The notes below the pieces were generated by a model. That model saw only the letters and a list, made by a program, of their open reading frames with translations. It was not told where the DNA came from and did not search any database. A stretch of DNA of 64,000 bases, from the NCBI RefSeq assembly GCF_001999245.1, contig NZ_CP019630.1:1240001-1304000 (forward strand), in the 5' to 3' direction. Source of the DNA: Roseibium algicola. GTDB lineage: Bacteria > Pseudomonadota > Alphaproteobacteria > Rhizobiales > Stappiaceae. A program made the translations under genes and the position numbers. Positions 1 to 64,000 of the stretch are shown here, in pieces (within the stretch, counting starts at the first letter, position 1; every line of letters starts with the position of its first letter).

Positions 1-544
1 CGCTGAGCGCCGCCAAAGGCGGTGGCAGATCCGTGTCCGATGCCTTTTCGAAATGGAGCAGAGCCAGACGGCCTGCAAGGCGTGCAAGATCCGGATCACA
101 CAGGGGAGCGGCAGGATCGCTTTGATAGAGACTGACGAAAAGGCGCAGTTTTTCTCCGACCGCAAGCAATGTCGTCTTTGCCAGCATGCCGGGATTTTCG
201 AAAAAGAGCTTCCGGTAGTCTGAGCTCATCCGGCCCTCGATCTCGGCGAGCCGGCTCAAGGTCACCGACTGAGGCGGTAACGCCACCAGATCAGGCAACA
301 GAGGATCCTTGAAAAACCAACCGTCGAGATAGGTCTCGGCAAGTTTTCCGGCCATGACGGAGCGGCTGAAGTGCCACGACAGCAGACATCGAGCCTGCGT
401 GTTCTCGATTGCAAAAACCATGATCTGGTCGACACCGAGCGTTTCGACAAACGAGACAAAGGTCTGGGCAAACCGATCCGTGCCCAGATCCGCGAGGCAG
501 GCTTCAATATGACAGGCAGTGGTGTGTCCGTCCGGAGTGCTCAT
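1..544 (-). CDS. LuxR-type transcriptional regulator, N-terminal part (runs off left edge)
   Basis: Reading leftward from an ATG at 544, the frame stays open for 181 residues to the window edge. It begins MSTPDGHTTACHIEAC and holds a globular, PAS/autoinducer-binding-like sensory region. The last residues seen (PPPLAALS) resemble the linker that leads into a LuxR-type helix-turn-helix (LSxRE), which would lie outside the window, so the family call is inferred. A GGGGAGG lies about 17 bases before the ATG, further than ideal, so the start is uncertain. It is divergent from the flavin hydroxylase at 636 with 91 bp between them, so it probably controls that pair. Confidence 0.6.
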   Translation of the reverse strand, partial: MSTPDGHTTACHIEACLADLGTDRFAQTFVSFVETLGVDQIMVFAIENTQARCLLSWHFSRSVMAGKLAETYLDGWFFKDPLLPDLVALPPQSVTLSRLAEIEGRMSSDYRKLFFENPGMLAKTTLLAVGEKLRLFVSLYQSDPAAPLCDPDLARLAGRLALLHFEKASDTDLPPPLAALS

Positions 545-635
545 GAAATGCTGATAGCATGTCCTCCCCGAAAGGGGACAGACGCGAGACGGCAAGGCTC
601 CTAATCTTCTGCCAACAATCAGGGAGGATCCTCAA

Positions 636-2243
636 ATGAGGCCAGCCGGACGTGCCGAAACGGACTCGCTCTATTTCACCTATCCGCATTTCGAAGCGCC
701 GACGGACCGTGCGCATCTGACCCGGTCTGCACGTGTTGCCATTGCCGGAGCGGGGCCGGTCGGCATGACTGCCGCGCTGGCACTTGCCCGAGAAGGAATT
801 GCTTGCGTCCTGGTGGACGCGAAGTCCACCTTCAACGACGGCAGCCGCGCGATCTGTATCGCCCGACAGAGCTACCACATTCTCGACCGGCTTGGCGCAG
901 TCGAGCCCTTTCTGGAAAAATCACTCGGCTGGACCACAGGCCGCAGCTTCTATCGCGGCAGGCAGATCCTCGAATTTGAAATGCCGGACAGTCCGCGCGA
1001 GAAATACCGGCCGATGTACAACCTCGAACAGCAATATATCGAGCAGTACCTGTGGGATGCGATCCAGCGGGAGCCGCTGATCGAAACGAGATGGCAAAGC
1101 CGTGTCTGCGGTCTGGAAGATCTTGAGCAGGGTGTGCGACTGACAATCGAGGATCCGCATCGCACTTACCAGATGACCTGTGACTGGTTGCTGGCGGCGG
1201 ATGGTGCTCGCAGCACCGTCCGGAGCTTGCGCGGTCTGCGGCTCAAGGGCGAGAATTTTGAAGGCCGCTACGTGATTGCCGACGTCCAGATGGAGCATGA
1301 TTACCCGACGATCCGACGCGCCCTGTTCGATCCGGATTGTCGCCGGGGCGGAACGATCCTTGTTCACAAGCAGCCCGACAATATCTGGCGCATCGACTAT
1401 CAGCTTCGCGATGGCGAGGACGAAGCCGAAGCCATCCGCGAGGACACCGTGCGTGCCTCAGTGGCCGCCGTTCTGACGGAAATCGGTTATGACGGGAACT
1501 GGGACCTGGAATGGTGGAGCATCTATTCGGCCAACACCCTGGCACTGGATGACTACCGCGACGGCCGGGTGTTTTTCATCGGCGACAGCGCGCACATCGT
1601 GCCGATCTTTGGCGTACGTGGCCTCAACAACGGTCTCGCCGACGCCCACAACATTGCCTGGAAACTCGCCTGGGTACTGAACGGAAAGGCCGGTCCGGAT
1701 CTCCTCGACAGCTACACGCCCGAGCGACGTGGGGCGACGCTGGATGTGTTTCGGAACGCCTCCAAGTCCGCCCGTTTCATGACACCTCCGACGGCAGGTT
1801 GGCAATTGATGCGCGACGCAGCTCTCAATCTTTCGCTCAGCCACTCCTTTGCAGGAGAGCTCGCCAACCCGCGCCAGATGACACCCTACACTTATGCCGA
1901 CAGCCCGGTTGTTACCCCGGACGACGAAAACTTCGAAGGTGGGCCAAAACCCGGCGCTGTCTTGCCGAACGCGCGCGTTGGTGACGGGTTCCTGTCCGAC
2001 TTGCTCGGTGACGGGTTCTCGCTGATCGCCTTCAGTAAAGAGGTGGCGGATCGTCTCGCCGACCTGGATTTTACCCGGGTCGTGCTGCAGCCGGGCTCGG
2101 AAGCAGCTGAAGTGCTCGCGGCTTCCGCCTGCAGTGCCTATCTTGTCCGGCCCGACATGCACATTGCAGCGCGCTGGCAAACCGCTTCAACAGAGGCAAT
2201 CCGCCAAGCTCTCGAGCTTGCAGTCGCTGGAGGAAAAGCATGA
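636..2243 (+). CDS. FAD-dependent aromatic-type monooxygenase
   Basis: A 535-residue flavoprotein of the group A hydroxylase family (relatives: 3-(3-hydroxyphenyl)propionate and phenol-type hydroxylases). The Rossmann dinucleotide motif GAGPVG is at residues 38-43, and the second FAD/NAD(P)H signature is FFIGDSAHIVPIFGVRGLNNG, shared in part by the family, near residues 310-330. A C-terminal thioredoxin-like tail matches larger members such as MhpA. The ATG follows AGGGAGG with 7-8 bases of spacing. Its stop overlaps the start of the next small gene (ATGA), so the two are translationally coupled. The substrate cannot be read from sequence; an aromatic or phenolic acid is likely. It acts in the cytoplasm with NAD(P)H and O2. 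Confidence 0.85.
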   Translation: MRPAGRAETDSLYFTYPHFEAPTDRAHLTRSARVAIAGAGPVGMTAALALAREGIACVLVDAKSTFNDGSRAICIARQSYHILDRLGAVEPFLEKSLGWTTGRSFYRGRQILEFEMPDSPREKYRPMYNLEQQYIEQYLWDAIQREPLIETRWQSRVCGLEDLEQGVRLTIEDPHRTYQMTCDWLLAADGARSTVRSLRGLRLKGENFEGRYVIADVQMEHDYPTIRRALFDPDCRRGGTILVHKQPDNIWRIDYQLRDGEDEAEAIREDTVRASVAAVLTEIGYDGNWDLEWWSIYSANTLALDDYRDGRVFFIGDSAHIVPIFGVRGLNNGLADAHNIAWKLAWVLNGKAGPDLLDSYTPERRGATLDVFRNASKSARFMTPPTAGWQLMRDAALNLSLSHSFAGELANPRQMTPYTYADSPVVTPDDENFEGGPKPGAVLPNARVGDGFLSDLLGDGFSLIAFSKEVADRLADLDFTRVVLQPGSEAAEVLAASACSAYLVRPDMHIAARWQTASTEAIRQALELAVAGGKA

Positions 2244-2419
2244 CACCCGCCGATCTGGAAACCGTTTACGAGGCCTTGGCCGAACAGCTCGATGCCATCG
2301 GATCCGCTCAACGGGAGCTTTACCTCGCCAAGCTCGCCTTGCTGCTGGCGCATGAGGTCGCCGACGCAAATCGTGCACGTTCGCTTGTTGCCGAAGCTGC
2401 CAACAATCTCGAAGTATGA
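2240..2419 (+). CDS. Small DUF2783-like protein coupled to the hydroxylase
   Basis: A 59-residue acidic, helical protein starting MTPADLETVYEALAEQLDAI. Its ATG overlaps the stop of the upstream monooxygenase (ATGA), which is strong evidence that it is real. Length, composition and position directly after an FAD monooxygenase match my memory of the DUF2783 family, found beside such hydroxylases in proteobacteria; no database was consulted. No enzymatic motif is present. A role as a helper or stabilising subunit of the hydroxylase is a guess from linkage. Confidence 0.7.
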   Translation: MTPADLETVYEALAEQLDAIGSAQRELYLAKLALLLAHEVADANRARSLVAEAANNLEV

Positions 2420-2570
2420 CGTCAGTGTCAACAAACAAAGCGTGTCGCGATCTTTCGAATTCAGGCGACACGCTTTTTCTCTTTTTAACGCACAGCCTTT
2501 TGCGTCATTCAGATTGACCCGCCCGACACTTTTGAGCGGCGGATTCTTTTGCAGTCAGCCCTCGGTACGT

Positions 2571-2692
2571 CTTCCCGGACGCAGCGGAGCGGAGATCCGG
2601 GACCGGTGAGCCGAGGCCTTTCGTTTGAGCGGCCTCAAAAGATAGCTCCTTGGCTCCCCGATCCCGGCTCGCGCTACGCTTGGCCGGGATGA
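2571..2692. repeat. Mosaic palindromic intergenic repeat
   Basis: The 323-bp convergent gap 2420-2742 holds no gene. Within it are three nested inverted repeats: TCCCGGA (2573-2579) with TCCGGGA (2596-2602), GAGGCC (2613-2618) with GGCCTC (2631-2636), and ATCCCGGC (2661-2668) with GCCGGGAT (2683-2690). The pattern of C/G-rich palindromes joined by purine-rich spacers is typical of the short mosaic repeats scattered between genes in Rhizobiales-like genomes. It may also fold in RNA and help end transcription from both sides. Confidence 0.6.
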
Positions 2693-2742
2693 CGCCGGTG
2701 GGTGAAACCGGAAGCCCTGACTTCGAACCGGTCGACGTCGCT

Positions 2743-3093
2743 TTAAGCGAGTGCCGCGATGACGATGATCTCGACCTTGTATTCCGGGGCTGCCAGTTTG
2801 GCTTCACCGGTAGCGCGTGCCGGCGGGTTTGCCGGATCGACCCAGGCGTCCCAGACCTTGTTCATCTCGGCAAAGTCCTTCATGTCGTCCATCCAGATAG
2901 TGGTCTGGAGAATGCGGCTCTTGTTGCTGCCAGCCTGCTCCAGAAGGGCATCGATGCGCTCCAGGATCGTCTGTGTCTGGTTGGTAACGGTGTCGCCTGG
3001 ATTGCCGACCTGACCGGCAAGATAGACGAGACCGCCGTGGATAACAGCCTGGCTCATGCGCGGGCCAACTTCCAGCCGTTTGATGTCGGACAT
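2743..3093 (-). CDS. RidA family enamine/imine deaminase
   Basis: A 116-residue single-domain protein of the RidA/YjgF/UK114 family. It shows the typical beginning (VIHGGLVYLAGQVG), the central ILERIDALLEQAG helix and the closing KVEIIVIAALA strand. RidA proteins hydrolyse reactive enamines and imines released by PLP enzymes and amino acid oxidases. It is the last gene of the ten-gene operon, 36 bp after the D-arginine dehydrogenase-like gene, whose direct product would be an imine. That linkage suggests it drains that intermediate. The canonical Arg near residue 105 of archetypal RidA is not obvious, so it may belong to a sister Rid subfamily. Confidence 0.9.
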   Translation of the reverse strand: MSDIKRLEVGPRMSQAVIHGGLVYLAGQVGNPGDTVTNQTQTILERIDALLEQAGSNKSRILQTTIWMDDMKDFAEMNKVWDAWVDPANPPARATGEAKLAAPEYKVEIIVIAALA

Positions 3094-3129
3094 GATTGAA
3101 TTCCTTCTTGTCTTGAAAGAGACGCCCGC

Positions 3130-4230
3130 TCAGAACAAGCGGGCGGGATCGAGAGCAGCCACTACCTTCTCGGGCAGTTCGCTCGGACGCTTGAGACAAA
3201 GATCCGCAACGAGCCGGGAGAGCGCTGGGGCCGTTTGTACGCCGTAGCCGCCCTGACCGGCAAGCCAGAAAAACCCTTCCGCATCCGGTGCAAATCCAAC
3301 CACAGGCGTGCGGTCCGCAACGAAGCTGCGCAGGCCTGCCCAATTCCGCTCGACGCGCGTGACGGGCATCGTCACGGCCTGCTCGAACCGGTGCAGACCT
3401 TCAGCCAGAACCATGTCATCTGCCCAGGCATCGTGCGGCTCAACCGGGTCTTCATCGGCAGGCGAAACCATGAACTTGCCGGCATCCGGCTTGGCATACC
3501 ATTGCTCCGACGCGCTGGCGACGAGCGGCCATTTCGTGACATCGATACCATCTGGCGGCGGCACGATGGCCGCCGAGCGGCGCATGGGCACCAGGCCGAC
3601 CTTGCGAACGCCTGCCAGACCCGCGATCTGATCCGCCCAGGCCCCGGCTGCATTGATGAGGACCGGCGCTTCGAAGGCCCCCTTGGGCGTCTCGACACGC
3701 CACTGCCCGCCGCTTCTGAGAATGCGCTGCGCGGGCGCTTCCGTGACGAACCGCGCCCCGGCCTTTCGTGCAAGCCGGGCAAAGCCCTGCAACAATCTGT
3801 CGACGTCGATATCCTGTGCGTCCTGCTCGATGGCAGCAGCGGCAATCGTTTCCTTGCGAAGCAGTGGAAACAGGGCGACAGCTTCTTCCGCCGTCAGGAC
3901 TTCCATGCCGTCCGCACCCTCAAGATATGTGCGGAATGCCTCCAGTTCGTCCTCCGTCGCGATGAGCATTTCACCACGGGGCGACAGCAGGCTTTCCTCC
4001 GATATCCCTTCCGGGTTCTTCAGAACCGGCTCCGAAGCTGCATTCAAGGCCCGTAAGGTGGCATTGCCGTAGTTGCGGATGAAGATGGCGGCGGAGCGAC
4101 CGGTCGCGTGTCGGCCAAGCGCATCTTCCATTTCCAGCACGGTGACCTTTGCGTCCGGTGCAAGCCGTGCCGCGGCCCCGGTGCCGGCTATGCCGCCGCC
4201 GATGATCAGAAAATCCGATGTCTCGATCAT
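3130..4230 (-). CDS. FAD-dependent D-amino acid dehydrogenase, D-arginine dehydrogenase-like
   Basis: A 366-residue DAO-family flavoenzyme with the FAD motif IIGGGIAGTGAAARL at residues 9-23. The segments GRHATGRSAA, LINAAGAWADQIAGLAGV, WAGLRSFVADRTPVVGF and FFWLAGQGGYGVQT resemble, as I recall them, those of Pseudomonas DauA, which oxidises D-arginine and other basic D-amino acids to the imino acid. The electron acceptor is probably a quinone or carrier. The start overlaps the deacetylase stop by 4 bp (ATGA). RidA follows directly, fitting an imine product. The substrate here is inferred and may be another basic amine. Confidence 0.8.
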   Translation of the reverse strand: MIETSDFLIIGGGIAGTGAAARLAPDAKVTVLEMEDALGRHATGRSAAIFIRNYGNATLRALNAASEPVLKNPEGISEESLLSPRGEMLIATEDELEAFRTYLEGADGMEVLTAEEAVALFPLLRKETIAAAAIEQDAQDIDVDRLLQGFARLARKAGARFVTEAPAQRILRSGGQWRVETPKGAFEAPVLINAAGAWADQIAGLAGVRKVGLVPMRRSAAIVPPPDGIDVTKWPLVASASEQWYAKPDAGKFMVSPADEDPVEPHDAWADDMVLAEGLHRFEQAVTMPVTRVERNWAGLRSFVADRTPVVGFAPDAEGFFWLAGQGGYGVQTAPALSRLVADLCLKRPSELPEKVVAALDPARLF

Positions 4231-5249
4231 GCGTCCTGGAACCCTTTCAGGAAACTGCTGAGGTTCTGGCCGAGTTCTTCCGACAGGTAACCGCCTTCCT
4301 GCACGAACAGCACCGGCAGGCCGAGCTTCGCGATGGCGGCACCAATCCGTCCGAACCCGGGTGTGGTGATGGCGAGCCCCTTGAGAGGATCTTTTTCATA
4401 AGCATCGAGCCCCAGGGCAACAACCAGAATATCGGTACCGAATGCCCGAATGTGGTCGAAGGCCGTTTCCAGGGGTTTCAGGTACTCGTCATCCCCGGTG
4501 CCGCGTGCCAGGGGCAGGTTGAGATTACAGCCCCGTCCTGCGCCCTCGCCGCGCTCATGGCCGTGGCCCCAGAAGAACGGATAGAACCGCACCGGATCGG
4601 CATGCAGCGAAACGGTGAGAACGTCACCGCGCTCATAGAAGATGCCTTGCGTGCCATTGCCGTGGTGGACGTCGATGTCGAGGATCGCCGGACGCTTGCC
4701 TGCCTTCAGAAGCCTTTCGGCCGCAATGCCGGAGTTGTTGAGAAAACAGAAGCCGCCCGCCAGATCGGCGAATGCATGGTGACCGGGAGGGCGCGACAGC
4801 ACATAGGCGGCCTGTTCCCCGGCCGCCATTAAGTCCGCGCCGTGGACCGCACTTTGGGCAGACCAATAGGCCGCTTCCCAGGTACCGGCTGCGATTGGAC
4901 AACTGGTATCGGCCTGATGGAACCCGGCCTGACCGACTGCGGAGCGCGGATAACTTGCCGTGCGCCGGTCCGGATGAATGTTCGGAATGACCTCGTCGGA
5001 TGCTCCCTCGATCCGGCTCCAGCGTTCATGGATGGTCTGAAGAAAAACGAGGTATTCCGCAGAGTGGAGAGCCGCAATCGGGCCGAGGCCATGATCTTCC
5101 GGCGCTTCGAAGCGGCACCCTGCTTCCTTGGCACCTTCGGTCAGGACCTCGATGCGCTTCGGCTGTTCCGGATTGGCCAGCCTGGTGCCGTTCGCCATGA
5201 AATGCTTGGGATCGTGCACCCATTGGCGGTCGTCAAAAATGGCTTTCAT
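4227..5249 (-). CDS. Histone deacetylase-family amidohydrolase, acetylpolyamine amidohydrolase-like
   Basis: A 340-residue arginase/deacetylase-fold enzyme. The catalytic His pair is in RPPGHH (157-158). Zinc ligands are D193 and H195 (DIDVHHGNG) and D282 (GLDAYEKDP). The catalytic Tyr is Y321 (EGGY). All sit about two residues from the positions I recall for Mycoplana ramosa acetylpolyamine amidohydrolase, and the length is nearly identical. This supports deacetylation of N-acetylated polyamines or similar amines in the cytoplasm. It overlaps both neighbours by 4 bp. A GNAT acetyltransferase gene lies immediately upstream, an unusual pairing of opposite activities. Confidence 0.88.
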   Translation of the reverse strand: MKAIFDDRQWVHDPKHFMANGTRLANPEQPKRIEVLTEGAKEAGCRFEAPEDHGLGPIAALHSAEYLVFLQTIHERWSRIEGASDEVIPNIHPDRRTASYPRSAVGQAGFHQADTSCPIAAGTWEAAYWSAQSAVHGADLMAAGEQAAYVLSRPPGHHAFADLAGGFCFLNNSGIAAERLLKAGKRPAILDIDVHHGNGTQGIFYERGDVLTVSLHADPVRFYPFFWGHGHERGEGAGRGCNLNLPLARGTGDDEYLKPLETAFDHIRAFGTDILVVALGLDAYEKDPLKGLAITTPGFGRIGAAIAKLGLPVLFVQEGGYLSEELGQNLSSFLKGFQDA

Positions 5250-5734
5250 GAGCGGTCCCTCAATTTGTCGAGTGCCGGTGCGCGCAGATCGAAGACGGTT
5301 TCGCCTTCCCGAGGCGCAAAACCGAGCCGTTCATAGAAACGGCGTGCATCCGGATTGTCGTGATAAACGGCGAGCTTCAGAAAGATCGGCGTCCAGCTAT
5401 CAGGCGCTAGATCCAGACTGGCGGCAAGCAGGCGCTGGCCCAGCCCTTCACCGCGCGCTTCTCCATCGACCCAAAGATCGGAAACATAGAGACCGGTGCC
5501 ACCACGCGTCGTCGAAAAGACAGGCGAGGCCTGCAACACGCCGAGCGTTCGGTCGTCAGACGGCCGGATCGCTAGCAGCGCGAAGAAGGCGGGAGTTTCC
5601 GAGAAACCGTGGCGGATCACATCATCAAGACTGGCGACGTGAGTGTCGCCCATATCGGCCGAAAGCTGGAGCAGCGCTGCGTGAAGCCTTTCGGCATCAG
5701 CTCGTTCAGCCCGCCTGATCGTTATGTTGCTCAT
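5246..5734 (-). CDS. GNAT family N-acetyltransferase
   Basis: A 162-residue GNAT-fold protein. The acetyl-CoA binding segment GEARGEGLGQRLLAA (motif A, R/Q-x-x-G-x-G/A) is near residues 93-107, and the family ending NPDARRFYERLGFAPREGE is near 128-146. It is translationally coupled to the deacetylase gene downstream (4-bp overlap) and starts 2 bp after the BKACE stop. The acceptor substrate is unknown; in this operon an amine such as a polyamine or diamino acid is plausible. Confidence 0.88.
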   Translation of the reverse strand: MSNITIRRAERADAERLHAALLQLSADMGDTHVASLDDVIRHGFSETPAFFALLAIRPSDDRTLGVLQASPVFSTTRGGTGLYVSDLWVDGEARGEGLGQRLLAASLDLAPDSWTPIFLKLAVYHDNPDARRFYERLGFAPREGETVFDLRAPALDKLRDRS

Positions 5735-5736
5735 GA

Positions 5737-6666
5737 TCAGAAGGCCGTCTCGCCGGCCCCTTTGAGGCCCAGCATCTGCCGGGCTTCTTCCGGTGTTGCG
5801 ACCGTTCGCCCGAGTTCCTCGACAATCTTGCGGATCTTGGTGACCTGCTCCGCGTTGGAGCGGGCCAGCTCACCCTTGGCGATGTAAAGATTGTCCTCCA
5901 GCCCGACACGGACGTGCCCGCCCATGCTGGCAGCAATGGTGGCGAAAGGGATCTGCTGTCGGCCCGCCGCAAGAACGGAGAAGATATAGTCGTCGCCGAA
6001 AAGCTTGTCCGCCATCCGCTTCATGTGCTGCAGGTTTTCCGGGTCCGCACCGATACCGCCCAGAACGCCGAAGACGAACTGGATGAAGTACGGCGGCTTG
6101 ACGAGCCCCCGGTCGGCGAAGTGGCGCAGCATGTAAAGATGCCCGACGTCGTAGCATTCGAACTCGAAACGCGCACCGCGCTGCTGGCCCATCTGTGTCA
6201 GCACGAATTCGATATCCCGCGGTGTGTTCTTGAAGACGAGATCATCCGTACCGCGCAGGAAAGGCTGCTCCCAGTCATGCACCCACGCGTCGTAACGGTC
6301 GGCCAGCGGATAGAGCGCAAAGTTCATTGTGCCCATGTTGAGTGAGCACATTTCCGGCTCGGCCTTCAGCGGACCGGCAAGCCTGTCCTCCAGGCTCATG
6401 ATGGCGCTGCCGCCGGTGGACAGGTTGAGCACCGCGCCGCAGCCCGCCTTGATCTCCGAAAGGAAGGCCATGAAGTCGGCCTCCCTCGCCGACGGCTGGC
6501 CGGTTTCCGGATTTCGGGCATGAAGATGCAGGATTGCGGCGCCCGCCTCGGCAGCGCCTATCGCCTGGCCTGCAATCTCGGCAGGCGTCACCGGCAAGTG
6601 AGGCGACATGGTGGGTGTATGAATGGAGCCCGTGACGGCACAGGTGATGATGATCTTGTCTGTCAT
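5737..6666 (-). CDS. Beta-keto acid cleavage enzyme (BKACE, DUF849)
   Basis: A 309-residue protein of the 3-keto-5-aminohexanoate cleavage (Kce) family. BKACE enzymes condense a beta-keto acid with acetyl-CoA and split it into acetoacetate plus a new CoA ester. The Zn-binding HLHAR motif gives H47 and H49, and the late acidic residue is E257 (VGLEDNL). The ATG at 6666 begins MTDKIIITCAVTGS, the usual family start; an upstream extension to 6762 overlaps the aminotransferase and is rejected. It lies 10 bp after the aminotransferase, whose keto product is the likely BKACE substrate. The side chain handled by this member is not known. Confidence 0.9.
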   Translation of the reverse strand: MTDKIIITCAVTGSIHTPTMSPHLPVTPAEIAGQAIGAAEAGAAILHLHARNPETGQPSAREADFMAFLSEIKAGCGAVLNLSTGGSAIMSLEDRLAGPLKAEPEMCSLNMGTMNFALYPLADRYDAWVHDWEQPFLRGTDDLVFKNTPRDIEFVLTQMGQQRGARFEFECYDVGHLYMLRHFADRGLVKPPYFIQFVFGVLGGIGADPENLQHMKRMADKLFGDDYIFSVLAAGRQQIPFATIAASMGGHVRVGLEDNLYIAKGELARSNAEQVTKIRKIVEELGRTVATPEEARQMLGLKGAGETAF

Positions 6667-6676
6667 GTCTTGAATG

Positions 6677-8032
6677 TCAGCTGGCTCTGGCCTGTTGCTG
6701 CGAAATCCTGTCGAGAAACTGGCGGAGAGAAAGGTCGAGACCTTCGATGATCTCGGCAACATGATCCGGTGTCGAGATCATGGGAGGCGCAATCAGGAAG
6801 TGGTCGCCGCTGTAGCCGCCCCGCGTCCGGCGGGAATAGATGATAAGGCCATTCTCATAAGCAATATCGACCAGTTCGTTGAAGGCGTTCAGTTCCTTTG
6901 CGAGTGGTCTCAGGCTTGCACGGTCCTCGACCAGTTCGAAGGCCAGCAACAACCCTTCGCCGCGTACGTCGCCGATGATCGAATAGCGGTCCATCAGCTT
7001 CTTCAGTTCGCTCTTCAGGAGCGCCCCTGTTTCAGCCGCGTTCTGGCACAGGTTTTCCCGCTCGATCTCGTCCAGCACCGCCAGACCGGCAGAGCAGGCA
7101 AGCGGGTTGCCGGCATATGTGAAACCATGCAGGAAACCGCCATTATCAAGCACGTTGGTGACGATGTCCTTATGCGCAATCATGGCGCCCAGAGGCGCAT
7201 AACCAGCAGCAAAGCCTTTGGAGATCACCAGAATATCCGGATCGACATTCCAGTGTTCACCGGCGAAGAACTTTCCGGTCCTCCCGCCACCGGTCATGAC
7301 CTCGTCATGGATCAGCAGGACGCCGTAACGCGTGCAGATCTCGCGAATGCGTTGCATGTACCCCTTCGGCGGCACGAGCGCGCCGGTGGAGGCGCCACCG
7401 ATCGGCTCGACAATAAAGGCCAGGATCGTTTCCGGGCCTTCGGACAGGATCTTCGCCTCCAGCATGTCGGCGTAGTGTCTGCCCGTTGCCTCGTCGTCCG
7501 GGTCCAGTCCGTCGAGATAGGCGCGCGGTGCCGGGATCTTCGGCATCGGCCGCATCATGGGGTCGAACGGCGCAGTAAGGGGTGCATAGCCTGTCAGGGC
7601 CAGAGCGCCGAGCGTGCAGCCGTGATAGCTCGGTTCGCGCGAGATGATCTTGTAACGCTGCGCCTGGCCGATCGCGATGGCGTTCTGGCGGGCCAGCTTG
7701 ATGGCGCTCTCCACCGCTTCCGACCCGCCGGAAACGAAGAAGACCTTTTCCAGCCCCTCGGGCGCCAGTGCGGCGGTCCTGGCGGCCAGCAGTTCCGCAG
7801 GCTCTGTCTCGAAATGGAGGCGGTAACCGAAGGTGGACTTGTCCATCTGCTTGCGCATTGCCTCCAGCACGCGCGGGTTGGAATGGCCGATGTTGCAGAC
7901 CATCGCCCCGGACGAACCGTCGAGATAGCGCTTGCCGTCGACGTCCCACATGTAGACGCCGCGCGCCTGGTCCAGAACAGGCCGGCGCTGACGAGACTGA
8001 TAGAACAGATGAGAAGTTTGCGGACGGCTCAT
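6677..8032 (-). CDS. Class III (omega-amino acid) PLP aminotransferase
   Basis: A 451-residue fold-type I transaminase. Phosphate binding is at FVSGGSEAVESAIKLAR (99-115). The cofactor Asp lies in LLIHDEVMTGGGRTG (D243) and the Schiff-base Lys is K272 in VISKGFAAGYAPLGA. Class III members move the amino group from omega- or beta-amino acids or diamines to pyruvate or 2-oxoglutarate. Its start overlaps the ATPase stop by 4 bp (ATGA), and BKACE follows 10 bp later. The order suggests transamination of an imported amine or beta-amino acid to the keto acid used by BKACE. Confidence 0.92.
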   Translation of the reverse strand: MSRPQTSHLFYQSRQRRPVLDQARGVYMWDVDGKRYLDGSSGAMVCNIGHSNPRVLEAMRKQMDKSTFGYRLHFETEPAELLAARTAALAPEGLEKVFFVSGGSEAVESAIKLARQNAIAIGQAQRYKIISREPSYHGCTLGALALTGYAPLTAPFDPMMRPMPKIPAPRAYLDGLDPDDEATGRHYADMLEAKILSEGPETILAFIVEPIGGASTGALVPPKGYMQRIREICTRYGVLLIHDEVMTGGGRTGKFFAGEHWNVDPDILVISKGFAAGYAPLGAMIAHKDIVTNVLDNGGFLHGFTYAGNPLACSAGLAVLDEIERENLCQNAAETGALLKSELKKLMDRYSIIGDVRGEGLLLAFELVEDRASLRPLAKELNAFNELVDIAYENGLIIYSRRTRGGYSGDHFLIAPPMISTPDHVAEIIEGLDLSLRQFLDRISQQQARAS

Positions 8033-9114
8033 GAAGCAGCTCCAGGCAGGGCTGCGCAGTCGCGCGGACGGAAGCGAACGGAGACGTCCGAGCCTTCCTC
8101 GAAAGGGTGCTGATCGATCATGTTGATCACCTGAAGTTGCTGGTCGCCGACACGAACGAAATACCGTGCCGCCTGACCCTGGTAGTCCACCGCCTCGACC
8201 TTGCCGTCGAGCGCGATGCGATCATCCGCCGGAGCGGATTTTTCCGCCAGCAGAAGTTTTTCAGCCCGGATAACAAGCTGTGCAGGACCGGCCTGTGAAA
8301 GATTGGGGGCCTTTTCCCTCGGCACATTGATCTTGCCGAAGTAAGGCAGTTCAAGGGACAGCTCCTGCCCGTTCACGGCCTGGCACGTCGCTGGCAGAAT
8401 GTTGGAGATGCCCAGGAAGCGCGAAACGAACTCGCTTGCAGGCGTGTTGTAAACCTCCTGCGGCGTGCCGATCTGCTCCACCCGTCCGTTGGACATCACC
8501 ACGATCCGATCGGACATGGCGAGCGCTTCGGACTGGTCATGGGTAACGAAAACGGTTGTGATGCCGATCTGATGCTGGATGCGCTTCAGCTCGACGCGCA
8601 TGTCCTCGCGCAGGTTGGCGTCGAGTGCGGACAGCGGTTCGTCCAGAAGCAGCACGTCCGGCTCTATGACGATGGCCCGCGCCAGCGCGATACGCTGCTG
8701 CTGACCACCGGAAAGCTGCTTGGGATAACGGTCGCTGACATGGGGAAGCTGAACCAGTTCCAGCGCATCGCGTACTTTCTTTTCGGCATCCGCCTTCGGG
8801 ATGTCGCGGTATTTCAGGCCGAAAGCCACATTTTCGGCAATCGTCTTGTGGGGAAAGAGCGCGTAGTTCTGGAAGACGAGACCAAGGTTTCGCCTGTGGA
8901 TCGGCACATCGTTGATGCGTTGACCCTTGATGGTGATGTCGCCTTCGGAAGGGTCGATGAGACCGGCGATCATCCTGAGGGTGGTCGTCTTGCCACATCC
9001 GGAAGGGCCGAGCAGCGTTACGAAGCTTCCGTCCGGGATGTCCATGCTCATCCGGTGAACGGCGGTAAAGCCACCGAACTTCTTGACGATATTGTTGAGG
9101 GAAACCGCGCTCAC
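8029..9114 (-). CDS. ABC transporter ATP-binding protein, PotA-like
   Basis: A 361-residue ATPase of the spermidine/putrescine (MOI) import class. Walker A GPSGCGKTT is at 36-44, followed by the Q-loop FQNYALFP, signature LSGGQQQR, Walker B LLLDEPLSALD and the switch His in VFVTHD. A C-terminal TOBE/OB regulatory domain follows. A GTG start at 9114 is chosen because GGAG lies 7 bases upstream and the protein then begins MSAVSLNNIVKKFGG; a longer TTG start runs into the hairpin at 9145-9171. It powers import with the two permeases and binding protein encoded upstream. Confidence 0.92.
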   Translation of the reverse strand: MSAVSLNNIVKKFGGFTAVHRMSMDIPDGSFVTLLGPSGCGKTTTLRMIAGLIDPSEGDITIKGQRINDVPIHRRNLGLVFQNYALFPHKTIAENVAFGLKYRDIPKADAEKKVRDALELVQLPHVSDRYPKQLSGGQQQRIALARAIVIEPDVLLLDEPLSALDANLREDMRVELKRIQHQIGITTVFVTHDQSEALAMSDRIVVMSNGRVEQIGTPQEVYNTPASEFVSRFLGISNILPATCQAVNGQELSLELPYFGKINVPREKAPNLSQAGPAQLVIRAEKLLLAEKSAPADDRIALDGKVEAVDYQGQAARYFVRVGDQQLQVINMIDQHPFEEGSDVSVRFRPRDCAALPGAAS

Positions 9115-9144
9115 GCAAATTCTCCAGGTCCTGGGGAGAAGACG

Positions 9145-9171
9145 ACCTTCCGGCAGCAACTGCCGGAAGGT
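9145..9171 (-). other. Intra-operon hairpin between binding protein and ATPase genes
   Basis: A 12-bp perfect stem (ACCTTCCGGCAG, 9145-9156, with its complement 9160-9171) closes a 3-base loop. It lies in the 86-bp gap after the solute-binding protein gene and has no U-run on the transcribed strand. Such hairpins often protect the upstream message from 3' decay so that the binding protein is made in excess over the ATPase. That role is inferred from position. Confidence 0.6.
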
Positions 9172-9200
9172 GCTGGGTCAGTGATGGGGCCGTACCGGGC

Positions 9201-10340
9201 TTAGTACCCCTTCTGGATCCGCCCGAACATCTTGGACCAGTCCTGTTCGTGGCTGTTCCAGTATTCCGGATTGGCGAAGGTCAGACCGTCAAGCGTGCCC
9301 GTCGGATCGAACGCCGGAAGGGTCGGGATCTTCTTGCCGAGATCGACCTTTGTCGGGTCGAGCGCCGGCGGGTAGTTCTGGCCTTCGGCGACCGCGATCG
9401 AGGTTTCGGGCGCCAGCATGAAGTTCAGGAGTTCCTCGCAGGCTTCCATGGGCGAGCCCTTGATCACGAACAGGCATTCCTGCCAGCCGAAACCGTTGGG
9501 CGGATCGATATAGCCGATGTCATGGCCCTGCTCCTGAAGGGCGTAGATCCGGCCGGACCAGCCCTCGGTAACGTAAATTTCCTCTTCAGCCAGAAGGCTC
9601 ATCAGTTCCGCGCCGGACTGCCAGTATTTCAACAGCAGATCGCGGTTGGTGCGCACAGCCTGCCAGACGGCATCCATATCCGTTGCGTTGTTCGGATCCT
9701 GGTCGGTCTGCAACGATGCGTACCAGATGCGGGTGCGCCAGTCGGACCAGCCGCCGATCTTGCCCTTGTAGGCTTCGTCGATCAGGAGCTTTGCACCCTT
9801 TTCCTTGGCTTCGTCGTCGGAGATGTATTTCCGGTTATAGGCAATGCCTGTGGTGCCGTAGTCATAAGGCACGCAGGACAGCTTGCCGTCGGTGACACCG
9901 CGGAAGACGTCGGTGAGTTTCGGGATCACGTATTTCAGGTTCGGGATGTTGTCCTCGTTGAGCGTCGAGTTCAGCCCGAGATTGACATAGCGTGCGTAGT
10001 CGAAGACGCCTGACAGGTGCGCGATATTATATTCGCCTTCCTGGCTGGCCTTGACGCGCGACAGATATTCATCACCGCCGCCGAATGTTCCATCGACAAC
10101 CTTGATGCCGGTCTTTTCGGTGTAGGGATCGAAGGCATATTTGCGGAAGGCTTCCGAGACGACCCCGCCCCAGCCGTCGAAGCGGACTTCCTCCGTCGCA
10201 GCCATGGCATGGCGGGCAAAGGGTGTCTGCACACCGTAGGCGAGACCGGCTGCCCCGATCAGGCCAAGGAACTTGCGGCGGTCGAGATCACCGTTGAGAT
10301 AGCGTTCGCGCAGACGCTCATAGCGTTTGGTATTGTCCAT
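9201..10340 (-). CDS. Polyamine-type ABC substrate-binding protein with Tat-like signal
   Basis: A 379-residue PotD/PotF-class periplasmic binding protein. The N-terminus holds a twin-arginine signal, DRRKFLGLIGAAG (RR at 21-22), with a likely cleavage after HAMA near residue 47. Typical family segments follow (GYIDPPNGFGWQECLFV and CEELLNFMLAPE). The ATG at 10340 is preferred over a GTG 12 bases upstream that has no ribosome-binding site. It captures the imported compound in the periplasm. Tat export of a soluble binding protein implies folding before export; polyamines or amino-acid derivatives are the usual ligands of the class. Confidence 0.9.
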   Translation of the reverse strand: MDNTKRYERLRERYLNGDLDRRKFLGLIGAAGLAYGVQTPFARHAMAATEEVRFDGWGGVVSEAFRKYAFDPYTEKTGIKVVDGTFGGGDEYLSRVKASQEGEYNIAHLSGVFDYARYVNLGLNSTLNEDNIPNLKYVIPKLTDVFRGVTDGKLSCVPYDYGTTGIAYNRKYISDDEAKEKGAKLLIDEAYKGKIGGWSDWRTRIWYASLQTDQDPNNATDMDAVWQAVRTNRDLLLKYWQSGAELMSLLAEEEIYVTEGWSGRIYALQEQGHDIGYIDPPNGFGWQECLFVIKGSPMEACEELLNFMLAPETSIAVAEGQNYPPALDPTKVDLGKKIPTLPAFDPTGTLDGLTFANPEYWNSHEQDWSKMFGRIQKGY

Positions 10341-10392
10341 CTTGTTTTCCACTCTGGTTCTTGTGTCGGTTTCTTGCTTTGATCGCGCGGTT

Positions 10393-11178
10393 CTAACCGC
10401 CGCGCTGCATGGCCATCCGCCGGGCGATTGCCAGCCCGAGAAGCGGCAGGCCGACGGTCAGGAAAATCATCACGGTGCCGAGCGCGTTGATCTCCGGGGA
10501 GATGGAATTGCGCAGCATGGCAAAGATCTGGGTGGGCACGGTTTCGACCCCGCCCGGCTTCCAGAACAAGGTGCCGGTGATGTCGTCGAAGCTGATGGTG
10601 AAGGCGAACAGCATGCCGGCGAAGACGGCAGGTGCCAGCAGCGGCAGCGTGATCTGGAAAAAAGCCTGCACGGGACTTGCGCCAAGGCTGAGTGCGGCTT
10701 CCTCGTAATCGCGGCGGATGCCGACAAGGCGGGCCTGCACCACAAGGATGACAAAGGGCAGCGTGAAGATGACGTGCCCCATCAGGAGCAGGAAAAAGCT
10801 CTTGTTGATCGACAGGAAATTCAGGAACAGCAACAAGGCGACCGCCAGCACCACCTCAGGCACCAGGATCGGCGCAATCAGGAGGGTGGAGATCAGGTTG
10901 CGGCCGGGCACCTCGTAGCGCACCAGGGCAAGACTTGCCAGAACGCCAAGTGTCGTGGAGATCAGCGCGGTCAGGGCACCAAGGACAATCGAGGTCTGGA
11001 ATGCCCGCAGGATGGCGTCGTTTCCGGCCAGTTCGACGAACCAGCGGAACGAGAAGCCGGTCATCGGAAAACTGCCGAACTGGCTGGCGTTGAAGCTGAG
11101 CAGAACCACCACCGCGACCGGCAGGAACATGAACAGATAGACCAGCAGCGTGTAGGCCCGGATCAGTTGCCACCCCAT
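10393..11178 (-). CDS. ABC transporter permease, PotC-like
   Basis: A 261-residue inner-membrane permease beginning MGWQLIRAYTLLVYLF, with about six membrane segments. The cytoplasmic EAA loop DYEEAALSLGASPVQAFFQITLPLL docks on the ATPase. The start codon overlaps the stop of the upstream permease by one base (TGATG), which fixes the start and couples the two proteins. A longer upstream frame is only a shadow of the first permease gene. Confidence 0.92.
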   Translation of the reverse strand: MGWQLIRAYTLLVYLFMFLPVAVVVLLSFNASQFGSFPMTGFSFRWFVELAGNDAILRAFQTSIVLGALTALISTTLGVLASLALVRYEVPGRNLISTLLIAPILVPEVVLAVALLLFLNFLSINKSFFLLLMGHVIFTLPFVILVVQARLVGIRRDYEEAALSLGASPVQAFFQITLPLLAPAVFAGMLFAFTISFDDITGTLFWKPGGVETVPTQIFAMLRNSISPEINALGTVMIFLTVGLPLLGLAIARRMAMQRGG

Positions 11179-12044
11179 CAGCCAAGCCCCTTCATCAGTT
11201 GGCCCATGCCGAGATAGTGGTTGTAGATCAGCACCAGGGCGCCGAGAACGGCGAGCAGCATGAGCGAGAGCGCAGAGCCGAGCGGCCAGTTGAGCTGTGT
11301 GATGATCGCCTCGAAAACGAGGTTGGCAAACATGGCGTCCGTCGGCCCCCCCAGAACCAACGGTGTGATGTAGGTGCCCGCACTCAGCACGAAACAGAGC
11401 AGGCCTCCCGCGGCGAGCCCCGGCAGGGACAGCGGCAAGGTGACTTCCCGGAATGCCTGCCAGCGGGTGGAGCCGAGGGAACACGCCGCGTCCTCCAGCG
11501 AAACATCGATCCCTTCCAGCGCCACATAGACGTTCAACACCATGAAGGGCAGCAGGAAATGCACGAGGCCGAGGATCACGGTCGGCTCGTTGTAGAGCAT
11601 CTGGACCGGTTCGGAGACGATGCCGAGGTTGAGCAGGGCCCAGTTGACCGCACCGGATACACCCAGGATGTTGATCCAGGACATGGTCCGAATGATGTAG
11701 CTGATCCAGAAAGGCAGCATCAGCAACAGCAGCAGCAAGGCCTTGTTGCCACGTGAACGGGCAATGAAATAAGCCGCCGGATAGCCCATGACGGCGCAGG
11801 CAAATGTGGTGATGGCGGCAATCCGCAGGGTACCGAGCAGGATGTCCCGATAGAAGGGATCGGTCAGCGCCTCGTTCCAGTTGTCCAGGTAAAAGCCCGC
11901 CTGGTCAGCGCCCGTGGCCGTGCGCAGCCAGAATGAATAGACGACAATAAAAACAAGCGGCACGAAAAGCAGCAGCCCCACTGCTGTGAGCGCAGGGGAA
12001 AGGAGTATCCATGGCTGTCGTTTTTCCCGCGCCTCGACGCTCAT
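11178..12044 (-). CDS. ABC transporter permease, PotB-like
   Basis: A 288-residue inner-membrane permease with six predicted membrane spans and the EAA-type loop SLEDAACSLGSTRWQAFREVTLPL. The ATG at 12044 (MSVEAREKRQPWILLSPAL) is preferred to a TTG 30 bases upstream. It is the first gene of the ten-gene operon, starting 108 bp from the divergent LysR gene, so the operon promoter must lie in that gap. Confidence 0.9.
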   Translation of the reverse strand: MSVEAREKRQPWILLSPALTAVGLLLFVPLVFIVVYSFWLRTATGADQAGFYLDNWNEALTDPFYRDILLGTLRIAAITTFACAVMGYPAAYFIARSRGNKALLLLLLMLPFWISYIIRTMSWINILGVSGAVNWALLNLGIVSEPVQMLYNEPTVILGLVHFLLPFMVLNVYVALEGIDVSLEDAACSLGSTRWQAFREVTLPLSLPGLAAGGLLCFVLSAGTYITPLVLGGPTDAMFANLVFEAIITQLNWPLGSALSLMLLAVLGALVLIYNHYLGMGQLMKGLG

Positions 12045-12152
12045 GCGCTCAAACCCTGCCAGATGCCTTGTCAAAATTGCTTGACTTCAGCGTCGCAGGC
12101 AGGTGTTCATTGATCAAATAGATAATGAAAATTATAACTATAGATCTGATCA
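12045..12152. promoter_or_regulatory. Divergent promoter region with two inverted repeats
   Basis: The gap between the operon and the LysR gene is AT-rich and holds TTGATCAA (12110-12117), a second TGATCAA (12147-12153) abutting the regulator ATG, and between them a perfect ATAAT-GAAA-ATTAT inverted repeat (12122-12135). Spaced dyads in a divergent region are the usual architecture of LysR autoregulation and target activation. Assignment of the actual binding site is inference. Confidence 0.5.
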
Positions 12153-13121
12153 ATGGCTGATGGATTACGCCCGATCCAGGCAGAGCGGCTTGCCCGCGAA
12201 CTGGACTGGAACTTGCTGAGAACCTTCATCGTCCTGGCCCAGTCCGGAAGTGTGACACGGGCGGCAGACAGACTGCGCCTCAAGCAGCCCACCGTTTCCA
12301 GCGCACTGAAGCGGCTGGAGGACCGGTTGGGACGCAAGCTCATCAATCGCAAGCCGGGTCAGTTCGAGCTGACGGAAGCCGGCGAATTGCTGTTGAAGGA
12401 AGCCATCGAGATCCAGGGTTCCATCCTGAGGCTCGGGACCCTGATGCGTGACGTCACCGACGAGATCCGCGGCCACGTCGAAATCGCCATGGCCAGTCAC
12501 GTGGTTTCGCCGCTCTATGACGACACCCTGCGCGAGTTTCACGAACGGCACCCGGCCGCAACACTCACCATCAACGTTTCGGCCAGCAAGGACGCACTGG
12601 AAGCCGTCACGTCCCGCCGGGCTTCGCTCGCCGTCTGCCTGGTGCGCGAACGCAATCCAAAGCTTGAGTACCTGCGCCTTTTCCGGGAGTTTTTCGGCCT
12701 CTTCTGCGGTCCGCCTCACCCGCTTTACGGCAAGACCAACCTGACAAAGGCCGATCTTGCCGGTCAGTCCGCTGTCAGCTTCGTGACCGACCGGCTGGAA
12801 GACGCCCTTCGTCCGGTAACGCTGATGCGGGCGGAAGCGGATCTTGAAGACCGGATTGTCGGCACATCGGCCAACCTGGAAGAAGTCCGGCGCATGATCA
12901 TTGCCGGACTGGGCATCGGCCCCTTGCCTGTCCACGTTGCCAAACGGGATATTCGAGAGGGTCTTTTGTGGCAACTCCCACCCTATGACGCGCTGCCGGA
13001 GATCGACGTTCATGTGGTCTGGAACCCCAAGGCGAAACTGAACCGCGCCGAACAGGCTCTTCTGGACATGCTGCTGGAAAAGATAAGGCTGACGCCGATA
13101 GAGGAGCGGACCTATCGCTGA
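12153..13121 (+). CDS. LysR family transcriptional regulator
   Basis: A 322-residue LTTR. The winged HTH is near residues 18-77 (WNLLRTFIVLAQSGSVTRAADRL and KQPTVSSALKRLEDRLG), followed by a periplasmic-binding-protein-like effector domain. It is encoded divergently from the amine uptake and catabolic operon and is its most likely controller, with the imported compound or a breakdown product as co-inducer. The ATG overlaps one TGATCAA half of a dyad, which would allow autorepression. Confidence 0.93.
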   Translation: MADGLRPIQAERLARELDWNLLRTFIVLAQSGSVTRAADRLRLKQPTVSSALKRLEDRLGRKLINRKPGQFELTEAGELLLKEAIEIQGSILRLGTLMRDVTDEIRGHVEIAMASHVVSPLYDDTLREFHERHPAATLTINVSASKDALEAVTSRRASLAVCLVRERNPKLEYLRLFREFFGLFCGPPHPLYGKTNLTKADLAGQSAVSFVTDRLEDALRPVTLMRAEADLEDRIVGTSANLEEVRRMIIAGLGIGPLPVHVAKRDIREGLLWQLPPYDALPEIDVHVVWNPKAKLNRAEQALLDMLLEKIRLTPIEERTYR

Positions 13122-13283
13122 CACATATCGCGGAGCATTGGCCTGCCGGCTTCTTTACCAACCCGAGCGACCAATACGGGAAACCCGGCAGCGGCCCGTT
13201 GCATTCCCCCGCTGACGTTGTAAAACTTTCAGGACGCTACGAAAATTGGCGATCAACGCTGTCCGGGTTGAAGGGGTAGGAAG

Positions 13284-14366
13284 ATGAATGGTGTGCGGTT
13301 CGCCTGGAAAATGCTCTTCCTTGCGCTGGTGACAGTGGTCCTTATTCAGTCGCCTGCCAATGCATCGGAAGAATTCTTTGAAGGCGGCTGGACCCTGCAA
13401 CGGGATGCATCTTCCCTGCGGTTCCAGTCGGTCAAGAACCTGACCATTGTGGAATCCAGTTCTTTCGCGGAATTTGAAGGCGGCATTGACGATACCGGCA
13501 ACGCCAGCGTCCGCATCTTTCTTGACTCGATCGATACGAAAATCGACCTCAGAAACGTGCGCATGCGGTTTCTCTTCTTCGAAACGTTCGAGTTCCCTGA
13601 AGCCGTCATCTCGACGAAAATTGATGCGTCAGCCCTGGCTGACCTTCCGACCGTCAAACGCAAGACGATCCCGCTTGCCTTCAATCTCGACCTTCACGGC
13701 GTCTCAAAACCGTTCGAGGCCAATGTTACGGTGACCTATCTGAGCGAAGACCTGGTTGCCGTTTCGAGCACCGCGCCGGTGTCTGTCGCAGCTTCCGACT
13801 TCGCCCTCGGTGGCGGTATCAAGAAGCTCGAGGAAGCCGCCGGCGTCGTCATCGTGCCATCGGCAACGGTCTCCTTCGATTTCGTCTTCGCCCGCAAATC
13901 GGGCGAAACGGACGAGGACGATGCCGACGACCAGACCCAGCAGGCGGCCGCTTCTCAGCCAGCTGCAAGCACCGCGCTTGAACCGGAAGGCAACCTGGAC
14001 AACGAGGCTTGCACCGGCCGGTTCGAGATCCTGTCCCGCACGGACAACATTTACTTTCCAAGCGGCAGTTCGCAGCTTGATCCGCGAAGCCAGCCACTCC
14101 TGAACAGCCTCGTTGACATCATCATGAGATGCCCGGAGCTGACCATTGAAGTCGGAGGACATACCGACAGTGATGGCAGCGATACATCAAACCTGGCTCT
14201 GTCCGAACGCCGGGCGGGCGCGGTCAAGCAGTATCTAGTCTCCAAGAACGTTCCCGACAGCAGGATCAGGAGTGTTGGGTATGGCGAAAGCCGTCCCGTA
14301 GCTCCGAACACCTCCGCGGAAGGAAAGCAACGCAACCGGCGGATAGAGTTTGTCGTTGTCGAATAG
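13284..14366 (+). CDS. Secreted YceI-like / OmpA-like fusion protein
   Basis: A 360-residue exported protein. The signal peptide spans residues 1-28 (MLFLALVTVVLIQSPANA core). Residues about 35-205 look like a YceI lipocalin-fold domain: SLRFQSVKN start, the conserved LHGVSKPFEANVTVTYL and an end strand near ATVSFDFVF. A low-complexity acidic/Ala linker (about 208-232) joins it to an OmpA peptidoglycan-binding domain (about 245-360) with GGHTDSDG, NLALSERRA and RNRRIEFV. YceI domains bind isoprenoid-type lipids; OmpA domains bind diaminopimelate in the wall. The ATG follows GGTAGGAAG. The caspase-like gene starts 7 bp downstream, indicating an operon. The domain combination is unusual. Confidence 0.82.
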   Translation: MNGVRFAWKMLFLALVTVVLIQSPANASEEFFEGGWTLQRDASSLRFQSVKNLTIVESSSFAEFEGGIDDTGNASVRIFLDSIDTKIDLRNVRMRFLFFETFEFPEAVISTKIDASALADLPTVKRKTIPLAFNLDLHGVSKPFEANVTVTYLSEDLVAVSSTAPVSVAASDFALGGGIKKLEEAAGVVIVPSATVSFDFVFARKSGETDEDDADDQTQQAAASQPAASTALEPEGNLDNEACTGRFEILSRTDNIYFPSGSSQLDPRSQPLLNSLVDIIMRCPELTIEVGGHTDSDGSDTSNLALSERRAGAVKQYLVSKNVPDSRIRSVGYGESRPVAPNTSAEGKQRNRRIEFVVVE

Positions 14367-14373
14367 GTCCAAC

Positions 14374-15879
14374 ATGCACCGCTTTGCAATCGCAATCCTC
14401 CTGGCACTGACAGTGACCATTGGCGCGCTGTCTGAGAGGGCTCACGCGGAACCGCGGCTGGCTCTGGTTGTCGGCAATGGCGCTTACACGACCGTGACGC
14501 CGCTGGACAATCCGGTAAACGACGCAAACCTGATGGCCGACGCGCTGCGCAAGGTCGGCTTCGAGGTAACCCTCGTCACCGACTCCAGCCAGAACGAGAT
14601 GATCACGGCGATTTCGCAATTCGGCAGCAAGTTGCGGGCCGCGGGCGAGGATGCAACAGGGCTGTTCTATTATGCCGGCCACGGCGTGCAATCGTTCGGT
14701 GCAAACTTTCTCCTTCCGGTCGATATCGAACTTCAGGACGCTGCCGACCTCAGCCTGGTCGGTGTCCCTGCACAGGCCGTTCTGCGGCAGATGTTCTCGG
14801 CACGGAACCGGACCAACATCGTCATTCTGGATGCCTGCCGAAACAATCCGTTCGTTTCCATCCCGGACCTCAGCGACAACGGTCTGGCAGAAATGAAGGC
14901 TCCCAGAGGCACCTTCCTCTCCTATTCCACCGCACCGGGCGACATCGCGCTCGATGGTATCGGCGGCAACAGCCCCTTCACCGAAGCGCTGGCCCGGCAC
15001 ATGCCGACACCCGGCATGCCCGTCGAAACCCTTTTCAAGGCGGTGCGGGTCGATGTTCTGAAGGAGACCGGCAACCAGCAGACCCCGTGGGATACATCCT
15101 CCCTCACCGTTGATTTTCAGTTTGTCCCCGCCAAGGCTCCCTCTGCCGAGGAAGTCGAGCTGCGCCAGATCTGGGACACGGTGAAACTCAGCAAGGACCC
15201 CTTGCAGGTCCTCCTGTTCCTGCGCGCGCACCCGGACAGCCGATACTCCGCAGAAGCCAGGGAACTCCTGACGGCCCTGATGGAAAAGGAAACGCAGCCC
15301 ACCGCGCAGGCGACTCCTGCCCCACAACAGGAATCCGAACCAGCCACGCCCCAGACAAGCGAGCGTGACATGATCGAAACAGCGCGCCGAGAGGGAACCG
15401 CAAGCGCCTATCAAACCTATCTGGACGCATATCCGAACGGAGCCTTTGCCGAACTCGCTCGCCTGGAGCTGCAAACGATCGTCAACAAGGAGCAGAGCAC
15501 GGATCCGGTCGCCAATCAGCCGCAAAAGGAAGACGCGCCGGCCATCGCCGAGCAAGGCTCACCTGCCGCCGATCCGGGGGAACCGTCAGCCGTCATAGCA
15601 TTCAACGCTCCCCTTGCCATGGGAGAGCCGGATATCGCCACCCGAAGCATTTCGGAGCTGATCACCGGATCGCCGAAATTCCCGCCGATCGAGGGCCTGC
15701 CGGAAGCGGTCTGGAAGGACAAGACTTGTGCCGCCTGTCATCAATGGGAGCAAGCGAACCTGTGCGACCAGGCCAAGACCTATGTCGCAGACAAGTCCAG
15801 AACCATCGAGAAACAGCACCCCTACGGCGGCACTTTCAAGAATGCGTTGCGGCTTTGGGCCGAACAGGGGTGTCCGTAA
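14374..15879 (+). CDS. Exported caspase-like (C14) protein with C-terminal CxxCH segment
   Basis: A 501-residue protein with a signal peptide (about 1-25, ending RAHA). The caspase-fold domain covers about 27-260: PRLALVVGNGAYTTV start, catalytic His H103 in YYAGHG and nucleophile C155 in ILDACRNNPF. The middle is Pro/Gln/Glu-rich with tetratricopeptide-like patches. The last 50 residues contain CAACH (452-456), further Cys (464, 500) and HPYGG, resembling a c-type haem or metal site. The ATG at 14374 is chosen because the longer TTG frame runs into the upstream gene. Partners and substrates are unknown; the location is periplasmic. Confidence 0.82.
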   Translation: MHRFAIAILLALTVTIGALSERAHAEPRLALVVGNGAYTTVTPLDNPVNDANLMADALRKVGFEVTLVTDSSQNEMITAISQFGSKLRAAGEDATGLFYYAGHGVQSFGANFLLPVDIELQDAADLSLVGVPAQAVLRQMFSARNRTNIVILDACRNNPFVSIPDLSDNGLAEMKAPRGTFLSYSTAPGDIALDGIGGNSPFTEALARHMPTPGMPVETLFKAVRVDVLKETGNQQTPWDTSSLTVDFQFVPAKAPSAEEVELRQIWDTVKLSKDPLQVLLFLRAHPDSRYSAEARELLTALMEKETQPTAQATPAPQQESEPATPQTSERDMIETARREGTASAYQTYLDAYPNGAFAELARLELQTIVNKEQSTDPVANQPQKEDAPAIAEQGSPAADPGEPSAVIAFNAPLAMGEPDIATRSISELITGSPKFPPIEGLPEAVWKDKTCAACHQWEQANLCDQAKTYVADKSRTIEKQHPYGGTFKNALRLWAEQGCP

Positions 15880-15926
15880 CTTCGACGCCGGTTCTGTAGC
15901 GATCCGACGTGTTTTCCGTGCGTCGG

Positions 15927-16583
15927 TTACTGCGATTTCGAGATCACCGCATAGTCGGAGTAGCCGGCGTAAAGGCGATGGAAAGAGGCAACTGCGCCGA
16001 TGCTGGCAGCCAGGGCTTTCAACTCGCCTTCCAGGTCAGCTCGTGGAGATACGTGGAAGGATTTGAGCCAGGCAAACAGGACGCGCTTGAACCAGCCAGG
16101 CAAGCGTTCCAGCTGACCGAAATCGACCACGTGGATCCGCCCGTCCGGCGCCAGCCGCGCGGCACCTGCCGCCAATGCTTCGCGCCAGATCGGGATCATG
16201 GACAGCGTATAGGAATAAAAGACGCGGTCGAAAGCCGGAACACCAAAGCCTTCCGTCGCCGCCGGGTTTGCGGCATCGCCTTCCACAAGCGTGATACGGT
16301 CTGTCAGGCCTGCCTTGTCGATGTTCTTCTGGGCGGTTTCCAGCATGTTCCTGGAAATGTCGAGACCGTAGAAACGAACGTCCGGATAGGCTTTTGCAGC
16401 CGCAATCAGGTTCCGGCCGGTGCCGCAGCCGAGTTCCAGCACGACGCCGTCTCGCGGCGGCTGAAGCTCTCGGATCAGCTTGTCGCGCCCGAGCAGGTAG
16501 AACTTGCGGGTCAGGTCGTAAAAATGGCGCTGATGGCGATAGACGGCATCCATCAGCCGGGCTGTTTCGACGGCTTGGGTCAT
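15927..16583 (-). CDS. btaB: BtaB: betaine-lipid N-methyltransferase
   Basis: A 218-residue class I SAM methyltransferase with motif I VLELGCGTGRN at 48-58 and FYGLDIS following. Its place directly after btaA (32 bp) identifies it as the enzyme that trimethylates diacylglyceryl-homoserine to the betaine lipid DGTS. It acts at the inner face of the cytoplasmic membrane. The neighbouring caspase gene is convergent, with about 47 bp between the stops. Confidence 0.87.
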   Translation of the reverse strand: MTQAVETARLMDAVYRHQRHFYDLTRKFYLLGRDKLIRELQPPRDGVVLELGCGTGRNLIAAAKAYPDVRFYGLDISRNMLETAQKNIDKAGLTDRITLVEGDAANPAATEGFGVPAFDRVFYSYTLSMIPIWREALAAGAARLAPDGRIHVVDFGQLERLPGWFKRVLFAWLKSFHVSPRADLEGELKALAASIGAVASFHRLYAGYSDYAVISKSQ

Positions 16584-16615
16584 GACGCTATGTTTCCGTA
16601 CGCAGGACGGCCAGC

Positions 16616-17878
16616 TTAGCCGTTGAACACATAAAGATGGAAGCCACCATAAATGGAGGAGCGGTCCTGACGGCCAAGCTCCAGGCTTTCCTCTTCCTCG
16701 TAGGTCCAGCGGTTCAGGATCTGGTCGGATACGCGGCCCGGCAGAAGGGTCGGTTCGGCAGCGGTGCGGAAGATGACCCGGGCACCTGGAAGCGCGGTCC
16801 GCGTTATCTCGGTCCAGAGTGCATTGAGCTGATGGTCTGTCATCCAGTCCTGGGCATCTAGCAGCACATAGGCGTCAAGCGTATTGTCCTGAACCGACTG
16901 AAGGTGTTCGGTAAAATTGCGATTGAGCACACGGACCCGGCCCGCACGCTGACGGATTTCCTCGAAATGCTCGCGCTTTAGGTATGGCGGCAAAGGCCCG
17001 GCCGGACCGGTGCTGTCCTGACTGCTTGGAGCATAGCCACGGCCGAAGGCCTGCCAGGCGAAATAGTTGTCCTGCATGGAGAAGTCGCAAGCGAGTTTCT
17101 CAAGCCGCTGACGCAGAACCGCGGACATGTCGCGTTCGGCACTGGCCGATACCAGGGCGTCATACTGTGCCGGCGGAATGCCGAGGCCGTAGAGCGACAT
17201 CTTCTTGGACGTAGCCCAGCGCACCAGACGCTTGTCGAACAGCGGTGCCAGTGCGGTATCGAAGAAAGTGCGCTGTTCTTCCAGCGACCTGGTCTTGACC
17301 ATGTGCTTCGGGTCGATGCCATAGAGCCTTGCGACCAGGTGTCCCGCGCCGATGCAATAGCCCAGCAGACCGTGATGATAGAGGTCGCGCGAGAACAGCG
17401 TGATCCTCTTGCGGCCCCAATTGGCCATGTCACGGCCTTCCCAGTAGGCGACCGTTTCAGGATCGAGCTTGTCTTTCAGGAACCGCTGATAGGCGGCAAC
17501 ATTGGCCTTTTCGTCTGCTTCGCCGAAGAACCTGTAGAAGATCTCGTAATTCGGCAGATGCTTGGCTGCCGCCAGTTTCAGCCGGCCCAGCGCCACATGT
17601 GCACGGTTGAGGTCCACCGCAGTGATCTCGGCCGGATTTGCCGTCAGGTAGGACATGACGTTGCAGCCGCCCGACGCGATGGTGATCATTCGGGAGTCCG
17701 GCGTCAGGCGAAGAGCCCTCATGTCCACATCCGGATCTTCCCAGATCTGCGGATAGACAAGGCCCTTGAAGGCGAATGTGAACAGGCGCTCGAGAAAACC
17801 GTCCTTGGAGGTGGCTTCGGAACGGTGAACCGCATTCTTGAGACGTTTCTTCGATGCGGTGAGCGTGCTCTGCGCCAT
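16616..17878 (-). CDS. btaA: BtaA: SAM:diacylglycerol 3-amino-3-carboxypropyl transferase
   Basis: A 420-residue DUF3419 protein with the family signatures YPQIWEDPDVDMRAL, TIASGGCNVMSYL and AVDLNRAHVALGRLKL. It transfers the aminocarboxypropyl group of SAM to diacylglycerol, the first step of betaine lipid synthesis. These phosphorus-free lipids replace phospholipids when phosphate is scarce. The ATG at 17878 has CGGGAG 6-7 bases upstream; a TTG start 27 bases earlier is less likely. btaB follows. No convincing Pho box was found upstream. Confidence 0.92.
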   Translation of the reverse strand: MAQSTLTASKKRLKNAVHRSEATSKDGFLERLFTFAFKGLVYPQIWEDPDVDMRALRLTPDSRMITIASGGCNVMSYLTANPAEITAVDLNRAHVALGRLKLAAAKHLPNYEIFYRFFGEADEKANVAAYQRFLKDKLDPETVAYWEGRDMANWGRKRITLFSRDLYHHGLLGYCIGAGHLVARLYGIDPKHMVKTRSLEEQRTFFDTALAPLFDKRLVRWATSKKMSLYGLGIPPAQYDALVSASAERDMSAVLRQRLEKLACDFSMQDNYFAWQAFGRGYAPSSQDSTGPAGPLPPYLKREHFEEIRQRAGRVRVLNRNFTEHLQSVQDNTLDAYVLLDAQDWMTDHQLNALWTEITRTALPGARVIFRTAAEPTLLPGRVSDQILNRWTYEEEESLELGRQDRSSIYGGFHLYVFNG

Positions 17879-18061
17879 GTCTTTCTCCCGAGTCACCTGC
17901 GCCAATAAACTGCCTTCCGATACGTGACGGACGCGACAGTTTGGTGACGTTTGCGGAGAATCGAGCCGTTATCCGGATAATAAACCGCCAGTGAAGACCT
18001 GCCTCGGCAGTCAGGAGCGTCTTCATCGATGGGAAGCCTTCCTCCCCGGCGGAAACGAAAC

Positions 18062-18088
18062 AAAAAAGCCCCCGCCGAAGCGGGGGCT
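18062..18088 (-). terminator. Intrinsic terminator after L,D-transpeptidase gene
   Basis: A 9-bp stem (AGCCCCCGC with GCGGGGGCT, 18067-18075 and 18080-18088) with a 4-base loop is followed on the minus strand by six T residues (18067-18062). It lies 34 bp past the stop of the transpeptidase gene and separates it from the btaAB promoter. Confidence 0.9.
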
Positions 18089-18121
18089 GTGTTTCCGTCC
18101 AGACCGTTGGGAGATCCGAAC

Positions 18122-19345
18122 CTAGCGCGTGATAACCACGAAGTCGGTGCCAAGACCCGTGTTGCGGGTGAAGTTTCGGTCCGTGACCGTCAGGGACGAA
18201 CCCGGGGTCAGCATCCTGGAAACTTCAAGCGCGACCTTCTTGGACATCTCGATCCGGTCGAGAACGTCCATCGACGCGCCACCGCGTTCACCTTCGGCAG
18301 ATACCGCCATCCACTCGACCGACGAGTCTCCTGGCTTGAAATCCATGGCAGTGAAAACGTGCGTTCCGATTTCCTGGTCGATATCCTTGATCGAGACAGG
18401 GGCGGAATAGACATCGCGGAACTTGCGACGGATCCGCAGCGTTGCATTCTTCGGCTCTTCGTATCCGGCATCGGCATGGATGCGGAACTCAAGCGCATTG
18501 GTCAGCTGACCGGTTACCGGCAGTTCGGCACCTTCCTGGTACAGGCTGATCGCTGCACGGGTCTTGCGGCCCATGACACCGTCTTCCGGACCGGCATTGA
18601 AGCCCATCTGGTTGAGCAGCTGTTGCAGCACCTGAATACGGCTTGGTGCTTTCTGTGGCGTGATGATCATCCGAAGAGGCTGATCGAAATAAGGATTTTC
18701 CGGCTGTACGGCCGGCAGATTAGCCTGCAGAGGCGCTTCCTGAATGGCACCACGCAGAGCTGGATCGGCTGCAATGGTCTCGTCCGTCAGGCTTGCGACC
18801 TCGGTTTCAGGCACATAGGGCTGCGGCAATACAGCGTGATGCACACCAAGCGGATTCGCCTCGCCCCGTGTCACGACAACATGCATGCCGCGCTCGGTCA
18901 TGCTGTAAAGCGATTGTGCGAAGGCCTTCGGAAGACGAATGCAACCGTGCGAAGCCGGATAGCCGGGCAACCTTCCCACATGCAGGGCAATACCCGACCA
19001 TGTCAGACGCTGCATGAATGGCATTGGCGCGTTGTCGTAGAGGTTGGAAAAGTGCTTGCGCCTCTTTTCCAGAATGGAAAACACACCGGTCGGTGTGCTG
19101 TGGCCGCGCTTCCCGGAGGAAATCGACGACACTTCGATCAGATCAAGGCCGCGATAGACCTTGATCTTCTGCTCGTCCAGCGACACCAGCATGTGCAATG
19201 GCGGTTCGCTTGCCACATCCGTTTCCGGAGCGGCGTCACGCGCGAATGCGGCCGACATGGCGGCGAACGAAATAACTGCGGCACCGGTCAAGTTGAGCAG
19301 CGAGCGCTTGTGCCTGCTCCGGCTATTCATTTCCAATGACAACAT
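18122..19345 (-). CDS. L,D-transpeptidase (YkuD) with peptidoglycan-binding domain
   Basis: A 407-residue exported enzyme. A signal-type N-terminus (LLNLTGAAVISFAAMSAAFA) is followed by a YkuD domain with GIALHVGRLPGYPASHGCIRLP, where H122 and nucleophile C135 sit. It makes 3-3 crosslinks or anchors proteins in peptidoglycan. A peptidoglycan_1-type repeat (IQVLQQLLNQMGFNAGPEDGVMGRKTRAAI) follows. The last about 120 residues form an extra domain I do not recognise. ATG 19345 has GGGGAG 7 bases upstream; ATG 19330 is an alternative. The gene stands alone with its own terminator. Confidence 0.87.
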   Translation of the reverse strand: MLSLEMNSRSRHKRSLLNLTGAAVISFAAMSAAFARDAAPETDVASEPPLHMLVSLDEQKIKVYRGLDLIEVSSISSGKRGHSTPTGVFSILEKRRKHFSNLYDNAPMPFMQRLTWSGIALHVGRLPGYPASHGCIRLPKAFAQSLYSMTERGMHVVVTRGEANPLGVHHAVLPQPYVPETEVASLTDETIAADPALRGAIQEAPLQANLPAVQPENPYFDQPLRMIITPQKAPSRIQVLQQLLNQMGFNAGPEDGVMGRKTRAAISLYQEGAELPVTGQLTNALEFRIHADAGYEEPKNATLRIRRKFRDVYSAPVSIKDIDQEIGTHVFTAMDFKPGDSSVEWMAVSAEGERGGASMDVLDRIEMSKKVALEVSRMLTPGSSLTVTDRNFTRNTGLGTDFVVITR

Positions 19346-19540
19346 CCCTGAGCTCCCCAACGCAAATACCCATAAAGCTCGATTAAAACTGTAACCAACA
19401 TCTGTGTAGATCGGGTTAGGAAACACGGTTACTTATTGGTTTCCTTCGACCTTTCAGCCGCAAAGTCGCACATTACCCAGCTCGCGGCTGTTATTCACAT
19501 CACATTTTGTACAGCTAGCAGCCACAACGTGAACGGGGCC

Positions 19541-19563
19541 TGAATGGGAAAACGGCCCATTCA
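19541..19563 (-). terminator. Possible weak terminator hairpin after dihydroorotase gene
   Basis: An 8-bp perfect stem TGAATGGG/CCCATTCA (19541-19548, 19556-19563) lies 31 bp past the minus-strand stop at 19594. The loop holds TTTT on that strand, but no U-run follows the stem, so termination efficiency is doubtful. Confidence 0.35.
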
Positions 19564-19593
19564 CGCCAACGGTTCCCGCAGGAGTGGCTTTTC

Positions 19594-20925
19594 TCAGGCT
19601 TTCAGTCCGTCCAGGAAACGGACAGGTTCGCCACGCGAAGGTGTCGTCAGCTCGCCGTCCCACATGACGCGCTGCCCGCGGACAACAGTCCCAACCGGCC
19701 AGCCGGTGACGTCCTTGCCGTCATAAGGTGTCCAGCCGCACTTGGAGGCAATCCACTCGTTGCGGATCGTTTCCTTGCGCTTCATGTCGACCACGGTGAA
19801 GTCGGCATCGTAGCCGACTGCGATCCGGCCCTTGAGCGCCGTCTGGAAAAGACGGGCCGGGCCTGCACTGGTCATGTCGACAAAACGCGCGAGGCTGAGG
19901 CGGCCTGCGTTGACATGATCCAGCATGATCGGAACCAGCGTCTGCACACCGGTCATTCCCGACGGGGACGCCGGATAGGGCTTCTGCTTTTCTTCCAGAA
20001 GATGCGGGGCATGATCGGAACCGAAGATGTCGAGAATGCCCTGCTGCAAGGCCCACCAGAGACGCTCCGAGTGGCGCGGTGCACGCACCGGCGGGTTCAT
20101 CTGAACCAGCGTACCCAGTCGGTGGTAGGCTTCGTCCGTCAATGTCAGGTGGTGCGGTGTCACCTCGATGGAGGCGACATCCTTGTGGTCGATCAGGAAA
20201 TCGACCTCCTCTGCCGTAGACAGATGCAGAATGTGGATCTTGGCGCCGGTTTCGCGCGCAATGCCCACAAGACGCTGGGTGCACTGAAGCGCTGCGATCT
20301 CGTCACGCCAGATCGGATGGGAGCTTGGGTCGCCTTCAACACGTTCTCCCTGACGTTCGCGCAGGCGGAACTCGTCCTCGGAGTGGAAGGCCGCCCGGCG
20401 GCGGGTTACGGACAGGATTTCCTTCACGCCCTGGTCGTCTTCCACCAGAAGGTCGCCGGTGGAAGACCCCATGAACACCTTGATGCCCGCTGCCGCCGGC
20501 AGTCGTTCCAGGTCAGGAATGTCCTTGACGTTATCCCGCGTACCGCCGACCCAGAAGGCAAAGTCGCAGTGCATGCGGTGGTGTCCGCGCCGCACCTTGT
20601 CGGCAAGGGCTGCCTCGGAAGTCGTCAGCGGATTGGTGTTCGGCATCTCGAAGACCGCGGTAACGCCGCCCATGACGGCAGCACGGGAACCGGATTCCAG
20701 GTCTTCCTTGTGGTCGAGACCGGGCTCGCGGAAATGCACCTGGGTGTCCATGACGCCCGGCAGGACATGCAGCCCCGTGCAATCGACCGTTTCGCCTGCC
20801 TGTGAAGCGTCGAAGGAGCCAATGCCGACAATCCGGCCGCCGCGAACAGCGACATCACGCTGCCCCTCGCCGTCCTGATTGACTACGGTTCCGCCCTTCA
20901 GGATCAGGTCATAGGTCGCGCTCAT
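19594..20925 (-). CDS. Dihydroorotase-like cyclic amidohydrolase
   Basis: A 443-residue amidohydrolase. The start at ATG 20925 gives MSATYDLILKGGTVV, normal for the family. Signatures are GVMDTQVHFREPG (59-69), VKVFMGSSTGDLL-type segment, HILHLST, VTPHHL and GSDHAPH. It is the dihydroorotase type annotated in Rhizobiales, closing carbamoyl-aspartate to dihydroorotate in pyrimidine synthesis. The usual HxH metal motif reads QVH here (Q62, H64), so one canonical zinc ligand is replaced. It could instead act on a related cyclic amide such as a hydantoin. It is monocistronic and divergent from YgfZ. Confidence 0.8.
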   Translation of the reverse strand: MSATYDLILKGGTVVNQDGEGQRDVAVRGGRIVGIGSFDASQAGETVDCTGLHVLPGVMDTQVHFREPGLDHKEDLESGSRAAVMGGVTAVFEMPNTNPLTTSEAALADKVRRGHHRMHCDFAFWVGGTRDNVKDIPDLERLPAAAGIKVFMGSSTGDLLVEDDQGVKEILSVTRRRAAFHSEDEFRLRERQGERVEGDPSSHPIWRDEIAALQCTQRLVGIARETGAKIHILHLSTAEEVDFLIDHKDVASIEVTPHHLTLTDEAYHRLGTLVQMNPPVRAPRHSERLWWALQQGILDIFGSDHAPHLLEEKQKPYPASPSGMTGVQTLVPIMLDHVNAGRLSLARFVDMTSAGPARLFQTALKGRIAVGYDADFTVVDMKRKETIRNEWIASKCGWTPYDGKDVTGWPVGTVVRGQRVMWDGELTTPSRGEPVRFLDGLKA

Positions 20926-21108
20926 GTGGCTCCTCCGCGTTAATTCGGGTCTATCGGCAGGTCGGTTTAACGGGCTTATACGCGGCCCGGCGGCAAAGGA
21001 CCAGACAGGGGCCGACAGATTCAGAACCTTGCCCACGGTGGGGAAAGCGCCTATGTGGCACTCAAGTGAAACTGGCCAGTCAACCTGTCTGAATCAGTCA
21101 TCCGTTCC

Positions 21109-22035
21109 ATGGAGCCTGCCGTGTCGACCCTGTCCTATGCCCACCTGTCCGACCGCTCGTTGATCCGCGTTGGCGGTGCCGAGGCACAGCATTTCCTGCA
21201 AAACCTGGTGACGGCAGATATCGACGGCATGACGGAAGGTGGCGCTCGCGCAGGTGCCCTGCTGACGCCCCAGGGCAAGATCCTGTTCGATTTCCTGATT
21301 TACCGCGTCGAAACCGGGTATCTGCTGGATGCCCCCTCAGAAACGGCAGCCGACCTTCTGAAACGGCTGACATTCTATCGGCTGCGGGCAAAGGTGGAAC
21401 TGGAACTGCTGCCGGAAGACATCGGTGTGATTGCGGTTTGGGATGACGCCTCGGAAGCGGGCAACGCTTTGAACCTTGGTCCGGAGGCAGCCCTGGCCTG
21501 CGTCACGGATCCGCGGCTGCCAGCGCTCGGGATGCGTATTTCCGGTTCAGTGGCTGATCTTTCCGCAATGCTCGACGGTTCCCCCGCGGACGTTGCAGCC
21601 TATGATCTTCACCGCATTTCAAAAGGCGTGCCGGAAGGTCTGAAAGACTACGACTACTCGGATATTTTCCCTCACGATGCCGATCTGGATCAGCTTGGCG
21701 GTGTCTCCTTTTCCAAGGGATGTTACGTCGGTCAGGAAGTGGTTTCGCGCATGCAGCACCGGGGCAGCGCCCGCAAGCGGTTCGTTCAGATCGAAAGCGG
21801 CGCGATGCTCCCCGAAAAGGGCGCCGATATCATGGCCGGCGGCAAATCCGTCGGGGCGCTCGGGTCCAGTGCCGGTACCGGCGACAGCGCTGTGGGCCTT
21901 GCCCTGCTCCGTCTTGACAAGGTAGCCCAAGCCAAGGACAACGGCATCCCTCTGCAATGCGGTGACGCGGAGATTCTGGTCAAGGTGCCCGACTGGGCAT
22001 CGTTTTCCTTGCCGGAGCCCAGCACCGCGGACTGA
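21109..22035 (+). CDS. YgfZ/GcvT-like folate-binding Fe-S assembly factor
   Basis: A 308-residue protein with the YgfZ signature KGCYVGQEVVSRMQHRG (K203, C205, E210). YgfZ (IBA57 family) uses tetrahydrofolate and helps build or repair iron-sulfur clusters in the cytoplasm. The ATG at 21109 is used; a GTG 12 bases on is possible. It heads a same-strand set with the HD hydrolase 23 bp downstream. The gene is divergent from the dihydroorotase-like gene. Confidence 0.9.
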   Translation: MEPAVSTLSYAHLSDRSLIRVGGAEAQHFLQNLVTADIDGMTEGGARAGALLTPQGKILFDFLIYRVETGYLLDAPSETAADLLKRLTFYRLRAKVELELLPEDIGVIAVWDDASEAGNALNLGPEAALACVTDPRLPALGMRISGSVADLSAMLDGSPADVAAYDLHRISKGVPEGLKDYDYSDIFPHDADLDQLGGVSFSKGCYVGQEVVSRMQHRGSARKRFVQIESGAMLPEKGADIMAGGKSVGALGSSAGTGDSAVGLALLRLDKVAQAKDNGIPLQCGDAEILVKVPDWASFSLPEPSTAD

Positions 22036-22058
22036 AACCGCGAGATCTTTGAGGACCG

Positions 22059-22721
22059 ATGGCCTCTGCCCGAACCGACCAGCCCCCGCGCGCCTGGCAG
22101 CGCATGTTGTCCGGCAGACGGCTCAATCTTCTGGACCCCTCACCGCTCGACGTCGAGATCTCCGACATCGCTCATGGCCTTGCCCGTGTCGCCCGCTGGA
22201 ACGGACAGACCTATGGCAACCATGCCTTCTCGGTCGCGGAACATTCGCTGATCGTAGAAGACATCGCCATGATGCTGAAACCGGACCTGCCGCCGCACTG
22301 GCGCCTGGCTGTTCTGCTGCATGATGCGCCGGAATATGTCATCGGCGACATGATATCTCCCTTCAAGTCCGTCATCGGTGAAGCCTACAAGGGGGTGGAA
22401 TCCCGCCTGCAGGGGGCAATCCACTTGCGGTTCGGTCTGCCCGCGGCAATTCCCGTGGCCGTGAAGAAGCTCGCAAAGCGCGCCGACATCATCTGTGCCT
22501 ATTTCGAGGCTGTGGAACTGGCCGGTTTCGACGAAGACGAAGCTGCCAAGATTTTCGGCAAGCCACGTGGTTTTCCGCTCGATGCGAACGGCAAGTTGCG
22601 TTACGGCCTTGAGCCTCTGCCGGTGAAATCTGCCCAGGAAATGTTCATGCAGCGCTTTGAAGAGATCGAAGCCCTGCGCGAAGCTGGGAACAACCCGAAA
22701 AGCAGACAAGCTAACGGGTGA
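22059..22721 (+). CDS. HD-domain hydrolase (YfbR-like)
   Basis: A 220-residue HD phosphohydrolase with the pattern H55, H62, H88-D89 (NHAFSVAEHSLIV and VLLHDAPEYVIGD), as in YfbR-type 5'-deoxynucleotidases and other small HD enzymes. A metal-dependent nucleotide or phosphate-ester hydrolysis is expected; the substrate is not defined. It lies 23 bp after YgfZ and 54 bp before the phosphatase gene, so it is probably co-transcribed. Confidence 0.87.
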   Translation: MASARTDQPPRAWQRMLSGRRLNLLDPSPLDVEISDIAHGLARVARWNGQTYGNHAFSVAEHSLIVEDIAMMLKPDLPPHWRLAVLLHDAPEYVIGDMISPFKSVIGEAYKGVESRLQGAIHLRFGLPAAIPVAVKKLAKRADIICAYFEAVELAGFDEDEAAKIFGKPRGFPLDANGKLRYGLEPLPVKSAQEMFMQRFEEIEALREAGNNPKSRQANG

Positions 22722-22775
22722 CCTTGCCCACGAATGACCCTAGTTTATTGACGGATACGAAGAACCGGTTCTGTC

Positions 22776-23282
22776 ATGCTGCACGTTTGTTCCTTGTCTA
22801 AATTGCCCGAAACGGTGGTCTCCACCGGCGCGAAATCCGTGATCACCCTGATCAACGCCGAAATGAGCGTGCCGACACCCGTCGGTATCTTGCCGGAACG
22901 CCATCTGTTTCTTGCCTTCAACGACATTGTAACGCCGGTGAAGGGGCTGGTTCCGGCCAGTGAAAGGCAAGTGGAGGCTTTTCTGTCCTTCGTGAGATCC
23001 TGGGACCGGCAGGAACCGCTGGTGATACACTGCTGGGCCGGCATCAGCCGCTCGACGGCCGGTGCCTATGTGGCAGCTTGTGCGCTCAACCCGAATGCGG
23101 ATGAATACGATCTTGCGAAGATCCTTCGGACACGGTCGCCGTCGGCCACACCGAACGCCCGGATTGTTGCGATGGGCGACAAGATCCTCGGCCGTGATGG
23201 CCGCATGATCGACGCCATCCGGGGCATCGGCCGCGGTGCAAATGCCTTTGAAGGCAACCCCTTTGTCATGCCGATCGACTGA
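22776..23282 (+). CDS. Tyrosine/dual-specificity protein phosphatase-like
   Basis: A 168-residue cysteine phosphatase. The P-loop is HCWAGISRSTA (H85, nucleophile C86, R92), matching the CX5R signature, and D50 in LAFNDI is a candidate general acid. Bacterial proteins of this type dephosphorylate proteins, lipids or nucleotides. It ends 20 bp before the NadQ gene, so the four genes from YgfZ to NadQ may form one transcript. Confidence 0.88.
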   Translation: MLHVCSLSKLPETVVSTGAKSVITLINAEMSVPTPVGILPERHLFLAFNDIVTPVKGLVPASERQVEAFLSFVRSWDRQEPLVIHCWAGISRSTAGAYVAACALNPNADEYDLAKILRTRSPSATPNARIVAMGDKILGRDGRMIDAIRGIGRGANAFEGNPFVMPID

Positions 23283-23302
23283 CGACCAACCACGGAGACG
23301 CA

Positions 23303-24346
23303 ATGCCCCACCGGCAAGCCAATATTGAAATCGGATTGAATGCCGTCATCGTATCGGTTGCCGGAGGCCTGCCCCAGATCGTTCACGTGAACGATGCGAA
23401 GGAGGCCAGTACACAGACAGGCCAGAAAACCGGAGCAGAGAGCGGCACGAATGCGCCGGGTGAGGCAACACTCGACAGCCTTCCGTTTGGTCCATTCGAC
23501 CCGATCCGTCACCGCACCTTCGAAATCGGCCTGCGTTCCTGGGTGGAAAACCAGACCGCGCTGAGGTTGGGATATGTCGAACAGCTTTACACTTTCGGCG
23601 ACCGTGGCCGGCACCGGGTCTTCGGTGATGAAGGACCGCATGTGGTTTCGGTCGGATATCTGGCTTTGACACGTCAAACCCCGGATTCGGAAAGCATGCT
23701 CCTGCGGCACGATTCGGCATGGCGTTCCTGGTACGACTATTTCCCCTGGGAAGACTGGCGCACCGGACGTCCCGAGGTCCTGGATCGGGACATTCTGCCG
23801 GCTCTCGACGCCTGGTCCAGCGAACCGCCGCCTTCGGGTGAGCCGCCCAAACCACTTGGGCGTCAGGAACGGGTGCGGCTTGCCTTTGGCACCGGCGGGA
23901 CTTCCTGGGATGAAGAAAGGGCGCTGGAGCGGTTCGAACTTCTTTATGAGGCTGGCCTCGTCGAAGAAGCCCGGACCGATGGACGGCCCGCGGCCCTGCG
24001 GCGGTCAAACCTGCCTTTTCTCGGCGCGTCGATGCGCTTCGACCATCGCCGGGTGCTGGCGACAGCCATTTCCCGGTTGCGCGGCAAGTTGAAATACCGA
24101 CCGGTGATCTTCGAACTGATGCCGGAGACCTTCACGCTCACCGAGCTTCAAACCTCAGTCGAGGCCATTTCGGGACGCCATCTGCATAAGCAGAATTTCC
24201 GCCGCCTGGTAGAAAACGCCGACCTTGTTGAACCGACCGGTGCAACGTCGACCGCGACCGGGGGCCGCCCGGCCGCCCTGTTCCGGTTCCGCCATCAATT
24301 GTTGAGCGAACGGCCTGCCCCCGGGCTTCGTGTAGGCGGACGCTGA
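23303..24346 (+). CDS. nadQ: NadQ-type regulator of NAD synthesis (COG4111)
   Basis: A 347-residue protein with an N-terminal Nudix-like domain lacking a recognisable Nudix box (starts RQANIEIGLNAVIVSVAGG) and a C-terminal winged helix near residues 260-330 (FTLTELQTSVEAISGRHLHKQNFRRLVENADLV). This arrangement resembles the alphaproteobacterial NAD regulator NadQ, which represses nadABC. A nadA-nadB-nadC operon with a palindrome in its promoter is present 15 kb away. The Nudix fold probably senses an NAD-related nucleotide. The assignment is by architecture and memory of the family. Confidence 0.75.
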   Translation: MPHRQANIEIGLNAVIVSVAGGLPQIVHVNDAKEASTQTGQKTGAESGTNAPGEATLDSLPFGPFDPIRHRTFEIGLRSWVENQTALRLGYVEQLYTFGDRGRHRVFGDEGPHVVSVGYLALTRQTPDSESMLLRHDSAWRSWYDYFPWEDWRTGRPEVLDRDILPALDAWSSEPPPSGEPPKPLGRQERVRLAFGTGGTSWDEERALERFELLYEAGLVEEARTDGRPAALRRSNLPFLGASMRFDHRRVLATAISRLRGKLKYRPVIFELMPETFTLTELQTSVEAISGRHLHKQNFRRLVENADLVEPTGATSTATGGRPAALFRFRHQLLSERPAPGLRVGGR

Positions 24347-24581
24347 CGGCTTTCTGCGATTTTTTTCGACACGGCCATTAAAGTTAAGTCCTTAGTAATA
24401 TTAACCATAACTCCTCCTATCGACGCGAAAACTTCCACGATTTTCCACGAATTCCAGTCTTATTAACGCTCTTTCAAGGTTAAGCAGACATCTTCAATTT
24501 CAGCGTCGTTGTTTACACAGCGTTCACGCTGTTCGTCCGGCGTTTTCGGGACGATGTGTAACGAGTTGGAGTTGGCTGCGT

Positions 24582-25829
24582 ATGTCTGGCCTTAAGTCCC
24601 GCAACGGAAAGCGGTTTTCTTCTAAAGTGACACAAGATTTCGGCCCGGTCCGTGCGCGTATGCGCCGGCTCAAATATGTTCTTGTTGCCTGCCCACTGGT
24701 CTGGCTCGGTATCGGCGGATCGGTTGGAAACCAGGACATCTTTTCGCTCGTCAACTCACGCAAGGCGGAATCGCCGCGCTGGATGATGTATCTCGAGCCA
24801 GCGAATTTCACGACGAAGGTTGCACCGAAACTGGCGCTCGGCACGACGCCGGTACCCGACCATATCTCTGCACCGATCCTGACACTGACGTCGGCAGATG
24901 AGGATTTCGAGGCCAAGCCACTCGTCGGTTTTGAAGAGGTCGCCATGAACGCCAGGCCGACCGAAGTGCCCGATACGATCCTCACCAACAGCACCGCCAA
25001 AAGCGACCGCCTGATCACGATGGCGCCGGACCGCCAGATGGTCGACAGGGCAGCCGGCAATCTCTACGCCATGTCGAGCCTGATCTCGACGGAGAAGAAA
25101 CACGAGGATCTGCCGCGCGTCGCCTTCGTCAAGGCGCAGCCGCTCAACTCCCAGGAAACCAGCATGCTCGCCAGCAACGGCAAGGATGGTTTCCCGGAAG
25201 GTGGGCCGCTGGACCTGCAAAAGGTCATGATGGCTCGCAATGCCGCTGCCGCCAGCTTCTCCCTCGTTTCCGCCTACGCTCCTGAAAGCGTGAAGGAAAC
25301 CAAGGAACCCTTCGACGCGCTGTTCGGCGCTGCCATGTACGAGCAGGAGCTGCCGCCGCCGGAAGATCCCGACAACCCGCATTGGTGGGCGCAAAAGCCG
25401 CTGCCGTTGTCCGTTGGAGACAAGAAAGAACAGCGCTGCCTTGCCGAGGCCATCTACTTCGAAGCTCGCGGTGAAAGCGAAGATGGCCAGGTGGCCGTCG
25501 CACAGGTCGTGTTGAACCGGGTCAAGAACCCGGCCTACCCGGACAGCATCTGCGGCGTCGTTTACCAGAACCGCCACAAACGCAACCGCTGCCAGTTCTC
25601 CTTTGCCTGCGATGGTATCAAGGATCGCATTTCCAGCCCGACCGCCTGGGCAACGGCCCAGAAGCTGGCAAGGGATGTCGCTGACGGCAAGCGCTATTCG
25701 AAGATGGTCGACGCTTCGACCCACTATCATGCGACCTACGTCAACCCGCGGTGGGCGAAATCCATGGCAAAACGCGGCAAAGTCGGCCTGCACATCTTTT
25801 ACAAGACCTACGCCGGCGGCTGGAACTGA
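24582..25829 (+). CDS. SleB-type cell wall hydrolase
   Basis: A 415-residue protein with one N-terminal membrane segment ([18 protein letters not shown], about 32-50), a long low-similarity linker and a C-terminal Hydrolase_2 (SleB) domain from about 285. The domain holds [13 protein letters not shown] with the catalytic Glu, [13 protein letters not shown], and the family Cys pairs in SICGVVYQ and CQFSFACDG. SleB domains cleave peptidoglycan glycan strands; in alphaproteobacteria they act in growth or division rather than germination. The 235-bp upstream gap is AT-rich, with a 10-bp tandem TTCCACGA(A/T)T and several TTAA motifs but no gene. Confidence 0.87.
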
Positions 25830-25875
25830 TCCTGCCGCCCGGGGCCTTCTCCACGTCCTTCTTCGGCCTGCTCGC

Positions 25876-25903
25876 GCCACAGGCATCCTCAGACGCCTGT
25901 GGC
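25876..25903 (+). terminator. Hairpin terminator between convergent genes
   Basis: A 9-bp perfect stem GCCACAGGC/GCCTGTGGC (25876-25884 and 25895-25903) with a 10-base loop lies 47 bp after the hydrolase stop and 13 bp before the convergent membrane gene. It is followed on the plus strand only by a broken pyrimidine run, so termination is moderate. Confidence 0.55.
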
Positions 25904-25916
25904 CCGTCCTTTCCCG

Positions 25917-26420
25917 TCAGTCGCTCGACTTGAAGACGTTGGTGACCACATAAGTTGCCAGAAGGACGAGATGAAACCCCAGAAGGGCGGCAACCTGAAG
26001 CGGTGTGGTCTGGGAAAATTCCAGAAGTTCGCTCAACACGTGGATCGATGAGATGATGATGATCGTCGAGACGATCCGGTGCTTCATCCGCCTGTAGGCC
26101 TTCTCGCCCTGCTGGATGTAGTCATCGCCCTGCACAAGCGCCTTCAGCCGGAAGGTGTTGTAGGTGTTGGTTGCGACCATGATCACCAGATTGGCGATGA
26201 ACACCATGTCGAGCAGATTGAGAATCAGCAGAATCGTCTTCTTTCGATCCAGAAACTCGAAGCTCTGGATCGCGTCGTAGATATCGACGAAGAAGGTGAC
26301 GAGAAACAACACCATGGCAACAGACAGACCGGCCAGGATCGGAACCTGCGCGTAGCGGGTCAGCCTGATTACCGGATCGCTTGCCGAGATCTTGCGGTCT
26401 TCGTTCTCACGTTCGCTCAT
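25917..26420 (-). CDS. UPF0114 (YqhA-like) integral membrane protein
   Basis: A 167-residue membrane protein with four predicted spans: VPILAGLSVAMVLFLVTFFV, ILLILNLLDMVFIANLVIMV, IVSTIIIISSIHVLSEL and LQVAALLGFHLVLLATYVV. The LLDMVFIANLVIMV segment is typical of UPF0114. No function is established for the family. The ATG at 26420 (MSERENEDRK) is preferred to an upstream GTG. It stands alone, downstream of matB on the same strand with about 100 bp between. Confidence 0.78.
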   Translation of the reverse strand: MSERENEDRKISASDPVIRLTRYAQVPILAGLSVAMVLFLVTFFVDIYDAIQSFEFLDRKKTILLILNLLDMVFIANLVIMVATNTYNTFRLKALVQGDDYIQQGEKAYRRMKHRIVSTIIIISSIHVLSELLEFSQTTPLQVAALLGFHLVLLATYVVTNVFKSSD

Positions 26421-26525
26421 GTGCCTGCCCTGACTGTCCTTTTTCAGAGCTAGCACGAGTATGGATTGCAGACCAACCCGGAAGGTCGGCCGGCGGTAGA
26501 TGCCGGCCGGATCAAACGGCTGAGA

Positions 26526-28043
26526 TCAAGCGGTTGCGAAAGTGTCCTTGAACTGCTCGCGAAGAACGTTCTTCTGGACCTTGCCCATGGTGTTGCGCGG
26601 CAGGCTGTCGACCAGAACAAGCTTCCGCGGATGCTTGAAACGGGCGAGCGATGTTCCGGCAACAGCAAGGATCGCGTCCAGATCGGGCGTTTCCGGGCTA
26701 TCCGGCACCACCAGTCCCAAGACTGTTTCACCGAAATCCGAATGCGGCACACCAATGACGGCGCTTTCCCGAACCCCGGGCTGGGCATCCAGGATCAACT
26801 CGATCTCCTTCGGGTAGATGTTGTAGCCGCCGGAAATGATCAGGTCCTTGTTGCGCCCGACGATATGGACATAGCCGTCTGCGTCGATCATCCCGAGATC
26901 ACCGGTGATGAAGAAGCCGTCCTCCCGCAATTCGGCAGCGGTCTTCTCCGGCATCTGCCAATACCCCTTGAAGACGTTCGGGCCGCGCACCTCGATCTGG
27001 CCAACCGTTTCGGCCGGCAACGTGTCGCCCGTCGCGGGGTCCGTGATCTTCAGTTCCACGCCCGGGAGCGGGAAACCGACCGTCCCGGCGCGGCGTTCGC
27101 CTTCATACGGGTTGGAGGTATTCATGTTGGTTTCGGTCATGCCGTATCGCTCCAGGATCCGGTGACCGGTCCTTTCCTCGAACTGCCGGTGCGTTTCGGC
27201 AAGCAGTGGCGCGCTTCCGGAAATGAAAAGCCGCATGCCCTTTGTGAGGTCCGCCGTAAAACGCTCGTCCTGAAGCAGTCGGGTATAGAAGGTCGGCACG
27301 CCCATCATCGTCGTTGCCTTGGGCATCAGCTCGATCATGGCGTCGAGATCGAATTTCGGCAGGAACAGGATGGCGCCACCAGCAGCCAGCGACACGTTGG
27401 TCGCAACGAAAAGCCCGTGTGTGTGAAAGATCGGCAAGGCATGCAGCAGCACATCCTTGTCGGTGAAGCGCCAGAGTTCCGCCAGGGTGGCGGCATTCGA
27501 CAACAGGTTCGCCTGCGTCAGCATTGCCCCCTTCGACCGCCCTGTCGTGCCGGAGGTGTAAAGGAAAGCGGCCAGATCGTCCGGCGCCCGTTCCACCGTT
27601 GCAAATTCGGAGGGTTTGGCTTTGGCCTGATCCGTCAGCGACCCGCTTCCGTCAGCGTTGAGCGTCTCGAGGCGGGCGCCGAGTTTCGAGACGACAGGGT
27701 CCAGCAAGGTCTTGCTGCCACCGTCGCAGACCACGGTCCTGGCACCGCTGTTTTCGATAAAGTAGCTGAGCTCATCGACAGTGTAGGCCGTATTGAGCGG
27801 CAGGAACACGATCCCCGCCTGGGCACAGGCCGCGTAAAGAGCCAGAGACGTGGCTGACTTTTCGACCTGGGCGGCGAGCCGGTCGCCAGCCACCATGCCG
27901 TTGTCGGTCAGAACATGGGCAATCTGCGCCGCGCTTTCCAGAAACGCAGCATGGGTCAGGATGGAGCCGTCCTGAAAGATCAGAAAGGGAGTGTTCTTGC
28001 CGGCATGCTTTCCGAACAGTTGGTCGTAGAGTGGGTTTGTCAT
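26526..28043 (-). CDS. matB: Malonyl-CoA synthetase MatB
   Basis: A 505-residue acyl-adenylating enzyme with the AMP motif YTSGTTGRSKG (162-172), ERYGMTETNM, FITGDLG and the acylation Lys K488 in PRNTMGK. Its position after malonyl-CoA decarboxylase and a TRAP transporter identifies malonate as substrate. It forms malonyl-CoA from malonate, ATP and CoA in the cytoplasm. It ends the malonate operon, 92 bp after the decarboxylase gene. Confidence 0.9.
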   Translation of the reverse strand: MTNPLYDQLFGKHAGKNTPFLIFQDGSILTHAAFLESAAQIAHVLTDNGMVAGDRLAAQVEKSATSLALYAACAQAGIVFLPLNTAYTVDELSYFIENSGARTVVCDGGSKTLLDPVVSKLGARLETLNADGSGSLTDQAKAKPSEFATVERAPDDLAAFLYTSGTTGRSKGAMLTQANLLSNAATLAELWRFTDKDVLLHALPIFHTHGLFVATNVSLAAGGAILFLPKFDLDAMIELMPKATTMMGVPTFYTRLLQDERFTADLTKGMRLFISGSAPLLAETHRQFEERTGHRILERYGMTETNMNTSNPYEGERRAGTVGFPLPGVELKITDPATGDTLPAETVGQIEVRGPNVFKGYWQMPEKTAAELREDGFFITGDLGMIDADGYVHIVGRNKDLIISGGYNIYPKEIELILDAQPGVRESAVIGVPHSDFGETVLGLVVPDSPETPDLDAILAVAGTSLARFKHPRKLVLVDSLPRNTMGKVQKNVLREQFKDTFATA

Positions 28044-28135
28044 CTATGGGGCTCCTGGATCAGCAGGCTTTCGATCTAACCTTGCAAGGCCAAAAAGCTG
28101 ATCGATTCTATATTGTTAGAGCTTATTAGCCGCAT

Positions 28136-29401
28136 TCAGTTCAGTGCGGATAGCTCTAAAGTGAACGCATTTTCTCCAGCAGTGCTGAGTGATTTGATTT
28201 CAGATGAAGCGGCAATTGTCCGGATCGAAGCGAACCTCTCATGGTTCTGGGTTACCTTCTCCAGATCGTAGAGATAATTGACCATGACGCCGGCAGACTG
28301 CTTCATTCCCTTGTCGGAAAGATCCGCGCCTGCGTGCACCTGGTGGACCAATGCACCGTTGCCAAGGTGGAAGCGGGCGACAGGGTCCAGCGGCAGACCG
28401 TCCTTGCGCTTTGCGGTCATCAGGTACCGGGCAGCAAGCTTGCGCAAGGTATCCTCGTCGGCAGAGCCGTGATCGATCCCCTCGCCGTCCAGCCAGCGGA
28501 CCAGCCCCGGGATCGGCGACAAGGTGACGAATGTCTTGAGCTTGGGCAGCTCAAGCGACAAATCCGCGGCCACCTGTTTGATAAGCGAGTTGCCGAAGGA
28601 TATCCCTGCAAGGCCGGCCTGGCAGTTGGAGATCGAATAAAACACCGCGGTATCCGCCGTATCTGCTTCGATCTGCGTTCTGTTTTCGGCAAGAAGACCC
28701 TGGATGGAGCCTGGAATGCCCTTTGTCAGGGCAACTTCGACGAAGATCAGCGGCTCATCCGGCATTGCCGGATGCAGAAACGCGAAGCACCGCCTGTCGA
28801 CAGGCTCCAGACGTCGGCGAAGATCGCTCCAGCTGTCGATCGCGTGAACGGCTTCATAGGCGATGATCTTTTCCAGAAGCTGGGCCGGGCTTTCCCAATT
28901 GATCGGCCTAAGCACCAGGAACCCGCGGTTGAACCAGCTGGCAAACAGATGCCGGAAGTCCAGATCAAGCGCCTGAAGGACATCATCGCCCTTGCTGAGG
29001 CGCAACAGGTCCTCGCGCATGCCGACCAGAAGCCGGGTTGCGTCCGGAACCTGGTTGAGCCGTCGGATCAGTTCCTGCCGCGGAGGTTCGACAGCCTCCA
29101 TGAATTCTCGGTAACTGGCCTTCGACTGCCCCTTCTCATAATGCTCCAACGCCGATCTGACAGCCGGAGCCGATACGGCCAGACCTTCCGCGAGATGACG
29201 GAAGAAGGCACGTTTTTCCTCGTCATTGAGAGCGCCATACCGGCTGAGGATCTGCCGGGCAAGATTTTGCCCGGAGACCTCCCCGGTTGCACCGATCAAA
29301 TCGGCGACGAGCGCCTCGAGCGGACGGTCATCCGCCTTGTCCGCCCCCTTCGACAGGTATCTTCGTTCGAAAACGGTCGTCAGCAGATCGGCCAGAAACA
29401 T
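28136..29401 (-). CDS. matA: Malonyl-CoA decarboxylase (MatA)
   Basis: A 421-residue MCD-family protein with a helical N-terminal domain and an acetyltransferase-like C-terminal domain. Likely catalytic residues are S295 in TLSPIPG and H345 in RFHLGNGA, by family knowledge. It converts malonyl-CoA to acetyl-CoA and CO2. The ATG overlaps the DctM stop by one base (TGATG), fixing the start; a 128-residue upstream extension is only a shadow of the transporter gene. MatB follows and regenerates the substrate from malonate. Confidence 0.93.
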   Translation of the reverse strand: MFLADLLTTVFERRYLSKGADKADDRPLEALVADLIGATGEVSGQNLARQILSRYGALNDEEKRAFFRHLAEGLAVSAPAVRSALEHYEKGQSKASYREFMEAVEPPRQELIRRLNQVPDATRLLVGMREDLLRLSKGDDVLQALDLDFRHLFASWFNRGFLVLRPINWESPAQLLEKIIAYEAVHAIDSWSDLRRRLEPVDRRCFAFLHPAMPDEPLIFVEVALTKGIPGSIQGLLAENRTQIEADTADTAVFYSISNCQAGLAGISFGNSLIKQVAADLSLELPKLKTFVTLSPIPGLVRWLDGEGIDHGSADEDTLRKLAARYLMTAKRKDGLPLDPVARFHLGNGALVHQVHAGADLSDKGMKQSAGVMVNYLYDLEKVTQNHERFASIRTIAASSEIKSLSTAGENAFTLELSALN

Positions 29402-30717
29402 CACCGCGCTTCTCCCATCACCACGTCCGGCAGCCAGGTGGCCAGTTCCGGAAACAGACAGAGGATGACGATCGCCACGAACATGCACGCCACGAATGGC
29501 AGGGACCCGGTGAGGATCGTCTTCAAGGAAATGTCCGGAGCGATGCCGTTGATCACGTAGAGGTTCAACCCGACCGGAGGAGAGATCAGACCGATCTCCA
29601 TGTTGATGGTCAGGACAACCGCGAACCAGATCGGATCGAAGCCGGCTGTGGTGATGATCGGCAGCAGGATCGGTGCCGCCATCAGGATCACCGCGACGGG
29701 CGGCAGGAAGAAACCGGCAATCAGCAGGAAGACGTTGATTGCCGCCATCAGGATCCAGCGGTTGACGGACAGCGTGCCGATCCATTCTGCAATCGCCTGC
29801 GTGATGAAAAGCGACGACAGCATGTAGGAAAAGACACCGGCTGCCGCGATGATGAAGAGGATCATCACGCTTTCCCGCGTGCTGTCGCGCAGCACGGTCC
29901 AGAGCAGTTTCGGGCTCCAGAGCCGGTAGATGATGACCGCGATCAGCAGACAGAGCAAAGCGCCGACGGCAGCGGTTTCAGACGGTGTCGCGATGCCGCC
30001 GTACATGGCATAGAGCACACCCAGAATAATGAGCATGAACGGCAGGACGCGCGGCAGGATCTCGAACTTTTCCGCCCAGGAATAGTTGCCCGCGCTGAGC
30101 ACGCTGGCATTGCCGCTGCGCCAGGTCGAATAGAGCGACCAGGCCATGAAAAGGCCCATCAGCATCAGGCCGGGAATAACACCTGCCAGGAACAGACGAC
30201 CGATCGAAGTTTCGGTTGAAATGCCGTAGACGATCATCGTGACGGACGGCGGGATCAGGATGCCGAGCGTGCCGCCCGCGGCGATGGAGCCGGCGGCGAC
30301 ACCGTCCGGATAACCGCGCTTGCGCATTTCCGGAATACCCATCTTGCCGATGGCCGCACAGGTGGCGGGTGAAGACCCGGACATGGCAGCGAACAGGGCG
30401 CATGCACCGAGGTTCGAGACGACCAGTCCACCGGGTACCCGGGTGAGCCAGCGTTCCAAAGCTTCGTAGAGATCGGCCCCCGCCCGAGTGGAGGCGATGG
30501 AGGCGCCCATGATGATGAACATGGGGATCGACAGAAGGGCGAAGTTATCAAGTTTACCGAACAGGATTTCGGGCATCAGTTCGAGCGACCGGAAGCCGTC
30601 GAATGCCAGCAGGAAGCCCGCGGAAACGATCAACAGACCGATCGCAACGGAAATGCCGGAGAAGAGGACCAGGATGGTGGCGACCGCCACCAGGGCGCCG
30701 AGCAGCAAGGGATCCAT
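29401..30717 (-). CDS. TRAP transporter large permease (DctM-like), malonate-linked
   Basis: A 438-residue DctM-family protein with about 12 membrane segments and the family patterns GKLDNFALLSIPMFIIMG, ATCAAIGKMGIPEMRKRGY and SIAAGGTLGILIPPS. It imports substrate delivered by the periplasmic DctP-like protein using the sodium or proton gradient. It overlaps both neighbours by one base. Linkage to malonyl-CoA enzymes indicates malonate or a close dicarboxylate, as in Sinorhizobium MatPQM. Confidence 0.93.
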   Translation of the reverse strand: MDPLLLGALVAVATILVLFSGISVAIGLLIVSAGFLLAFDGFRSLELMPEILFGKLDNFALLSIPMFIIMGASIASTRAGADLYEALERWLTRVPGGLVVSNLGACALFAAMSGSSPATCAAIGKMGIPEMRKRGYPDGVAAGSIAAGGTLGILIPPSVTMIVYGISTETSIGRLFLAGVIPGLMLMGLFMAWSLYSTWRSGNASVLSAGNYSWAEKFEILPRVLPFMLIILGVLYAMYGGIATPSETAAVGALLCLLIAVIIYRLWSPKLLWTVLRDSTRESVMILFIIAAAGVFSYMLSSLFITQAIAEWIGTLSVNRWILMAAINVFLLIAGFFLPPVAVILMAAPILLPIITTAGFDPIWFAVVLTINMEIGLISPPVGLNLYVINGIAPDISLKTILTGSLPFVACMFVAIVILCLFPELATWLPDVVMGEAR

Positions 30718-31265
30718 TATTTATCCTCCAGACCGAAGGGTTTGTCGACACCGATGAGAACCGCGTAAAGATCTGCGGCGAGCTGCAGCAACAGCAGTCC
30801 GAACCCAACGGGGATCGACAGATACGGGATCCAGAGCCTGACGCCCCAGACTGTGTCTGAGGTCCAGCCCTTCGACCAGGCGAGGTACCAGAATTCAGTG
30901 CCGTAGAAGAGCATCATCGCCATGACCAGGATCGAGATTGACAGCGTGATGCAGGCCAGCACGAAGCGGGCACGTGGTGCCAGCGACAGGGGAAACAGGT
31001 CGACATTGACGTGCCCCCGAAGCCGCTGAACGTAAGGCAGCCCCACAAGGGTTGCGGCGATGACCAGATAAATGACCGTTTCGGTCTGCCAGACGGTGGA
31101 AGCGTTGAGCACGAGGCGCACGAAGATCATCTGGCAAGTGACGACGACGGCGACAACGATCATCGCTGCCGCACACCAGCCGGCCACGGTCGAAATCGCT
31201 GCGACAACGCGCAAGAAGGGGTTGCTGCCGGCATGCGCTACCGCAGCCGTACTGTGGCCCGCCAT
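30717..31265 (-). CDS. TRAP transporter small permease (DctQ-like)
   Basis: A 182-residue protein with four membrane segments (for example VAGWCAAAMIVVAVVVTCQMIF and LVIAATLVGLPYVQRLRGHVNVDL). The RLRGHVNVD motif is usual in DctQ proteins. It pairs with the DctM subunit, whose gene overlaps its stop (TAATG). The coding end is followed without a gap, ensuring balanced synthesis. Confidence 0.9.
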   Translation of the reverse strand: MAGHSTAAVAHAGSNPFLRVVAAISTVAGWCAAAMIVVAVVVTCQMIFVRLVLNASTVWQTETVIYLVIAATLVGLPYVQRLRGHVNVDLFPLSLAPRARFVLACITLSISILVMAMMLFYGTEFWYLAWSKGWTSDTVWGVRLWIPYLSIPVGFGLLLLQLAADLYAVLIGVDKPFGLEDK

Positions 31266-31303
31266 GGGTCACTCCTTGAAATGAGGTCCTTTGGAACAGG
31301 TTT

Positions 31304-31327
31304 CGGGGCGGCTTTCAGGCCGCCCCG
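31304..31327 (-). other. Hairpin between dctP- and dctQ-like genes
   Basis: A 9-bp perfect stem CGGGGCGGC/GCCGCCCCG (31304-31312, 31319-31327) closes a six-base loop, 14 bp after the binding-protein gene. There is no U-run on the minus strand. As in many TRAP and ABC operons it probably stabilises the 5' message, favouring a high yield of the periplasmic protein over the permeases. Confidence 0.6.
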
Positions 31328-31340
31328 CAAGTTCAGTCGC

Positions 31341-32327
31341 TTATTCGACGGCGAATGCCAGATCGAGAAGCTGCTGACCGTTCGGGGTTTCTTCCACGAA
31401 CGCCTTGTAGGAGGTTTCCTTGGCAAGAGCCCGCCAGGCATCGAAGTCCGCTGCGGTCATTTCGGCGATTTCGACACCGTTCTCACGGAAGACTTCTGCA
31501 GAGGCCGCATCTTCCTTCTTGGCTTCTTCGAGATAGAAAGCCTGCGCCTTTTCAGAAGCCGCCAGCAGCGCTTTTTGCTGGTCTTCGGTGAGGCTTTCGA
31601 ACTTGGCCTTGTTCATCAGGAGTGGCTGGTACATGAACCAGAGCGCATATTCGCCAGCCGGGGTGTAGCAGGATACCTGCTCGTAAATGCGATAGCTGAC
31701 GAAGGACGAGGACGAGGTGTTGACCGCGTCCAGAACACCGGACTGCATGGCATTGTAGACTTCCGAAGACGCCATCGAGGCAATCGAAGCGCCTGCGCCT
31801 GCAAGCATCTGCTCAAAGGCCTTGCCCGCAGCGCGGGTCTGAAGGCCCGGCATGTCTTCCGGCTTGGTGATGCACTTGTCCTTGGCTGCAAAGCCGCCGG
31901 CCAGATAACCGTGCACCAGCACGATCACATCGTCCTCGGCCATGATTCCCTCAATGGCCTCCATGAACGGGCTTTCGTTCATGCGGGCCGCATGGTCATG
32001 GTTTTTCACCAGACCCGGCATCAGGGTGAGGTTATAGGCAGGTTGCTGGCCACCGGCATAGCTGAGCGGCAGAACGGTCATGTCCAGCAGACCGCGAGAC
32101 AGCGGCTTATACTGTTCGCGCGCCTTCAAAAGCGACTGGGACGGGAAAATCTTGATGTCGAGATCGACACCGGCCGCCGCCACGTCGTCGGCAACCATCT
32201 GGGCCACCTTGTGGCGAACGTCGCCGGTGGACCACTGGTGAGACAGGCGCAGCTCGGTCGCGTTGGCGGTGAGCGCGCTGGCGAAAAGCGTCACGGCAGC
32301 AACCGACGCTGAGAATTTGAAGTTCAT
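31341..32327 (-). CDS. TRAP transporter substrate-binding protein (DctP-like), malonate-linked
   Basis: A 328-residue periplasmic protein with an N-terminal signal (FSASVAAVTLFASALTANA, cleavage near residue 23) and DctP-family features, including the LQTRAAGKAFEQMLAGAGA segment, which carries the Arg expected to bind the substrate carboxylate. A strong GGGAGG precedes the ATG. It is the first gene of the malonate operon and faces the GntR regulator across a 124-bp divergent gap. Confidence 0.92.
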   Translation of the reverse strand: MNFKFSASVAAVTLFASALTANATELRLSHQWSTGDVRHKVAQMVADDVAAAGVDLDIKIFPSQSLLKAREQYKPLSRGLLDMTVLPLSYAGGQQPAYNLTLMPGLVKNHDHAARMNESPFMEAIEGIMAEDDVIVLVHGYLAGGFAAKDKCITKPEDMPGLQTRAAGKAFEQMLAGAGASIASMASSEVYNAMQSGVLDAVNTSSSSFVSYRIYEQVSCYTPAGEYALWFMYQPLLMNKAKFESLTEDQQKALLAASEKAQAFYLEEAKKEDAASAEVFRENGVEIAEMTAADFDAWRALAKETSYKAFVEETPNGQQLLDLAFAVE

Positions 32328-32404
32328 TTTTTCCTCCCTGATGGTTCCGGACGGGAACCGGAATTCGATCTTACCCTCATGTGATGTTTTTCTGTCAAGT
32401 CATT

Positions 32405-32414
32405 TTGTATACAA
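32405..32414. promoter_or_regulatory. Candidate operator TTGTATACAA for the GntR regulator
   Basis: A perfect 10-bp palindrome TTGTATACAA sits in the 124-bp divergent gap, 38 bp before the regulator start and about 78 bp before the TRAP operon. Palindromes of TnGTnnACnA form are typical targets of FCD-class GntR proteins. It is the only strong dyad in the gap, so it is likely to control both directions. Confidence 0.65.
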
Positions 32415-32451
32415 GACCGACAATATTGCGCGCGAAAAACTCCTATGCTAA

Positions 32452-33117
32452 ATGCGAAACATGGAAAGAAAACGATCCGACCGCATCGCGGATGCGCTTG
32501 AAGGGCTGATTTTCGACGGCACTTTCGCCGATGGCGACAGGCTGGACGAGGTTCAGCTTGCGGGCCGGTTTTCGGTTTCCAGAACACCGGTCCGGGAAGC
32601 CCTTCACAGGCTTTCCCAGTCCGGTCTGGTCGTGCAGATACCCCGCCGCGGTGTGTTCGTCCGGCAACCCGGCCCGGTGGAACTGATCGAAATGTTCGAA
32701 GTGATGGCAGAGCTGGAAGCCGTGAGTGCGCGCCTGGCTGCCGCGCGTATTTCCGAAACTGCCCTTGCCGATCTTCACGCTGCGAACGAGCGTTGCAAAC
32801 ACGCCGTCGAGGCGCAGGACACGGATGGCTACTATCTGGAAAACGAACAATTCCACGCCATCATCTACCGCCAGTCAGGCAACCGTTTTCTGGAGCAGGA
32901 ATGCCTTCGCCTTCAACGGCGTCTGCAGCCCTTCCGAAGGGTGCAGTTGCGCGTGCGCGGGCGCATGAAACAATCCATGGCCGAACATGAAGACGTCGTT
33001 GCCGCCATCGAGGCTGCCGACGGTGATCGGGCGGCGGCTGCCATCCGTCGGCACGTTTCCGTGCAGGGCGAGAAATTCCATCACCTGATGGCAAGCCTGA
33101 AGCCCGCAGCCGAGTAA
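32452..33117 (+). CDS. GntR/FCD regulator of malonate operon (MatR-like)
   Basis: A 221-residue FadR-subfamily regulator. The winged HTH near residues 10-70 contains LAGRFSVSRTPVREALHRLSQSGLVV; an FCD helical effector domain follows. It is divergent from the malonate TRAP operon, like MatR/GtrA of rhizobia, and presumably represses it until malonate or malonyl-CoA binds. ATG 32452 or 32461 could serve as start. The gene is convergent with the GlxA-type gene, with only 6 bp between stops. Confidence 0.88.
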   Translation: MRNMERKRSDRIADALEGLIFDGTFADGDRLDEVQLAGRFSVSRTPVREALHRLSQSGLVVQIPRRGVFVRQPGPVELIEMFEVMAELEAVSARLAAARISETALADLHAANERCKHAVEAQDTDGYYLENEQFHAIIYRQSGNRFLEQECLRLQRRLQPFRRVQLRVRGRMKQSMAEHEDVVAAIEAADGDRAAAAIRRHVSVQGEKFHHLMASLKPAAE

Positions 33118-33123
33118 GTCCGT

Positions 33124-34188
33124 CTAGAACTCGAAAACCCGGCCATGCTGCTGACGGTCCGCGGCAGGGCTTGTGCCGAGGGCTGACCGGTAGCGTTTCG
33201 AAAAATGGGATGCGCTGGCAAAGCCGCAGGCCATCGCGATGTCGATCATGCGCATTGAGGTGCGGCAGACGAGCTGGCGGGCAATGTCCAGACGAACCTT
33301 TGCGTAATATTCCTGCGGGCTGCACTTGAGATATTTCTGGAATTCCCGCTGCAACTGGCGGGGGCTGACGTCCAGTTTCTGCGCGATTTCCTGCAAGGAA
33401 AGCGGCTCGACGACGTTCTCCGTCATCAGGGCGATGCTGCTGCGCACCCGTTGCGAGACGGTTTCCAGATCATCACGCATGTGCTTGTGCTGCCGCTCAT
33501 TGCCACTGCGCCAGTCGTGATGAAGGGCGATTTCGGCAACATCCGCAGCAACCGCGCCACCGTGGACCTGGGCCACGAAGCCGATCATCAGATCGAGCGC
33601 GGAGGTTCCCCCGGCGCAGGTCATGTACTTGCCGTCCGTCTGAATGAGACTGTCCACCAGCCGCGCATCGGGGAACCGCTCCTTGAAGAAATCGGCATAT
33701 TCCCAGTGGATCGTGCAGTTCCTGTTGTCCAGCAGGCCGAAGTCGGCCAACACATAGGCACCAGTGCAGATGCCTGCGATCCGGCTGGAGCGGTTGGCCA
33801 GTTTCCGGATGGCAACCTTCTGGGCCAGTGTCAGCCCAATGCGTTCCACATCATCACTGCTGCAGACCGCAAGAAGATCCGGCCGTTCGACATCGCCGAT
33901 GGCGCAGTCGGCCCGTATGGTGCTGCCGTTGCTGGCAATGGCATCGCTGCCGTCCAGACTGCAGCATCGATATGTGAAGGCCTTGCGTTTCAACACTTTG
34001 TTCGCGATCCGCAGAGGCTCGATTGCAGAGGCAAAGGAGAGCAGGGAAAAATTTCTCATGAGCAGAAAGCAGATCTCGACGGTTCGCGAGGCAAGCGCCT
34101 CTCCGCCGTCATCCCCTTCGCTTCGGCCGGGTGCCGGAGAGGATTTCTGCCCTGGGGAAATTTGTGCTTCGTCCAATCTAGCGCTCAC
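33124..34188 (-). CDS. GlxA-type AraC regulator with DJ-1/PfpI domain
   Basis: A 354-residue regulator. An N-terminal DJ-1/PfpI-like sensor (about 36-215, with IAGICTGAYVLADFGLLDNR) precedes two AraC HTHs (about 250-350: PLSLQEIAQKLDVSPRQLQREFQKYLK and IDIAMACGFASASHFSKRYR). The GTG start at 34188 has AGGA 5 bases upstream. This class controls choline, glycine-betaine, carnitine or arginine breakdown in proteobacteria; no such target is adjacent, so the regulon is unknown. Confidence 0.88.
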   Translation of the reverse strand: MSARLDEAQISPGQKSSPAPGRSEGDDGGEALASRTVEICFLLMRNFSLLSFASAIEPLRIANKVLKRKAFTYRCCSLDGSDAIASNGSTIRADCAIGDVERPDLLAVCSSDDVERIGLTLAQKVAIRKLANRSSRIAGICTGAYVLADFGLLDNRNCTIHWEYADFFKERFPDARLVDSLIQTDGKYMTCAGGTSALDLMIGFVAQVHGGAVAADVAEIALHHDWRSGNERQHKHMRDDLETVSQRVRSSIALMTENVVEPLSLQEIAQKLDVSPRQLQREFQKYLKCSPQEYYAKVRLDIARQLVCRTSMRMIDIAMACGFASASHFSKRYRSALGTSPAADRQQHGRVFEF

Positions 34189-34461
34189 AGGTATCCTGCC
34201 TTCACCATCTTGATCGGCTCGAACCGATCTTGAAGAACCTTCAGCCGGAAATTTAGCAGCCTGAAAAGCTGCTCCCTATCGGGAAACCGGACTACATTGT
34301 CGCAGTTCTTCCGGTGCGCTACCCGGCACACGCCTCACGAAAGAGACCGCCGTTGTGGTTTACAGGCTCCCAGAATCATCGATAGTACACGGGTCTTGAG
34401 CTCTTCATGAACGGTGCGACCCATCCCGGGGCACCGGAGTGACCAACCGAAGGAACATTTC

Positions 34462-35055
34462 ATGCTCTACCGCCTCGGCCTTGCCACCGCATTCGGCCTG
34501 TTGACCGCCTCTCCCGCCCTTGCCCATCTGGATCCGTCAGAACACGGCTCCTTTGCCGCCGGCTTCACGCATCCACTGTTCGGTACCGATCACGTGCTGG
34601 CGATGATTGCCGTTGGCCTTTGGGCCGCCCTTCTTGGCGGGCGCGCCGTCTGGGCTCTGCCGACCGCCTTCGTCGGTGCGATGATCGTCGGTTTCCTGCT
34701 CTCGCTTGCCGGCGTTCCGCTGCCCTACGTCGAACCGTTCATTCTGACATCGGTCGTGGTTCTTGGTGTCGTCGTCGCCCTTGCCTTGCGCCTGCCACTT
34801 GGCGTGTGTGCGGCACTGGTGGGGGGGTTCGGCATTTGTCACGGCCATGCCCACGGCGGTGAAATCGGCTCGGCTGGCGAACTTTCCTATGCCGGTGGCT
34901 TTGTTTTGGCGACCGCACTCCTGCATGCGGCCGGGCTCCTGATTGGCTACGGCGCCAATGTGGCCACCCGGAACGATCCCGCGTGGGCACCACGCATCAT
35001 TCGCAGCCTGGGTGTGCTGACGGCACTCGGCGGGCTGTATCTTGCAGCAGCGTAA
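34462..35055 (+). CDS. HupE/UreJ family metal permease-like protein
   Basis: A 197-residue membrane protein with a cleavable signal (ending PALA) and about six membrane segments. The family motifs FTHPLFGTDHVLAMIAVGLWAA (about 34-55) and GFGICHGHAHGGE (about 130-142) supply metal-binding His and Asp. HupE/UreJ proteins carry nickel or cobalt. There are no urease, hydrogenase or cobalamin genes nearby. ATG 34462 has AAGGAA upstream. The 273-bp leader contains a hairpin AGCAGC/GCTGCT (34255-34273) but no riboswitch I can recognise. Confidence 0.85.
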   Translation: MLYRLGLATAFGLLTASPALAHLDPSEHGSFAAGFTHPLFGTDHVLAMIAVGLWAALLGGRAVWALPTAFVGAMIVGFLLSLAGVPLPYVEPFILTSVVVLGVVVALALRLPLGVCAALVGGFGICHGHAHGGEIGSAGELSYAGGFVLATALLHAAGLLIGYGANVATRNDPAWAPRIIRSLGVLTALGGLYLAAA

Positions 35056-35132
35056 GTTCGGTGACTGATTAAAACAGACGCGACTGTCGTCCCACTGCTC
35101 CCCCTCATCTGAGCATGCGCGCAGCGCTGTTT

Positions 35133-35215
35133 CGAAGGATGGCCGGCAAACTTCAGAGCAAGCGGCCCATCCTTCGAGATGGACCTGACGGTCCTTCTCA
35201 GGATGACGTAGAGAC
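35133..35215. repeat. Palindromic intergenic repeat in convergent gap
   Basis: The gap 35056-35264 between hupE and nadC has no gene. CGAAGGATGGCCG (35133-35145) is inverted as CGGCCCATCCTTCG (35163-35176) with one extra base, followed by GGTCCTTCTCAGGATGACG. This CATCCTTCGAGA...TCAGGATGA pattern is a common short repeat of Rhizobiales-like chromosomes and may act in transcription termination. Confidence 0.6.
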
Positions 35216-35264
35216 GGGATGGCAGACAGGGCAGAACACCGAACGGGTAGCCGGTAAAGGGATC

Positions 35265-36128
35265 TCAGCCGATCTCGATATCCAGACCCAGATCCAGAAC
35301 CGGAGCCGAATGGGTGATCCAGCCTGAGGAGATCAGGTCAACCCCGGCTTCGGCGACGGCCTTGACCGTATCGAGCTCTATTCCACCGGATGCTTCCAGC
35401 AGAACCTTGCCTCCGGCCTTTGCAACAGCCTGCTTCAGGACTTTGGGCGGCATGTTATCGAGCATGACCACGTCAGGACCGGCGGCAAGTGCCTCGTCCA
35501 GCTGTTCCAGCGTGTCGACTTCCACCTCGATCTTCACCAGATGACCGGCGAAAGCCTTGGCGGCTTCGATGGCTTGCGTCACACCGCCGGCGACCGCGAT
35601 GTGGTTGTCCTTGATCAGGATCGCATCGTCGAGACCGAAGCGATGGTTGGAACCGCCGCCACATTTGACCGCATATTTCTCGAACGCACGCAGACCCGGT
35701 GTCGTCTTGCGGGTGCAGACGATGTCCGCCTTGGTGTGTGCGATCAGATCGGCGAATTTCGACGTAGCCGTCGCAATGCCTGACAAGTGACCCAGGAAGT
35801 TCAATGCCACCCTTTCGGCAGCGAGAAGCGCGCGGGCTGGCCCCTCGATCCGGGCGACAACTGCCTTGGGCGACAACCGGTCACCATCTGCCAGAACGGC
35901 CTCGAAATGCAAACCGGCATCCGTCTGACGAAAGGCGCTTTCGGCGAAGGCTAATCCGGCGAGAACCCCCGGTTTGCGCGCGGCAATCACGGCGGAGGCT
36001 TTTGCATCCGGTGGCAGCGTTGCCTGGCTGGTGACGTCACCCGCCCGGCCCCAGTCTTCCAGAAGAGCGGCCTTGACGGCTTCATCCACCATCAGGCGTG
36101 GCAGCTCGGGCAAAAATCTACGGGTCAT
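35265..36128 (-). CDS. nadC: Quinolinate phosphoribosyltransferase NadC
   Basis: A 287-residue type II phosphoribosyltransferase. Signatures include [56 protein letters not shown] and [12 protein letters not shown]. It converts quinolinate and PRPP to nicotinate mononucleotide, the third step of de novo NAD synthesis. It starts 12 bp after nadB and closes the nadABC operon. Confidence 0.96.
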
Positions 36129-36140
36129 GCGCCTCTCCGG

Positions 36141-37742
36141 TCAGGCAGTTTCCAGGGCCTCAGCGGTGATGGCTTCGACTTCCTTCAAGGTGGTGTAGGA
36201 GCGGCTTGCCATGTCAGGGTTTTCCTGCGGGAAATCCTTGCGGAAATGCCCGCCACGGCTTTCCTCGCGCTTCAGTGCCGCCGCGGTGATGATACGCCCG
36301 GCGACCATCATGTTGAGGATCGACTGGCGCACGCAATTCTGTTCAACCTGCGCAATATCGGCAAGGGCCGTCTTGAGGCCGGCCGCGTCACGCAGCACGC
36401 CGACATTGCGCGCCAGTGTCTTGCGCAGAACGGTGATCGCTTCCCGCTCCTCGACGTTGCGCTGGCTCGGCAAGCCTGGAGCATCGTCCATCTCGTTCCA
36501 GTAGGCGCTGCGCGGGGTCGGCATCAGGCCCTGGATATCTTCCGCGATGCGCGCGGCAAAAACGACCGCCTCCAACAGCGAATTGGATGCCAGGCGGTTG
36601 GCGCCGTGGGCACCGGTTGAAGCCACTTCACCCGCGGCCCACAGACCGTCAAGCGACGTCCGGCCGTTGGCATCGGTCAGGACCCCGCCCATGTGGTAAT
36701 GCTCCGCGGGCGCCACGGGCAGCAGATCCTTTGCCGGATCGATGCCCGCTGCGGAGGCTGCCGCGAAGACGGTCGGAAAATCGTCCTTGAACCTTTCGCC
36801 GATCGCTGTCCGGCAGTCGAGGAAGGCCCCCCGGCCTTCGGACACCTCCCGGTGAATGGCCCGGGCAACGATGTCGCGCGGCGCCAGTTCCAATTCCGGG
36901 TGAACACCTTCCATGAAGCGTTCGCCGTCCTTGTTGACGAGGGTGGCTCCCTCGCCGCGCAGGGCTTCGGTTGCCAGCGGTGCCGGATCCTTGCCGAGAT
37001 CAAGCGCGGTCGGGTGAAACTGCACGAATTCGGCATCGGCAATCACCGCACCGGCGCGGGCCGCCATGGCAAGGCCATGACCGTTGGCTTCGTGCGGGTT
37101 GGTCGTCAGTTCGTAGAGGTGACCGATGCCGCCGGAAGCAAGCACCACGGCCTTTGCCGGGAAAATCAGCCGTTCCAGACCGCCACGCCGGCGCGCCAGG
37201 ACCCCGGTTACATACCGTCCTTCGCCAATGAAGCTTTCGCCGATGTAGCCTTCCAGAATGCGGATCGACGGCGTCTTGCGAACAGCTGCGATCAGGGCAT
37301 CCATGATCGCCCGGCCTGCCATGTCGCCGCGCACACGTACAACCCGGCTCTGGGAATGGGCGGCTTCGCGTGAAAACTTCAGCCGGCCTTCAAGATCCTG
37401 ATCGAACGGAACGCCATAGGACAAGAGGTCATGAACCCGGGCACTGCCTTCGCGGGTCATCTCTTCGACGATCTTTTCCTCGCAAATGCCGCAGCCGGCG
37501 GCCAGCGTATCGTCGCGGTGTTTTTCCACCGAGTCCTGCTCGGAGATCGCAGCGGCAATACCGCCCTGCGCCCAGGCAGAGGACGCCCCTTGCCCGATCG
37601 GAGCGTTGGTGATGACGGTGACCGGGCGCGGGCTGAGCTTCAGCGCGCAGAAAAGGCCTGCCAGACCTCCCCCCAGAATGACGACATCATCCACATCCTT
37701 GCCTATATAGGCAGGTGCAAAATCCTCAACCGACACGGCCAT
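36141..37742 (-). CDS. nadB: L-aspartate oxidase NadB
   Basis: A 533-residue flavoprotein with FAD motif [17 protein letters not shown] (about 20-36), [14 protein letters not shown], and the succinate-dehydrogenase-like active segment [10 protein letters not shown]. It oxidises L-aspartate to iminoaspartate for NadA. The ATG at 37742 has AGGAAG upstream; an upstream frame extension to 37817 is not supported. It starts about 100 bp after nadA on the same strand. Confidence 0.95.
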
Positions 37743-37841
37743 GGGAAACTTCCTGGAACAGACGGGGCAAGAGCCCCAAAGAAACTCCCGGGCCGGCAGG
37801 CCCGGAAGCAATCGCATAGATGCGGTTTAGACCGAAGCCGG

Positions 37842-38924
37842 TCAGATTTTCAAGTTGATCATCCGCTCGACCGCGGTGCGGGCCCTGTCGGCCACCGCCG
37901 GGTCGACGACCACTTCCTCTTTCATCTCCAGAAGAGTGTCGAGGATCTTGTTCAGCGTGATCCGCTTCATGTGCGGGCAAAGGTTGCAAGGGCGGATGTA
38001 GTCGACACCCGGCGTTTCGCTGGCAACATTGTCCGCCATGGAGCACTCGGTGATCATCATCACCTTTTCCGGACGCTTTGTCTTGACCCAGTCGATCATG
38101 TGCGCGGTGGAACCGGCAAAGTCGGCTTCCGCGACCACTTCGGGCGGGCACTCCGGATGGGCAATGATCTTCACATTCGGTTCGATCTTGCGATAGTCGC
38201 GCAGCTCTTCCGCGGTGAAGCGCTCATGCACTTCGCAGGCACCGTCCCAGACCAGAACCTCGACGTCGGTCTTGTTGCCGACGTTTGCGGCCAGATACTT
38301 GTCCGGGATCAGGAACACCTTGTCGACGCCGAAGCTTTCCACGACCTGCAGCGCGTTGGAAGACGTGCAGCAGATGTCGCATTCCGCCTTCACGTCGGCA
38401 GACGTGTTCACATAGGTGATGATCGGGATGCCGGGGTTCCGCTCGCGCAGGGCCCGCACATCGGCACCGGTAATGGATTCAGCCAGCGAGCAGCCTGCAC
38501 GCATGTCCGGGATCAGCACGGTCTTTTCCGGGCTCAGGATCTTCGAGGTCTCTGCCATGAAGTGCACGCCGCACTGGACGATGACTTCCGCATCGGTGCG
38601 GGTCGCCTCGATGGCCAGCTGCAGGCTATCGCCAACGATATCGGCAACACCATGGTAGATATCCGGCGTCATGTAGTTGTGCGCCAGGATAACCGCGTTG
38701 CGCTGCTTCTTCAGCTTGTTGATCGCATGGATGGTCGGCGCCAGAGCAGGCCATTCAATGGCCGGGATGATGTGCTTGACCTTCTCGTAGATCGGCGCAG
38801 TCGCCTCTGCGACCTCCGGCGTATAACGCAGGTCCGGGCGCTCCAGCTTGCCGAAACGCTCCAGTGCCGTCAGTCCGGCGGCAATCGGTGCTCCAACCGG
38901 TGCTTTGGTCTGGGCAATGGTCAT
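37842..38924 (-). CDS. nadA: Quinolinate synthase NadA
   Basis: A 360-residue [4Fe-4S] enzyme condensing iminoaspartate with dihydroxyacetone phosphate. Cluster Cys candidates are in [21 protein letters not shown] and [10 protein letters not shown]; the substrate motif is [11 protein letters not shown]. The ATG has a strong GGGAGG upstream. It is the first gene of the operon and lies just behind a palindrome suited to NadQ control. Confidence 0.96.
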
Positions 38925-38977
38925 GGCGACCTCCCTTTTTTGCGCGGCGCGAAGGGTATTTTGTGCCGCTATTTAAT

Positions 38978-38996
38978 TATACTCAACTTGAGCATA
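38978..38996. promoter_or_regulatory. Candidate NadQ operator upstream of nadABC
   Basis: TATACTCAACTTGAGCATA is an inverted repeat with 9-base arms around a central C and a single mismatch. It lies 54-72 bases before the nadA start, in the promoter zone. A NadQ-type regulator is encoded at 23303-24346. The ACTCAA/TTGAGC core resembles what I recall of alphaproteobacterial NadQ sites. Confidence 0.65.
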
Positions 38997-39386
38997 TCAG
39001 AGACAAAAGAAAACGGGCGGTGATGCCCATACTTTTGCTCTTTCGGAGTTTATATAGTCATGAGCAAATCGAAAATCTACAAAAATCCGAAAAATTCTCG
39101 CGCGGAATCCGATTTGCCTTTGTTTTCCTGAGCTTAAGACGCAACTTTTCCGTTTCCGGAAAGCCGGCTAACAATTATCGCCTTCACATACGAGATGCAA
39201 ACGGCAAAACCAACCGTGCTCTCGCAACATCTGTTACTGTGTTTCCACCACAACGTGCAACTTGCTGACATGATCGAAGTTTTTCCGTTCCATTTGCAAC
39301 GCTGATCAATCCATCAAAAATACGCGTTTTGAGATTGGCTCACTTCAGACTATTCCTATCGTAATATCACGATCAGAGACACGTCC
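38997..39386. other. 390-bp intergenic region between nadA and MFS gene
   Basis: This divergent region is relatively AT-rich and carries no convincing gene. It holds a small hairpin TTTCCG/CGGAAA (39147-39162) and, just before the MFS start, an inverted repeat ATCGT-AATATC-ACGAT (39358-39373) that could be a regulator site for the transporter. Confidence 0.5.
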
Positions 39387-40622
39387 ATGACAACAGCTTC
39401 CTCCACCGGCCGGGTCGGCCCGAATATCCCGCTGGTGATTTCCTGCGGCTGTTTGATCGCCCTCATTTCGTTCGGGCCACGTTCTGCCATGGGCCTGTTC
39501 TTTCAGCCCATGACCGAGGCCAGGGACTGGAGCCGCGAGATCTTCGCACTGGCACTGGCGATCCAGAACCTTATGTGGGGCATCGGACAGCCGATCGCCG
39601 GCATGATGGCCGACCGGTTCGGAACCTGGAAGACCATGACACTTGGCGCAGTCCTCTACTGTGCCGGCCTTTTGCTGATGATCGACGCGGAAAGCACCGT
39701 CGCCCTGCACATTTCCGCAGGTGTGCTCATCGGGCTCGGCATTGCCTGTTCGTCCTTCTCGCTGGTTCTGGCGGCTTTCGGCCGTGCCGTCTCGCCTTCA
39801 CAGAGAACACTGGCCTTTGGTATCGGCACAGCCTCCGGATCTCTCGGCCAGTTCCTGTTTGCCCCACTTGGCGGCACGCTGATTGCCAGCATCGGCTGGC
39901 AGCAGACCCTCATCGTCTTCGCCGGCCTTGTGGCAATTGTTCCACTTCTGGCGATCGCGCTCAGGGGCAAGTCGGAGCTGCCGAAAGATAGCAATCCGGC
40001 GAACGACCAGAAACTGTCCTCCGCCATTTCCGAAGCCTTCGGAACACGCGGATTTATCCTGCTCACCTTCGGCTTTTTCGTCTGCGGCTTTCACGTCGCC
40101 TTCATCACGGTTCACCTGCCGCCCTATATCGCCGACCTTGGCCTTGACCCCGCCTGGGGTGCCACGGCCATCGCCCTCATCGGTCTTTGCAACATCGCGG
40201 GCTCATTGCTGTCAGGATACATTTCCGGCCGCTATTCCAAGCCGATCTTCCTGTCGCTGATCTATCTCGGCCGCGCCGTCGCGATTTTCGCCTTCATCAT
40301 GCTGCCGGTCACGCCCGCCTCGGTACTCGTGTTCTCCGGCGTGATGGGTCTCCTGTGGCTGTCGACCGTGCCACCGACATCGGGCCTCGTCGCCGTCATG
40401 TTCGGGCCGCGCTACATGGCAACCCTGTTCGGCTTCGTCTTCCTGTCGCACCAGGTCGGCTCGTTCCTGGGTGTGTGGCTCGGCGGCAAGATCTACGACG
40501 AAACAGGCTCCTATGACGCCATCTGGTGGCTGGGCATCGCCCTCGGCATCTTCGCCGCCATCGTGCATTGGCCGATCCAGGAAAAACCAGTTGACCGGCT
40601 CGCTGCTGCACCTGCCGAGTGA
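39387..40622 (+). CDS. Major facilitator superfamily transporter
   Basis: A 411-residue protein with 12 predicted membrane spans. The loop 2-3 motif GMMADRFGTWKTM and the central loop of 40 polar residues (about 195-220) are standard for MFS. Resemblance to the monocarboxylate/oxalate:formate antiporter branch (SFGPRSAMGLFFQPMTEARDWSRE start) suggests a carboxylate substrate; this is not certain. It is alone between nadA and the toxin-antitoxin pair. Confidence 0.85.
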   Translation: MTTASSTGRVGPNIPLVISCGCLIALISFGPRSAMGLFFQPMTEARDWSREIFALALAIQNLMWGIGQPIAGMMADRFGTWKTMTLGAVLYCAGLLLMIDAESTVALHISAGVLIGLGIACSSFSLVLAAFGRAVSPSQRTLAFGIGTASGSLGQFLFAPLGGTLIASIGWQQTLIVFAGLVAIVPLLAIALRGKSELPKDSNPANDQKLSSAISEAFGTRGFILLTFGFFVCGFHVAFITVHLPPYIADLGLDPAWGATAIALIGLCNIAGSLLSGYISGRYSKPIFLSLIYLGRAVAIFAFIMLPVTPASVLVFSGVMGLLWLSTVPPTSGLVAVMFGPRYMATLFGFVFLSHQVGSFLGVWLGGKIYDETGSYDAIWWLGIALGIFAAIVHWPIQEKPVDRLAAAPAE

Positions 40623-40639
40623 GGCGCTGCATCCAAGAA

Positions 40640-40668
40640 GCCGCGCTTCCACTTAATGGAAGCGCGGC
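40640..40668. terminator. Strong hairpin between convergent MFS and toxin genes
   Basis: A perfect 12-bp stem GCCGCGCTTCCA/TGGAAGCGCGGC (40640-40651, 40657-40668) with a 5-base loop lies 17 bp past the MFS stop and 4 bp past the toxin stop. Neither strand has a clean U-run, but the minus strand continues TTCTTGG. It probably serves both genes. Confidence 0.6.
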
Positions 40669-40671
40669 CAT

Positions 40672-41079
40672 TCAGGAAAGTTGTACTGAAAAGACAGAAA
40701 ACACTGTCGCAAGCATCTGCAGGTTTATTCTGTCTGACATCAAAGCTTTTATATAGACGGCAAAAAACTCGTCAGCCGGCTCATTGAGCTTGATGCCGTT
40801 AAATTCAAGAAAAACTAGTGCTGCCATAAAAGCTATACGTTTATTGCCGTCCACTAAGGCATGCGCCTTGCCGATACCATAAACATATTCACACGAGAGC
40901 ATAAAGAGGTTGGTTTCGCCTGCATAATGAAACCGATTTACAGGGCGCTCCAATGCAGCAGCCAATTCGTTTGGCCGCACCAATTCGACCCGATGCTTCG
41001 GATAGAGGTCCCCAACTGCTTGAATTATTTCTTCTGTTTCATCAAGTGACAACCAGACCGGCTCAATCAGTCTTGTCAT
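40672..41079 (-). CDS. doc: Doc-type Fic toxin (death on curing family)
   Basis: A 135-residue Fic/Doc protein with the catalytic motif HALVDGNKR (73-81), a variant of HxFxDxNKR in which the phenylalanine is Leu. Doc toxins phosphorylate elongation factor Tu and stop translation. The start overlaps the small upstream gene by 4 bp (ATGA), as in toxin-antitoxin operons. Local base composition is lower in G+C than glyS next to it, suggesting acquisition. Confidence 0.88.
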   Translation of the reverse strand: MTRLIEPVWLSLDETEEIIQAVGDLYPKHRVELVRPNELAAALERPVNRFHYAGETNLFMLSCEYVYGIGKAHALVDGNKRIAFMAALVFLEFNGIKLNEPADEFFAVYIKALMSDRINLQMLATVFSVFSVQLS

Positions 41080-41252
41080 TCACCAAGGGACTTCATTGTC
41101 GCCGCGAACCGGGTGTTGTTATCAACTACCATTTCGCGAATAGTACGACGCCTCGTTGCTTGATTGCTTGCGGGAGACGTTTTCTCTCCTTCAGCGAAAG
41201 CTTCCTCAGGTTGCATCGGTTCGTTTCTTCGACCGTCCGATCTCGTTTCCAT
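41076..41252 (-). CDS. Putative antitoxin to Doc
   Basis: A 58-residue charged protein, METRSDGRRNEPMQPEEAF at the start and NNTRFAATMKSLGE at the end. Its stop overlaps the toxin start (ATGA). It does not look like Phd (no clear AbrB/Phd N-terminal fold), and its C-terminal helix may plug the Fic site. A second ATG at 41216 would give a 46-residue form. Reading further upstream would enter glyS and is rejected. Confidence 0.6.
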   Translation of the reverse strand: METRSDGRRNEPMQPEEAFAEGEKTSPASNQATRRRTIREMVVDNNTRFAATMKSLGE

Positions 41253-41328
41253 CAACCCAAATATCCCTACTTCTATTTGGAATAGGATAACGCAAAATAA
41301 TCCAATCCCAAAATTCTCAATCCTTTGC

Positions 41329-43416
41329 TTATCCCGCCACCTTCGAGAAGTCCGCCACGACGTGGGTCGCATCGCGGATTTCAGCAAGGAGCTGCAGGCG
41401 GTTCATGCGCAGCGTGGCGTCCTCGGCATTGACCAGGATATCGTCGAAGAAACGGTCGACCGGAGCACGCAATTTCGACAGCGCTTCCATTGCCCCTTCG
41501 AAGTTCTCGCTTGCCACGGCGTCGGCCGCTTCAGCCCGGGCCACATCGATGGCAGCGGCCAGATCGATTTCGGCCTGCTCCTGGAAGTGATCCGCATGCG
41601 GCTTGCCGGAAACAGGGCTACCGTCCTTCTTTTCCTCGGCCTTCAGAATATTCACCGCACGCTTGTAACCAGCCAGCAGGTTGGTGCCGTCGTCGGACGA
41701 CACGAACTTGCCAAGCGCCTCGACGCGGCGAACCACCATCAGGAGATCGTCCTGGCCTTCCAATGCAAAGACCGCGTCGATCAGATCGTGGCGCGCGCCT
41801 TCATCCTTCAAGTGGACTTTCAGGCGATCGCCGAAGAAGGACAGCAGATCGGCAACAAGAGCTGCGGGATCGCTCGCTTCAACACCTTGAAGATCCAGAG
41901 CGGAACGAATGGCATCGCCCAGCCTGATCCTGAGGTTGTTTTCCAGAATGATCCGGATCACGCCCAGAGCCGCGCGGCGAAGCGCGTAAGGGTCCTTGGA
42001 GCCGGTCGGCTTTTCATCGATGGCCCAGAAACCTGCGAGAAGGTCCAGCTTTTCGGCAAGGGCCACGGCAACGGCGACCGGGTCGGTCGGCACGCTGTCA
42101 CTTGGTCCCTGCGGCTTGTAATGCTCTTCGATAGCCGTTGCCACCGACGCATCCTCGCCCTGGGCTGTTGCATAGTAGCGGCCCATGAGGCCCTGCAATT
42201 CCGGGAATTCGAACACCATGTTGGAGACAAGGTCCGCCTTGGCGAGTTCCGCCGCGCGTCTGGCCTTGGTTTCATCCGCCCCGGCAACCGTAGCCAGTTC
42301 GGCCGAAAGCGCGATCAAACGCTTCACCCGCTCGCCAACGCTGCCGAGCTTTTCGTGAAACTTGACTTCATCCAGCTTGGGCAGGTTGTCCGAAAGCTTC
42401 GACTTCAGGTCGGTTTCCCAGAAGAAGCGGGCATCGGACAGGCGTGCGCGGATAACCTTCTCGTTTCCGGCCACGATCAGCTTGCCGCCATCGTCGGCAA
42501 TGATGTTGGAAATCAGAACGAACTTGTTGGCAAGGCGCCCGGTGGCCGGGTTCTTCAGCACGAAGCACTTCTGGTTGACCTTGATGGTCAGCTGAATGCA
42601 CTCGTCCGGGATCGTCAGGAAATCCTCGTCGAAGCTGCCCGTCAGCACCACAGGCCATTCAACCAGCCCGGCAACCTCTTCCAGAAGACCCGGATCCTCC
42701 ACCAGATCGAGGCCTAGCGCCAGCGCACAATCCTTGGCGTCATTCTGGATGATGTCCTTGCGGCGGTCGGCATCCAGCACGACCTTGTGCTTCTCAAGCG
42801 AAGGCGCATAGTCGTCGAAACGGCGCACGTCGAAGGCCTCATCCGCCAGGAAGCGGTGGCCGCGTGTGGTCTTGCCCGCCTTTATGCCATCGAATTCGAA
42901 CGGAACCACGTCCGGTTCTTCCGTTTCAGGACCGAAGGTCGCGACGATTGAGTGCAGCGGCCGCACCCAGCGTGTGGATCCAGTGCCCCAGCGCATGGCT
43001 TTCGGCCAGGGGAAGTTGCGCAGGATGCCCGGCATGAACTCGGCAATGACGTCGATCGCCGAACGGCCCGGCTTTTCGATCACCGCAACGTAGAAATCGC
43101 CCTTTTTCGGGTCCGTCTGAATGGTCGCCTGATCGATCGACGTCAGCCCGGCGCCTCTCAGGAAGCCTTCCAGTGCCTTTTCGGGAGACCCGACGCGCGG
43201 TCCCTTGCGTTCTTCACGCGTGGCGGCAGAGCCAGCGGGAACACCGGCAACATGCAGGGCCAGACGCCGCGGTGTCGCGAAGGCCTTAGCACCCTCATAG
43301 GGCAAACCGGCATCCACCAGGGCATTGGTCACGAGAGATTTCAGGTCTTCGGCCGCCTTGCGCTGCATGCGGGCCGGAATCTCTTCGCTGAAAAGTTCAA
43401 GCAGAAGATCGGGCAT
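41329..43416 (-). CDS. glyS: Glycyl-tRNA synthetase beta subunit
   Basis: A 695-residue GlyS with the canonical start [18 protein letters not shown], the PKAMRWG segment and a C-terminal anticodon-binding region. It joins GlyQ as an alpha2beta2 enzyme that charges tRNA-Gly; the beta chain binds the tRNA. The upstream extension to 43479 is rejected. GlyQ is encoded on the same strand but 6.3 kb upstream, with five genes between. Confidence 0.96.
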
Positions 43417-43585
43417 GGATATCTGGACCTTTGGTCTGGTGGAATAACACCGGAAACGGTTTGCGCCGTCCGTTACCAAGACAACGGAGACTTGTCACCC
43501 CCTTTCGCGGAACCGGACAACGGGCGACCTGCCCATTTTGACGCCAGTCCGTCTGCTTTGTTTCACTCTTCTTCAAGGATTGCAT

Positions 43586-45214
43586 GTGAAACTGCGCGAC
43601 TTGTTAGCAGTTGTATGTATTGGGACCGACCTTGTGGCGAACCGGGAAGTTGCAGACAACAGATATATGACACGATCTATAGTTGCGTTACTTGCGATAG
43701 TTCTTGTCATTTTTACTGGGGTTAAGGTCCTTCCAGTACTTTTCCCGACCTACCAAATTCATAATTCGCAAATGACGTTCGACGTGGTCACCAGCCTCCT
43801 TCTGGGCATCGCCATCTTCAGTCTGGGATATGGCACGTGGGCAACGCGCCGTTTGCGCAAGGAGCTGAAGGCAAGATCGTCGGCTCATTCCGAAGCCCTG
43901 GCCCTTGCCCAGCACGACCCGCTGACCGGGCTGCCAAATCGCCGCCGGCTGCTGGAGGCCTTTGCCGATCTGACCCGTGAGGTGAAGCCTGACTGCTTTC
44001 GTGCCGTAATGATGCTCGACCTTGACGGGTTCAAGCCGATCAACGACGTCTATGGTCATGCCTTTGGCGACAATCTGCTGCGAAGCTTTGCCGACCGACT
44101 GGCCGAAACTCTCGGCAAGGAAGGCATTGTCGCCCGTCTCGGAGGGGACGAATTTGCCATCGTCTCCCCTGTGTTCAAGGACAAATCCGAGGCAGCCGGC
44201 TTCGCCAGGCGACTGTTGACGCGGATCAACGATCGTTTCGAGTTCGGCGACCGCCAGATTTCCATCGGCACCGGTATCGGCATCGCGCTTTATCCCCATG
44301 ACGGCCACGCGGTCACGGAGCTATTGCGCCGGGCCGATATTGCCCTTTACCGGGCCAAATCCTCTGGGCGCTCGACCTACCGGTTCTTCGAGGTCGACAT
44401 GGATGCCTCGATCCTGCATCGCACGCTACTGGAACAGCGTCTGCGCCGCGCAATTTCGGAACATGAGGTGAAGGCCTATTACCAGCCGATCCTGGACATG
44501 GATTCCGGCCGCATCGCAGGCTTCGAAGCCCTTGCACGCTGGACCGATGCCGATTTCGGCAAGGTACCGCCGCTGCAGTTCATCCCGATTGCCGAAGACT
44601 GCGGCATCATCTCCGAGCTGACCCAGCATCTGCTGGAGGACGCCTGCAAGGTCGCTACCACCTGGCCGGACGATCTCTACCTGTCCTTTAATCTGTCGCC
44701 GGTGCAGTTGCAGGATCCGGCCTTGCCGACCCAGATCAATGCCATCTTGAAGAAATTCGAATTTCCGCCCAGACGGCTGGTGCTGGAGATCACCGAAACG
44801 TCGCTGGTGAAGAACCCGGAATCGGCCAAACGCATCCTGACCGAGCTGACGGAAGCCGGCATTTCCATTGCGCTCGACGATTTCGGCGCAGGCCATTCCA
44901 GCCTGAGCTATCTGCGCGATTTCCCGATCAAGAAGGTCAAGATCGACAAGTCCTTCACCGAACGCATGCTGGAAGACAAGCAGTGTGCCGCCATCGTCGA
45001 GGCCATACTGGTCCTGTCCAAGGGGCTAGACATCGACGCTGTCGCGGAAGGGATCGAGGAAAGCGCGGTCCATGACGCGTTGAATTCCAACGGCTGTCAC
45101 TACGGTCAGGGCTTCCTTTATGCAGCGGCCGTTACTTCAGACGAAGCCTGCAGTCTGCTGGAATCCCAGGTCGACGGACGGTTTCCCTTCAGCGAGAAGA
45201 CAGACGCCGCCTGA
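43586..45214 (+). CDS. Membrane-anchored GGDEF-EAL cyclic-di-GMP protein
   Basis: A 542-residue protein with two membrane spans (about 30-53 and 65-84) and no large periplasmic domain. A GGDEF domain follows with intact GGDEF (186-190) but no RxxD inhibitory site before it, and then an EAL domain with FEALARW (314-316 = EAL) and the late DDFGAGHSSLSYL and VAEGIE motifs. Both synthesis and hydrolysis of c-di-GMP look possible. The GTG start has AAGGA 6-7 bases upstream; ATG 43667 is an alternative. A PilZ effector is encoded 9 kb away. Confidence 0.88.
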   Translation: MKLRDLLAVVCIGTDLVANREVADNRYMTRSIVALLAIVLVIFTGVKVLPVLFPTYQIHNSQMTFDVVTSLLLGIAIFSLGYGTWATRRLRKELKARSSAHSEALALAQHDPLTGLPNRRRLLEAFADLTREVKPDCFRAVMMLDLDGFKPINDVYGHAFGDNLLRSFADRLAETLGKEGIVARLGGDEFAIVSPVFKDKSEAAGFARRLLTRINDRFEFGDRQISIGTGIGIALYPHDGHAVTELLRRADIALYRAKSSGRSTYRFFEVDMDASILHRTLLEQRLRRAISEHEVKAYYQPILDMDSGRIAGFEALARWTDADFGKVPPLQFIPIAEDCGIISELTQHLLEDACKVATTWPDDLYLSFNLSPVQLQDPALPTQINAILKKFEFPPRRLVLEITETSLVKNPESAKRILTELTEAGISIALDDFGAGHSSLSYLRDFPIKKVKIDKSFTERMLEDKQCAAIVEAILVLSKGLDIDAVAEGIEESAVHDALNSNGCHYGQGFLYAAAVTSDEACSLLESQVDGRFPFSEKTDAA

Positions 45215-45223
45215 CCGCGCCCC

Positions 45224-46450
45224 TCATCCTCCGAGAAACAGAAGGATGATGACCGCATTGGCCAGATCTACAAAGAATGCGGACACGAGTGGCAGGATCA
45301 GGAATGCCTGGGTTGCCGGGCCGAAGTGTTTGGTGATTGCGGTCATGTTGGCAATGGCCGTCGGTGTCGCGCCCAGTGCAAACCCTGCAAAGCCCGCCCC
45401 CAGCACCGCCGCGTTGTAGTTCCGGCCCATCAACGGATAAAGCGCCAGGATGATGAAGGCGGCCGCAACGACGACCTGCGTGAAAAGAATGAGCAGCATC
45501 GGCCCCGCCAGTCCCGCAATGGTCCACAGCTGCAGGCTCATGAGTGACATCGTCAGAAAAATGCCAAGTGCAAGGTCCGACAAGACCGCCAGGGACTTGG
45601 ACCGGGCCGGCCAGGTCATTTTCGGAAAGACCAGCGGCACGGTGTTTGACAGCACGATGCCACAGAAGAGACAGCAGACGAACACCGGCAGATCGAGGCC
45701 TATTCCCGCGCTTAAGGCTTCCTGAAGCGCGACGCCGAGGCCAATGGCGATGTTGAGAACCAGCAGCGAGCGCATCAGCCCGGTGTGGGTCACGCTCGTG
45801 TCTGCCTCTCGTTCCATCTCAAGGCCGATCATGGGGGCTTCTTCCGGGCGGTTCGGATCCGGTTTGCCACCCCGTTTTTCGATCAGAAACTTGCCCACCG
45901 GACCACCAAGAAGGCTGGCGGCGATCAAGCCGAGCGTTGCCGTCGCAGCACCGATGTCGACCGCCCCTGGAACGCCATAGTCGGTGGCCAGCTTCGGCCC
46001 CCACGCAATTGCCGTGCCGTGGCCGCCAACCAGCGAAATGGTGCCTCCAAGAAGGCCGAACCCTGTGGGCAGACCCAGCGCCGCCGCAATGCCTGAGCCG
46101 ACAGCATTCTGCAGCAGCATGTAACAGACGGTGAGCATCAGCAGGATCAGAAGCGGCTTGCCCCCCTTGGCCAGGTCCATGAAGCGGGCGTTCAAGCCGA
46201 TTGCCGTAAAGAAGCAATACAGCAGGTAATCACGCGACTGCAGGGAGAACCCGATTTCCGTTCCAAGCCCCAGGTAGACTACGAGGGACAGGAACGCGAC
46301 AAGCAGGCCGCCTGATACCGGTTCCGGAATGTTGAACCTGTCCAGAACCAGAATCTTCTTGTTCAGCCGCACGCCCAGGAAATAGACGAGGATTGCCAGA
46401 TTGAAGCTGACAAACTCCGTTAGCGTGATTGTTTCGCCGGCCATCCGCAC
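45224..46450 (-). CDS. gltS: Sodium/glutamate symporter GltS
   Basis: A 408-residue GltS with two inverted halves. Family motifs include VPLVFPKMTWPARSKSLAVLSDLALGIFLTMSLMSLQLW and GGHGTAIAWGP. It imports glutamate with sodium. The GTG at 46450 is preceded by AGGAG at 5 bases and is favoured; ATG 46444 is the alternative. It is convergent with the c-di-GMP gene with a 9-bp gap. Confidence 0.92.
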   Translation of the reverse strand: MRMAGETITLTEFVSFNLAILVYFLGVRLNKKILVLDRFNIPEPVSGGLLVAFLSLVVYLGLGTEIGFSLQSRDYLLYCFFTAIGLNARFMDLAKGGKPLLILLMLTVCYMLLQNAVGSGIAAALGLPTGFGLLGGTISLVGGHGTAIAWGPKLATDYGVPGAVDIGAATATLGLIAASLLGGPVGKFLIEKRGGKPDPNRPEEAPMIGLEMEREADTSVTHTGLMRSLLVLNIAIGLGVALQEALSAGIGLDLPVFVCCLFCGIVLSNTVPLVFPKMTWPARSKSLAVLSDLALGIFLTMSLMSLQLWTIAGLAGPMLLILFTQVVVAAAFIILALYPLMGRNYNAAVLGAGFAGFALGATPTAIANMTAITKHFGPATQAFLILPLVSAFFVDLANAVIILLFLGG

Positions 46451-46526
46451 CCCCGCTCCTGCTTGATGCTTCCACTATGCCGTTCGAAGCAGCTTGCGCA
46501 AGGCGGAGCTGACGATCCTCAGCTCG

Positions 46527-48473
46527 TTACCAGCCGCCGCCACCGCCACCGCCGCCACCGCCGCCGGAAAAGCCGCCGGAGGAACCCGACGATCCGGAGC
46601 TGGAGGATTTCGGAGCTGGCAGAGACGACTGGAAGGAGCCAGCCATGGAACTTGCCGTCCGGCCGAGGCTGTCGGACACGTGCCGGGCATCGAAGTGATT
46701 GCCGGAGTACCAGCCCGGATGGTAGCTGGCGGCCGCAGCCGCCCCGGCAGCGGTTGTCAGCCAGGCCTCGAAGGCCTTTGCCCAGGGCTTTTCGACGCCA
46801 AGCGCAACGGCGTAGGGCAAAAGCTCCTCGAAATGATCCGTGCTCATATCCGGAAGCTTTTCCATATTGAGCCGCTCCTTTTCCGCCACGCTCAGATACA
46901 TCCGAAGACCCTCGATTTCATCGAGAGCCTGGCGGCCGATTGCCGTCGGTGCGCCGATCAGGAAAAAGAACAGGATGTTGAGGGCAACCAGCGCCACCGC
47001 GATGAACGGCAGAACAGGCAAGGAATCCACACCGCCATTCACATGGAAGGCACCGAAAGCTGCCCCTGATATTGCGAGACCAAAGACTATGAAGATCAGC
47101 GCCATACGCAGTTTCATGCTGGCGAAGCGGAAGATGGCCCTCCCCAGATTGACTGAAATGACGGTCGCAAAAACGGAAAAGACCAGAAAGACGATGACGA
47201 ACCCTTCCTGACCCGGCTGCAGTCCACCGAAAGCCAGCAGCGCGACAATGGTAACCAGGCTTAGTATGAACCCGGGAATGAGATAGCCCCTGTTCGCCCT
47301 GAAAAAGACGTTTCGGCTCTCCCGCTCGATAGCCGCCCGGAATTTTTTCCCCAGCGCCTGGATAGAGGTGCCGTTGTCCTTGTTGAGGGTCAACGGACTC
47401 CCCCGTCCGCTTAGCCAGTCCTCAAGCGCAGCTTCGCCCCTGGGCAGCCCGAAGCCCGGGATCTGACCTTCCCGTCCTTTCCGGTTCAGAACCAGAGTTG
47501 TATCGCCATCCGTCTCTTCAAGTCGCAAGCGTTTCTTGACCGCGAGGTTGAGGCAGGCTGCAGACAGGGCCACCCAGCCACCATCCCCGAATCCTCGGTT
47601 GACAATGTATTTGGCAAGAGCCGGCGAGATGCCGGAAGGCGGTGAAAACCTCGGGAAAACAACACCTTCAGAAGGATCCTGGCCAACCATCCACCAGGCT
47701 GCGAAATAATAAAGCAGCACCAGCAGCACCCCGGCTCCTCCGATCAGCTCCGATCTGTAGTCCTCGACGAAATACTCCAGCTGTTCGGCTTCCGTAGGCG
47801 CTGCAATTGCGCCTTTCGGAAGGCTGACGTTGATCGACAAGCCTTCGTAGGCCCCCAGAACCTCGGTTGTCCGGAAGATAATCTCAGAACCACCCTGGGC
47901 GCTCTGTGCCTCAAAGGCATTTCCGGTTTCGCCATAGCCGCCCGTATAGGCCGTCCATGCGCTGGCTTTCACCCCTTCCGGCAAAACGACCCGCGCGATG
48001 GCCTCATCAACGGGGAAGATCCATTCGTTGCCGGTCGCGTTCCAATAGACCTCGTCATGGTCTTCAAAGAAACGGATTTGCCGATTGGTTTCATAGGTGA
48101 AGGTGTAGGTGTAGTTGCCCGGTGACAGGAAGGTGTTCTCGTCCCCCACATAGATCCGCGCACCCTGGCTGTTCTCGTTGGTGTGGTAGGAGGCCGGAGC
48201 GCCGTCCTGCAGCACCGAGAGCAACTTGAAGCCGGCCTTGTAGATGCGCCCGTTTGCACCTTCCACCGCAAGCGGGATATCGCGGAAAATGCCCCGCTTG
48301 ATCTGATCGCCTTCCGCACTGACGGTAATCGTTTCGGTAACCGTCAGCGTGCCATTGCTCGCAACGTCAATATCGGAAACGAACTTCAAGATGCGTTCGT
48401 CTGCTTGCGCGCAAAGTCCGGCAGTCAGCAGGACGAAGACGGCCAGGATGCCGGCGGAGATCCGGTTCAGCAT
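46527..48473 (-). CDS. DUF2207 membrane protein with polyglycine tail
   Basis: A 648-residue protein with a signal peptide ([20 protein letters not shown]), a large exported DUF2207 beta domain (about 25-240), a membrane span near 250 and more spans near 405-510. The C-terminus is a Ser/Gly stretch ending in a glycine run, a known DUF2207 feature. Function is unknown. It follows lemA by 10 bp; the LemA/DUF2207 pairing recurs in many bacteria. The ATG at 48473 avoids an upstream extension into lemA. Confidence 0.85.
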
Positions 48474-48483
48474 TGCGCGCACC

Positions 48484-49038
48484 TCAGAACTGAACCTTGG
48501 GAACCGCGCGGTCAGCCTCGTCTTCGATTTCGAAGTACTCGGCCTTTTCGAACTTGAACTGGTTGGCAATCAGATTGGATGGGAAGCTCTCGACCGCAAC
48601 ATTCAGGTTCCGGACCGCGCCATTGTAATAACGGCGCGCCATCTGGATGGCGTTTTCGATCTCGTCCAGCGAATTGTGAAGGTCGGAAAAGTTCTGACTT
48701 GCCTTCAGGTCTGGATAGGCTTCCGCAACTGCAAACAGGCGACCGAGAGCATGACTGAGTTCTCCTTCTGCCTTTGCACGGCCTGCAACGTCGTCCTTCG
48801 GCACTGCCGAAACTTGCGCGCGCATGCTGGTCACGGCCTCGAGCGCTTCCTTTTCGTGCGAGGCGTAGCCTTTCACGGTCTCGACAAGGTTGGGAATGAG
48901 ATTTGCCCGCCGCTTGAGCTGGACATCGATGCCGCTCCAGCCCTCCTCGACCATCTGCCGTTTCTTGACAAGTCCGTTGTAAAGAACGATCGCAAAAACA
49001 GATAGCGCAACCAGCGCTGCAAGAAAGAACCAGGACAA
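48484..49038 (-). CDS. LemA family protein
   Basis: A 184-residue protein with an N-terminal membrane span ([21 protein letters not shown]) and a helical LemA domain ([31 protein letters not shown], and [21 protein letters not shown]). An SD match GGAGGTGAT overlaps an in-frame GTG at 49047, which is too close to use it; a TTG at 49038, 8 bases after GGAGG, fits better. The exact start is therefore unusual. It heads a two-gene unit with DUF2207. Confidence 0.87.
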
Positions 49039-49208
49039 GACAATCACCTCCAGAAAATGTGTTCTGGAAGCTAACCGGGAGGTGCTGACTTGTCATCTTC
49101 TTCAAGCGACCGACGCCTGAATTGAGTCATTCTGTAATCTTCGACACAGGATTGCAGATAAGCTTGGGCAAGCTTGCCTGAAACGCCTGAACGAAAGGTC
49201 GGCCACCA

Positions 49209-49562
49209 ATGTGCGTCTTGCAACTTTGCAGAATGATCCCGGTACTTGCGGTGCTGCTGTTGGTGCTGGCAACGCAAGAGGCCCATGCCTCGCTTGCTGA
49301 CCAATATCGCTGTTCGAATGGCGATCTGGTCTTTCACGTCATCTTCAACCCGCAGGAACCGGGGCCCGCGACGCTTTCCGGACCTGTTGGCGGAAAGGCA
49401 CATACGCAAGTCCTGCTTGACCCGGTTCCGGGCGCTTCGGGAGAAAGTTTCGAGCGGGGAAACACCCGGTTTTCCGGCAATCGACAGGCAAGCCACCTGG
49501 ACATCGGCGACATGCGCTTCGCCTGTGAACTGGAGCCCGAGCCGGGCTCGGAACCCGAGTGA
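49209..49562 (+). CDS. Secreted MliC-like lysozyme inhibitor domain protein
   Basis: A 117-residue protein with a signal peptide (MIPVLAVLLLVLATQEAHA) lacking a lipobox. The mature part starts YRCSNGDLVFHVIF and ends GASGESFERGN...MRFACE, resembling the MliC/PliC fold: first Cys near the N-terminus, SGxxY-like loop and a final Cys. MliC proteins inhibit C-type lysozyme in the periplasm. The match is by pattern and is not certain. It stands alone, facing glyQ. Confidence 0.6.
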   Translation: MCVLQLCRMIPVLAVLLLVLATQEAHASLADQYRCSNGDLVFHVIFNPQEPGPATLSGPVGGKAHTQVLLDPVPGASGESFERGNTRFSGNRQASHLDIGDMRFACELEPEPGSEPE

Positions 49563-49616
49563 GCCTTCACAGGTTGCTGGTAGCGGTAAAATGAACAACC
49601 TGGATATTGCCTGACG

Positions 49617-49639
49617 AAAACGGGGCCAACCTGGCCCCG
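49617..49639 (-). terminator. Intrinsic terminator after glyQ
   Basis: An 8-bp stem CGGGGCCA/TGGCCCCG (49621-49628, 49632-49639) with a 3-base loop is followed on the minus strand by TTTT. It lies 42 bp past the glyQ stop. Confidence 0.82.
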
Positions 49640-49680
49640 CATTCGATTGATCAAAAAGATCCGCCTCAAGCCGGAATGCG

Positions 49681-50649
49681 TTATTCCGCAGCCTGGTTGT
49701 GATAGCCGACACCGCCGGCTTCCGTTTCAAGGAAGGCAGCGCCGCAGGCCTTGGCCAGTTCGCGGACACGCAGGATATAGCTCTGGCGCTCGGTCACGGA
49801 GATGACGCCGCGCGCGTCGAGCAGGTTGAAGGCATGGCTGGCTTTGATGCACTGGTCATAGGCTGGCAGCACCACCTGATGGACATTGGCACCGGCAGCT
49901 TCACGAGCTTTCGCACCGGCTTCCAGCAGTGAACGGCATTCGGCTTCGGCATCCTTGAAATGGCGGAACAGCATTTCGGTGTCCGCGTGCTCGAAATTGT
50001 GCCGCGAGTATTCCTGCTCGGCCTGCAGGAAAACATCGCCATAGGTGACCTTGGCATCGCCTTCCATGCCGTTGTAGTTGAGGTCATAGACGTTATCGAC
50101 GCCCTGAATATACATCGCCAGGCGCTCAAGGCCGTAGGTCAGCTCGCCGGAGACGGGCGAGCATTCAAAGCCTGCCACCTGCTGGAAATAGGTGAACTGG
50201 GAGACTTCCATGCCATCGCACCAGCATTCCCAGCCGAGGCCCCAGGCCCCCAGGGTCGGGCTTTCCCAGTCGTCTTCCACAAAGCGGATATCGTGCAGCT
50301 TCGGGTCAAGGCCGATCGCGTAGAGCGAATTCAGATAGAGCTCCTGAAGGTTTGCCGGTGACGGCTTCAGGATCACCTGGAACTGGTAGTAGTGCTGCAG
50401 ACGGTTCGGGTTCTCACCATAACGGCCGTCGGTCGGGCGGCGCGACGGCTGCACATAGGCAGCCCGCCACGGACGCGGGCCGAGTGAACGCAGCGTGGTC
50501 GCCGGGTGGAACGTACCGGCGCCGACTTCCATGTCGTAAGGCTGAAGCACAACACAGCCCTGGTCGGCCCAGTAGCGCTGCAGGGTCAGGATCAGGCCTT
50601 GAAAGGAGTTTTCCGGCCGCATGTGCGCCGGCAGGGTTTCAGTCGACAT
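49681..50649 (-). CDS. glyQ: Glycyl-tRNA synthetase alpha subunit
   Basis: A 322-residue GlyQ, the catalytic subunit. The class II motifs are in [40 protein letters not shown] and the [20 protein letters not shown] segment. ATG 50649 starts [16 protein letters not shown]; a longer frame to 50796 is unsupported. A terminator follows, so glyS, 6.3 kb further along the strand, must have its own promoter. It is divergent from a MATE gene. Confidence 0.96.
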
Positions 50650-50938
50650 GAAGATGTTCCGCGAATATGGCTGTGCCCGGCGTGCACGTATCGCCGGTTT
50701 GGGCGACAGGTGCCACGATGTCGGGGCAAGGTCAAGGCGAAGCGGGCGTGGCGGTTTCAGATTGACGGAGCGCCGGCACCAAGGTATCCCTCGCACCGGC
50801 TTCAGAATGCCTGCCGCTCGCGGACGACAGTCACGGTGAAATTCTGGTCTTCAAGACTTTCTGTTCCCCACGCATTTCGCGCTGGTGGCAATGCGAGCCC
50901 CTCCTTCCCGATCGAAATGCCCATTGATGGAGAACGGA

Positions 50939-52330
50939 ATGTCTTCCGACATATCCCGGCCCAACGCCTATACGCATGGGCCAATCCTTCCGACCCTGGC
51001 CAGAACCGCCTTGCCCATCATCCTGGTGATGAGCATGAACGGGTTGCTGACCGTGGTCGATGCCATATTCCTCGGCCTTTTCGTCGGGCCGGATGCCCTC
51101 AGCGCCGTCACGCTGATGTTTCCTGCCTATATGCTGCTTGCGGCGTTGGCGACACTTGTTGCCAGCGGCATGTCCAGCGTGCTCGCCCGCAAACTCGGAG
51201 CCGACCTTCGTGCCGAAGCCGAAGCGGTTTTTGCCGGTGCCCACGGCCTGGCACTTGCCATCGCTGGCATCGTGATCGCCCTCTTCCTGGGTGTAGGTGA
51301 CGGCCTCACCCGGGCCGCCGCTGACGGTTCAGTGGAGATTGCCGGTATGAGCCATACCTACATGGCCATCACGGTTGCCTTCACACCACTGATGTTCGTG
51401 CTGTCGGTAAATGCTGACGCGCTGCGCAACGAAGGCCTCGCGGTTGTAATGGCAGGCTTCAGCCTGCTTGTTTCGCTGGCCAACATCGCCTTCGATTATC
51501 TGCTGATCGCGGTCTACGATTACGGTGTTGCCGGTAGTGCGGCCGGAACCGTGCTGGCACAGGCGATGGCGCTTGCAATCATGCTGGGTCTAAGACTGAG
51601 CGGGAAAACGGAATTGTCACCGTCCGCGCTCCTGCGATATCCGCTGACATCTTTCTGGCGCGATATCCTGATGCTTGGTGCACCTCAGAGCCTCAGCTTC
51701 ATCGGCATCGCGCTGGGCTCCGCCGCAACCATCGCCGCACTGCAGACGGCCGGTGCCAGCGGTTACGAGGCAACGGTCGCCGCTTTCGGGATCGTTACCC
51801 GGGTCATGACCTTCTGCTATCTGCCTCTCCTGGGACTTGCCCAGGCGCTACAGTCCATGATCGGAAACAATATCGGGGCAGGTCTGTGGCATCGCTCGGA
51901 CAGCACCTTGCGGGCTGGCCTGGTTGTGGCCCTTGTCTACTGCGGCCTTGCGGAACTCGTGCTCACGCTGTTCTCACACCAGGTCGGTTTCGCATTTGTC
52001 GACGATCCAGGCGTGGCGGCGGAAGTCGGCCGGATCCTTCCGGTGATAATGGCGCTCTACTTTGTCGCGGGGCCGCTGTTCATGGTTGCGACCTACTTTC
52101 AGGCGCTCGGAGATGCGGCTCGGGCAGCTCTGCTGAGCCTCGCCAAACCCTATGCTTTCTTTCTGCCGCTGGTGTTCCTGATGCCGGTCTATTTCGGAGA
52201 GGGCGGCATCTGGCTGTCCAGTCCGCTGGCGGAACTGATGCTGCTGGTGGTGACGCTGGTCCTGCTCGGTATTACCGCGCGCACCGGGACAGCGCGCTGG
52301 GGACTTTTCCGGGCGGTACCGGCAAATTGA
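50939..52330 (+). CDS. MATE family efflux transporter
   Basis: A 463-residue protein with 12 predicted spans and the two-repeat MATE layout (ALPIILVMSMNGLLTVVDAIFLG in repeat one, GAPQSLSFIGIALGSAATIAAL in repeat two). It exports cationic compounds using sodium or protons. ATG 50939 has GGAG 7 bases upstream and is chosen over GTG and ATG codons 12-54 bases earlier. The 289-bp divergent gap to glyQ shows no recognisable feature. Confidence 0.9.
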   Translation: MSSDISRPNAYTHGPILPTLARTALPIILVMSMNGLLTVVDAIFLGLFVGPDALSAVTLMFPAYMLLAALATLVASGMSSVLARKLGADLRAEAEAVFAGAHGLALAIAGIVIALFLGVGDGLTRAAADGSVEIAGMSHTYMAITVAFTPLMFVLSVNADALRNEGLAVVMAGFSLLVSLANIAFDYLLIAVYDYGVAGSAAGTVLAQAMALAIMLGLRLSGKTELSPSALLRYPLTSFWRDILMLGAPQSLSFIGIALGSAATIAALQTAGASGYEATVAAFGIVTRVMTFCYLPLLGLAQALQSMIGNNIGAGLWHRSDSTLRAGLVVALVYCGLAELVLTLFSHQVGFAFVDDPGVAAEVGRILPVIMALYFVAGPLFMVATYFQALGDAARAALLSLAKPYAFFLPLVFLMPVYFGEGGIWLSSPLAELMLLVVTLVLLGITARTGTARWGLFRAVPAN

Positions 52331-52383
52331 AACCGCTGAAACAAAGCACCTGACGGCGGGCGGGCAAACTGCCCGCCGTTGCG

Positions 52384-52569
52384 TCAGGCTTGCGGACGGT
52401 ACTTGCCGCTGACCGGGTCAAGCACAAGCTTGGCACCGCGGCCATTGGGATCGGCTTTTGCAGCTGCCCTGGAAATCTGGTTTTCAACCTCGGCCATCTT
52501 GCGCTTCACGCGCTGCACGATCCAGTAACCTCCCACGGCCAATGCGGCGACGCCTATCAATTCGGTCAT
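52384..52569 (-). CDS. Small single-span membrane protein
   Basis: A 61-residue protein with one N-terminal membrane span (ELIGVAALAVGGYWIVQRVKRKM) and a polar tail ending DPNGRGAKLVLDPVSGKYRPQA. It lies 47 bp past an S49 peptidase gene on the same strand and may be co-transcribed. Function is unknown, though a role with the peptidase is possible. Confidence 0.75.
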   Translation of the reverse strand: MTELIGVAALAVGGYWIVQRVKRKMAEVENQISRAAAKADPNGRGAKLVLDPVSGKYRPQA

Positions 52570-52616
52570 GTTTTTTCCCCTTGCTCACCCGATTTTCACA
52601 CAGGCATTGTGCCTTT

Positions 52617-53474
52617 TTAAAGGCCGTAGCGCATCCACATTGCCCGTTCCTCGACAGAGGAGATCAACTCCTCGCCGACCCCGTCCAGCAGTCGGCCCTT
52701 TGCAAGGCCGACACCAAGCCCGGCCTTGCGGCCAAAAAGGCCACGCGGTGCAGAAATCAATTTTGGCTCGGCCTTGTCACCGTACCGGTCCTTGATCACT
52801 TCGCGCAGGTCGCCGATCGCGTCGACCAACCCAAGCTGAACACCGGTGCGCCCGGTCCAGAACTTGCCCGTGAAAAGATCCGGATCATCTGCGAGCACGT
52901 CACCGCGACGCGATTTCACCATGTCGATGAAGGTCTCGTGGATCTCGAGCTGCAGGCTCTTGATGTATTCGATGTCTTCCGGCACTTCCGGCTGGAAGGG
53001 ATCGAGGGTCACCTTCTTTTCACCTGCGGTATAAACGCGCCGATCAACGCCGATTTTCTTGATCATCTCCGTGAAGCCGAACCCGGCTGCAACCACACCG
53101 ATCGAGCCGACGATGGACGACGGATCGACAAAGATCTCGTCCCCTGCGAGCGCAATCATGTAACCGCCGCTGGCAGCCACATCCTCAACGAAAACCAGAA
53201 CGTCCTTCTCGTTTTCCTTGGCCAGGTCCCGGATCCGCTTGAAGATGAGCCTCGATTGAACGGGCGAGCCACCCGGCGAATTGACCATCAGGGCCACCGC
53301 CGGTGCTTTCTTCATCGAGAAGGCTTTTTCCAGGGGGATGGACGCGGTCGCCAGGGACAATCCGGACTTCAGCGGCCCACCGCCACCGATTGCCCCATGC
53401 AGGCGCACGACCGGAATGACAGGCTTATCGTTTCGAAAGGGTTTGGGAAGAAACCGGCGAAGGGATGAAATCAC
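52617..53474 (-). CDS. S49 family serine peptidase (SppA-like)
   Basis: A roughly 285-residue protein with the S49 dyad: Ser in VAASGGYMIA (about residue 102) and Lys in TAGEKKVTLDPF (about 153). The S49 fold around LMVNSPGGSP and GSIGVVAAG is complete. No strong membrane anchor is seen, unlike classical SppA. A TTG at 53480 is the alternative start; GTG 53474 has AGGG about 10 bases upstream. It may degrade cleaved signal peptides or other small membrane fragments. Confidence 0.88.
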   Translation of the reverse strand: MISSLRRFLPKPFRNDKPVIPVVRLHGAIGGGGPLKSGLSLATASIPLEKAFSMKKAPAVALMVNSPGGSPVQSRLIFKRIRDLAKENEKDVLVFVEDVAASGGYMIALAGDEIFVDPSSIVGSIGVVAAGFGFTEMIKKIGVDRRVYTAGEKKVTLDPFQPEVPEDIEYIKSLQLEIHETFIDMVKSRRGDVLADDPDLFTGKFWTGRTGVQLGLVDAIGDLREVIKDRYGDKAEPKLISAPRGLFGRKAGLGVGLAKGRLLDGVGEELISSVEERAMWMRYGL

Positions 53475-53592
53475 GCGCAATAGGCCCTGAAAGAGTTCAC
53501 AAACTCCATCCGATATATGTACGCAAAGCCCGCTTGCAAAGACTCCAGGCCGTCAAAACCTTGTCGCACGGTTTAACGCGCCCAAGCGCTGT

Positions 53593-54195
53593 TCAACCAC
53601 CGAAAGCGCTGATCTTCTTTTTGCGCTTGCGTTTCGGCTTTTCGTCTTCTTCTTTCATGCGCTCCAGAACGTCTTCCGGTTTGGGCTTGGGCGACGCTTC
53701 GAACGGCCAGGTGAGCCTGACACCGGCCTGGTTGTTCTTGCGCCAGACAATTTCTGCACTGATTGGCAGATCGAGACCGGGAATGGAGACCTCGATGTCA
53801 TCGGGAAGTCGATCCAGCTTGTCGCCTTCCAGCCGGCATCCGGACCTGCTGGCATCAACGATCCGACATCTCATTGTTGCCGAATTGGTCTTGCCGCAAA
53901 CGATTGCCGTGATCCAGACTTGCCGCCGGATCTCGCGGCGTTTTTCGCCTGACGCCTCTCGTTTGGTCCTAAAAGAAATTTGCGCTTGCTGATCGCCAAA
54001 GGCAATCACGGTCCCGCGGACCAGTTTGTCGAACCCGGCAAGGCGCAAGCCCACCTCCTCCTTCAGGAGGTCAACCCTGTCGGACGCAATCCAACAGCCG
54101 TTCTCTGTCAGATCATAGGCCGTTGCTTCGAAACACGACATGTCCGCCAAGTCGACGACGAGCGCCGAAATGCATTTGTCTGCATCCATCGTCAT
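53593..54195 (-). CDS. PilZ domain protein
   Basis: A 200-residue protein. A PilZ domain (about 85-170) has the c-di-GMP motif RREIRRQ and DASRSG, the RxxxR...[D/N]xSxxG pattern. The preceding 80 residues (LTENGCWIASDRVDLLKEEVGLRLAGFDKLVRGTVIAF) look like a second, degenerate PilZ fold without the Arg motif. The lysine-rich tail KPKRKRKKK may bind nucleic acid or lipid. It is the likely c-di-GMP receptor in this window. Confidence 0.84.
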   Translation of the reverse strand: MTMDADKCISALVVDLADMSCFEATAYDLTENGCWIASDRVDLLKEEVGLRLAGFDKLVRGTVIAFGDQQAQISFRTKREASGEKRREIRRQVWITAIVCGKTNSATMRCRIVDASRSGCRLEGDKLDRLPDDIEVSIPGLDLPISAEIVWRKNNQAGVRLTWPFEASPKPKPEDVLERMKEEDEKPKRKRKKKISAFGG

Positions 54196-54336
54196 GACCG
54201 GTTGTTAAAATCACCCAGAGCGTTACACACTCAATGTTACAACCTGTAGTCTGAAATCCAAGTTAACGCAAGGTCACTTTTGATCTGAAAAAGAAGAAAC
54301 GTTTGGATGATTGCAGGAAACCATGCAGTCCGAAGG

Positions 54337-55308
54337 CTATTGCGCTGCTTTTTCTGCCAGCTTCTGCTTGATCGCCAGAAAGTCACGCCAGGACAATCGC
54401 TTCTCAAGTGGACTGCGTAAAAGATACGCTGGATGGTAAGTGGCGATAGCCGAGATTTCCCTGCCCTTGCAGGGATAGGTCATCCAGCGCCCGCGCATCT
54501 TGCGGATGCCGTCCTGTACCCCGAGCAGGGTCTTGGCGGATGCCGCACCGAGAAAGACGAGCACGTCCGGATTGACCAGTTCGATCTGGCGCAGAATGAA
54601 CGGCTTGCAGATCTCGGTTTCCTGCGGTGTCGGTGTCCGGTTGCCAGGTGGCCGCCAGGGAACCACGTTGGCGATATAGGCCGACGAGCGATCCAGACCG
54701 ATCGCACCCAGCATTCTGTCCAGCAATTGGCCGGACCGGCCAACAAAAGGCAAGCCTTGAAGATCCTCGTCGCGGCCCGGCGCCTCGCCGACAAACATCA
54801 GCTTCGCCTGTGGATTGCCGTCGGCAAACACAAGCTTCTTGGCGGTCAGCTTGAGGTTGCAGCCGTCGAAACCGCCCAGGCAATTGCGCAGTTCCTCGAG
54901 AGTCGGGGCAGATGCCGCCAGATCCCGGGCTGCGGCGATTATCTCCCTGTCGGGCAAGACCGGCGCTTGCCCCGCAACTGCGGGCGGCACGGAAATCGTC
55001 TGGGGAGCAACGGGAGCTGCCGGAACCGGAGAGCCTGTCTGCCCCTGGAAATTGCCTGCCGGGGCCTGTTGCCGGGGCTGCTGAGCATGCGTGGGGGCTG
55101 TTGCCTGCTGACCGGCCAGCGCACGCTGCGCTGCCTGCGCACGCGTCAGCGCTACCCAATCGACGGGTTCGTCCTGAAGAAAACAATCGACACCCGCACC
55201 GGCATAAAAATCCAGCAGGGCTTCAAGGTGTCTCGGGTCGTTCGGGATCTGTTGCAAGAGGCTGCCTCCGGCGCGGAGTTTAACCGCCCCGATCATTTCT
55301 ACAAGCAT
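54337..55308 (-). CDS. Uracil-DNA glycosylase, family 4/5-type
   Basis: A 323-residue protein whose C-terminal 200 residues form a family 4 UDG: KLMFVGEAPGRDEDLQGLPFVGRSGQLLDRML, with active-site GEAPG, and the late TYHPAYLLR. The Fe-S Cys are less regular than in classic members (NCLGGFDGC and ICKPF). A Gln/Pro/Ala-rich linker (about 65-115) separates a short N-terminal part. It removes uracil from DNA. Several starts are possible (55359, 55308, 55296) with no good ribosome-binding site, so the N-terminus is uncertain. Confidence 0.87.
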   Translation of the reverse strand: MLVEMIGAVKLRAGGSLLQQIPNDPRHLEALLDFYAGAGVDCFLQDEPVDWVALTRAQAAQRALAGQQATAPTHAQQPRQQAPAGNFQGQTGSPVPAAPVAPQTISVPPAVAGQAPVLPDREIIAAARDLAASAPTLEELRNCLGGFDGCNLKLTAKKLVFADGNPQAKLMFVGEAPGRDEDLQGLPFVGRSGQLLDRMLGAIGLDRSSAYIANVVPWRPPGNRTPTPQETEICKPFILRQIELVNPDVLVFLGAASAKTLLGVQDGIRKMRGRWMTYPCKGREISAIATYHPAYLLRSPLEKRLSWRDFLAIKQKLAEKAAQ

Positions 55309-55387
55309 GCAGCGCCAGACCACTATCAATCCGGCCGGTTTTCCAAAGCCTGTGCACATTTTCGAAACTGCCGGGAATACCCATTAG

Positions 55388-55405
55388 TTACGTTTACGTA
55401 AACGT
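55388..55405. promoter_or_regulatory. Palindromic operator candidate upstream of ETF-QO
   Basis: TTACGTTTACGTAA (55388-55401) and the overlapping 16-bp perfect palindrome ACGTTTACGTAAACGT (55390-55405) lie in the 369-bp divergent gap 55309-55677. The TTACGT-TT-ACGTAA form resembles, as far as I recall, sites of the MerR-type regulator LiuR that controls leucine/isoleucine breakdown and ETF genes. The rest of the gap shows no gene. Confidence 0.5.
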
Positions 55406-55677
55406 TAACTAAACACTTGACGCCCTGCGCCTGCTTTGGTCTATCTGATGCCCAACTGAAGGAATAGCGGCGAAATTTCGCAATTGCCGATGAAAAATGT
55501 CGTGTTTTGCGCTGCAAAATGGGGCAAATAGGCGGTAAGGGCTAATAGGCGCTGCTTCCGAACGGACGCAGGTAAGTTGCTCTAACAATTGGGCATCAGC
55601 CGTTATCCATACGCTGGTTCACTTGATTTGAGCACCTGGCGGCGCAGAAGTTGCCCTTTGGGCGGAGGGAGAAAAAG

Positions 55678-57354
55678 ATGAGCGAACAAGAAGCGCTTGG
55701 CGAACGCGAAAGCATGGATGTGGATGTTGTGATCGTAGGCGCAGGGCCCGCCGGTCTTGCAGCTGCGATCCGGCTGAAACAGATCGCCAACGACAAGGGC
55801 GAAGAGCTGAGCGTTGTCGTACTGGAAAAGGGATCCGAGGTCGGCGCGCATATTCTCTCCGGCGCCGTGATTGATCCGATCGCTCTCGACAAGCTGCTTC
55901 CGGAATGGCGCGAAGAAGACACGCCGATCAAGACGGCAGTAACCGACGACCACTTCCTCGTGCTGGGGCCGGCAGGTTCCATGCGTTTGCCGAACATGTT
56001 CATGCCGAAACTCATGAACAACCACGGCAATTACATCGTCTCGCTTGGCAATGTCTGCCGCTGGCTGGCCGAAAAGGCTGAAGCGCTCGGCGTTGAAATC
56101 TACCCGGGCTTTGCAGCTGCCGAGATCCTCTATGACGATAATGGCAACGTGGTTGGTGTTGCGACGGGCGACATGGGCATTGGCCGGGATGGCAAACCCA
56201 ATGCCATGTTTACACGCGGCATGGAGCTGCGCGGCAAATACACCCTGATCGGTGAAGGCGCACGTGGCTCTCTGGCCAAGCAGCTGATCGAGAAATTCGA
56301 CCTCGACAAGGACAGCGACGTGCCGAAATTCGGCATCGGCATCAAGGAGCTGTGGCAGATCGACCCGGAGAAGCACCGGCTTGGCCTGGTGCAGCATTCC
56401 TTCGGCTGGCCGCTTGACGGCAAGACCGGTGGCGGCTCGTTCCTCTATCACCTGGAAGACAACCAGGTCGCTGTCGGCTTCGTGGTTCACCTCAACTACG
56501 AAAACCCCTGGCTGTCGCCCTTTGACGAGTTCCAGCGTTTCAAGACGCACCCGGCGATCCGTGACACCTTCGAAGGCGGCAAGCGTATTTCCTATGGTGC
56601 CCGTGCCATTACCGAAGGCGGTTTCCAGTCCGTGCCGAAACTCTCATTCCCCGGCGGTCTGCTGATGGGTTGTTCCGCAGGCTTCGTCAACGTGCCGCGG
56701 ATCAAGGGCTCCCACAATGCCATGCTGTCCGGCATGCTGGCGGCAGAAGAAGTCATGGCCGCAATCGGCCGCGGCGAAGCACACAACGAGCTGGCCAATT
56801 ACGACACAGCCTGGCGCGAAAGCCCGATCGGCAAGGATCTCTGGCGTGTGCGCAACGCAAAGCCGCTGTGGTCCAAATTCGGCACCGCTATCGGTGTTGC
56901 CCTCGGCGGTCTCGACATGTGGACCAACGAGCTGTTCGGCTTCTCCTTCTTCGGCACAATGAAACACGGCAAGAAGGACGCCGACACCCTGAAGCCGGCC
57001 AAGGACTGCAAGAAGATCGACTATCCGAAGCCGGATGGTGTCGTTTCCTTCGACAAGCTGTCTTCGGTGTTCCTCTCCAACACCAACCATGAAGAAGATC
57101 AGCCGATCCATCTGAAGGTGAAGGACGAGGCACTGCAGAAGCGCTCGGAACACGATGTCTTTGCCGGTCCGTCCAACCGCTATTGCCCGGCTGGCGTATA
57201 CGAATGGATCGAGGAAGGCGAAGATGCGCCGCGGTTCCAGATCAATGCGCAGAACTGCGTCCACTGCAAGACCTGCGATATCAAGGACCCGAACGGCAAC
57301 ATCAACTGGACCGTTCCGGAAGGCTCCGGTGGACCGAACTATCCGAACATGTAA
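55678..57354 (+). CDS. Electron transfer flavoprotein-ubiquinone oxidoreductase
   Basis: A 558-residue ETF-QO. The FAD motif VVIVGAGPAGLAAAIRL is near residues 17-33, and the [4Fe-4S] cysteines are C507 region (YCPAGVYEW) and CVHCKTCDIK near the end. It moves electrons from acyl-CoA and choline-type dehydrogenases to membrane ubiquinone and is membrane-associated. ATG 55678 has GGAGGGAG upstream; the first ATG in frame at 55651 is unsupported. A clean terminator follows, so it is monocistronic. Confidence 0.94.
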   Translation: MSEQEALGERESMDVDVVIVGAGPAGLAAAIRLKQIANDKGEELSVVVLEKGSEVGAHILSGAVIDPIALDKLLPEWREEDTPIKTAVTDDHFLVLGPAGSMRLPNMFMPKLMNNHGNYIVSLGNVCRWLAEKAEALGVEIYPGFAAAEILYDDNGNVVGVATGDMGIGRDGKPNAMFTRGMELRGKYTLIGEGARGSLAKQLIEKFDLDKDSDVPKFGIGIKELWQIDPEKHRLGLVQHSFGWPLDGKTGGGSFLYHLEDNQVAVGFVVHLNYENPWLSPFDEFQRFKTHPAIRDTFEGGKRISYGARAITEGGFQSVPKLSFPGGLLMGCSAGFVNVPRIKGSHNAMLSGMLAAEEVMAAIGRGEAHNELANYDTAWRESPIGKDLWRVRNAKPLWSKFGTAIGVALGGLDMWTNELFGFSFFGTMKHGKKDADTLKPAKDCKKIDYPKPDGVVSFDKLSSVFLSNTNHEEDQPIHLKVKDEALQKRSEHDVFAGPSNRYCPAGVYEWIEEGEDAPRFQINAQNCVHCKTCDIKDPNGNINWTVPEGSGGPNYPNM

Positions 57355-57385
57355 GGTTCGCTGCCAAACTGGAAAACATTGAAAG

Positions 57386-57410
57386 CCACGGGGAAACCCG
57401 TGGTTTTTTT
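57386..57410 (+). terminator. Intrinsic terminator of ETF-QO gene
   Basis: CCACGGG/CCCGTGG stem (57386-57392, 57397-57403) with a GAAA tetraloop is followed by seven T residues (57404-57410). A textbook rho-independent terminator, 31 bp after the stop. Confidence 0.93.
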
Positions 57411-58479
57411 GTGCCTTGAAAAACGAACAGCACCGGAAAGGAAGCCTTCCCGGTGCTGCAGTCTTGCGGCCGATGGGTCGTAATCAGGCTGGCGTATGTG
57501 GGGGTCCAGCCTGTTGCGGTTGTCAAACACACGGACAAGGCCGAGTGGACATGCCACTCCGCTTGCTGCCGCGTGGTTGCCCGCGCCACAAGTTCGTACC
57601 CGTATTAACAACGGGCAATTCTTATGAGGTCGTTGGTCCCGATGGAGCCAGCGTGCACATTTATCCCAGAGATGATCTGGATTTTTTTCGGGTTTCGATT
57701 TGTTTAATTCTGTTAACCAAAACCGTGATGGCGCCGGAATAAACTCCCCCTACGGCAAGGTCAAATAAATAATGAGACGAATAAAAACTTGTTATGACTC
57801 CAAAAGACAAAATTATACCAACTGGTCAAAAAATGTCTGGAATACGCCTTAACTGAAAACACGGAGCCTGGAAAATAAGAGTTGTTCGAAAATACCGATC
57901 AATACATCGCGATATTTGACAGTATAACTATTGCCGGGTTTTTCCGTTTATAAACAATGTGATAAGGAACTTATCGACCTTCAGAGGGTATATAAATTTT
58001 TTCTATATAACAATAAATTAAGAAAATGAATTAGCCAATTCTTTGAAATCTAAGCGTTTATTTCAACCACTCAACCATCAACTCCATCTGAGGTTGTTCG
58101 TCAAATCCATCGCTATTTCACCAAAAACAAACTAACTAGCTGAAATTACTGATAAATCTATTTATCCACATACCAAATAGCGACCAGCTGGTTGTGATTG
58201 CAGTCTCGCGTTGGTTAATTTACTTTTACTTTCACGGGGCAAATTTGTAGCAAATCACCAAGATCTTGGTGACTTTCTACAAGTTCTTCGCGGAGTTCCC
58301 GCGGTTTTCCCGAAAGCTTAACGAGATCGAGCCGCGCAAGCGGTTGGATACCTTGTGGACAGGAAGACAGCAGGGTCATAACCAGCCGGCGGCGGTTCTG
58401 GTTCGGATCAGGCGGTTCATCCACCAAATTCATTCAGCACTGTTTCAACAGTTCTGAAACCCATCGACCACAAGGTTCG
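57411..58479. other. 1.07-kb region without a gene, AT-rich in the middle
   Basis: Between ETF-QO and the helicase no frame looks like a real gene. The stretch from about 57660 to 58250 is visibly AT-rich (about one third G+C by eye) against neighbours near 60%. It contains a hairpin CAGCACCGG/CCGGTGCTG (57428-57458), a perfect TTATCCACA (58162-58170) and an 18-bp palindrome (58255-58272). A strong plus-strand terminator ends it. Small frames at 57416-57742, 58266-58457 and 58215-58433 lack ribosome-binding sites. Confidence 0.6.
58255..58272. promoter_or_regulatory. 18-bp perfect palindrome
   Basis: TCACCAAGATCTTGGTGA is a fully self-complementary 18-mer, an expected operator for a dimeric regulator. 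It lies in the gene-free region, 208 bp before a plus-strand terminator, and could control a short transcript that ends there. The regulator is unknown. Confidence 0.5.
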
Positions 58480-58514
58480 GCACCGGGAAGGCCACTTCCC
58501 GGTGCAATTTTTTT
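58480..58514 (+). terminator. Plus-strand intrinsic terminator with no upstream gene
   Basis: A 10-bp perfect stem GCACCGGGAA/TTCCCGGTGC (58480-58489, 58496-58505) with a 6-base loop is followed by AA and seven T residues. No plus-strand gene precedes it within 1.1 kb, and ETF-QO already has its own terminator. Similar bases occur in the hairpin at 57428-57458. It implies a short plus-strand transcript or a relic. Confidence 0.85.
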
Positions 58515-58550
58515 CACATCACAATGAACTGCGACGTAACCCGTCAGTCG

Positions 58551-59855
58551 TCAGGCTGCATCTCTGCGTGTGTTCTGACGACGGCGACGCGGAGGACGAC
58601 GGTTTTCGGACGCGTTGTCGTTGGCGCCGGAGGACGACTGCTTGCGGAACGGCTTCTTGCCGCCCGGCTTGCTGTTGCCATTCCGGTTTCCGCCGCGCTT
58701 TGCGCGCCCGGCAGCCGCGGACATCGGCGGAATTTCACCACCGGCAACCGTGATATCGATACCGATCAGCTTCTCGATCTGGCGGAAGAGACCGATTTCC
58801 TCCGGAGCACACAGGGCAATCGCCTCACCTTCCGCACCGGCGCGGGCCGTACGGCCAATTCGGTGAACGTAGGCTTCCGCAACTTCCGGCAGCTCGAAGT
58901 TATAAACGTGGCTGACACCCGGGATATCAATGCCGCGAGCGGCAACATCGGTTGCCACGAGCACGTTGATGGTGCCTTCCCGCAGATCCTTGATCGCGCG
59001 GTCACGCTGGTTCTGGCTCTTGTTACCATGGATCGAGCCAGCGGAAATTCCGGAATGCGCCAGCTTGCGCATCAGCCGTTCCGCACCGTGCTTTGTGCGG
59101 CAGAACACCAGCGACAGCCCGTCCGGCTTGTCACGAAGCTGATCAACCAGGAAGTCGCCCTTGTCGTTCTTGTCCATGAAATGAACTGACTGGGTAACCT
59201 TGTCAGCGGTCTTGCCGGCCGGAGCAACTTCGACCCTCTCCGGGTTGCGCAGATAGGACTGTGCCAGCTCGTTGATCTGCTTCGGCATGGTTGCGGAGAA
59301 CAGCAAGGTCTGGCGCTTGTCGGCCACCAGGCCCGCGATCCGGCGCAGGGCATGAATGAAGCCCAGATCGAGCATCTGGTCGGCTTCGTCGAGCACCAGG
59401 TAGGAAGCGGTGCGCAGGTCGATCGCTTCACGATCTACCAGGTCCAGCAGCCGGCCCGGTGTTGCCACCAGAATGTCGGTGCCCTTTGAGAGCCGCTTGA
59501 TCTGGCCATTGATGGACACACCACCGACAACGGAGGAAACCCGCAGCGGCGTATGCTTCAGGAAGGAAATCAGGTTCTTTGCGATCTGGTTCACCAGTTC
59601 GCGGGTCGGAGCCAGAATCAGCGCCCGTGTGCCCTTGGGAACCGCTCTTTTCTTCTCCAGGAGAAGCCGGTCGATCAACGGCAGGCCGAAAGCAGCCGTC
59701 TTGCCCGTACCCGTCTGTGCCAGACCCATGAGGTCCCGGCCTTCCAGGATCAACGGGATGGCTTTTTGCTGGATCGGTGTCGGAGCGTCATAGCCGTTTT
59801 CGGTAACGGCAGTCACAAGGCCATTGGAGAGTCCCAGGCTTTGAAAGTCGGTCAA
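58551..59855 (-). CDS. rhlE: DEAD-box RNA helicase, RhlE-type
   Basis: A 434-residue helicase. Motif I AQTGTGKT, II VLDEADQ, III SAT and VI HRIGRTARAG are intact, and the Q motif is near residues 3-28. The C-terminal tail is rich in Arg, Gly and Asn (RGGNRNGNSKPGGKK and RRPPRRRRQ) and binds RNA. The TTG start at 59855 is unusual but has AAGGA 7-8 bases upstream and gives the normal MTDFQSLGLS beginning. RhlE acts in ribosome assembly and cold growth. Confidence 0.92.
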   Translation of the reverse strand: MTDFQSLGLSNGLVTAVTENGYDAPTPIQQKAIPLILEGRDLMGLAQTGTGKTAAFGLPLIDRLLLEKKRAVPKGTRALILAPTRELVNQIAKNLISFLKHTPLRVSSVVGGVSINGQIKRLSKGTDILVATPGRLLDLVDREAIDLRTASYLVLDEADQMLDLGFIHALRRIAGLVADKRQTLLFSATMPKQINELAQSYLRNPERVEVAPAGKTADKVTQSVHFMDKNDKGDFLVDQLRDKPDGLSLVFCRTKHGAERLMRKLAHSGISAGSIHGNKSQNQRDRAIKDLREGTINVLVATDVAARGIDIPGVSHVYNFELPEVAEAYVHRIGRTARAGAEGEAIALCAPEEIGLFRQIEKLIGIDITVAGGEIPPMSAAAGRAKRGGNRNGNSKPGGKKPFRKQSSSGANDNASENRRPPRRRRQNTRRDAA

Positions 59856-60187
59856 TATAAAATCCTTGGTTCAAGCGAAACAAACGCTTGTTAAGCCGCA
59901 CGTCATTGACGGTGCGACTTGAAGTTGGAATGCGGCACAGCCGGCAGCCATCGCTACCCGGTCTCTCTGCCGCCAGACCCTCGCGTGAAATGGGAACTGG
60001 TTGAACCCCTCATTGGGTTCTTGAAGTGGCAACCCTCTTGCGACTGCCCGCCAAGAAACTTCTCTTGTCCGGGGCGCACTCTCTGCTCACGCGGCAGCGG
60101 TTGCAGTGCGGTATATCGTCGGGAACGGCCCTAATGTCAAGCAGAGAAGCCGCAAAAGCGCTTACAGCTCAAAAAGTTCGGCCTGCC
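59856..60187. other. 332-bp upstream region of the helicase gene
   Basis: There is no convincing gene here. A hairpin CAAGCG/CGCTTG (59872-59890) directly precedes the helicase ribosome-binding site and could modulate translation. A second, GAACCC/GGGTTC (60003-60020), lies in the middle. No clear terminator follows the sugar dehydrogenase gene. Confidence 0.5.
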
Positions 60188-61312
60188 TCAAGGTTGCAGC
60201 CGCAGCAACCGGCCATCGTCGCTGTCTGTCAGAACATAGACGTAGCCATCGGGGCCCTGCCGGACATCGCGTATCCGCTCGCCCAGATCCGTCAGCAGCT
60301 TTTCCTCGCCGACAACCGCTCCGCCGTCGAGGTCAACACGGGCAAGGTGCTGTCCGGCCAGCGCACCAACCAGCATGTCGCCCTTCCAGTCGGGATATCG
60401 GTCGCTGGTTACAAAGGCCATGCCGGACGGCGCGATGGAGGGATCCCAATAGTGAACCGGCTGTTCCATGCCTTCCTTCGACGTGCCTTGACCGATGGTT
60501 GCCCCGGAGTAATGGCGTCCGTAGGAAATCACCGGCCAGCCATAGTTCTTTCCGGCTTCGGGAATATTGATTTCGTCGCCGCCACGTGCCCCGTGTTCAA
60601 CTGTCCACAAAACGCCGGTTTCAGGATGGATCGCAGCCGACTGCGGATTGCGATGACCATAGGACCAGATTTCCGGCTTGTAGCCTTCCTGCCCGATAAA
60701 GGGATTGTCCGGAGCAGGTTGACCGTCCCTCGTCAGACGCAACACCGATCCGGCGTGGTCCGAGGTATCCTGAGCACGCTCGCCGTCTCCCCGCTCACCG
60801 ACGGTCATGAACAAGGTGCCATCGGGCGCAAAAACGAGGCGTGATCCGAAGTGGCGGCCTCCGTAGGCCTTGTTGTTGCCGGAAAAGATCGTCTCGCCAT
60901 CTTCCAGCGCGAAGCCTCCCTCAAAGGCACCGGTAAGCTTCGCCCGGAACAGGGATGTACCGGCGCCCTCTGCCGATCCTTGGGAATAGGACAGAAAGAC
61001 CGTCCGGTCGGTGGCAAAGTCCGGGCTGAGCGCCACGTCCAGCAGACCACCCTGTCCTTGTGCAAAGACTTCCGGAACACCGGTAACTTCGCTCTGCCTG
61101 CCGGATGCATCAATGTGCTTCACGGTCCCGTCGCGTTCCGTCACCAGGTAGCCCTCCTCCGGAAGGAAAGCGACGCTCCATGGGTAGGACAATCCCGTGG
61201 CAACGGTTTCCAGCTGAACCGCGGACTGGGCCATAGCGGCAGGGACAATCGGCAGGACGAGCGCTGCGGCCATTGCGGCCACGCCTGGAAGAAGATGCGA
61301 ATTCAGGGTCAT
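60188..61312 (-). CDS. PQQ-type sugar dehydrogenase (Asd/YliI-like)
   Basis: A 374-residue exported six-bladed beta-propeller. The signal is MTLNSHLLPGVAAMAAALVLPIVPAAMA. Signatures are LSYPWSVAFLPEEGYLVTERDG, EIWSYGHRNPQSAAIHPETG and DKAGSVLRL-like repeats. It oxidises aldoses in the periplasm with a PQQ cofactor. No PQQ synthesis genes are in the window. It lies 71 bp after the chorismate mutase gene on the same strand. Confidence 0.88.
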   Translation of the reverse strand: MTLNSHLLPGVAAMAAALVLPIVPAAMAQSAVQLETVATGLSYPWSVAFLPEEGYLVTERDGTVKHIDASGRQSEVTGVPEVFAQGQGGLLDVALSPDFATDRTVFLSYSQGSAEGAGTSLFRAKLTGAFEGGFALEDGETIFSGNNKAYGGRHFGSRLVFAPDGTLFMTVGERGDGERAQDTSDHAGSVLRLTRDGQPAPDNPFIGQEGYKPEIWSYGHRNPQSAAIHPETGVLWTVEHGARGGDEINIPEAGKNYGWPVISYGRHYSGATIGQGTSKEGMEQPVHYWDPSIAPSGMAFVTSDRYPDWKGDMLVGALAGQHLARVDLDGGAVVGEEKLLTDLGERIRDVRQGPDGYVYVLTDSDDGRLLRLQP

Positions 61313-61383
61313 TGGGGCTCCACGGACGATCCATACTCCCTGATAGGTAGGAGACCGAACGGTCTGGAAAACCCGGCACGGTG

Positions 61384-61731
61384 CTAAAAATCGGAGCCCG
61401 GTTTCGTCGGCTCGTCCTGCAGCGCCTCGAGTCGTGCGGCGATTGTTCGCTTCTCGAAGGCCACGTTCCAGTCGATCAGCGTTCGCCAGACCGCTTCCGC
61501 CTGGGCGCCTTCCAGCCCCAATTCTTCCGCCCGGTCTTTCAGAGCAGCCACCATTGTTTCAATCCTCTGATGATCAAAGGCCTCATCAGGGTGCTGTTTC
61601 AGGTCCGCCATCCGCCGGACATAGCCCTGGCGACGGGCAAAGAGCTGCAGGAGTTCTTCGTCAAGCGCATCAATTGCGGTGCGGATATCCGTTTTGCTGA
61701 CGCAGTCGGCTGGCTGTTTCACAAGGGTCAT
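61384..61731 (-). CDS. Chorismate mutase-like (AroQ/PchB type)
   Basis: A 115-residue all-helical enzyme starting MTLVKQPADCVSKTDIR. The AroQ fold is marked by IRTAIDALDEELLQLFARRQGYVRRMADLK and a second conserved helix near AVWRTLIDWNVAFE. Resemblance to PchB (isochorismate pyruvate lyase) is strong, so either activity is possible. The ATG at 61731 is 18 bases after the malic enzyme terminator and has no ribosome-binding site; a TTG extension to 61788 would read through the hairpin. Confidence 0.8.
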   Translation of the reverse strand: MTLVKQPADCVSKTDIRTAIDALDEELLQLFARRQGYVRRMADLKQHPDEAFDHQRIETMVAALKDRAEELGLEGAQAEAVWRTLIDWNVAFEKRTIAARLEALQDEPTKPGSDF

Positions 61732-61748
61732 GGCAGGCCGTTTGAAAA

Positions 61749-61779
61749 ATGGAAAAGCGGACCGGTTGTACCGGTCCGC
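61749..61779 (-). terminator. Intrinsic terminator after malic enzyme gene
   Basis: A 9-bp perfect stem GCGGACCGG/CCGGTCCGC (61757-61765, 61771-61779) with a 5-base loop is followed on the minus strand by TTTTCC and TTTTTC. It lies 34 bp past the malic enzyme stop and directly before the chorismate mutase start. Confidence 0.88.
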
Positions 61780-61812
61780 CTTGTTCAACAGAAGGCGCGA
61801 TTTGAAGCAGGA

Positions 61813-64000
61813 CTAGCCGGCGGACCGGGTCTGTGCCTCGACGCTGGCAAGCGCCGACATGTTCACCACGCCGCGCGAGGTGACAGACGGTGTCAGGATA
61901 TGCGCGGGCTTGGCCGTGCCCAGAAGGATCGGTCCGACATGAAGCGCCTGGGTCGAAACCTTCAGAAGGTTATGAGCAATGTTGGCCGCATCCAGGTTCG
62001 GGAACAGAAGCAGGTTGGCCTCGCCCTTCAACTTGCTGCCCGGCATCACCCGCTCACGCAGCTCCACGCTGAGCGCGCTGTCGCCGTGCATTTCGCCATC
62101 GACTTCCAGTTCCGGATAGCGCTTCCAGATCATCTCCAGCGCTTCGCGCATCTTGCGCGAGGACGCCGTGTCGCGAGAACCGAAGTTGGAAAGCGACAGC
62201 AGGGCGATCTTCGGCTCGATACCGAAGCGCCGGATTTCCTCAGCCGCGAGGTTGGCCATTTCGGAGATCTCTTCGGCGGTCGGGTCTTCCGTCACGAAGG
62301 TATCCGACAGGAATATGGCCCCTTGCGAGTTGATCAGCAGCGACATGGCCGAAAGGTCCCTGGCCGTCTCGCAAACGCCGATCACCTGCTTGATGTCCCG
62401 CAGATGGCGGATAAACCGGCCTTCCAGACCGCAAATGACCGCATCGGCATCGCCGCGGCGCACCGCAAGGGCGGAAATTACCGTGGTGTTGGTGCGCACG
62501 ACCGTCCGCGCTGCATTGGGCGGCATGCCCTTGCGGCCGACACACTCGAAATATTCGTCGACATACTCACGGTAGCGCGGATCGTCCTGCGGGTTGACGA
62601 ACTCGAAATCGACATCGGGACGAATGCGCAGGCCAAAGCGTTCGCAGCGTTGCTGCAGAACGTCCGGACGGCCAACCAGGATCGGCTTGGCGATATTGTC
62701 TTCGATCAGCACCTGAGCGGCACGAAGAACACGTTCGTCCTCGCCCTCGGCATAAATGATCCGCTGCGGGTCCTTGCTGGCGTTCTGGATGATCGGCTTC
62801 ATGATGAGGCCGGACCGGAAGACAAAACGGTTCAGCCGGTCCAGATAGGCCGTGAAATCCTCGATCGGGCGCGTGGCGACACCTGTTGCCATGGCCGCCT
62901 TGGCAACAGCCGGTGCAATGCGCAGGATCAGGCGCTGATCGAACGGCGAAGGGATCAGGTAGTTCGGCCCGAAGGTTTCGGTCTTGCCGCCGTAGGCACG
63001 GGCGGCAACGTCGGACGGTTCCTCGCGCGCAAGGCCGGCAATTGCCTCGACGGCGGCCCGCTTCATTTCCTCGTTGATGGTGGTCGCCCCGACGTCGAGC
63101 GCACCCCGGAAGATGTAGGGGAAGCACAGGACGTTGTTGACCTGGTTCGGGTAGTCGGACCGTCCGGTACACATGACCACGTCGTCACGGACAGCCTTGG
63201 CGTCCTCCGGCATGATTTCCGGATTGGGGTTGGCGAGCGCCAGGATCAGCGGGCCCTTGCCCATCTTTTCCACCATGCCCGGCTTCAGCACGCCGGCAGC
63301 GGACAGCCCCAGGAAGACATCGGCGCCGTCGATTACCTGATCGAGCGACCTCAAATCCGTCTTCTGGGCAAAGACCGCCTTCCATTCGTCCATCAGCGCC
63401 TCGCGGCCTTCATAGACGACGCCTTCAATGTCGGTAACCCAGATGTTCTCCCGCTTCGCCCCCAGCGAGACGAGCATGTTGAGGCAGGCAAGCGCAGCCG
63501 CGCCCGCACCGGACGCCACAATCTTGGCTTCCTCGATCTTCTTGCCGGCAAGGTCCAGACCGTTGCGAACCGCGGCACCGACGATGATCGCCGTGCCATG
63601 CTGATCGTCGTGAAAGACCGGGATCTTCATACGTTCCCGGAGCTTCGATTCAATCATGAAGCATTCGGGCGCCTTGATGTCTTCCAGGTTGATACCGCCA
63701 AAGGTCGGCTCCAGAACCGAAACCGCATCGACGAATTTTTCAACGTCGGTCTGGGCCACCTCGATATCGAAGACGTCGATGCCGGCGAACTTCTTGAAGA
63801 GAACCGCCTTGCCTTCCATCACCGGCTTGGATGCCAGCGGACCGATGTTGCCGAGGCCGAGCACTGCCGTGCCGTTTGAGATGACGGCGACCAGATTGCC
63901 GCGCGAGGTGTAATTGGCTGCCAGTGCCGGATTGTCGGCAATCGCAAGGCACGGCGCGGCCACGCCGGGTGAATAGGCCAGCGCCAGGTCGCGCTGGTTG
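61813..64000 (-). CDS. maeB: NADP-type malic enzyme with phosphotransacetylase domain (N-terminus cut)
   Basis: The frame is open to the right edge, with [20 protein letters not shown] at the cut, so only the first tens of residues are missing; 728 residues are visible. The malic domain contains [17 protein letters not shown] and [10 protein letters not shown] signatures, the NAD(P) Rossmann segment [13 protein letters not shown] and the end of a PTA-like domain ([16 protein letters not shown]). MaeB-type enzymes make pyruvate and NADPH from malate. It ends with its own terminator. Confidence 0.95.

Follow-up and report, generated by a model that had tools for sequence, protein, structure and literature searches.

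The aerobic breakdown of L-beta-lysine was reportedly worked out by the Barker group in Pseudomonas B4, where it is said to proceed by N6-acetylation, transamination, acetyl-CoA cleavage to acetoacetate and deacetylation to 4-aminobutyrate, with a deacetylase that reportedly also cut the thioester. To our knowledge, EC 2.6.1.65, EC 3.5.1.51 and the keto acid cleavage are known only as gene-less activities, and we know of no thioester cleavage by HDAC-type enzymes. The Kce system (route as in PMC3149608) shares with the operon described here the BKACE family and a cleavage that yields acetoacetate and a CoA ester. In place of the aminomutase and the diaminohexanoate dehydrogenase, neither of which is among its ten genes, the operon has an acetyltransferase and a deacetylase. 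BKACE15 of Paracoccus denitrificans (8RIO/8RIP) has the subfamily and catalytic residues of the operon BKACE and takes neutral C5-C6 beta-keto acids, but its context is said (PMC11961710) to be aromatic degradation, unlike the operon's setting.

How does the locus of this marine Roseibium compare? In the window, the whole 64,000-nucleotide stretch of DNA that was analysed, ten packed minus-strand chromosomal genes (2743-12044) face a divergent lysR on the plus strand (Table 1). All ten genes and the divergent lysR are present as the preliminary description had stated, and the families that it had named (importer, aminotransferase, BKACE, GNAT, deacetylase, DauA-like enzyme, RidA) agree with the matches, obtained from Pfam for most and from NCBIfam for the PotA-, PotB- and PotC-like proteins. 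The tight packing that it had reported, with most genes overlapping or less than 60 bp apart, agrees with the spacings except between the ATPase and binding-protein (SBP) genes, where about 86 bp form the only gap in the operon above 60 bp. Four-bp overlaps join DAO to deacetylase, deacetylase to GNAT, and aminotransferase to PotA; GNAT and BKACE lie 2 bp apart, BKACE and aminotransferase 10 bp, and RidA and DAO 36 bp (from ORF ends and likely starts). The SBP/PotC spacing of 40-52 bp and the PotC/PotB overlap of 1-7 both depend on the start codon chosen.

Table 1. Features of the operon and its divergent regulator (positions in the window)
Feature	Position	Strand	Evidence
RidA-family imine deaminase, optional accessory	2743..3093	-	PF01042 99 bits
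DauA-like FAD-dependent amino acid dehydrogenase (DAO family), optional accessory	3130..4230	-	PF01266 190 bits; DauA 306 bits
APAH/HDAC-type zinc deacetylase; proposed 4-acetamidobutyryl-CoA or 4-acetamidobutyrate deacetylase	4227..5249	-	PF00850 231 bits
GNAT acetyltransferase; proposed beta-lysine N6-acetyltransferase	5246..5734	-	PF00583 47 bits
BKACE; proposed 3-keto-6-acetamidohexanoate cleavage enzyme	5737..6666	-	PF05853 371 bits; start ATG at 6666, by gene call
Class III aminotransferase; proposed N6-acetyl-beta-lysine transaminase	6677..8032	-	PF00202 344 bits
ABC importer ATPase, PotA type	8029..9114	-	TIGR01187 364 bits, cut-off 355.6; start uncertain, GTG at 9114 used
12-bp GC-rich hairpin, SBP-PotA gap	9145..9171	-	sequence reading and folding
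Periplasmic binding protein (SBP), distant PotD relative	9201..10352	-	PF13416 (SBP_bac_8) 89 bits
ABC importer permease, PotC type	10393..11178	-	NF007047 207 bits, cut-off 326
ABC importer permease, PotB type	11178..12044	-	NF007044 194 bits, cut-off 348
Divergent intergenic region PotB/lysR, presumed control region	12045..12152		sequence reading
Divergent LysR regulator	12153..13121	+	PF03466 109 bits, PF00126 75 bits

We propose, with a probability of roughly 0.56, that the operon imports and degrades beta-lysine and/or its N6-acetyl form by an acetyl-protected route. Families, gene order, conservation, intact catalytic residues and the absence of acids at two sites are observed; from these we infer every substrate and reaction. 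The ABC importer would take up beta-lysine or N6-acetyl-beta-lysine, and GNAT would acetylate the far (N6) amine when it is free, which would block cyclisation of the later keto acid. The class III aminotransferase would then convert N6-acetyl-beta-lysine to 3-keto-6-acetamidohexanoate, which BKACE, with acetyl-CoA, would cleave to acetoacetate and 4-acetamidobutyryl-CoA. Removal of the acetyl group by the APAH-type deacetylase would yield 4-aminobutyrate, the thioester being cut by the same enzyme or another thioesterase, and 4-aminobutyrate and acetoacetate would enter central metabolism. DAO and RidA may open a further, optional way into the route, perhaps for basic amino acids of D or (R) form. 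In favour of the proposal, the host genome encodes three ScoA-type subunits and two SSADHs over cut-off; against it, no GabT passes cut-off there.

All four steps of the Pseudomonas B4 route are matched by the operon at the family level; the importer, LysR, DAO and RidA are extra. The acetyltransferase, aminotransferase, acetyl-CoA-dependent cleavage enzyme and deacetylase of that route occur together in the operon and are conserved together. The earlier statement that no described pathway has this set is thus probably wrong for the core, whose four enzymes appear to match the reported beta-lysine route. The operon probably holds the genes for a biochemically described route, and we know of no report that assigns genes to it. 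A literature search on beta-lysine breakdown and BKACE/Kce gave no genes for the route by title or start of abstract; most subscription papers lay outside that search, and Bastard 2014 or the Kce structure paper may already have proposed this role. The term 6-acetamido-3-oxohexanoate is used in PMC12787813.

Is this gene order more than a local arrangement? A comparison across 80 loci that carry a BKACE related to this one, with genes taken from codon-based ORF calls that miss some (the deacetylase of L090, for example, was found by another comparison), gave an aminotransferase in 59, an APAH deacetylase in 56 and GNAT in 50; a LysR relative is present in 52. The order is more than chance, being found again in several alphaproteobacterial families and in three records from Gammaproteobacteria. 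This conserved synteny backs the earlier view of a single import-and-breakdown operon. In the BKACE tree, the clade containing the window has 54 rows, comprising 47 with aminotransferase and deacetylase, four with aminotransferase only, one with deacetylase only and two with neither. A second sample, which counts against the proposal, had both genes within 1.5 kb of BKACE in only 10 of 29 loci; split by BKACE identity, these were 5/5 at 70% or above and 5/24 at 60-67%. Among the exceptions, L041, L058 and L094 have GNAT with no deacetylase found, L081 lacks both, and L087, L095 and L096 have the deacetylase but no aminotransferase.

The BKACE catalytic HxH, Glu and Tyr are kept in all 60 homologues linked to the aminotransferase and/or the deacetylase; the Glu is presumably catalytic. 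For the Tyr, a catalytic role is given in PMC12871164. The earlier suggestion that a transamination supplies BKACE with its beta-keto acid is the most sensible reading. BKACE scores 504 bits against the NCBIfam model NF053538 (3,5-dioxohexanoate:acetyl-CoA acetone transferase; cut-off 430). Since all ten BKACEs tested pass this model, including those of L100, L117 and L099 with neither aminotransferase nor deacetylase adjoining, we rejected the 3,5-dioxohexanoate label as not specific. Against the Kce model it reaches 255.8 bits, under the cut-off of 382, and the best 120 of 8000 matches in a protein search carry generic names. A pathway of the deoxyribonate type, or one for aromatic side chains, has the context of BKACE15 and a published deoxyribonate precedent for BKACE behind it. 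Deoxyribonate clusters, however, carry an SDR dehydrogenase and, in one species, a lactonase and MFS transporters (PMC6365646), none of which is found among the ten genes, where an aminotransferase and a deacetylase stand instead; we consider such a pathway extremely improbable.

Would the same chemistry act on another acetyl-protected omega-amino beta-amino acid, such as beta-ornithine, 3,5-diaminohexanoate or a beta-arginine-like compound? The family-level evidence fits equally, chain length being unreadable from sequence, and the BKACE subfamily is described as promiscuous in vitro (PMC11961710 and PMC6365646). Against this, N6-acetyl-beta-lysine is already a known natural osmolyte (PMC1224877), and we know of no other such compound with a described route of these steps. 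We regard another beta-amino acid as unlikely. GNAT has a thialysine acetyltransferase as its best solved relative (E 6e-9) and diamine acetyltransferase 2 as its third, which suggests acetylation of a far amine and favours the beta-lysine proposal. Against that proposal, the NCBIfam model for AblB, the beta-lysine N6-acetyltransferase, was not among the seven families that matched GNAT at E values up to 0.001.

The preliminary description had offered an acetylated polyamine, deacetylated first and then degraded. The PotABCD type of the importer agrees with this, as does the naming of the deacetylase's five best solved relatives, all chains called acetylpolyamine hydrolases. Metal and catalytic residues are kept in 55/55 deacetylase homologues, and the fold family and zinc site are those of the acetylpolyamine amidohydrolases 3q9b, 6phr, 3men and 9gkz. 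Nevertheless, none of the 55 has an acidic residue at the sites equivalent to E106 and E117 (3q9b numbering), which we take to be the polyamine-binding acids. Both acids are present in 3q9b and 6phr, whereas 3men and 9gkz resemble the operon deacetylase in lacking them; because these two are also named acetylpolyamine hydrolases, the argument from the site is weakened and not decisive. The two alignable same-genome paralogues have an acid at one site each. Polyamines, moreover, yield no beta-keto acid for BKACE, and a GNAT adjoining the deacetylase would presumably be futile. Because of the missing beta-keto acid and the absence of the two acids, the acetylpolyamine proposal fits poorly, and we judge it very unlikely.

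The importers bear on the same question. Among the importer proteins, only the ATPase passes the cut-off of an NCBIfam polyamine model, and the binding protein scores 42 bits against the PotD model (cut-off 582). Over the BKACE loci scored for it, the importer is of Pot type in 41 plus the window, of PAAT type in 11 and not called in eight, with three changes on the tree while the enzyme core stays constant. Two unrelated importer types thus serve the same core, and the 11 PAAT-type loci speak against a polyamine substrate. In L048, the one PAAT locus whose binding protein was typed, the nearest models are those for lysine/arginine/ornithine and cystine, with scores below cut-off. Both the switch of importer and this match count in favour of the beta-lysine proposal.

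Another substrate proposed earlier was a basic D-amino acid; on this reading, DAO and RidA would make a keto acid for the rest of the operon. DauA is the best solved relative of the DAO protein, and the equivalent of its E87 is kept in 27/28 DAO homologues, with the carboxylate Arg residues and the Tyr gate in 28/28; we take E87 to anchor the cationic side chain and the Arg residues the carboxylate. The DauA H48 position, to which we presume a functional role, is I or V in 28/28, and the lid residues are R52-N53 in the operon protein versus V-A in DauA. The Tyr gate is described in PMC9996824. According to PMC5619798, the DauA reaction runs faster in vitro when a Rid2 or Rid3 protein is present, while RidA- and Rid1-subfamily proteins are inactive on the DauA product. 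In contrast to DauA, the operon DAO is an accessory: it occurs in 31 of the 80 loci and RidA in 21, and of the 11 loci that have the PAAT importer a single one has DAO, on the opposite strand. A basic D-amino acid is therefore unlikely to be the defining substrate, and its product would be an alpha-keto acid; we give this possibility very little weight.

Where would beta-lysine come from? We rejected an endogenous source through lysine 2,3-aminomutase, for which no match was found beside the operon or elsewhere in the window's genome, and which few carriers of the operon have. TIGR00238 is over cut-off in 5/43 operon-bearing genomes versus 6/7 without the operon; L061 and L073 have further matches under cut-off. 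None of 398 genomes of the phylum passes the stricter AblA cut-off, and no KamA lies within 10 kb of BKACE among the matches listed, as judged by eye, which is a weak negative. The scarcity of the aminomutase also weighs against the beta-lysine proposal. Methanogens and green sulfur bacteria use N6-acetyl-beta-lysine as an osmolyte, and a tentative possibility is that the operon is the missing consumer of this compound, dedicated to its uptake and breakdown in the sea, with GNAT needed only for free beta-lysine. Scored from gap lengths alone, the BKACE-APAH distance is just 32-128 bp in 9/59 loci, which therefore have no GNAT between the two genes and keep the deacetylase, as expected if the imported compound is already acetylated. 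If this were so, genes would be in hand for at least three reactions known as activities alone, and an archaeal compatible solute would feed marine Alphaproteobacteria.

The operon supplies concrete candidate genes for a beta-lysine route known from the bench decades ago. Were the beta-lysine assignment true, genes would be available for EC 2.6.1.65, EC 3.5.1.51 and the keto acid cleavage, and two database names, which make BKACE a dioxohexanoate enzyme and assign the deacetylase to polyamines, would be corrected. What becomes of a beta-amino acid osmolyte in seawater could then be tested with a bacterium that grows in culture, and protection by acetylation, as known for N-acetylornithine, would join the roles of BKACE.

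Transcription signals were also considered. The three promoter-like and nine terminator-like sites show no excess over shuffles and were set aside as a sign of split transcripts within the operon; the divergent intergenic region holds none of the three sigma-70-like matches. The SBP-PotA hairpin has no T run and a fold z of -2.4. A stem of at least nine pairs occurs in this gap in 32/41 relatives (shuffle mean 2.0), as against 0/43 PotC-SBP gaps. Because a T-rich tail follows it in only one of the 32, we rejected it as a terminator despite its conservation; more likely, it follows the binding-protein gene as a stabiliser of the mRNA 3' end.

Past the core, where some genes were typed, no family beyond DAO and RidA is common to many loci. 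A DMFA2_C-type protein is present in six loci, and the beta-lysine assignment accounts neither for it nor for DAO and RidA. A small protein lies nearby in three loci, the L095 copy being typed as a hotdog thioesterase.

The ten minus-strand genes and divergent LysR gene of the preliminary description were confirmed from open reading frames and family matches, and the ten genes form an operon of an ordinary kind, one for import and catabolism (table). All ten genes and LysR recur at 92-99% identity in R. aggregatum IAM 12614, the nearest named relative found, and the chromosome carrying the window is Roseibium-like. What does the operon break down? Seven BKACEs in this genome pass the Pfam cut-off, so the role of the operon BKACE must be read from its context.

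Locations of the features discussed (L-numbers, BKACE loci of relatives)
Location	Strand	Feature
Window 2743-12044	-	Operon, 5' to 3' in transcription: PotB-type permease, PotC-type permease, binding protein (SBP), PotA-type ATPase, class III aminotransferase (AT), BKACE, acetyltransferase (GNAT), HDAC/APAH-type deacetylase (APAH), DauA-like flavoprotein (DAO), RidA
Window 9145-9171		GC-rich hairpin, SBP-PotA gap
Window 12153-13121	+	LysR
Window 13284-14366		YceI-like domain fused to OmpA C-terminal domain
Window 15927-17878		Pair: methyltransferase-like ORF beside DUF3419 protein
Window 16616-17878		DUF3419 protein
Window 26526-30717		Consecutive AMP-binding ligase, malonyl-CoA decarboxylase, TRAP transporter subunit
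L116:13250-14536		ArgE/DapE-type deacylase between DAO and RidA (Thalassospira version)
L079:5281-6864; L085:13045-14673; L095:8338-9981; L096:8341-9984; L112:6967-8604; L115:6937-8583		Protein cluster (527-548 aa) at or close to operon
L095:13214-13624; L096:13094-13504; L115:2512-2871		Small protein cluster near operon

In work on Pseudomonas B4, Barker's group reportedly found that beta-lysine is acetylated on N6 and transaminated to 3-keto-6-acetamidohexanoate, which with acetyl-CoA is said to give 4-acetamidobutyryl-CoA and acetoacetate, deacetylation then yielding 4-aminobutyrate. These steps would call for the operon's four core families, with acetylase, transaminase, acetyl-CoA-dependent cleavage enzyme and deacetylase all matched at family level. 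The earlier claim that no described pathway has this set is probably mistaken for the core: the operon probably serves a route known biochemically, for which no genes are known to have been reported. We put the probability that its substrate is beta-lysine or the acetyl form at roughly 0.56; an acetyl-protected omega-amino beta-amino acid of some kind is predicted with considerably more confidence. N6-acetylation would prevent cyclisation of the 6-amino-3-keto acid, and the uncharged acetamido chain would resemble the neutral C5-C6 beta-keto acids that BKACE15, a Paracoccus denitrificans relative of the same subfamily, takes according to PMC11961710. N6-acetyl-beta-lysine is an osmolyte of methanogens (PMC1224877), and PMC12776343 cites a 2011 paper whose title reports the compound from green sulfur bacteria and from a Bacillus. 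The window's genome encodes three ScoA-type subunits and two SSADHs over cut-off, and no GabT over cut-off.

Several observations weigh against beta-lysine. Lysine 2,3-aminomutase was not found in the window's genome; a TIGR00238 match above the cut-off occurs in 5/43 operon carriers versus 6/7 non-carriers, none of 398 phylum genomes passes the AblA cut-off, and none of the aminomutase matches listed for them lies within 10 kb of a listed BKACE. Beta-lysine would thus have to be imported. Chain length is not readable from sequence, and enzymes of this BKACE subfamily show substrate promiscuity in vitro (PMC11961710 and PMC6365646). The NCBIfam name of the operon BKACE, 3,5-dioxohexanoate:acetyl-CoA acetone transferase, corresponds to an in vitro substrate reported for BKACE15 (PMC11961710); BKACEs from outside the operon also score above that model's cut-off. 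The 527-548 aa cluster of six loci, typed in L095 as DMFA2_C (dimethylformamidase-like), is assigned no step in the route; in L095 and L096 it occupies the position expected for AT and GNAT.

Contigs were scanned with the window BKACE, the best 80 of 586 loci were kept, and codon-based gene calls around them were compared with the window's genes. The same gene order recurs in relatives, as the preliminary description had proposed checking: AT is present at 59/80 loci, APAH at 56, LysR at 52 and GNAT at 50, with the importer at 44 (PotC), 42 (SBP) and 41 (PotB), and DAO (31) and RidA (21) optional. A BKACE tree was built for the window and 76 loci (four short calls dropped); of the 54 rows in the window's clade, 47 have both AT and APAH nearby, four AT only, one APAH only and two neither. 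Carriers of both include Paracoccaceae (17 rows), Roseobacteraceae (12), Stappiaceae (9), Rhizobiaceae (2) and three gammaproteobacterial records; 16 tree rows have neither gene, eight of them Azospirillaceae. A second, independent set of 150 genomes from the order supplied 29 loci outside the window's genome; AT and APAH lay within the 1.5 kb flanks viewed at 5/5 loci with BKACE identity of at least 70% versus 5/24 at 60-67%. The operon thus marks one BKACE subgroup, not the whole subfamily. In-group exceptions comprise L041, L058 and L094 (GNAT present, APAH not found), L081 (neither found) and L087, L095 and L096 (APAH present, AT not found). Azospirillum-type loci (L098, L100, L104-L107, L109, L113, L114) share four other neighbouring gene clusters, a different BKACE context; L100 is titled Roseomonas. 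Next to its operon, L097 (Breoghania) has multiple calls of SBP, PotB and LysR, which may reflect duplication or an assembly artefact.

An imported acetylated polyamine, which had also been proposed, is unlikely. Metal and catalytic residues of the deacetylase are kept in 55/55 homologues, all of which carry V/I/A/T/L/S and A/S, respectively, at the positions equivalent to E106 and E117 in the acetylpolyamine hydrolase 3q9b, presumably its polyamine-recognising residues. Acids occupy both sites in 6phr and neither in 3men and 9gkz, which bear the same enzyme name, so their absence is only suggestive against a polyamine. Among same-genome paralogues, L125 (39% identical) has an acid at the first site and L126 at the second; L127 gave no alignment there. 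HxH, Glu and Tyr of BKACE are kept in 60/60 homologues. Among solved structures, a thialysine acetyltransferase is nearest to GNAT and diamine acetyltransferase 2 ranks third; an NCBIfam profile search gave no match to AblB.

Among 60 operon-type loci and the window, the importer is of Pot type in 42 and PAAT type in 11, with none called in eight, requiring three changes on the BKACE tree. Family typing of a single PAAT binding protein, that of L048, gave lysine/arginine/ornithine and cystine as the closest models, both under cut-off. Since either importer can serve the pathway, a basic or zwitterionic amino acid is pointed to. At 9/59 loci the BKACE-APAH distance is only 32-128 bp, too short for GNAT, and APAH is kept, as would be expected if acetylation precedes import. 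DAO accompanies 26/41 Pot loci, 2/8 without a called importer and 1/11 PAAT loci, there on the other strand; it is an add-on outside the pathway core. Its residues aligned to what we take to be DauA's side-chain anchor and carboxylate binders are kept, and that aligned to H48 is not. The L095 member of the small protein cluster was typed as 4HBT_2, a hotdog thioesterase, and the cluster possibly acts on the CoA ester made by BKACE.

The SBP-PotA gap is the one wide gap in the operon. Stems of at least nine pairs occur there in 32/41 relatives (40 shuffles: mean 2.0, highest 7) and in 0/43 PotC-SBP gaps; their sequences differ and their place is constant. Only 1/32 is followed by a T-rich tail, and the hairpin is probably an mRNA 3' stabiliser letting SBP be made in excess, rather than a terminator, which agrees with a single transcript and is no proof of it.

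Elsewhere in the window, the DUF3419 pair is a candidate betaine-lipid pair, BtaA/BtaB, and the genes from the AMP-binding ligase to the TRAP subunit resemble an operon for taking up and using malonate.
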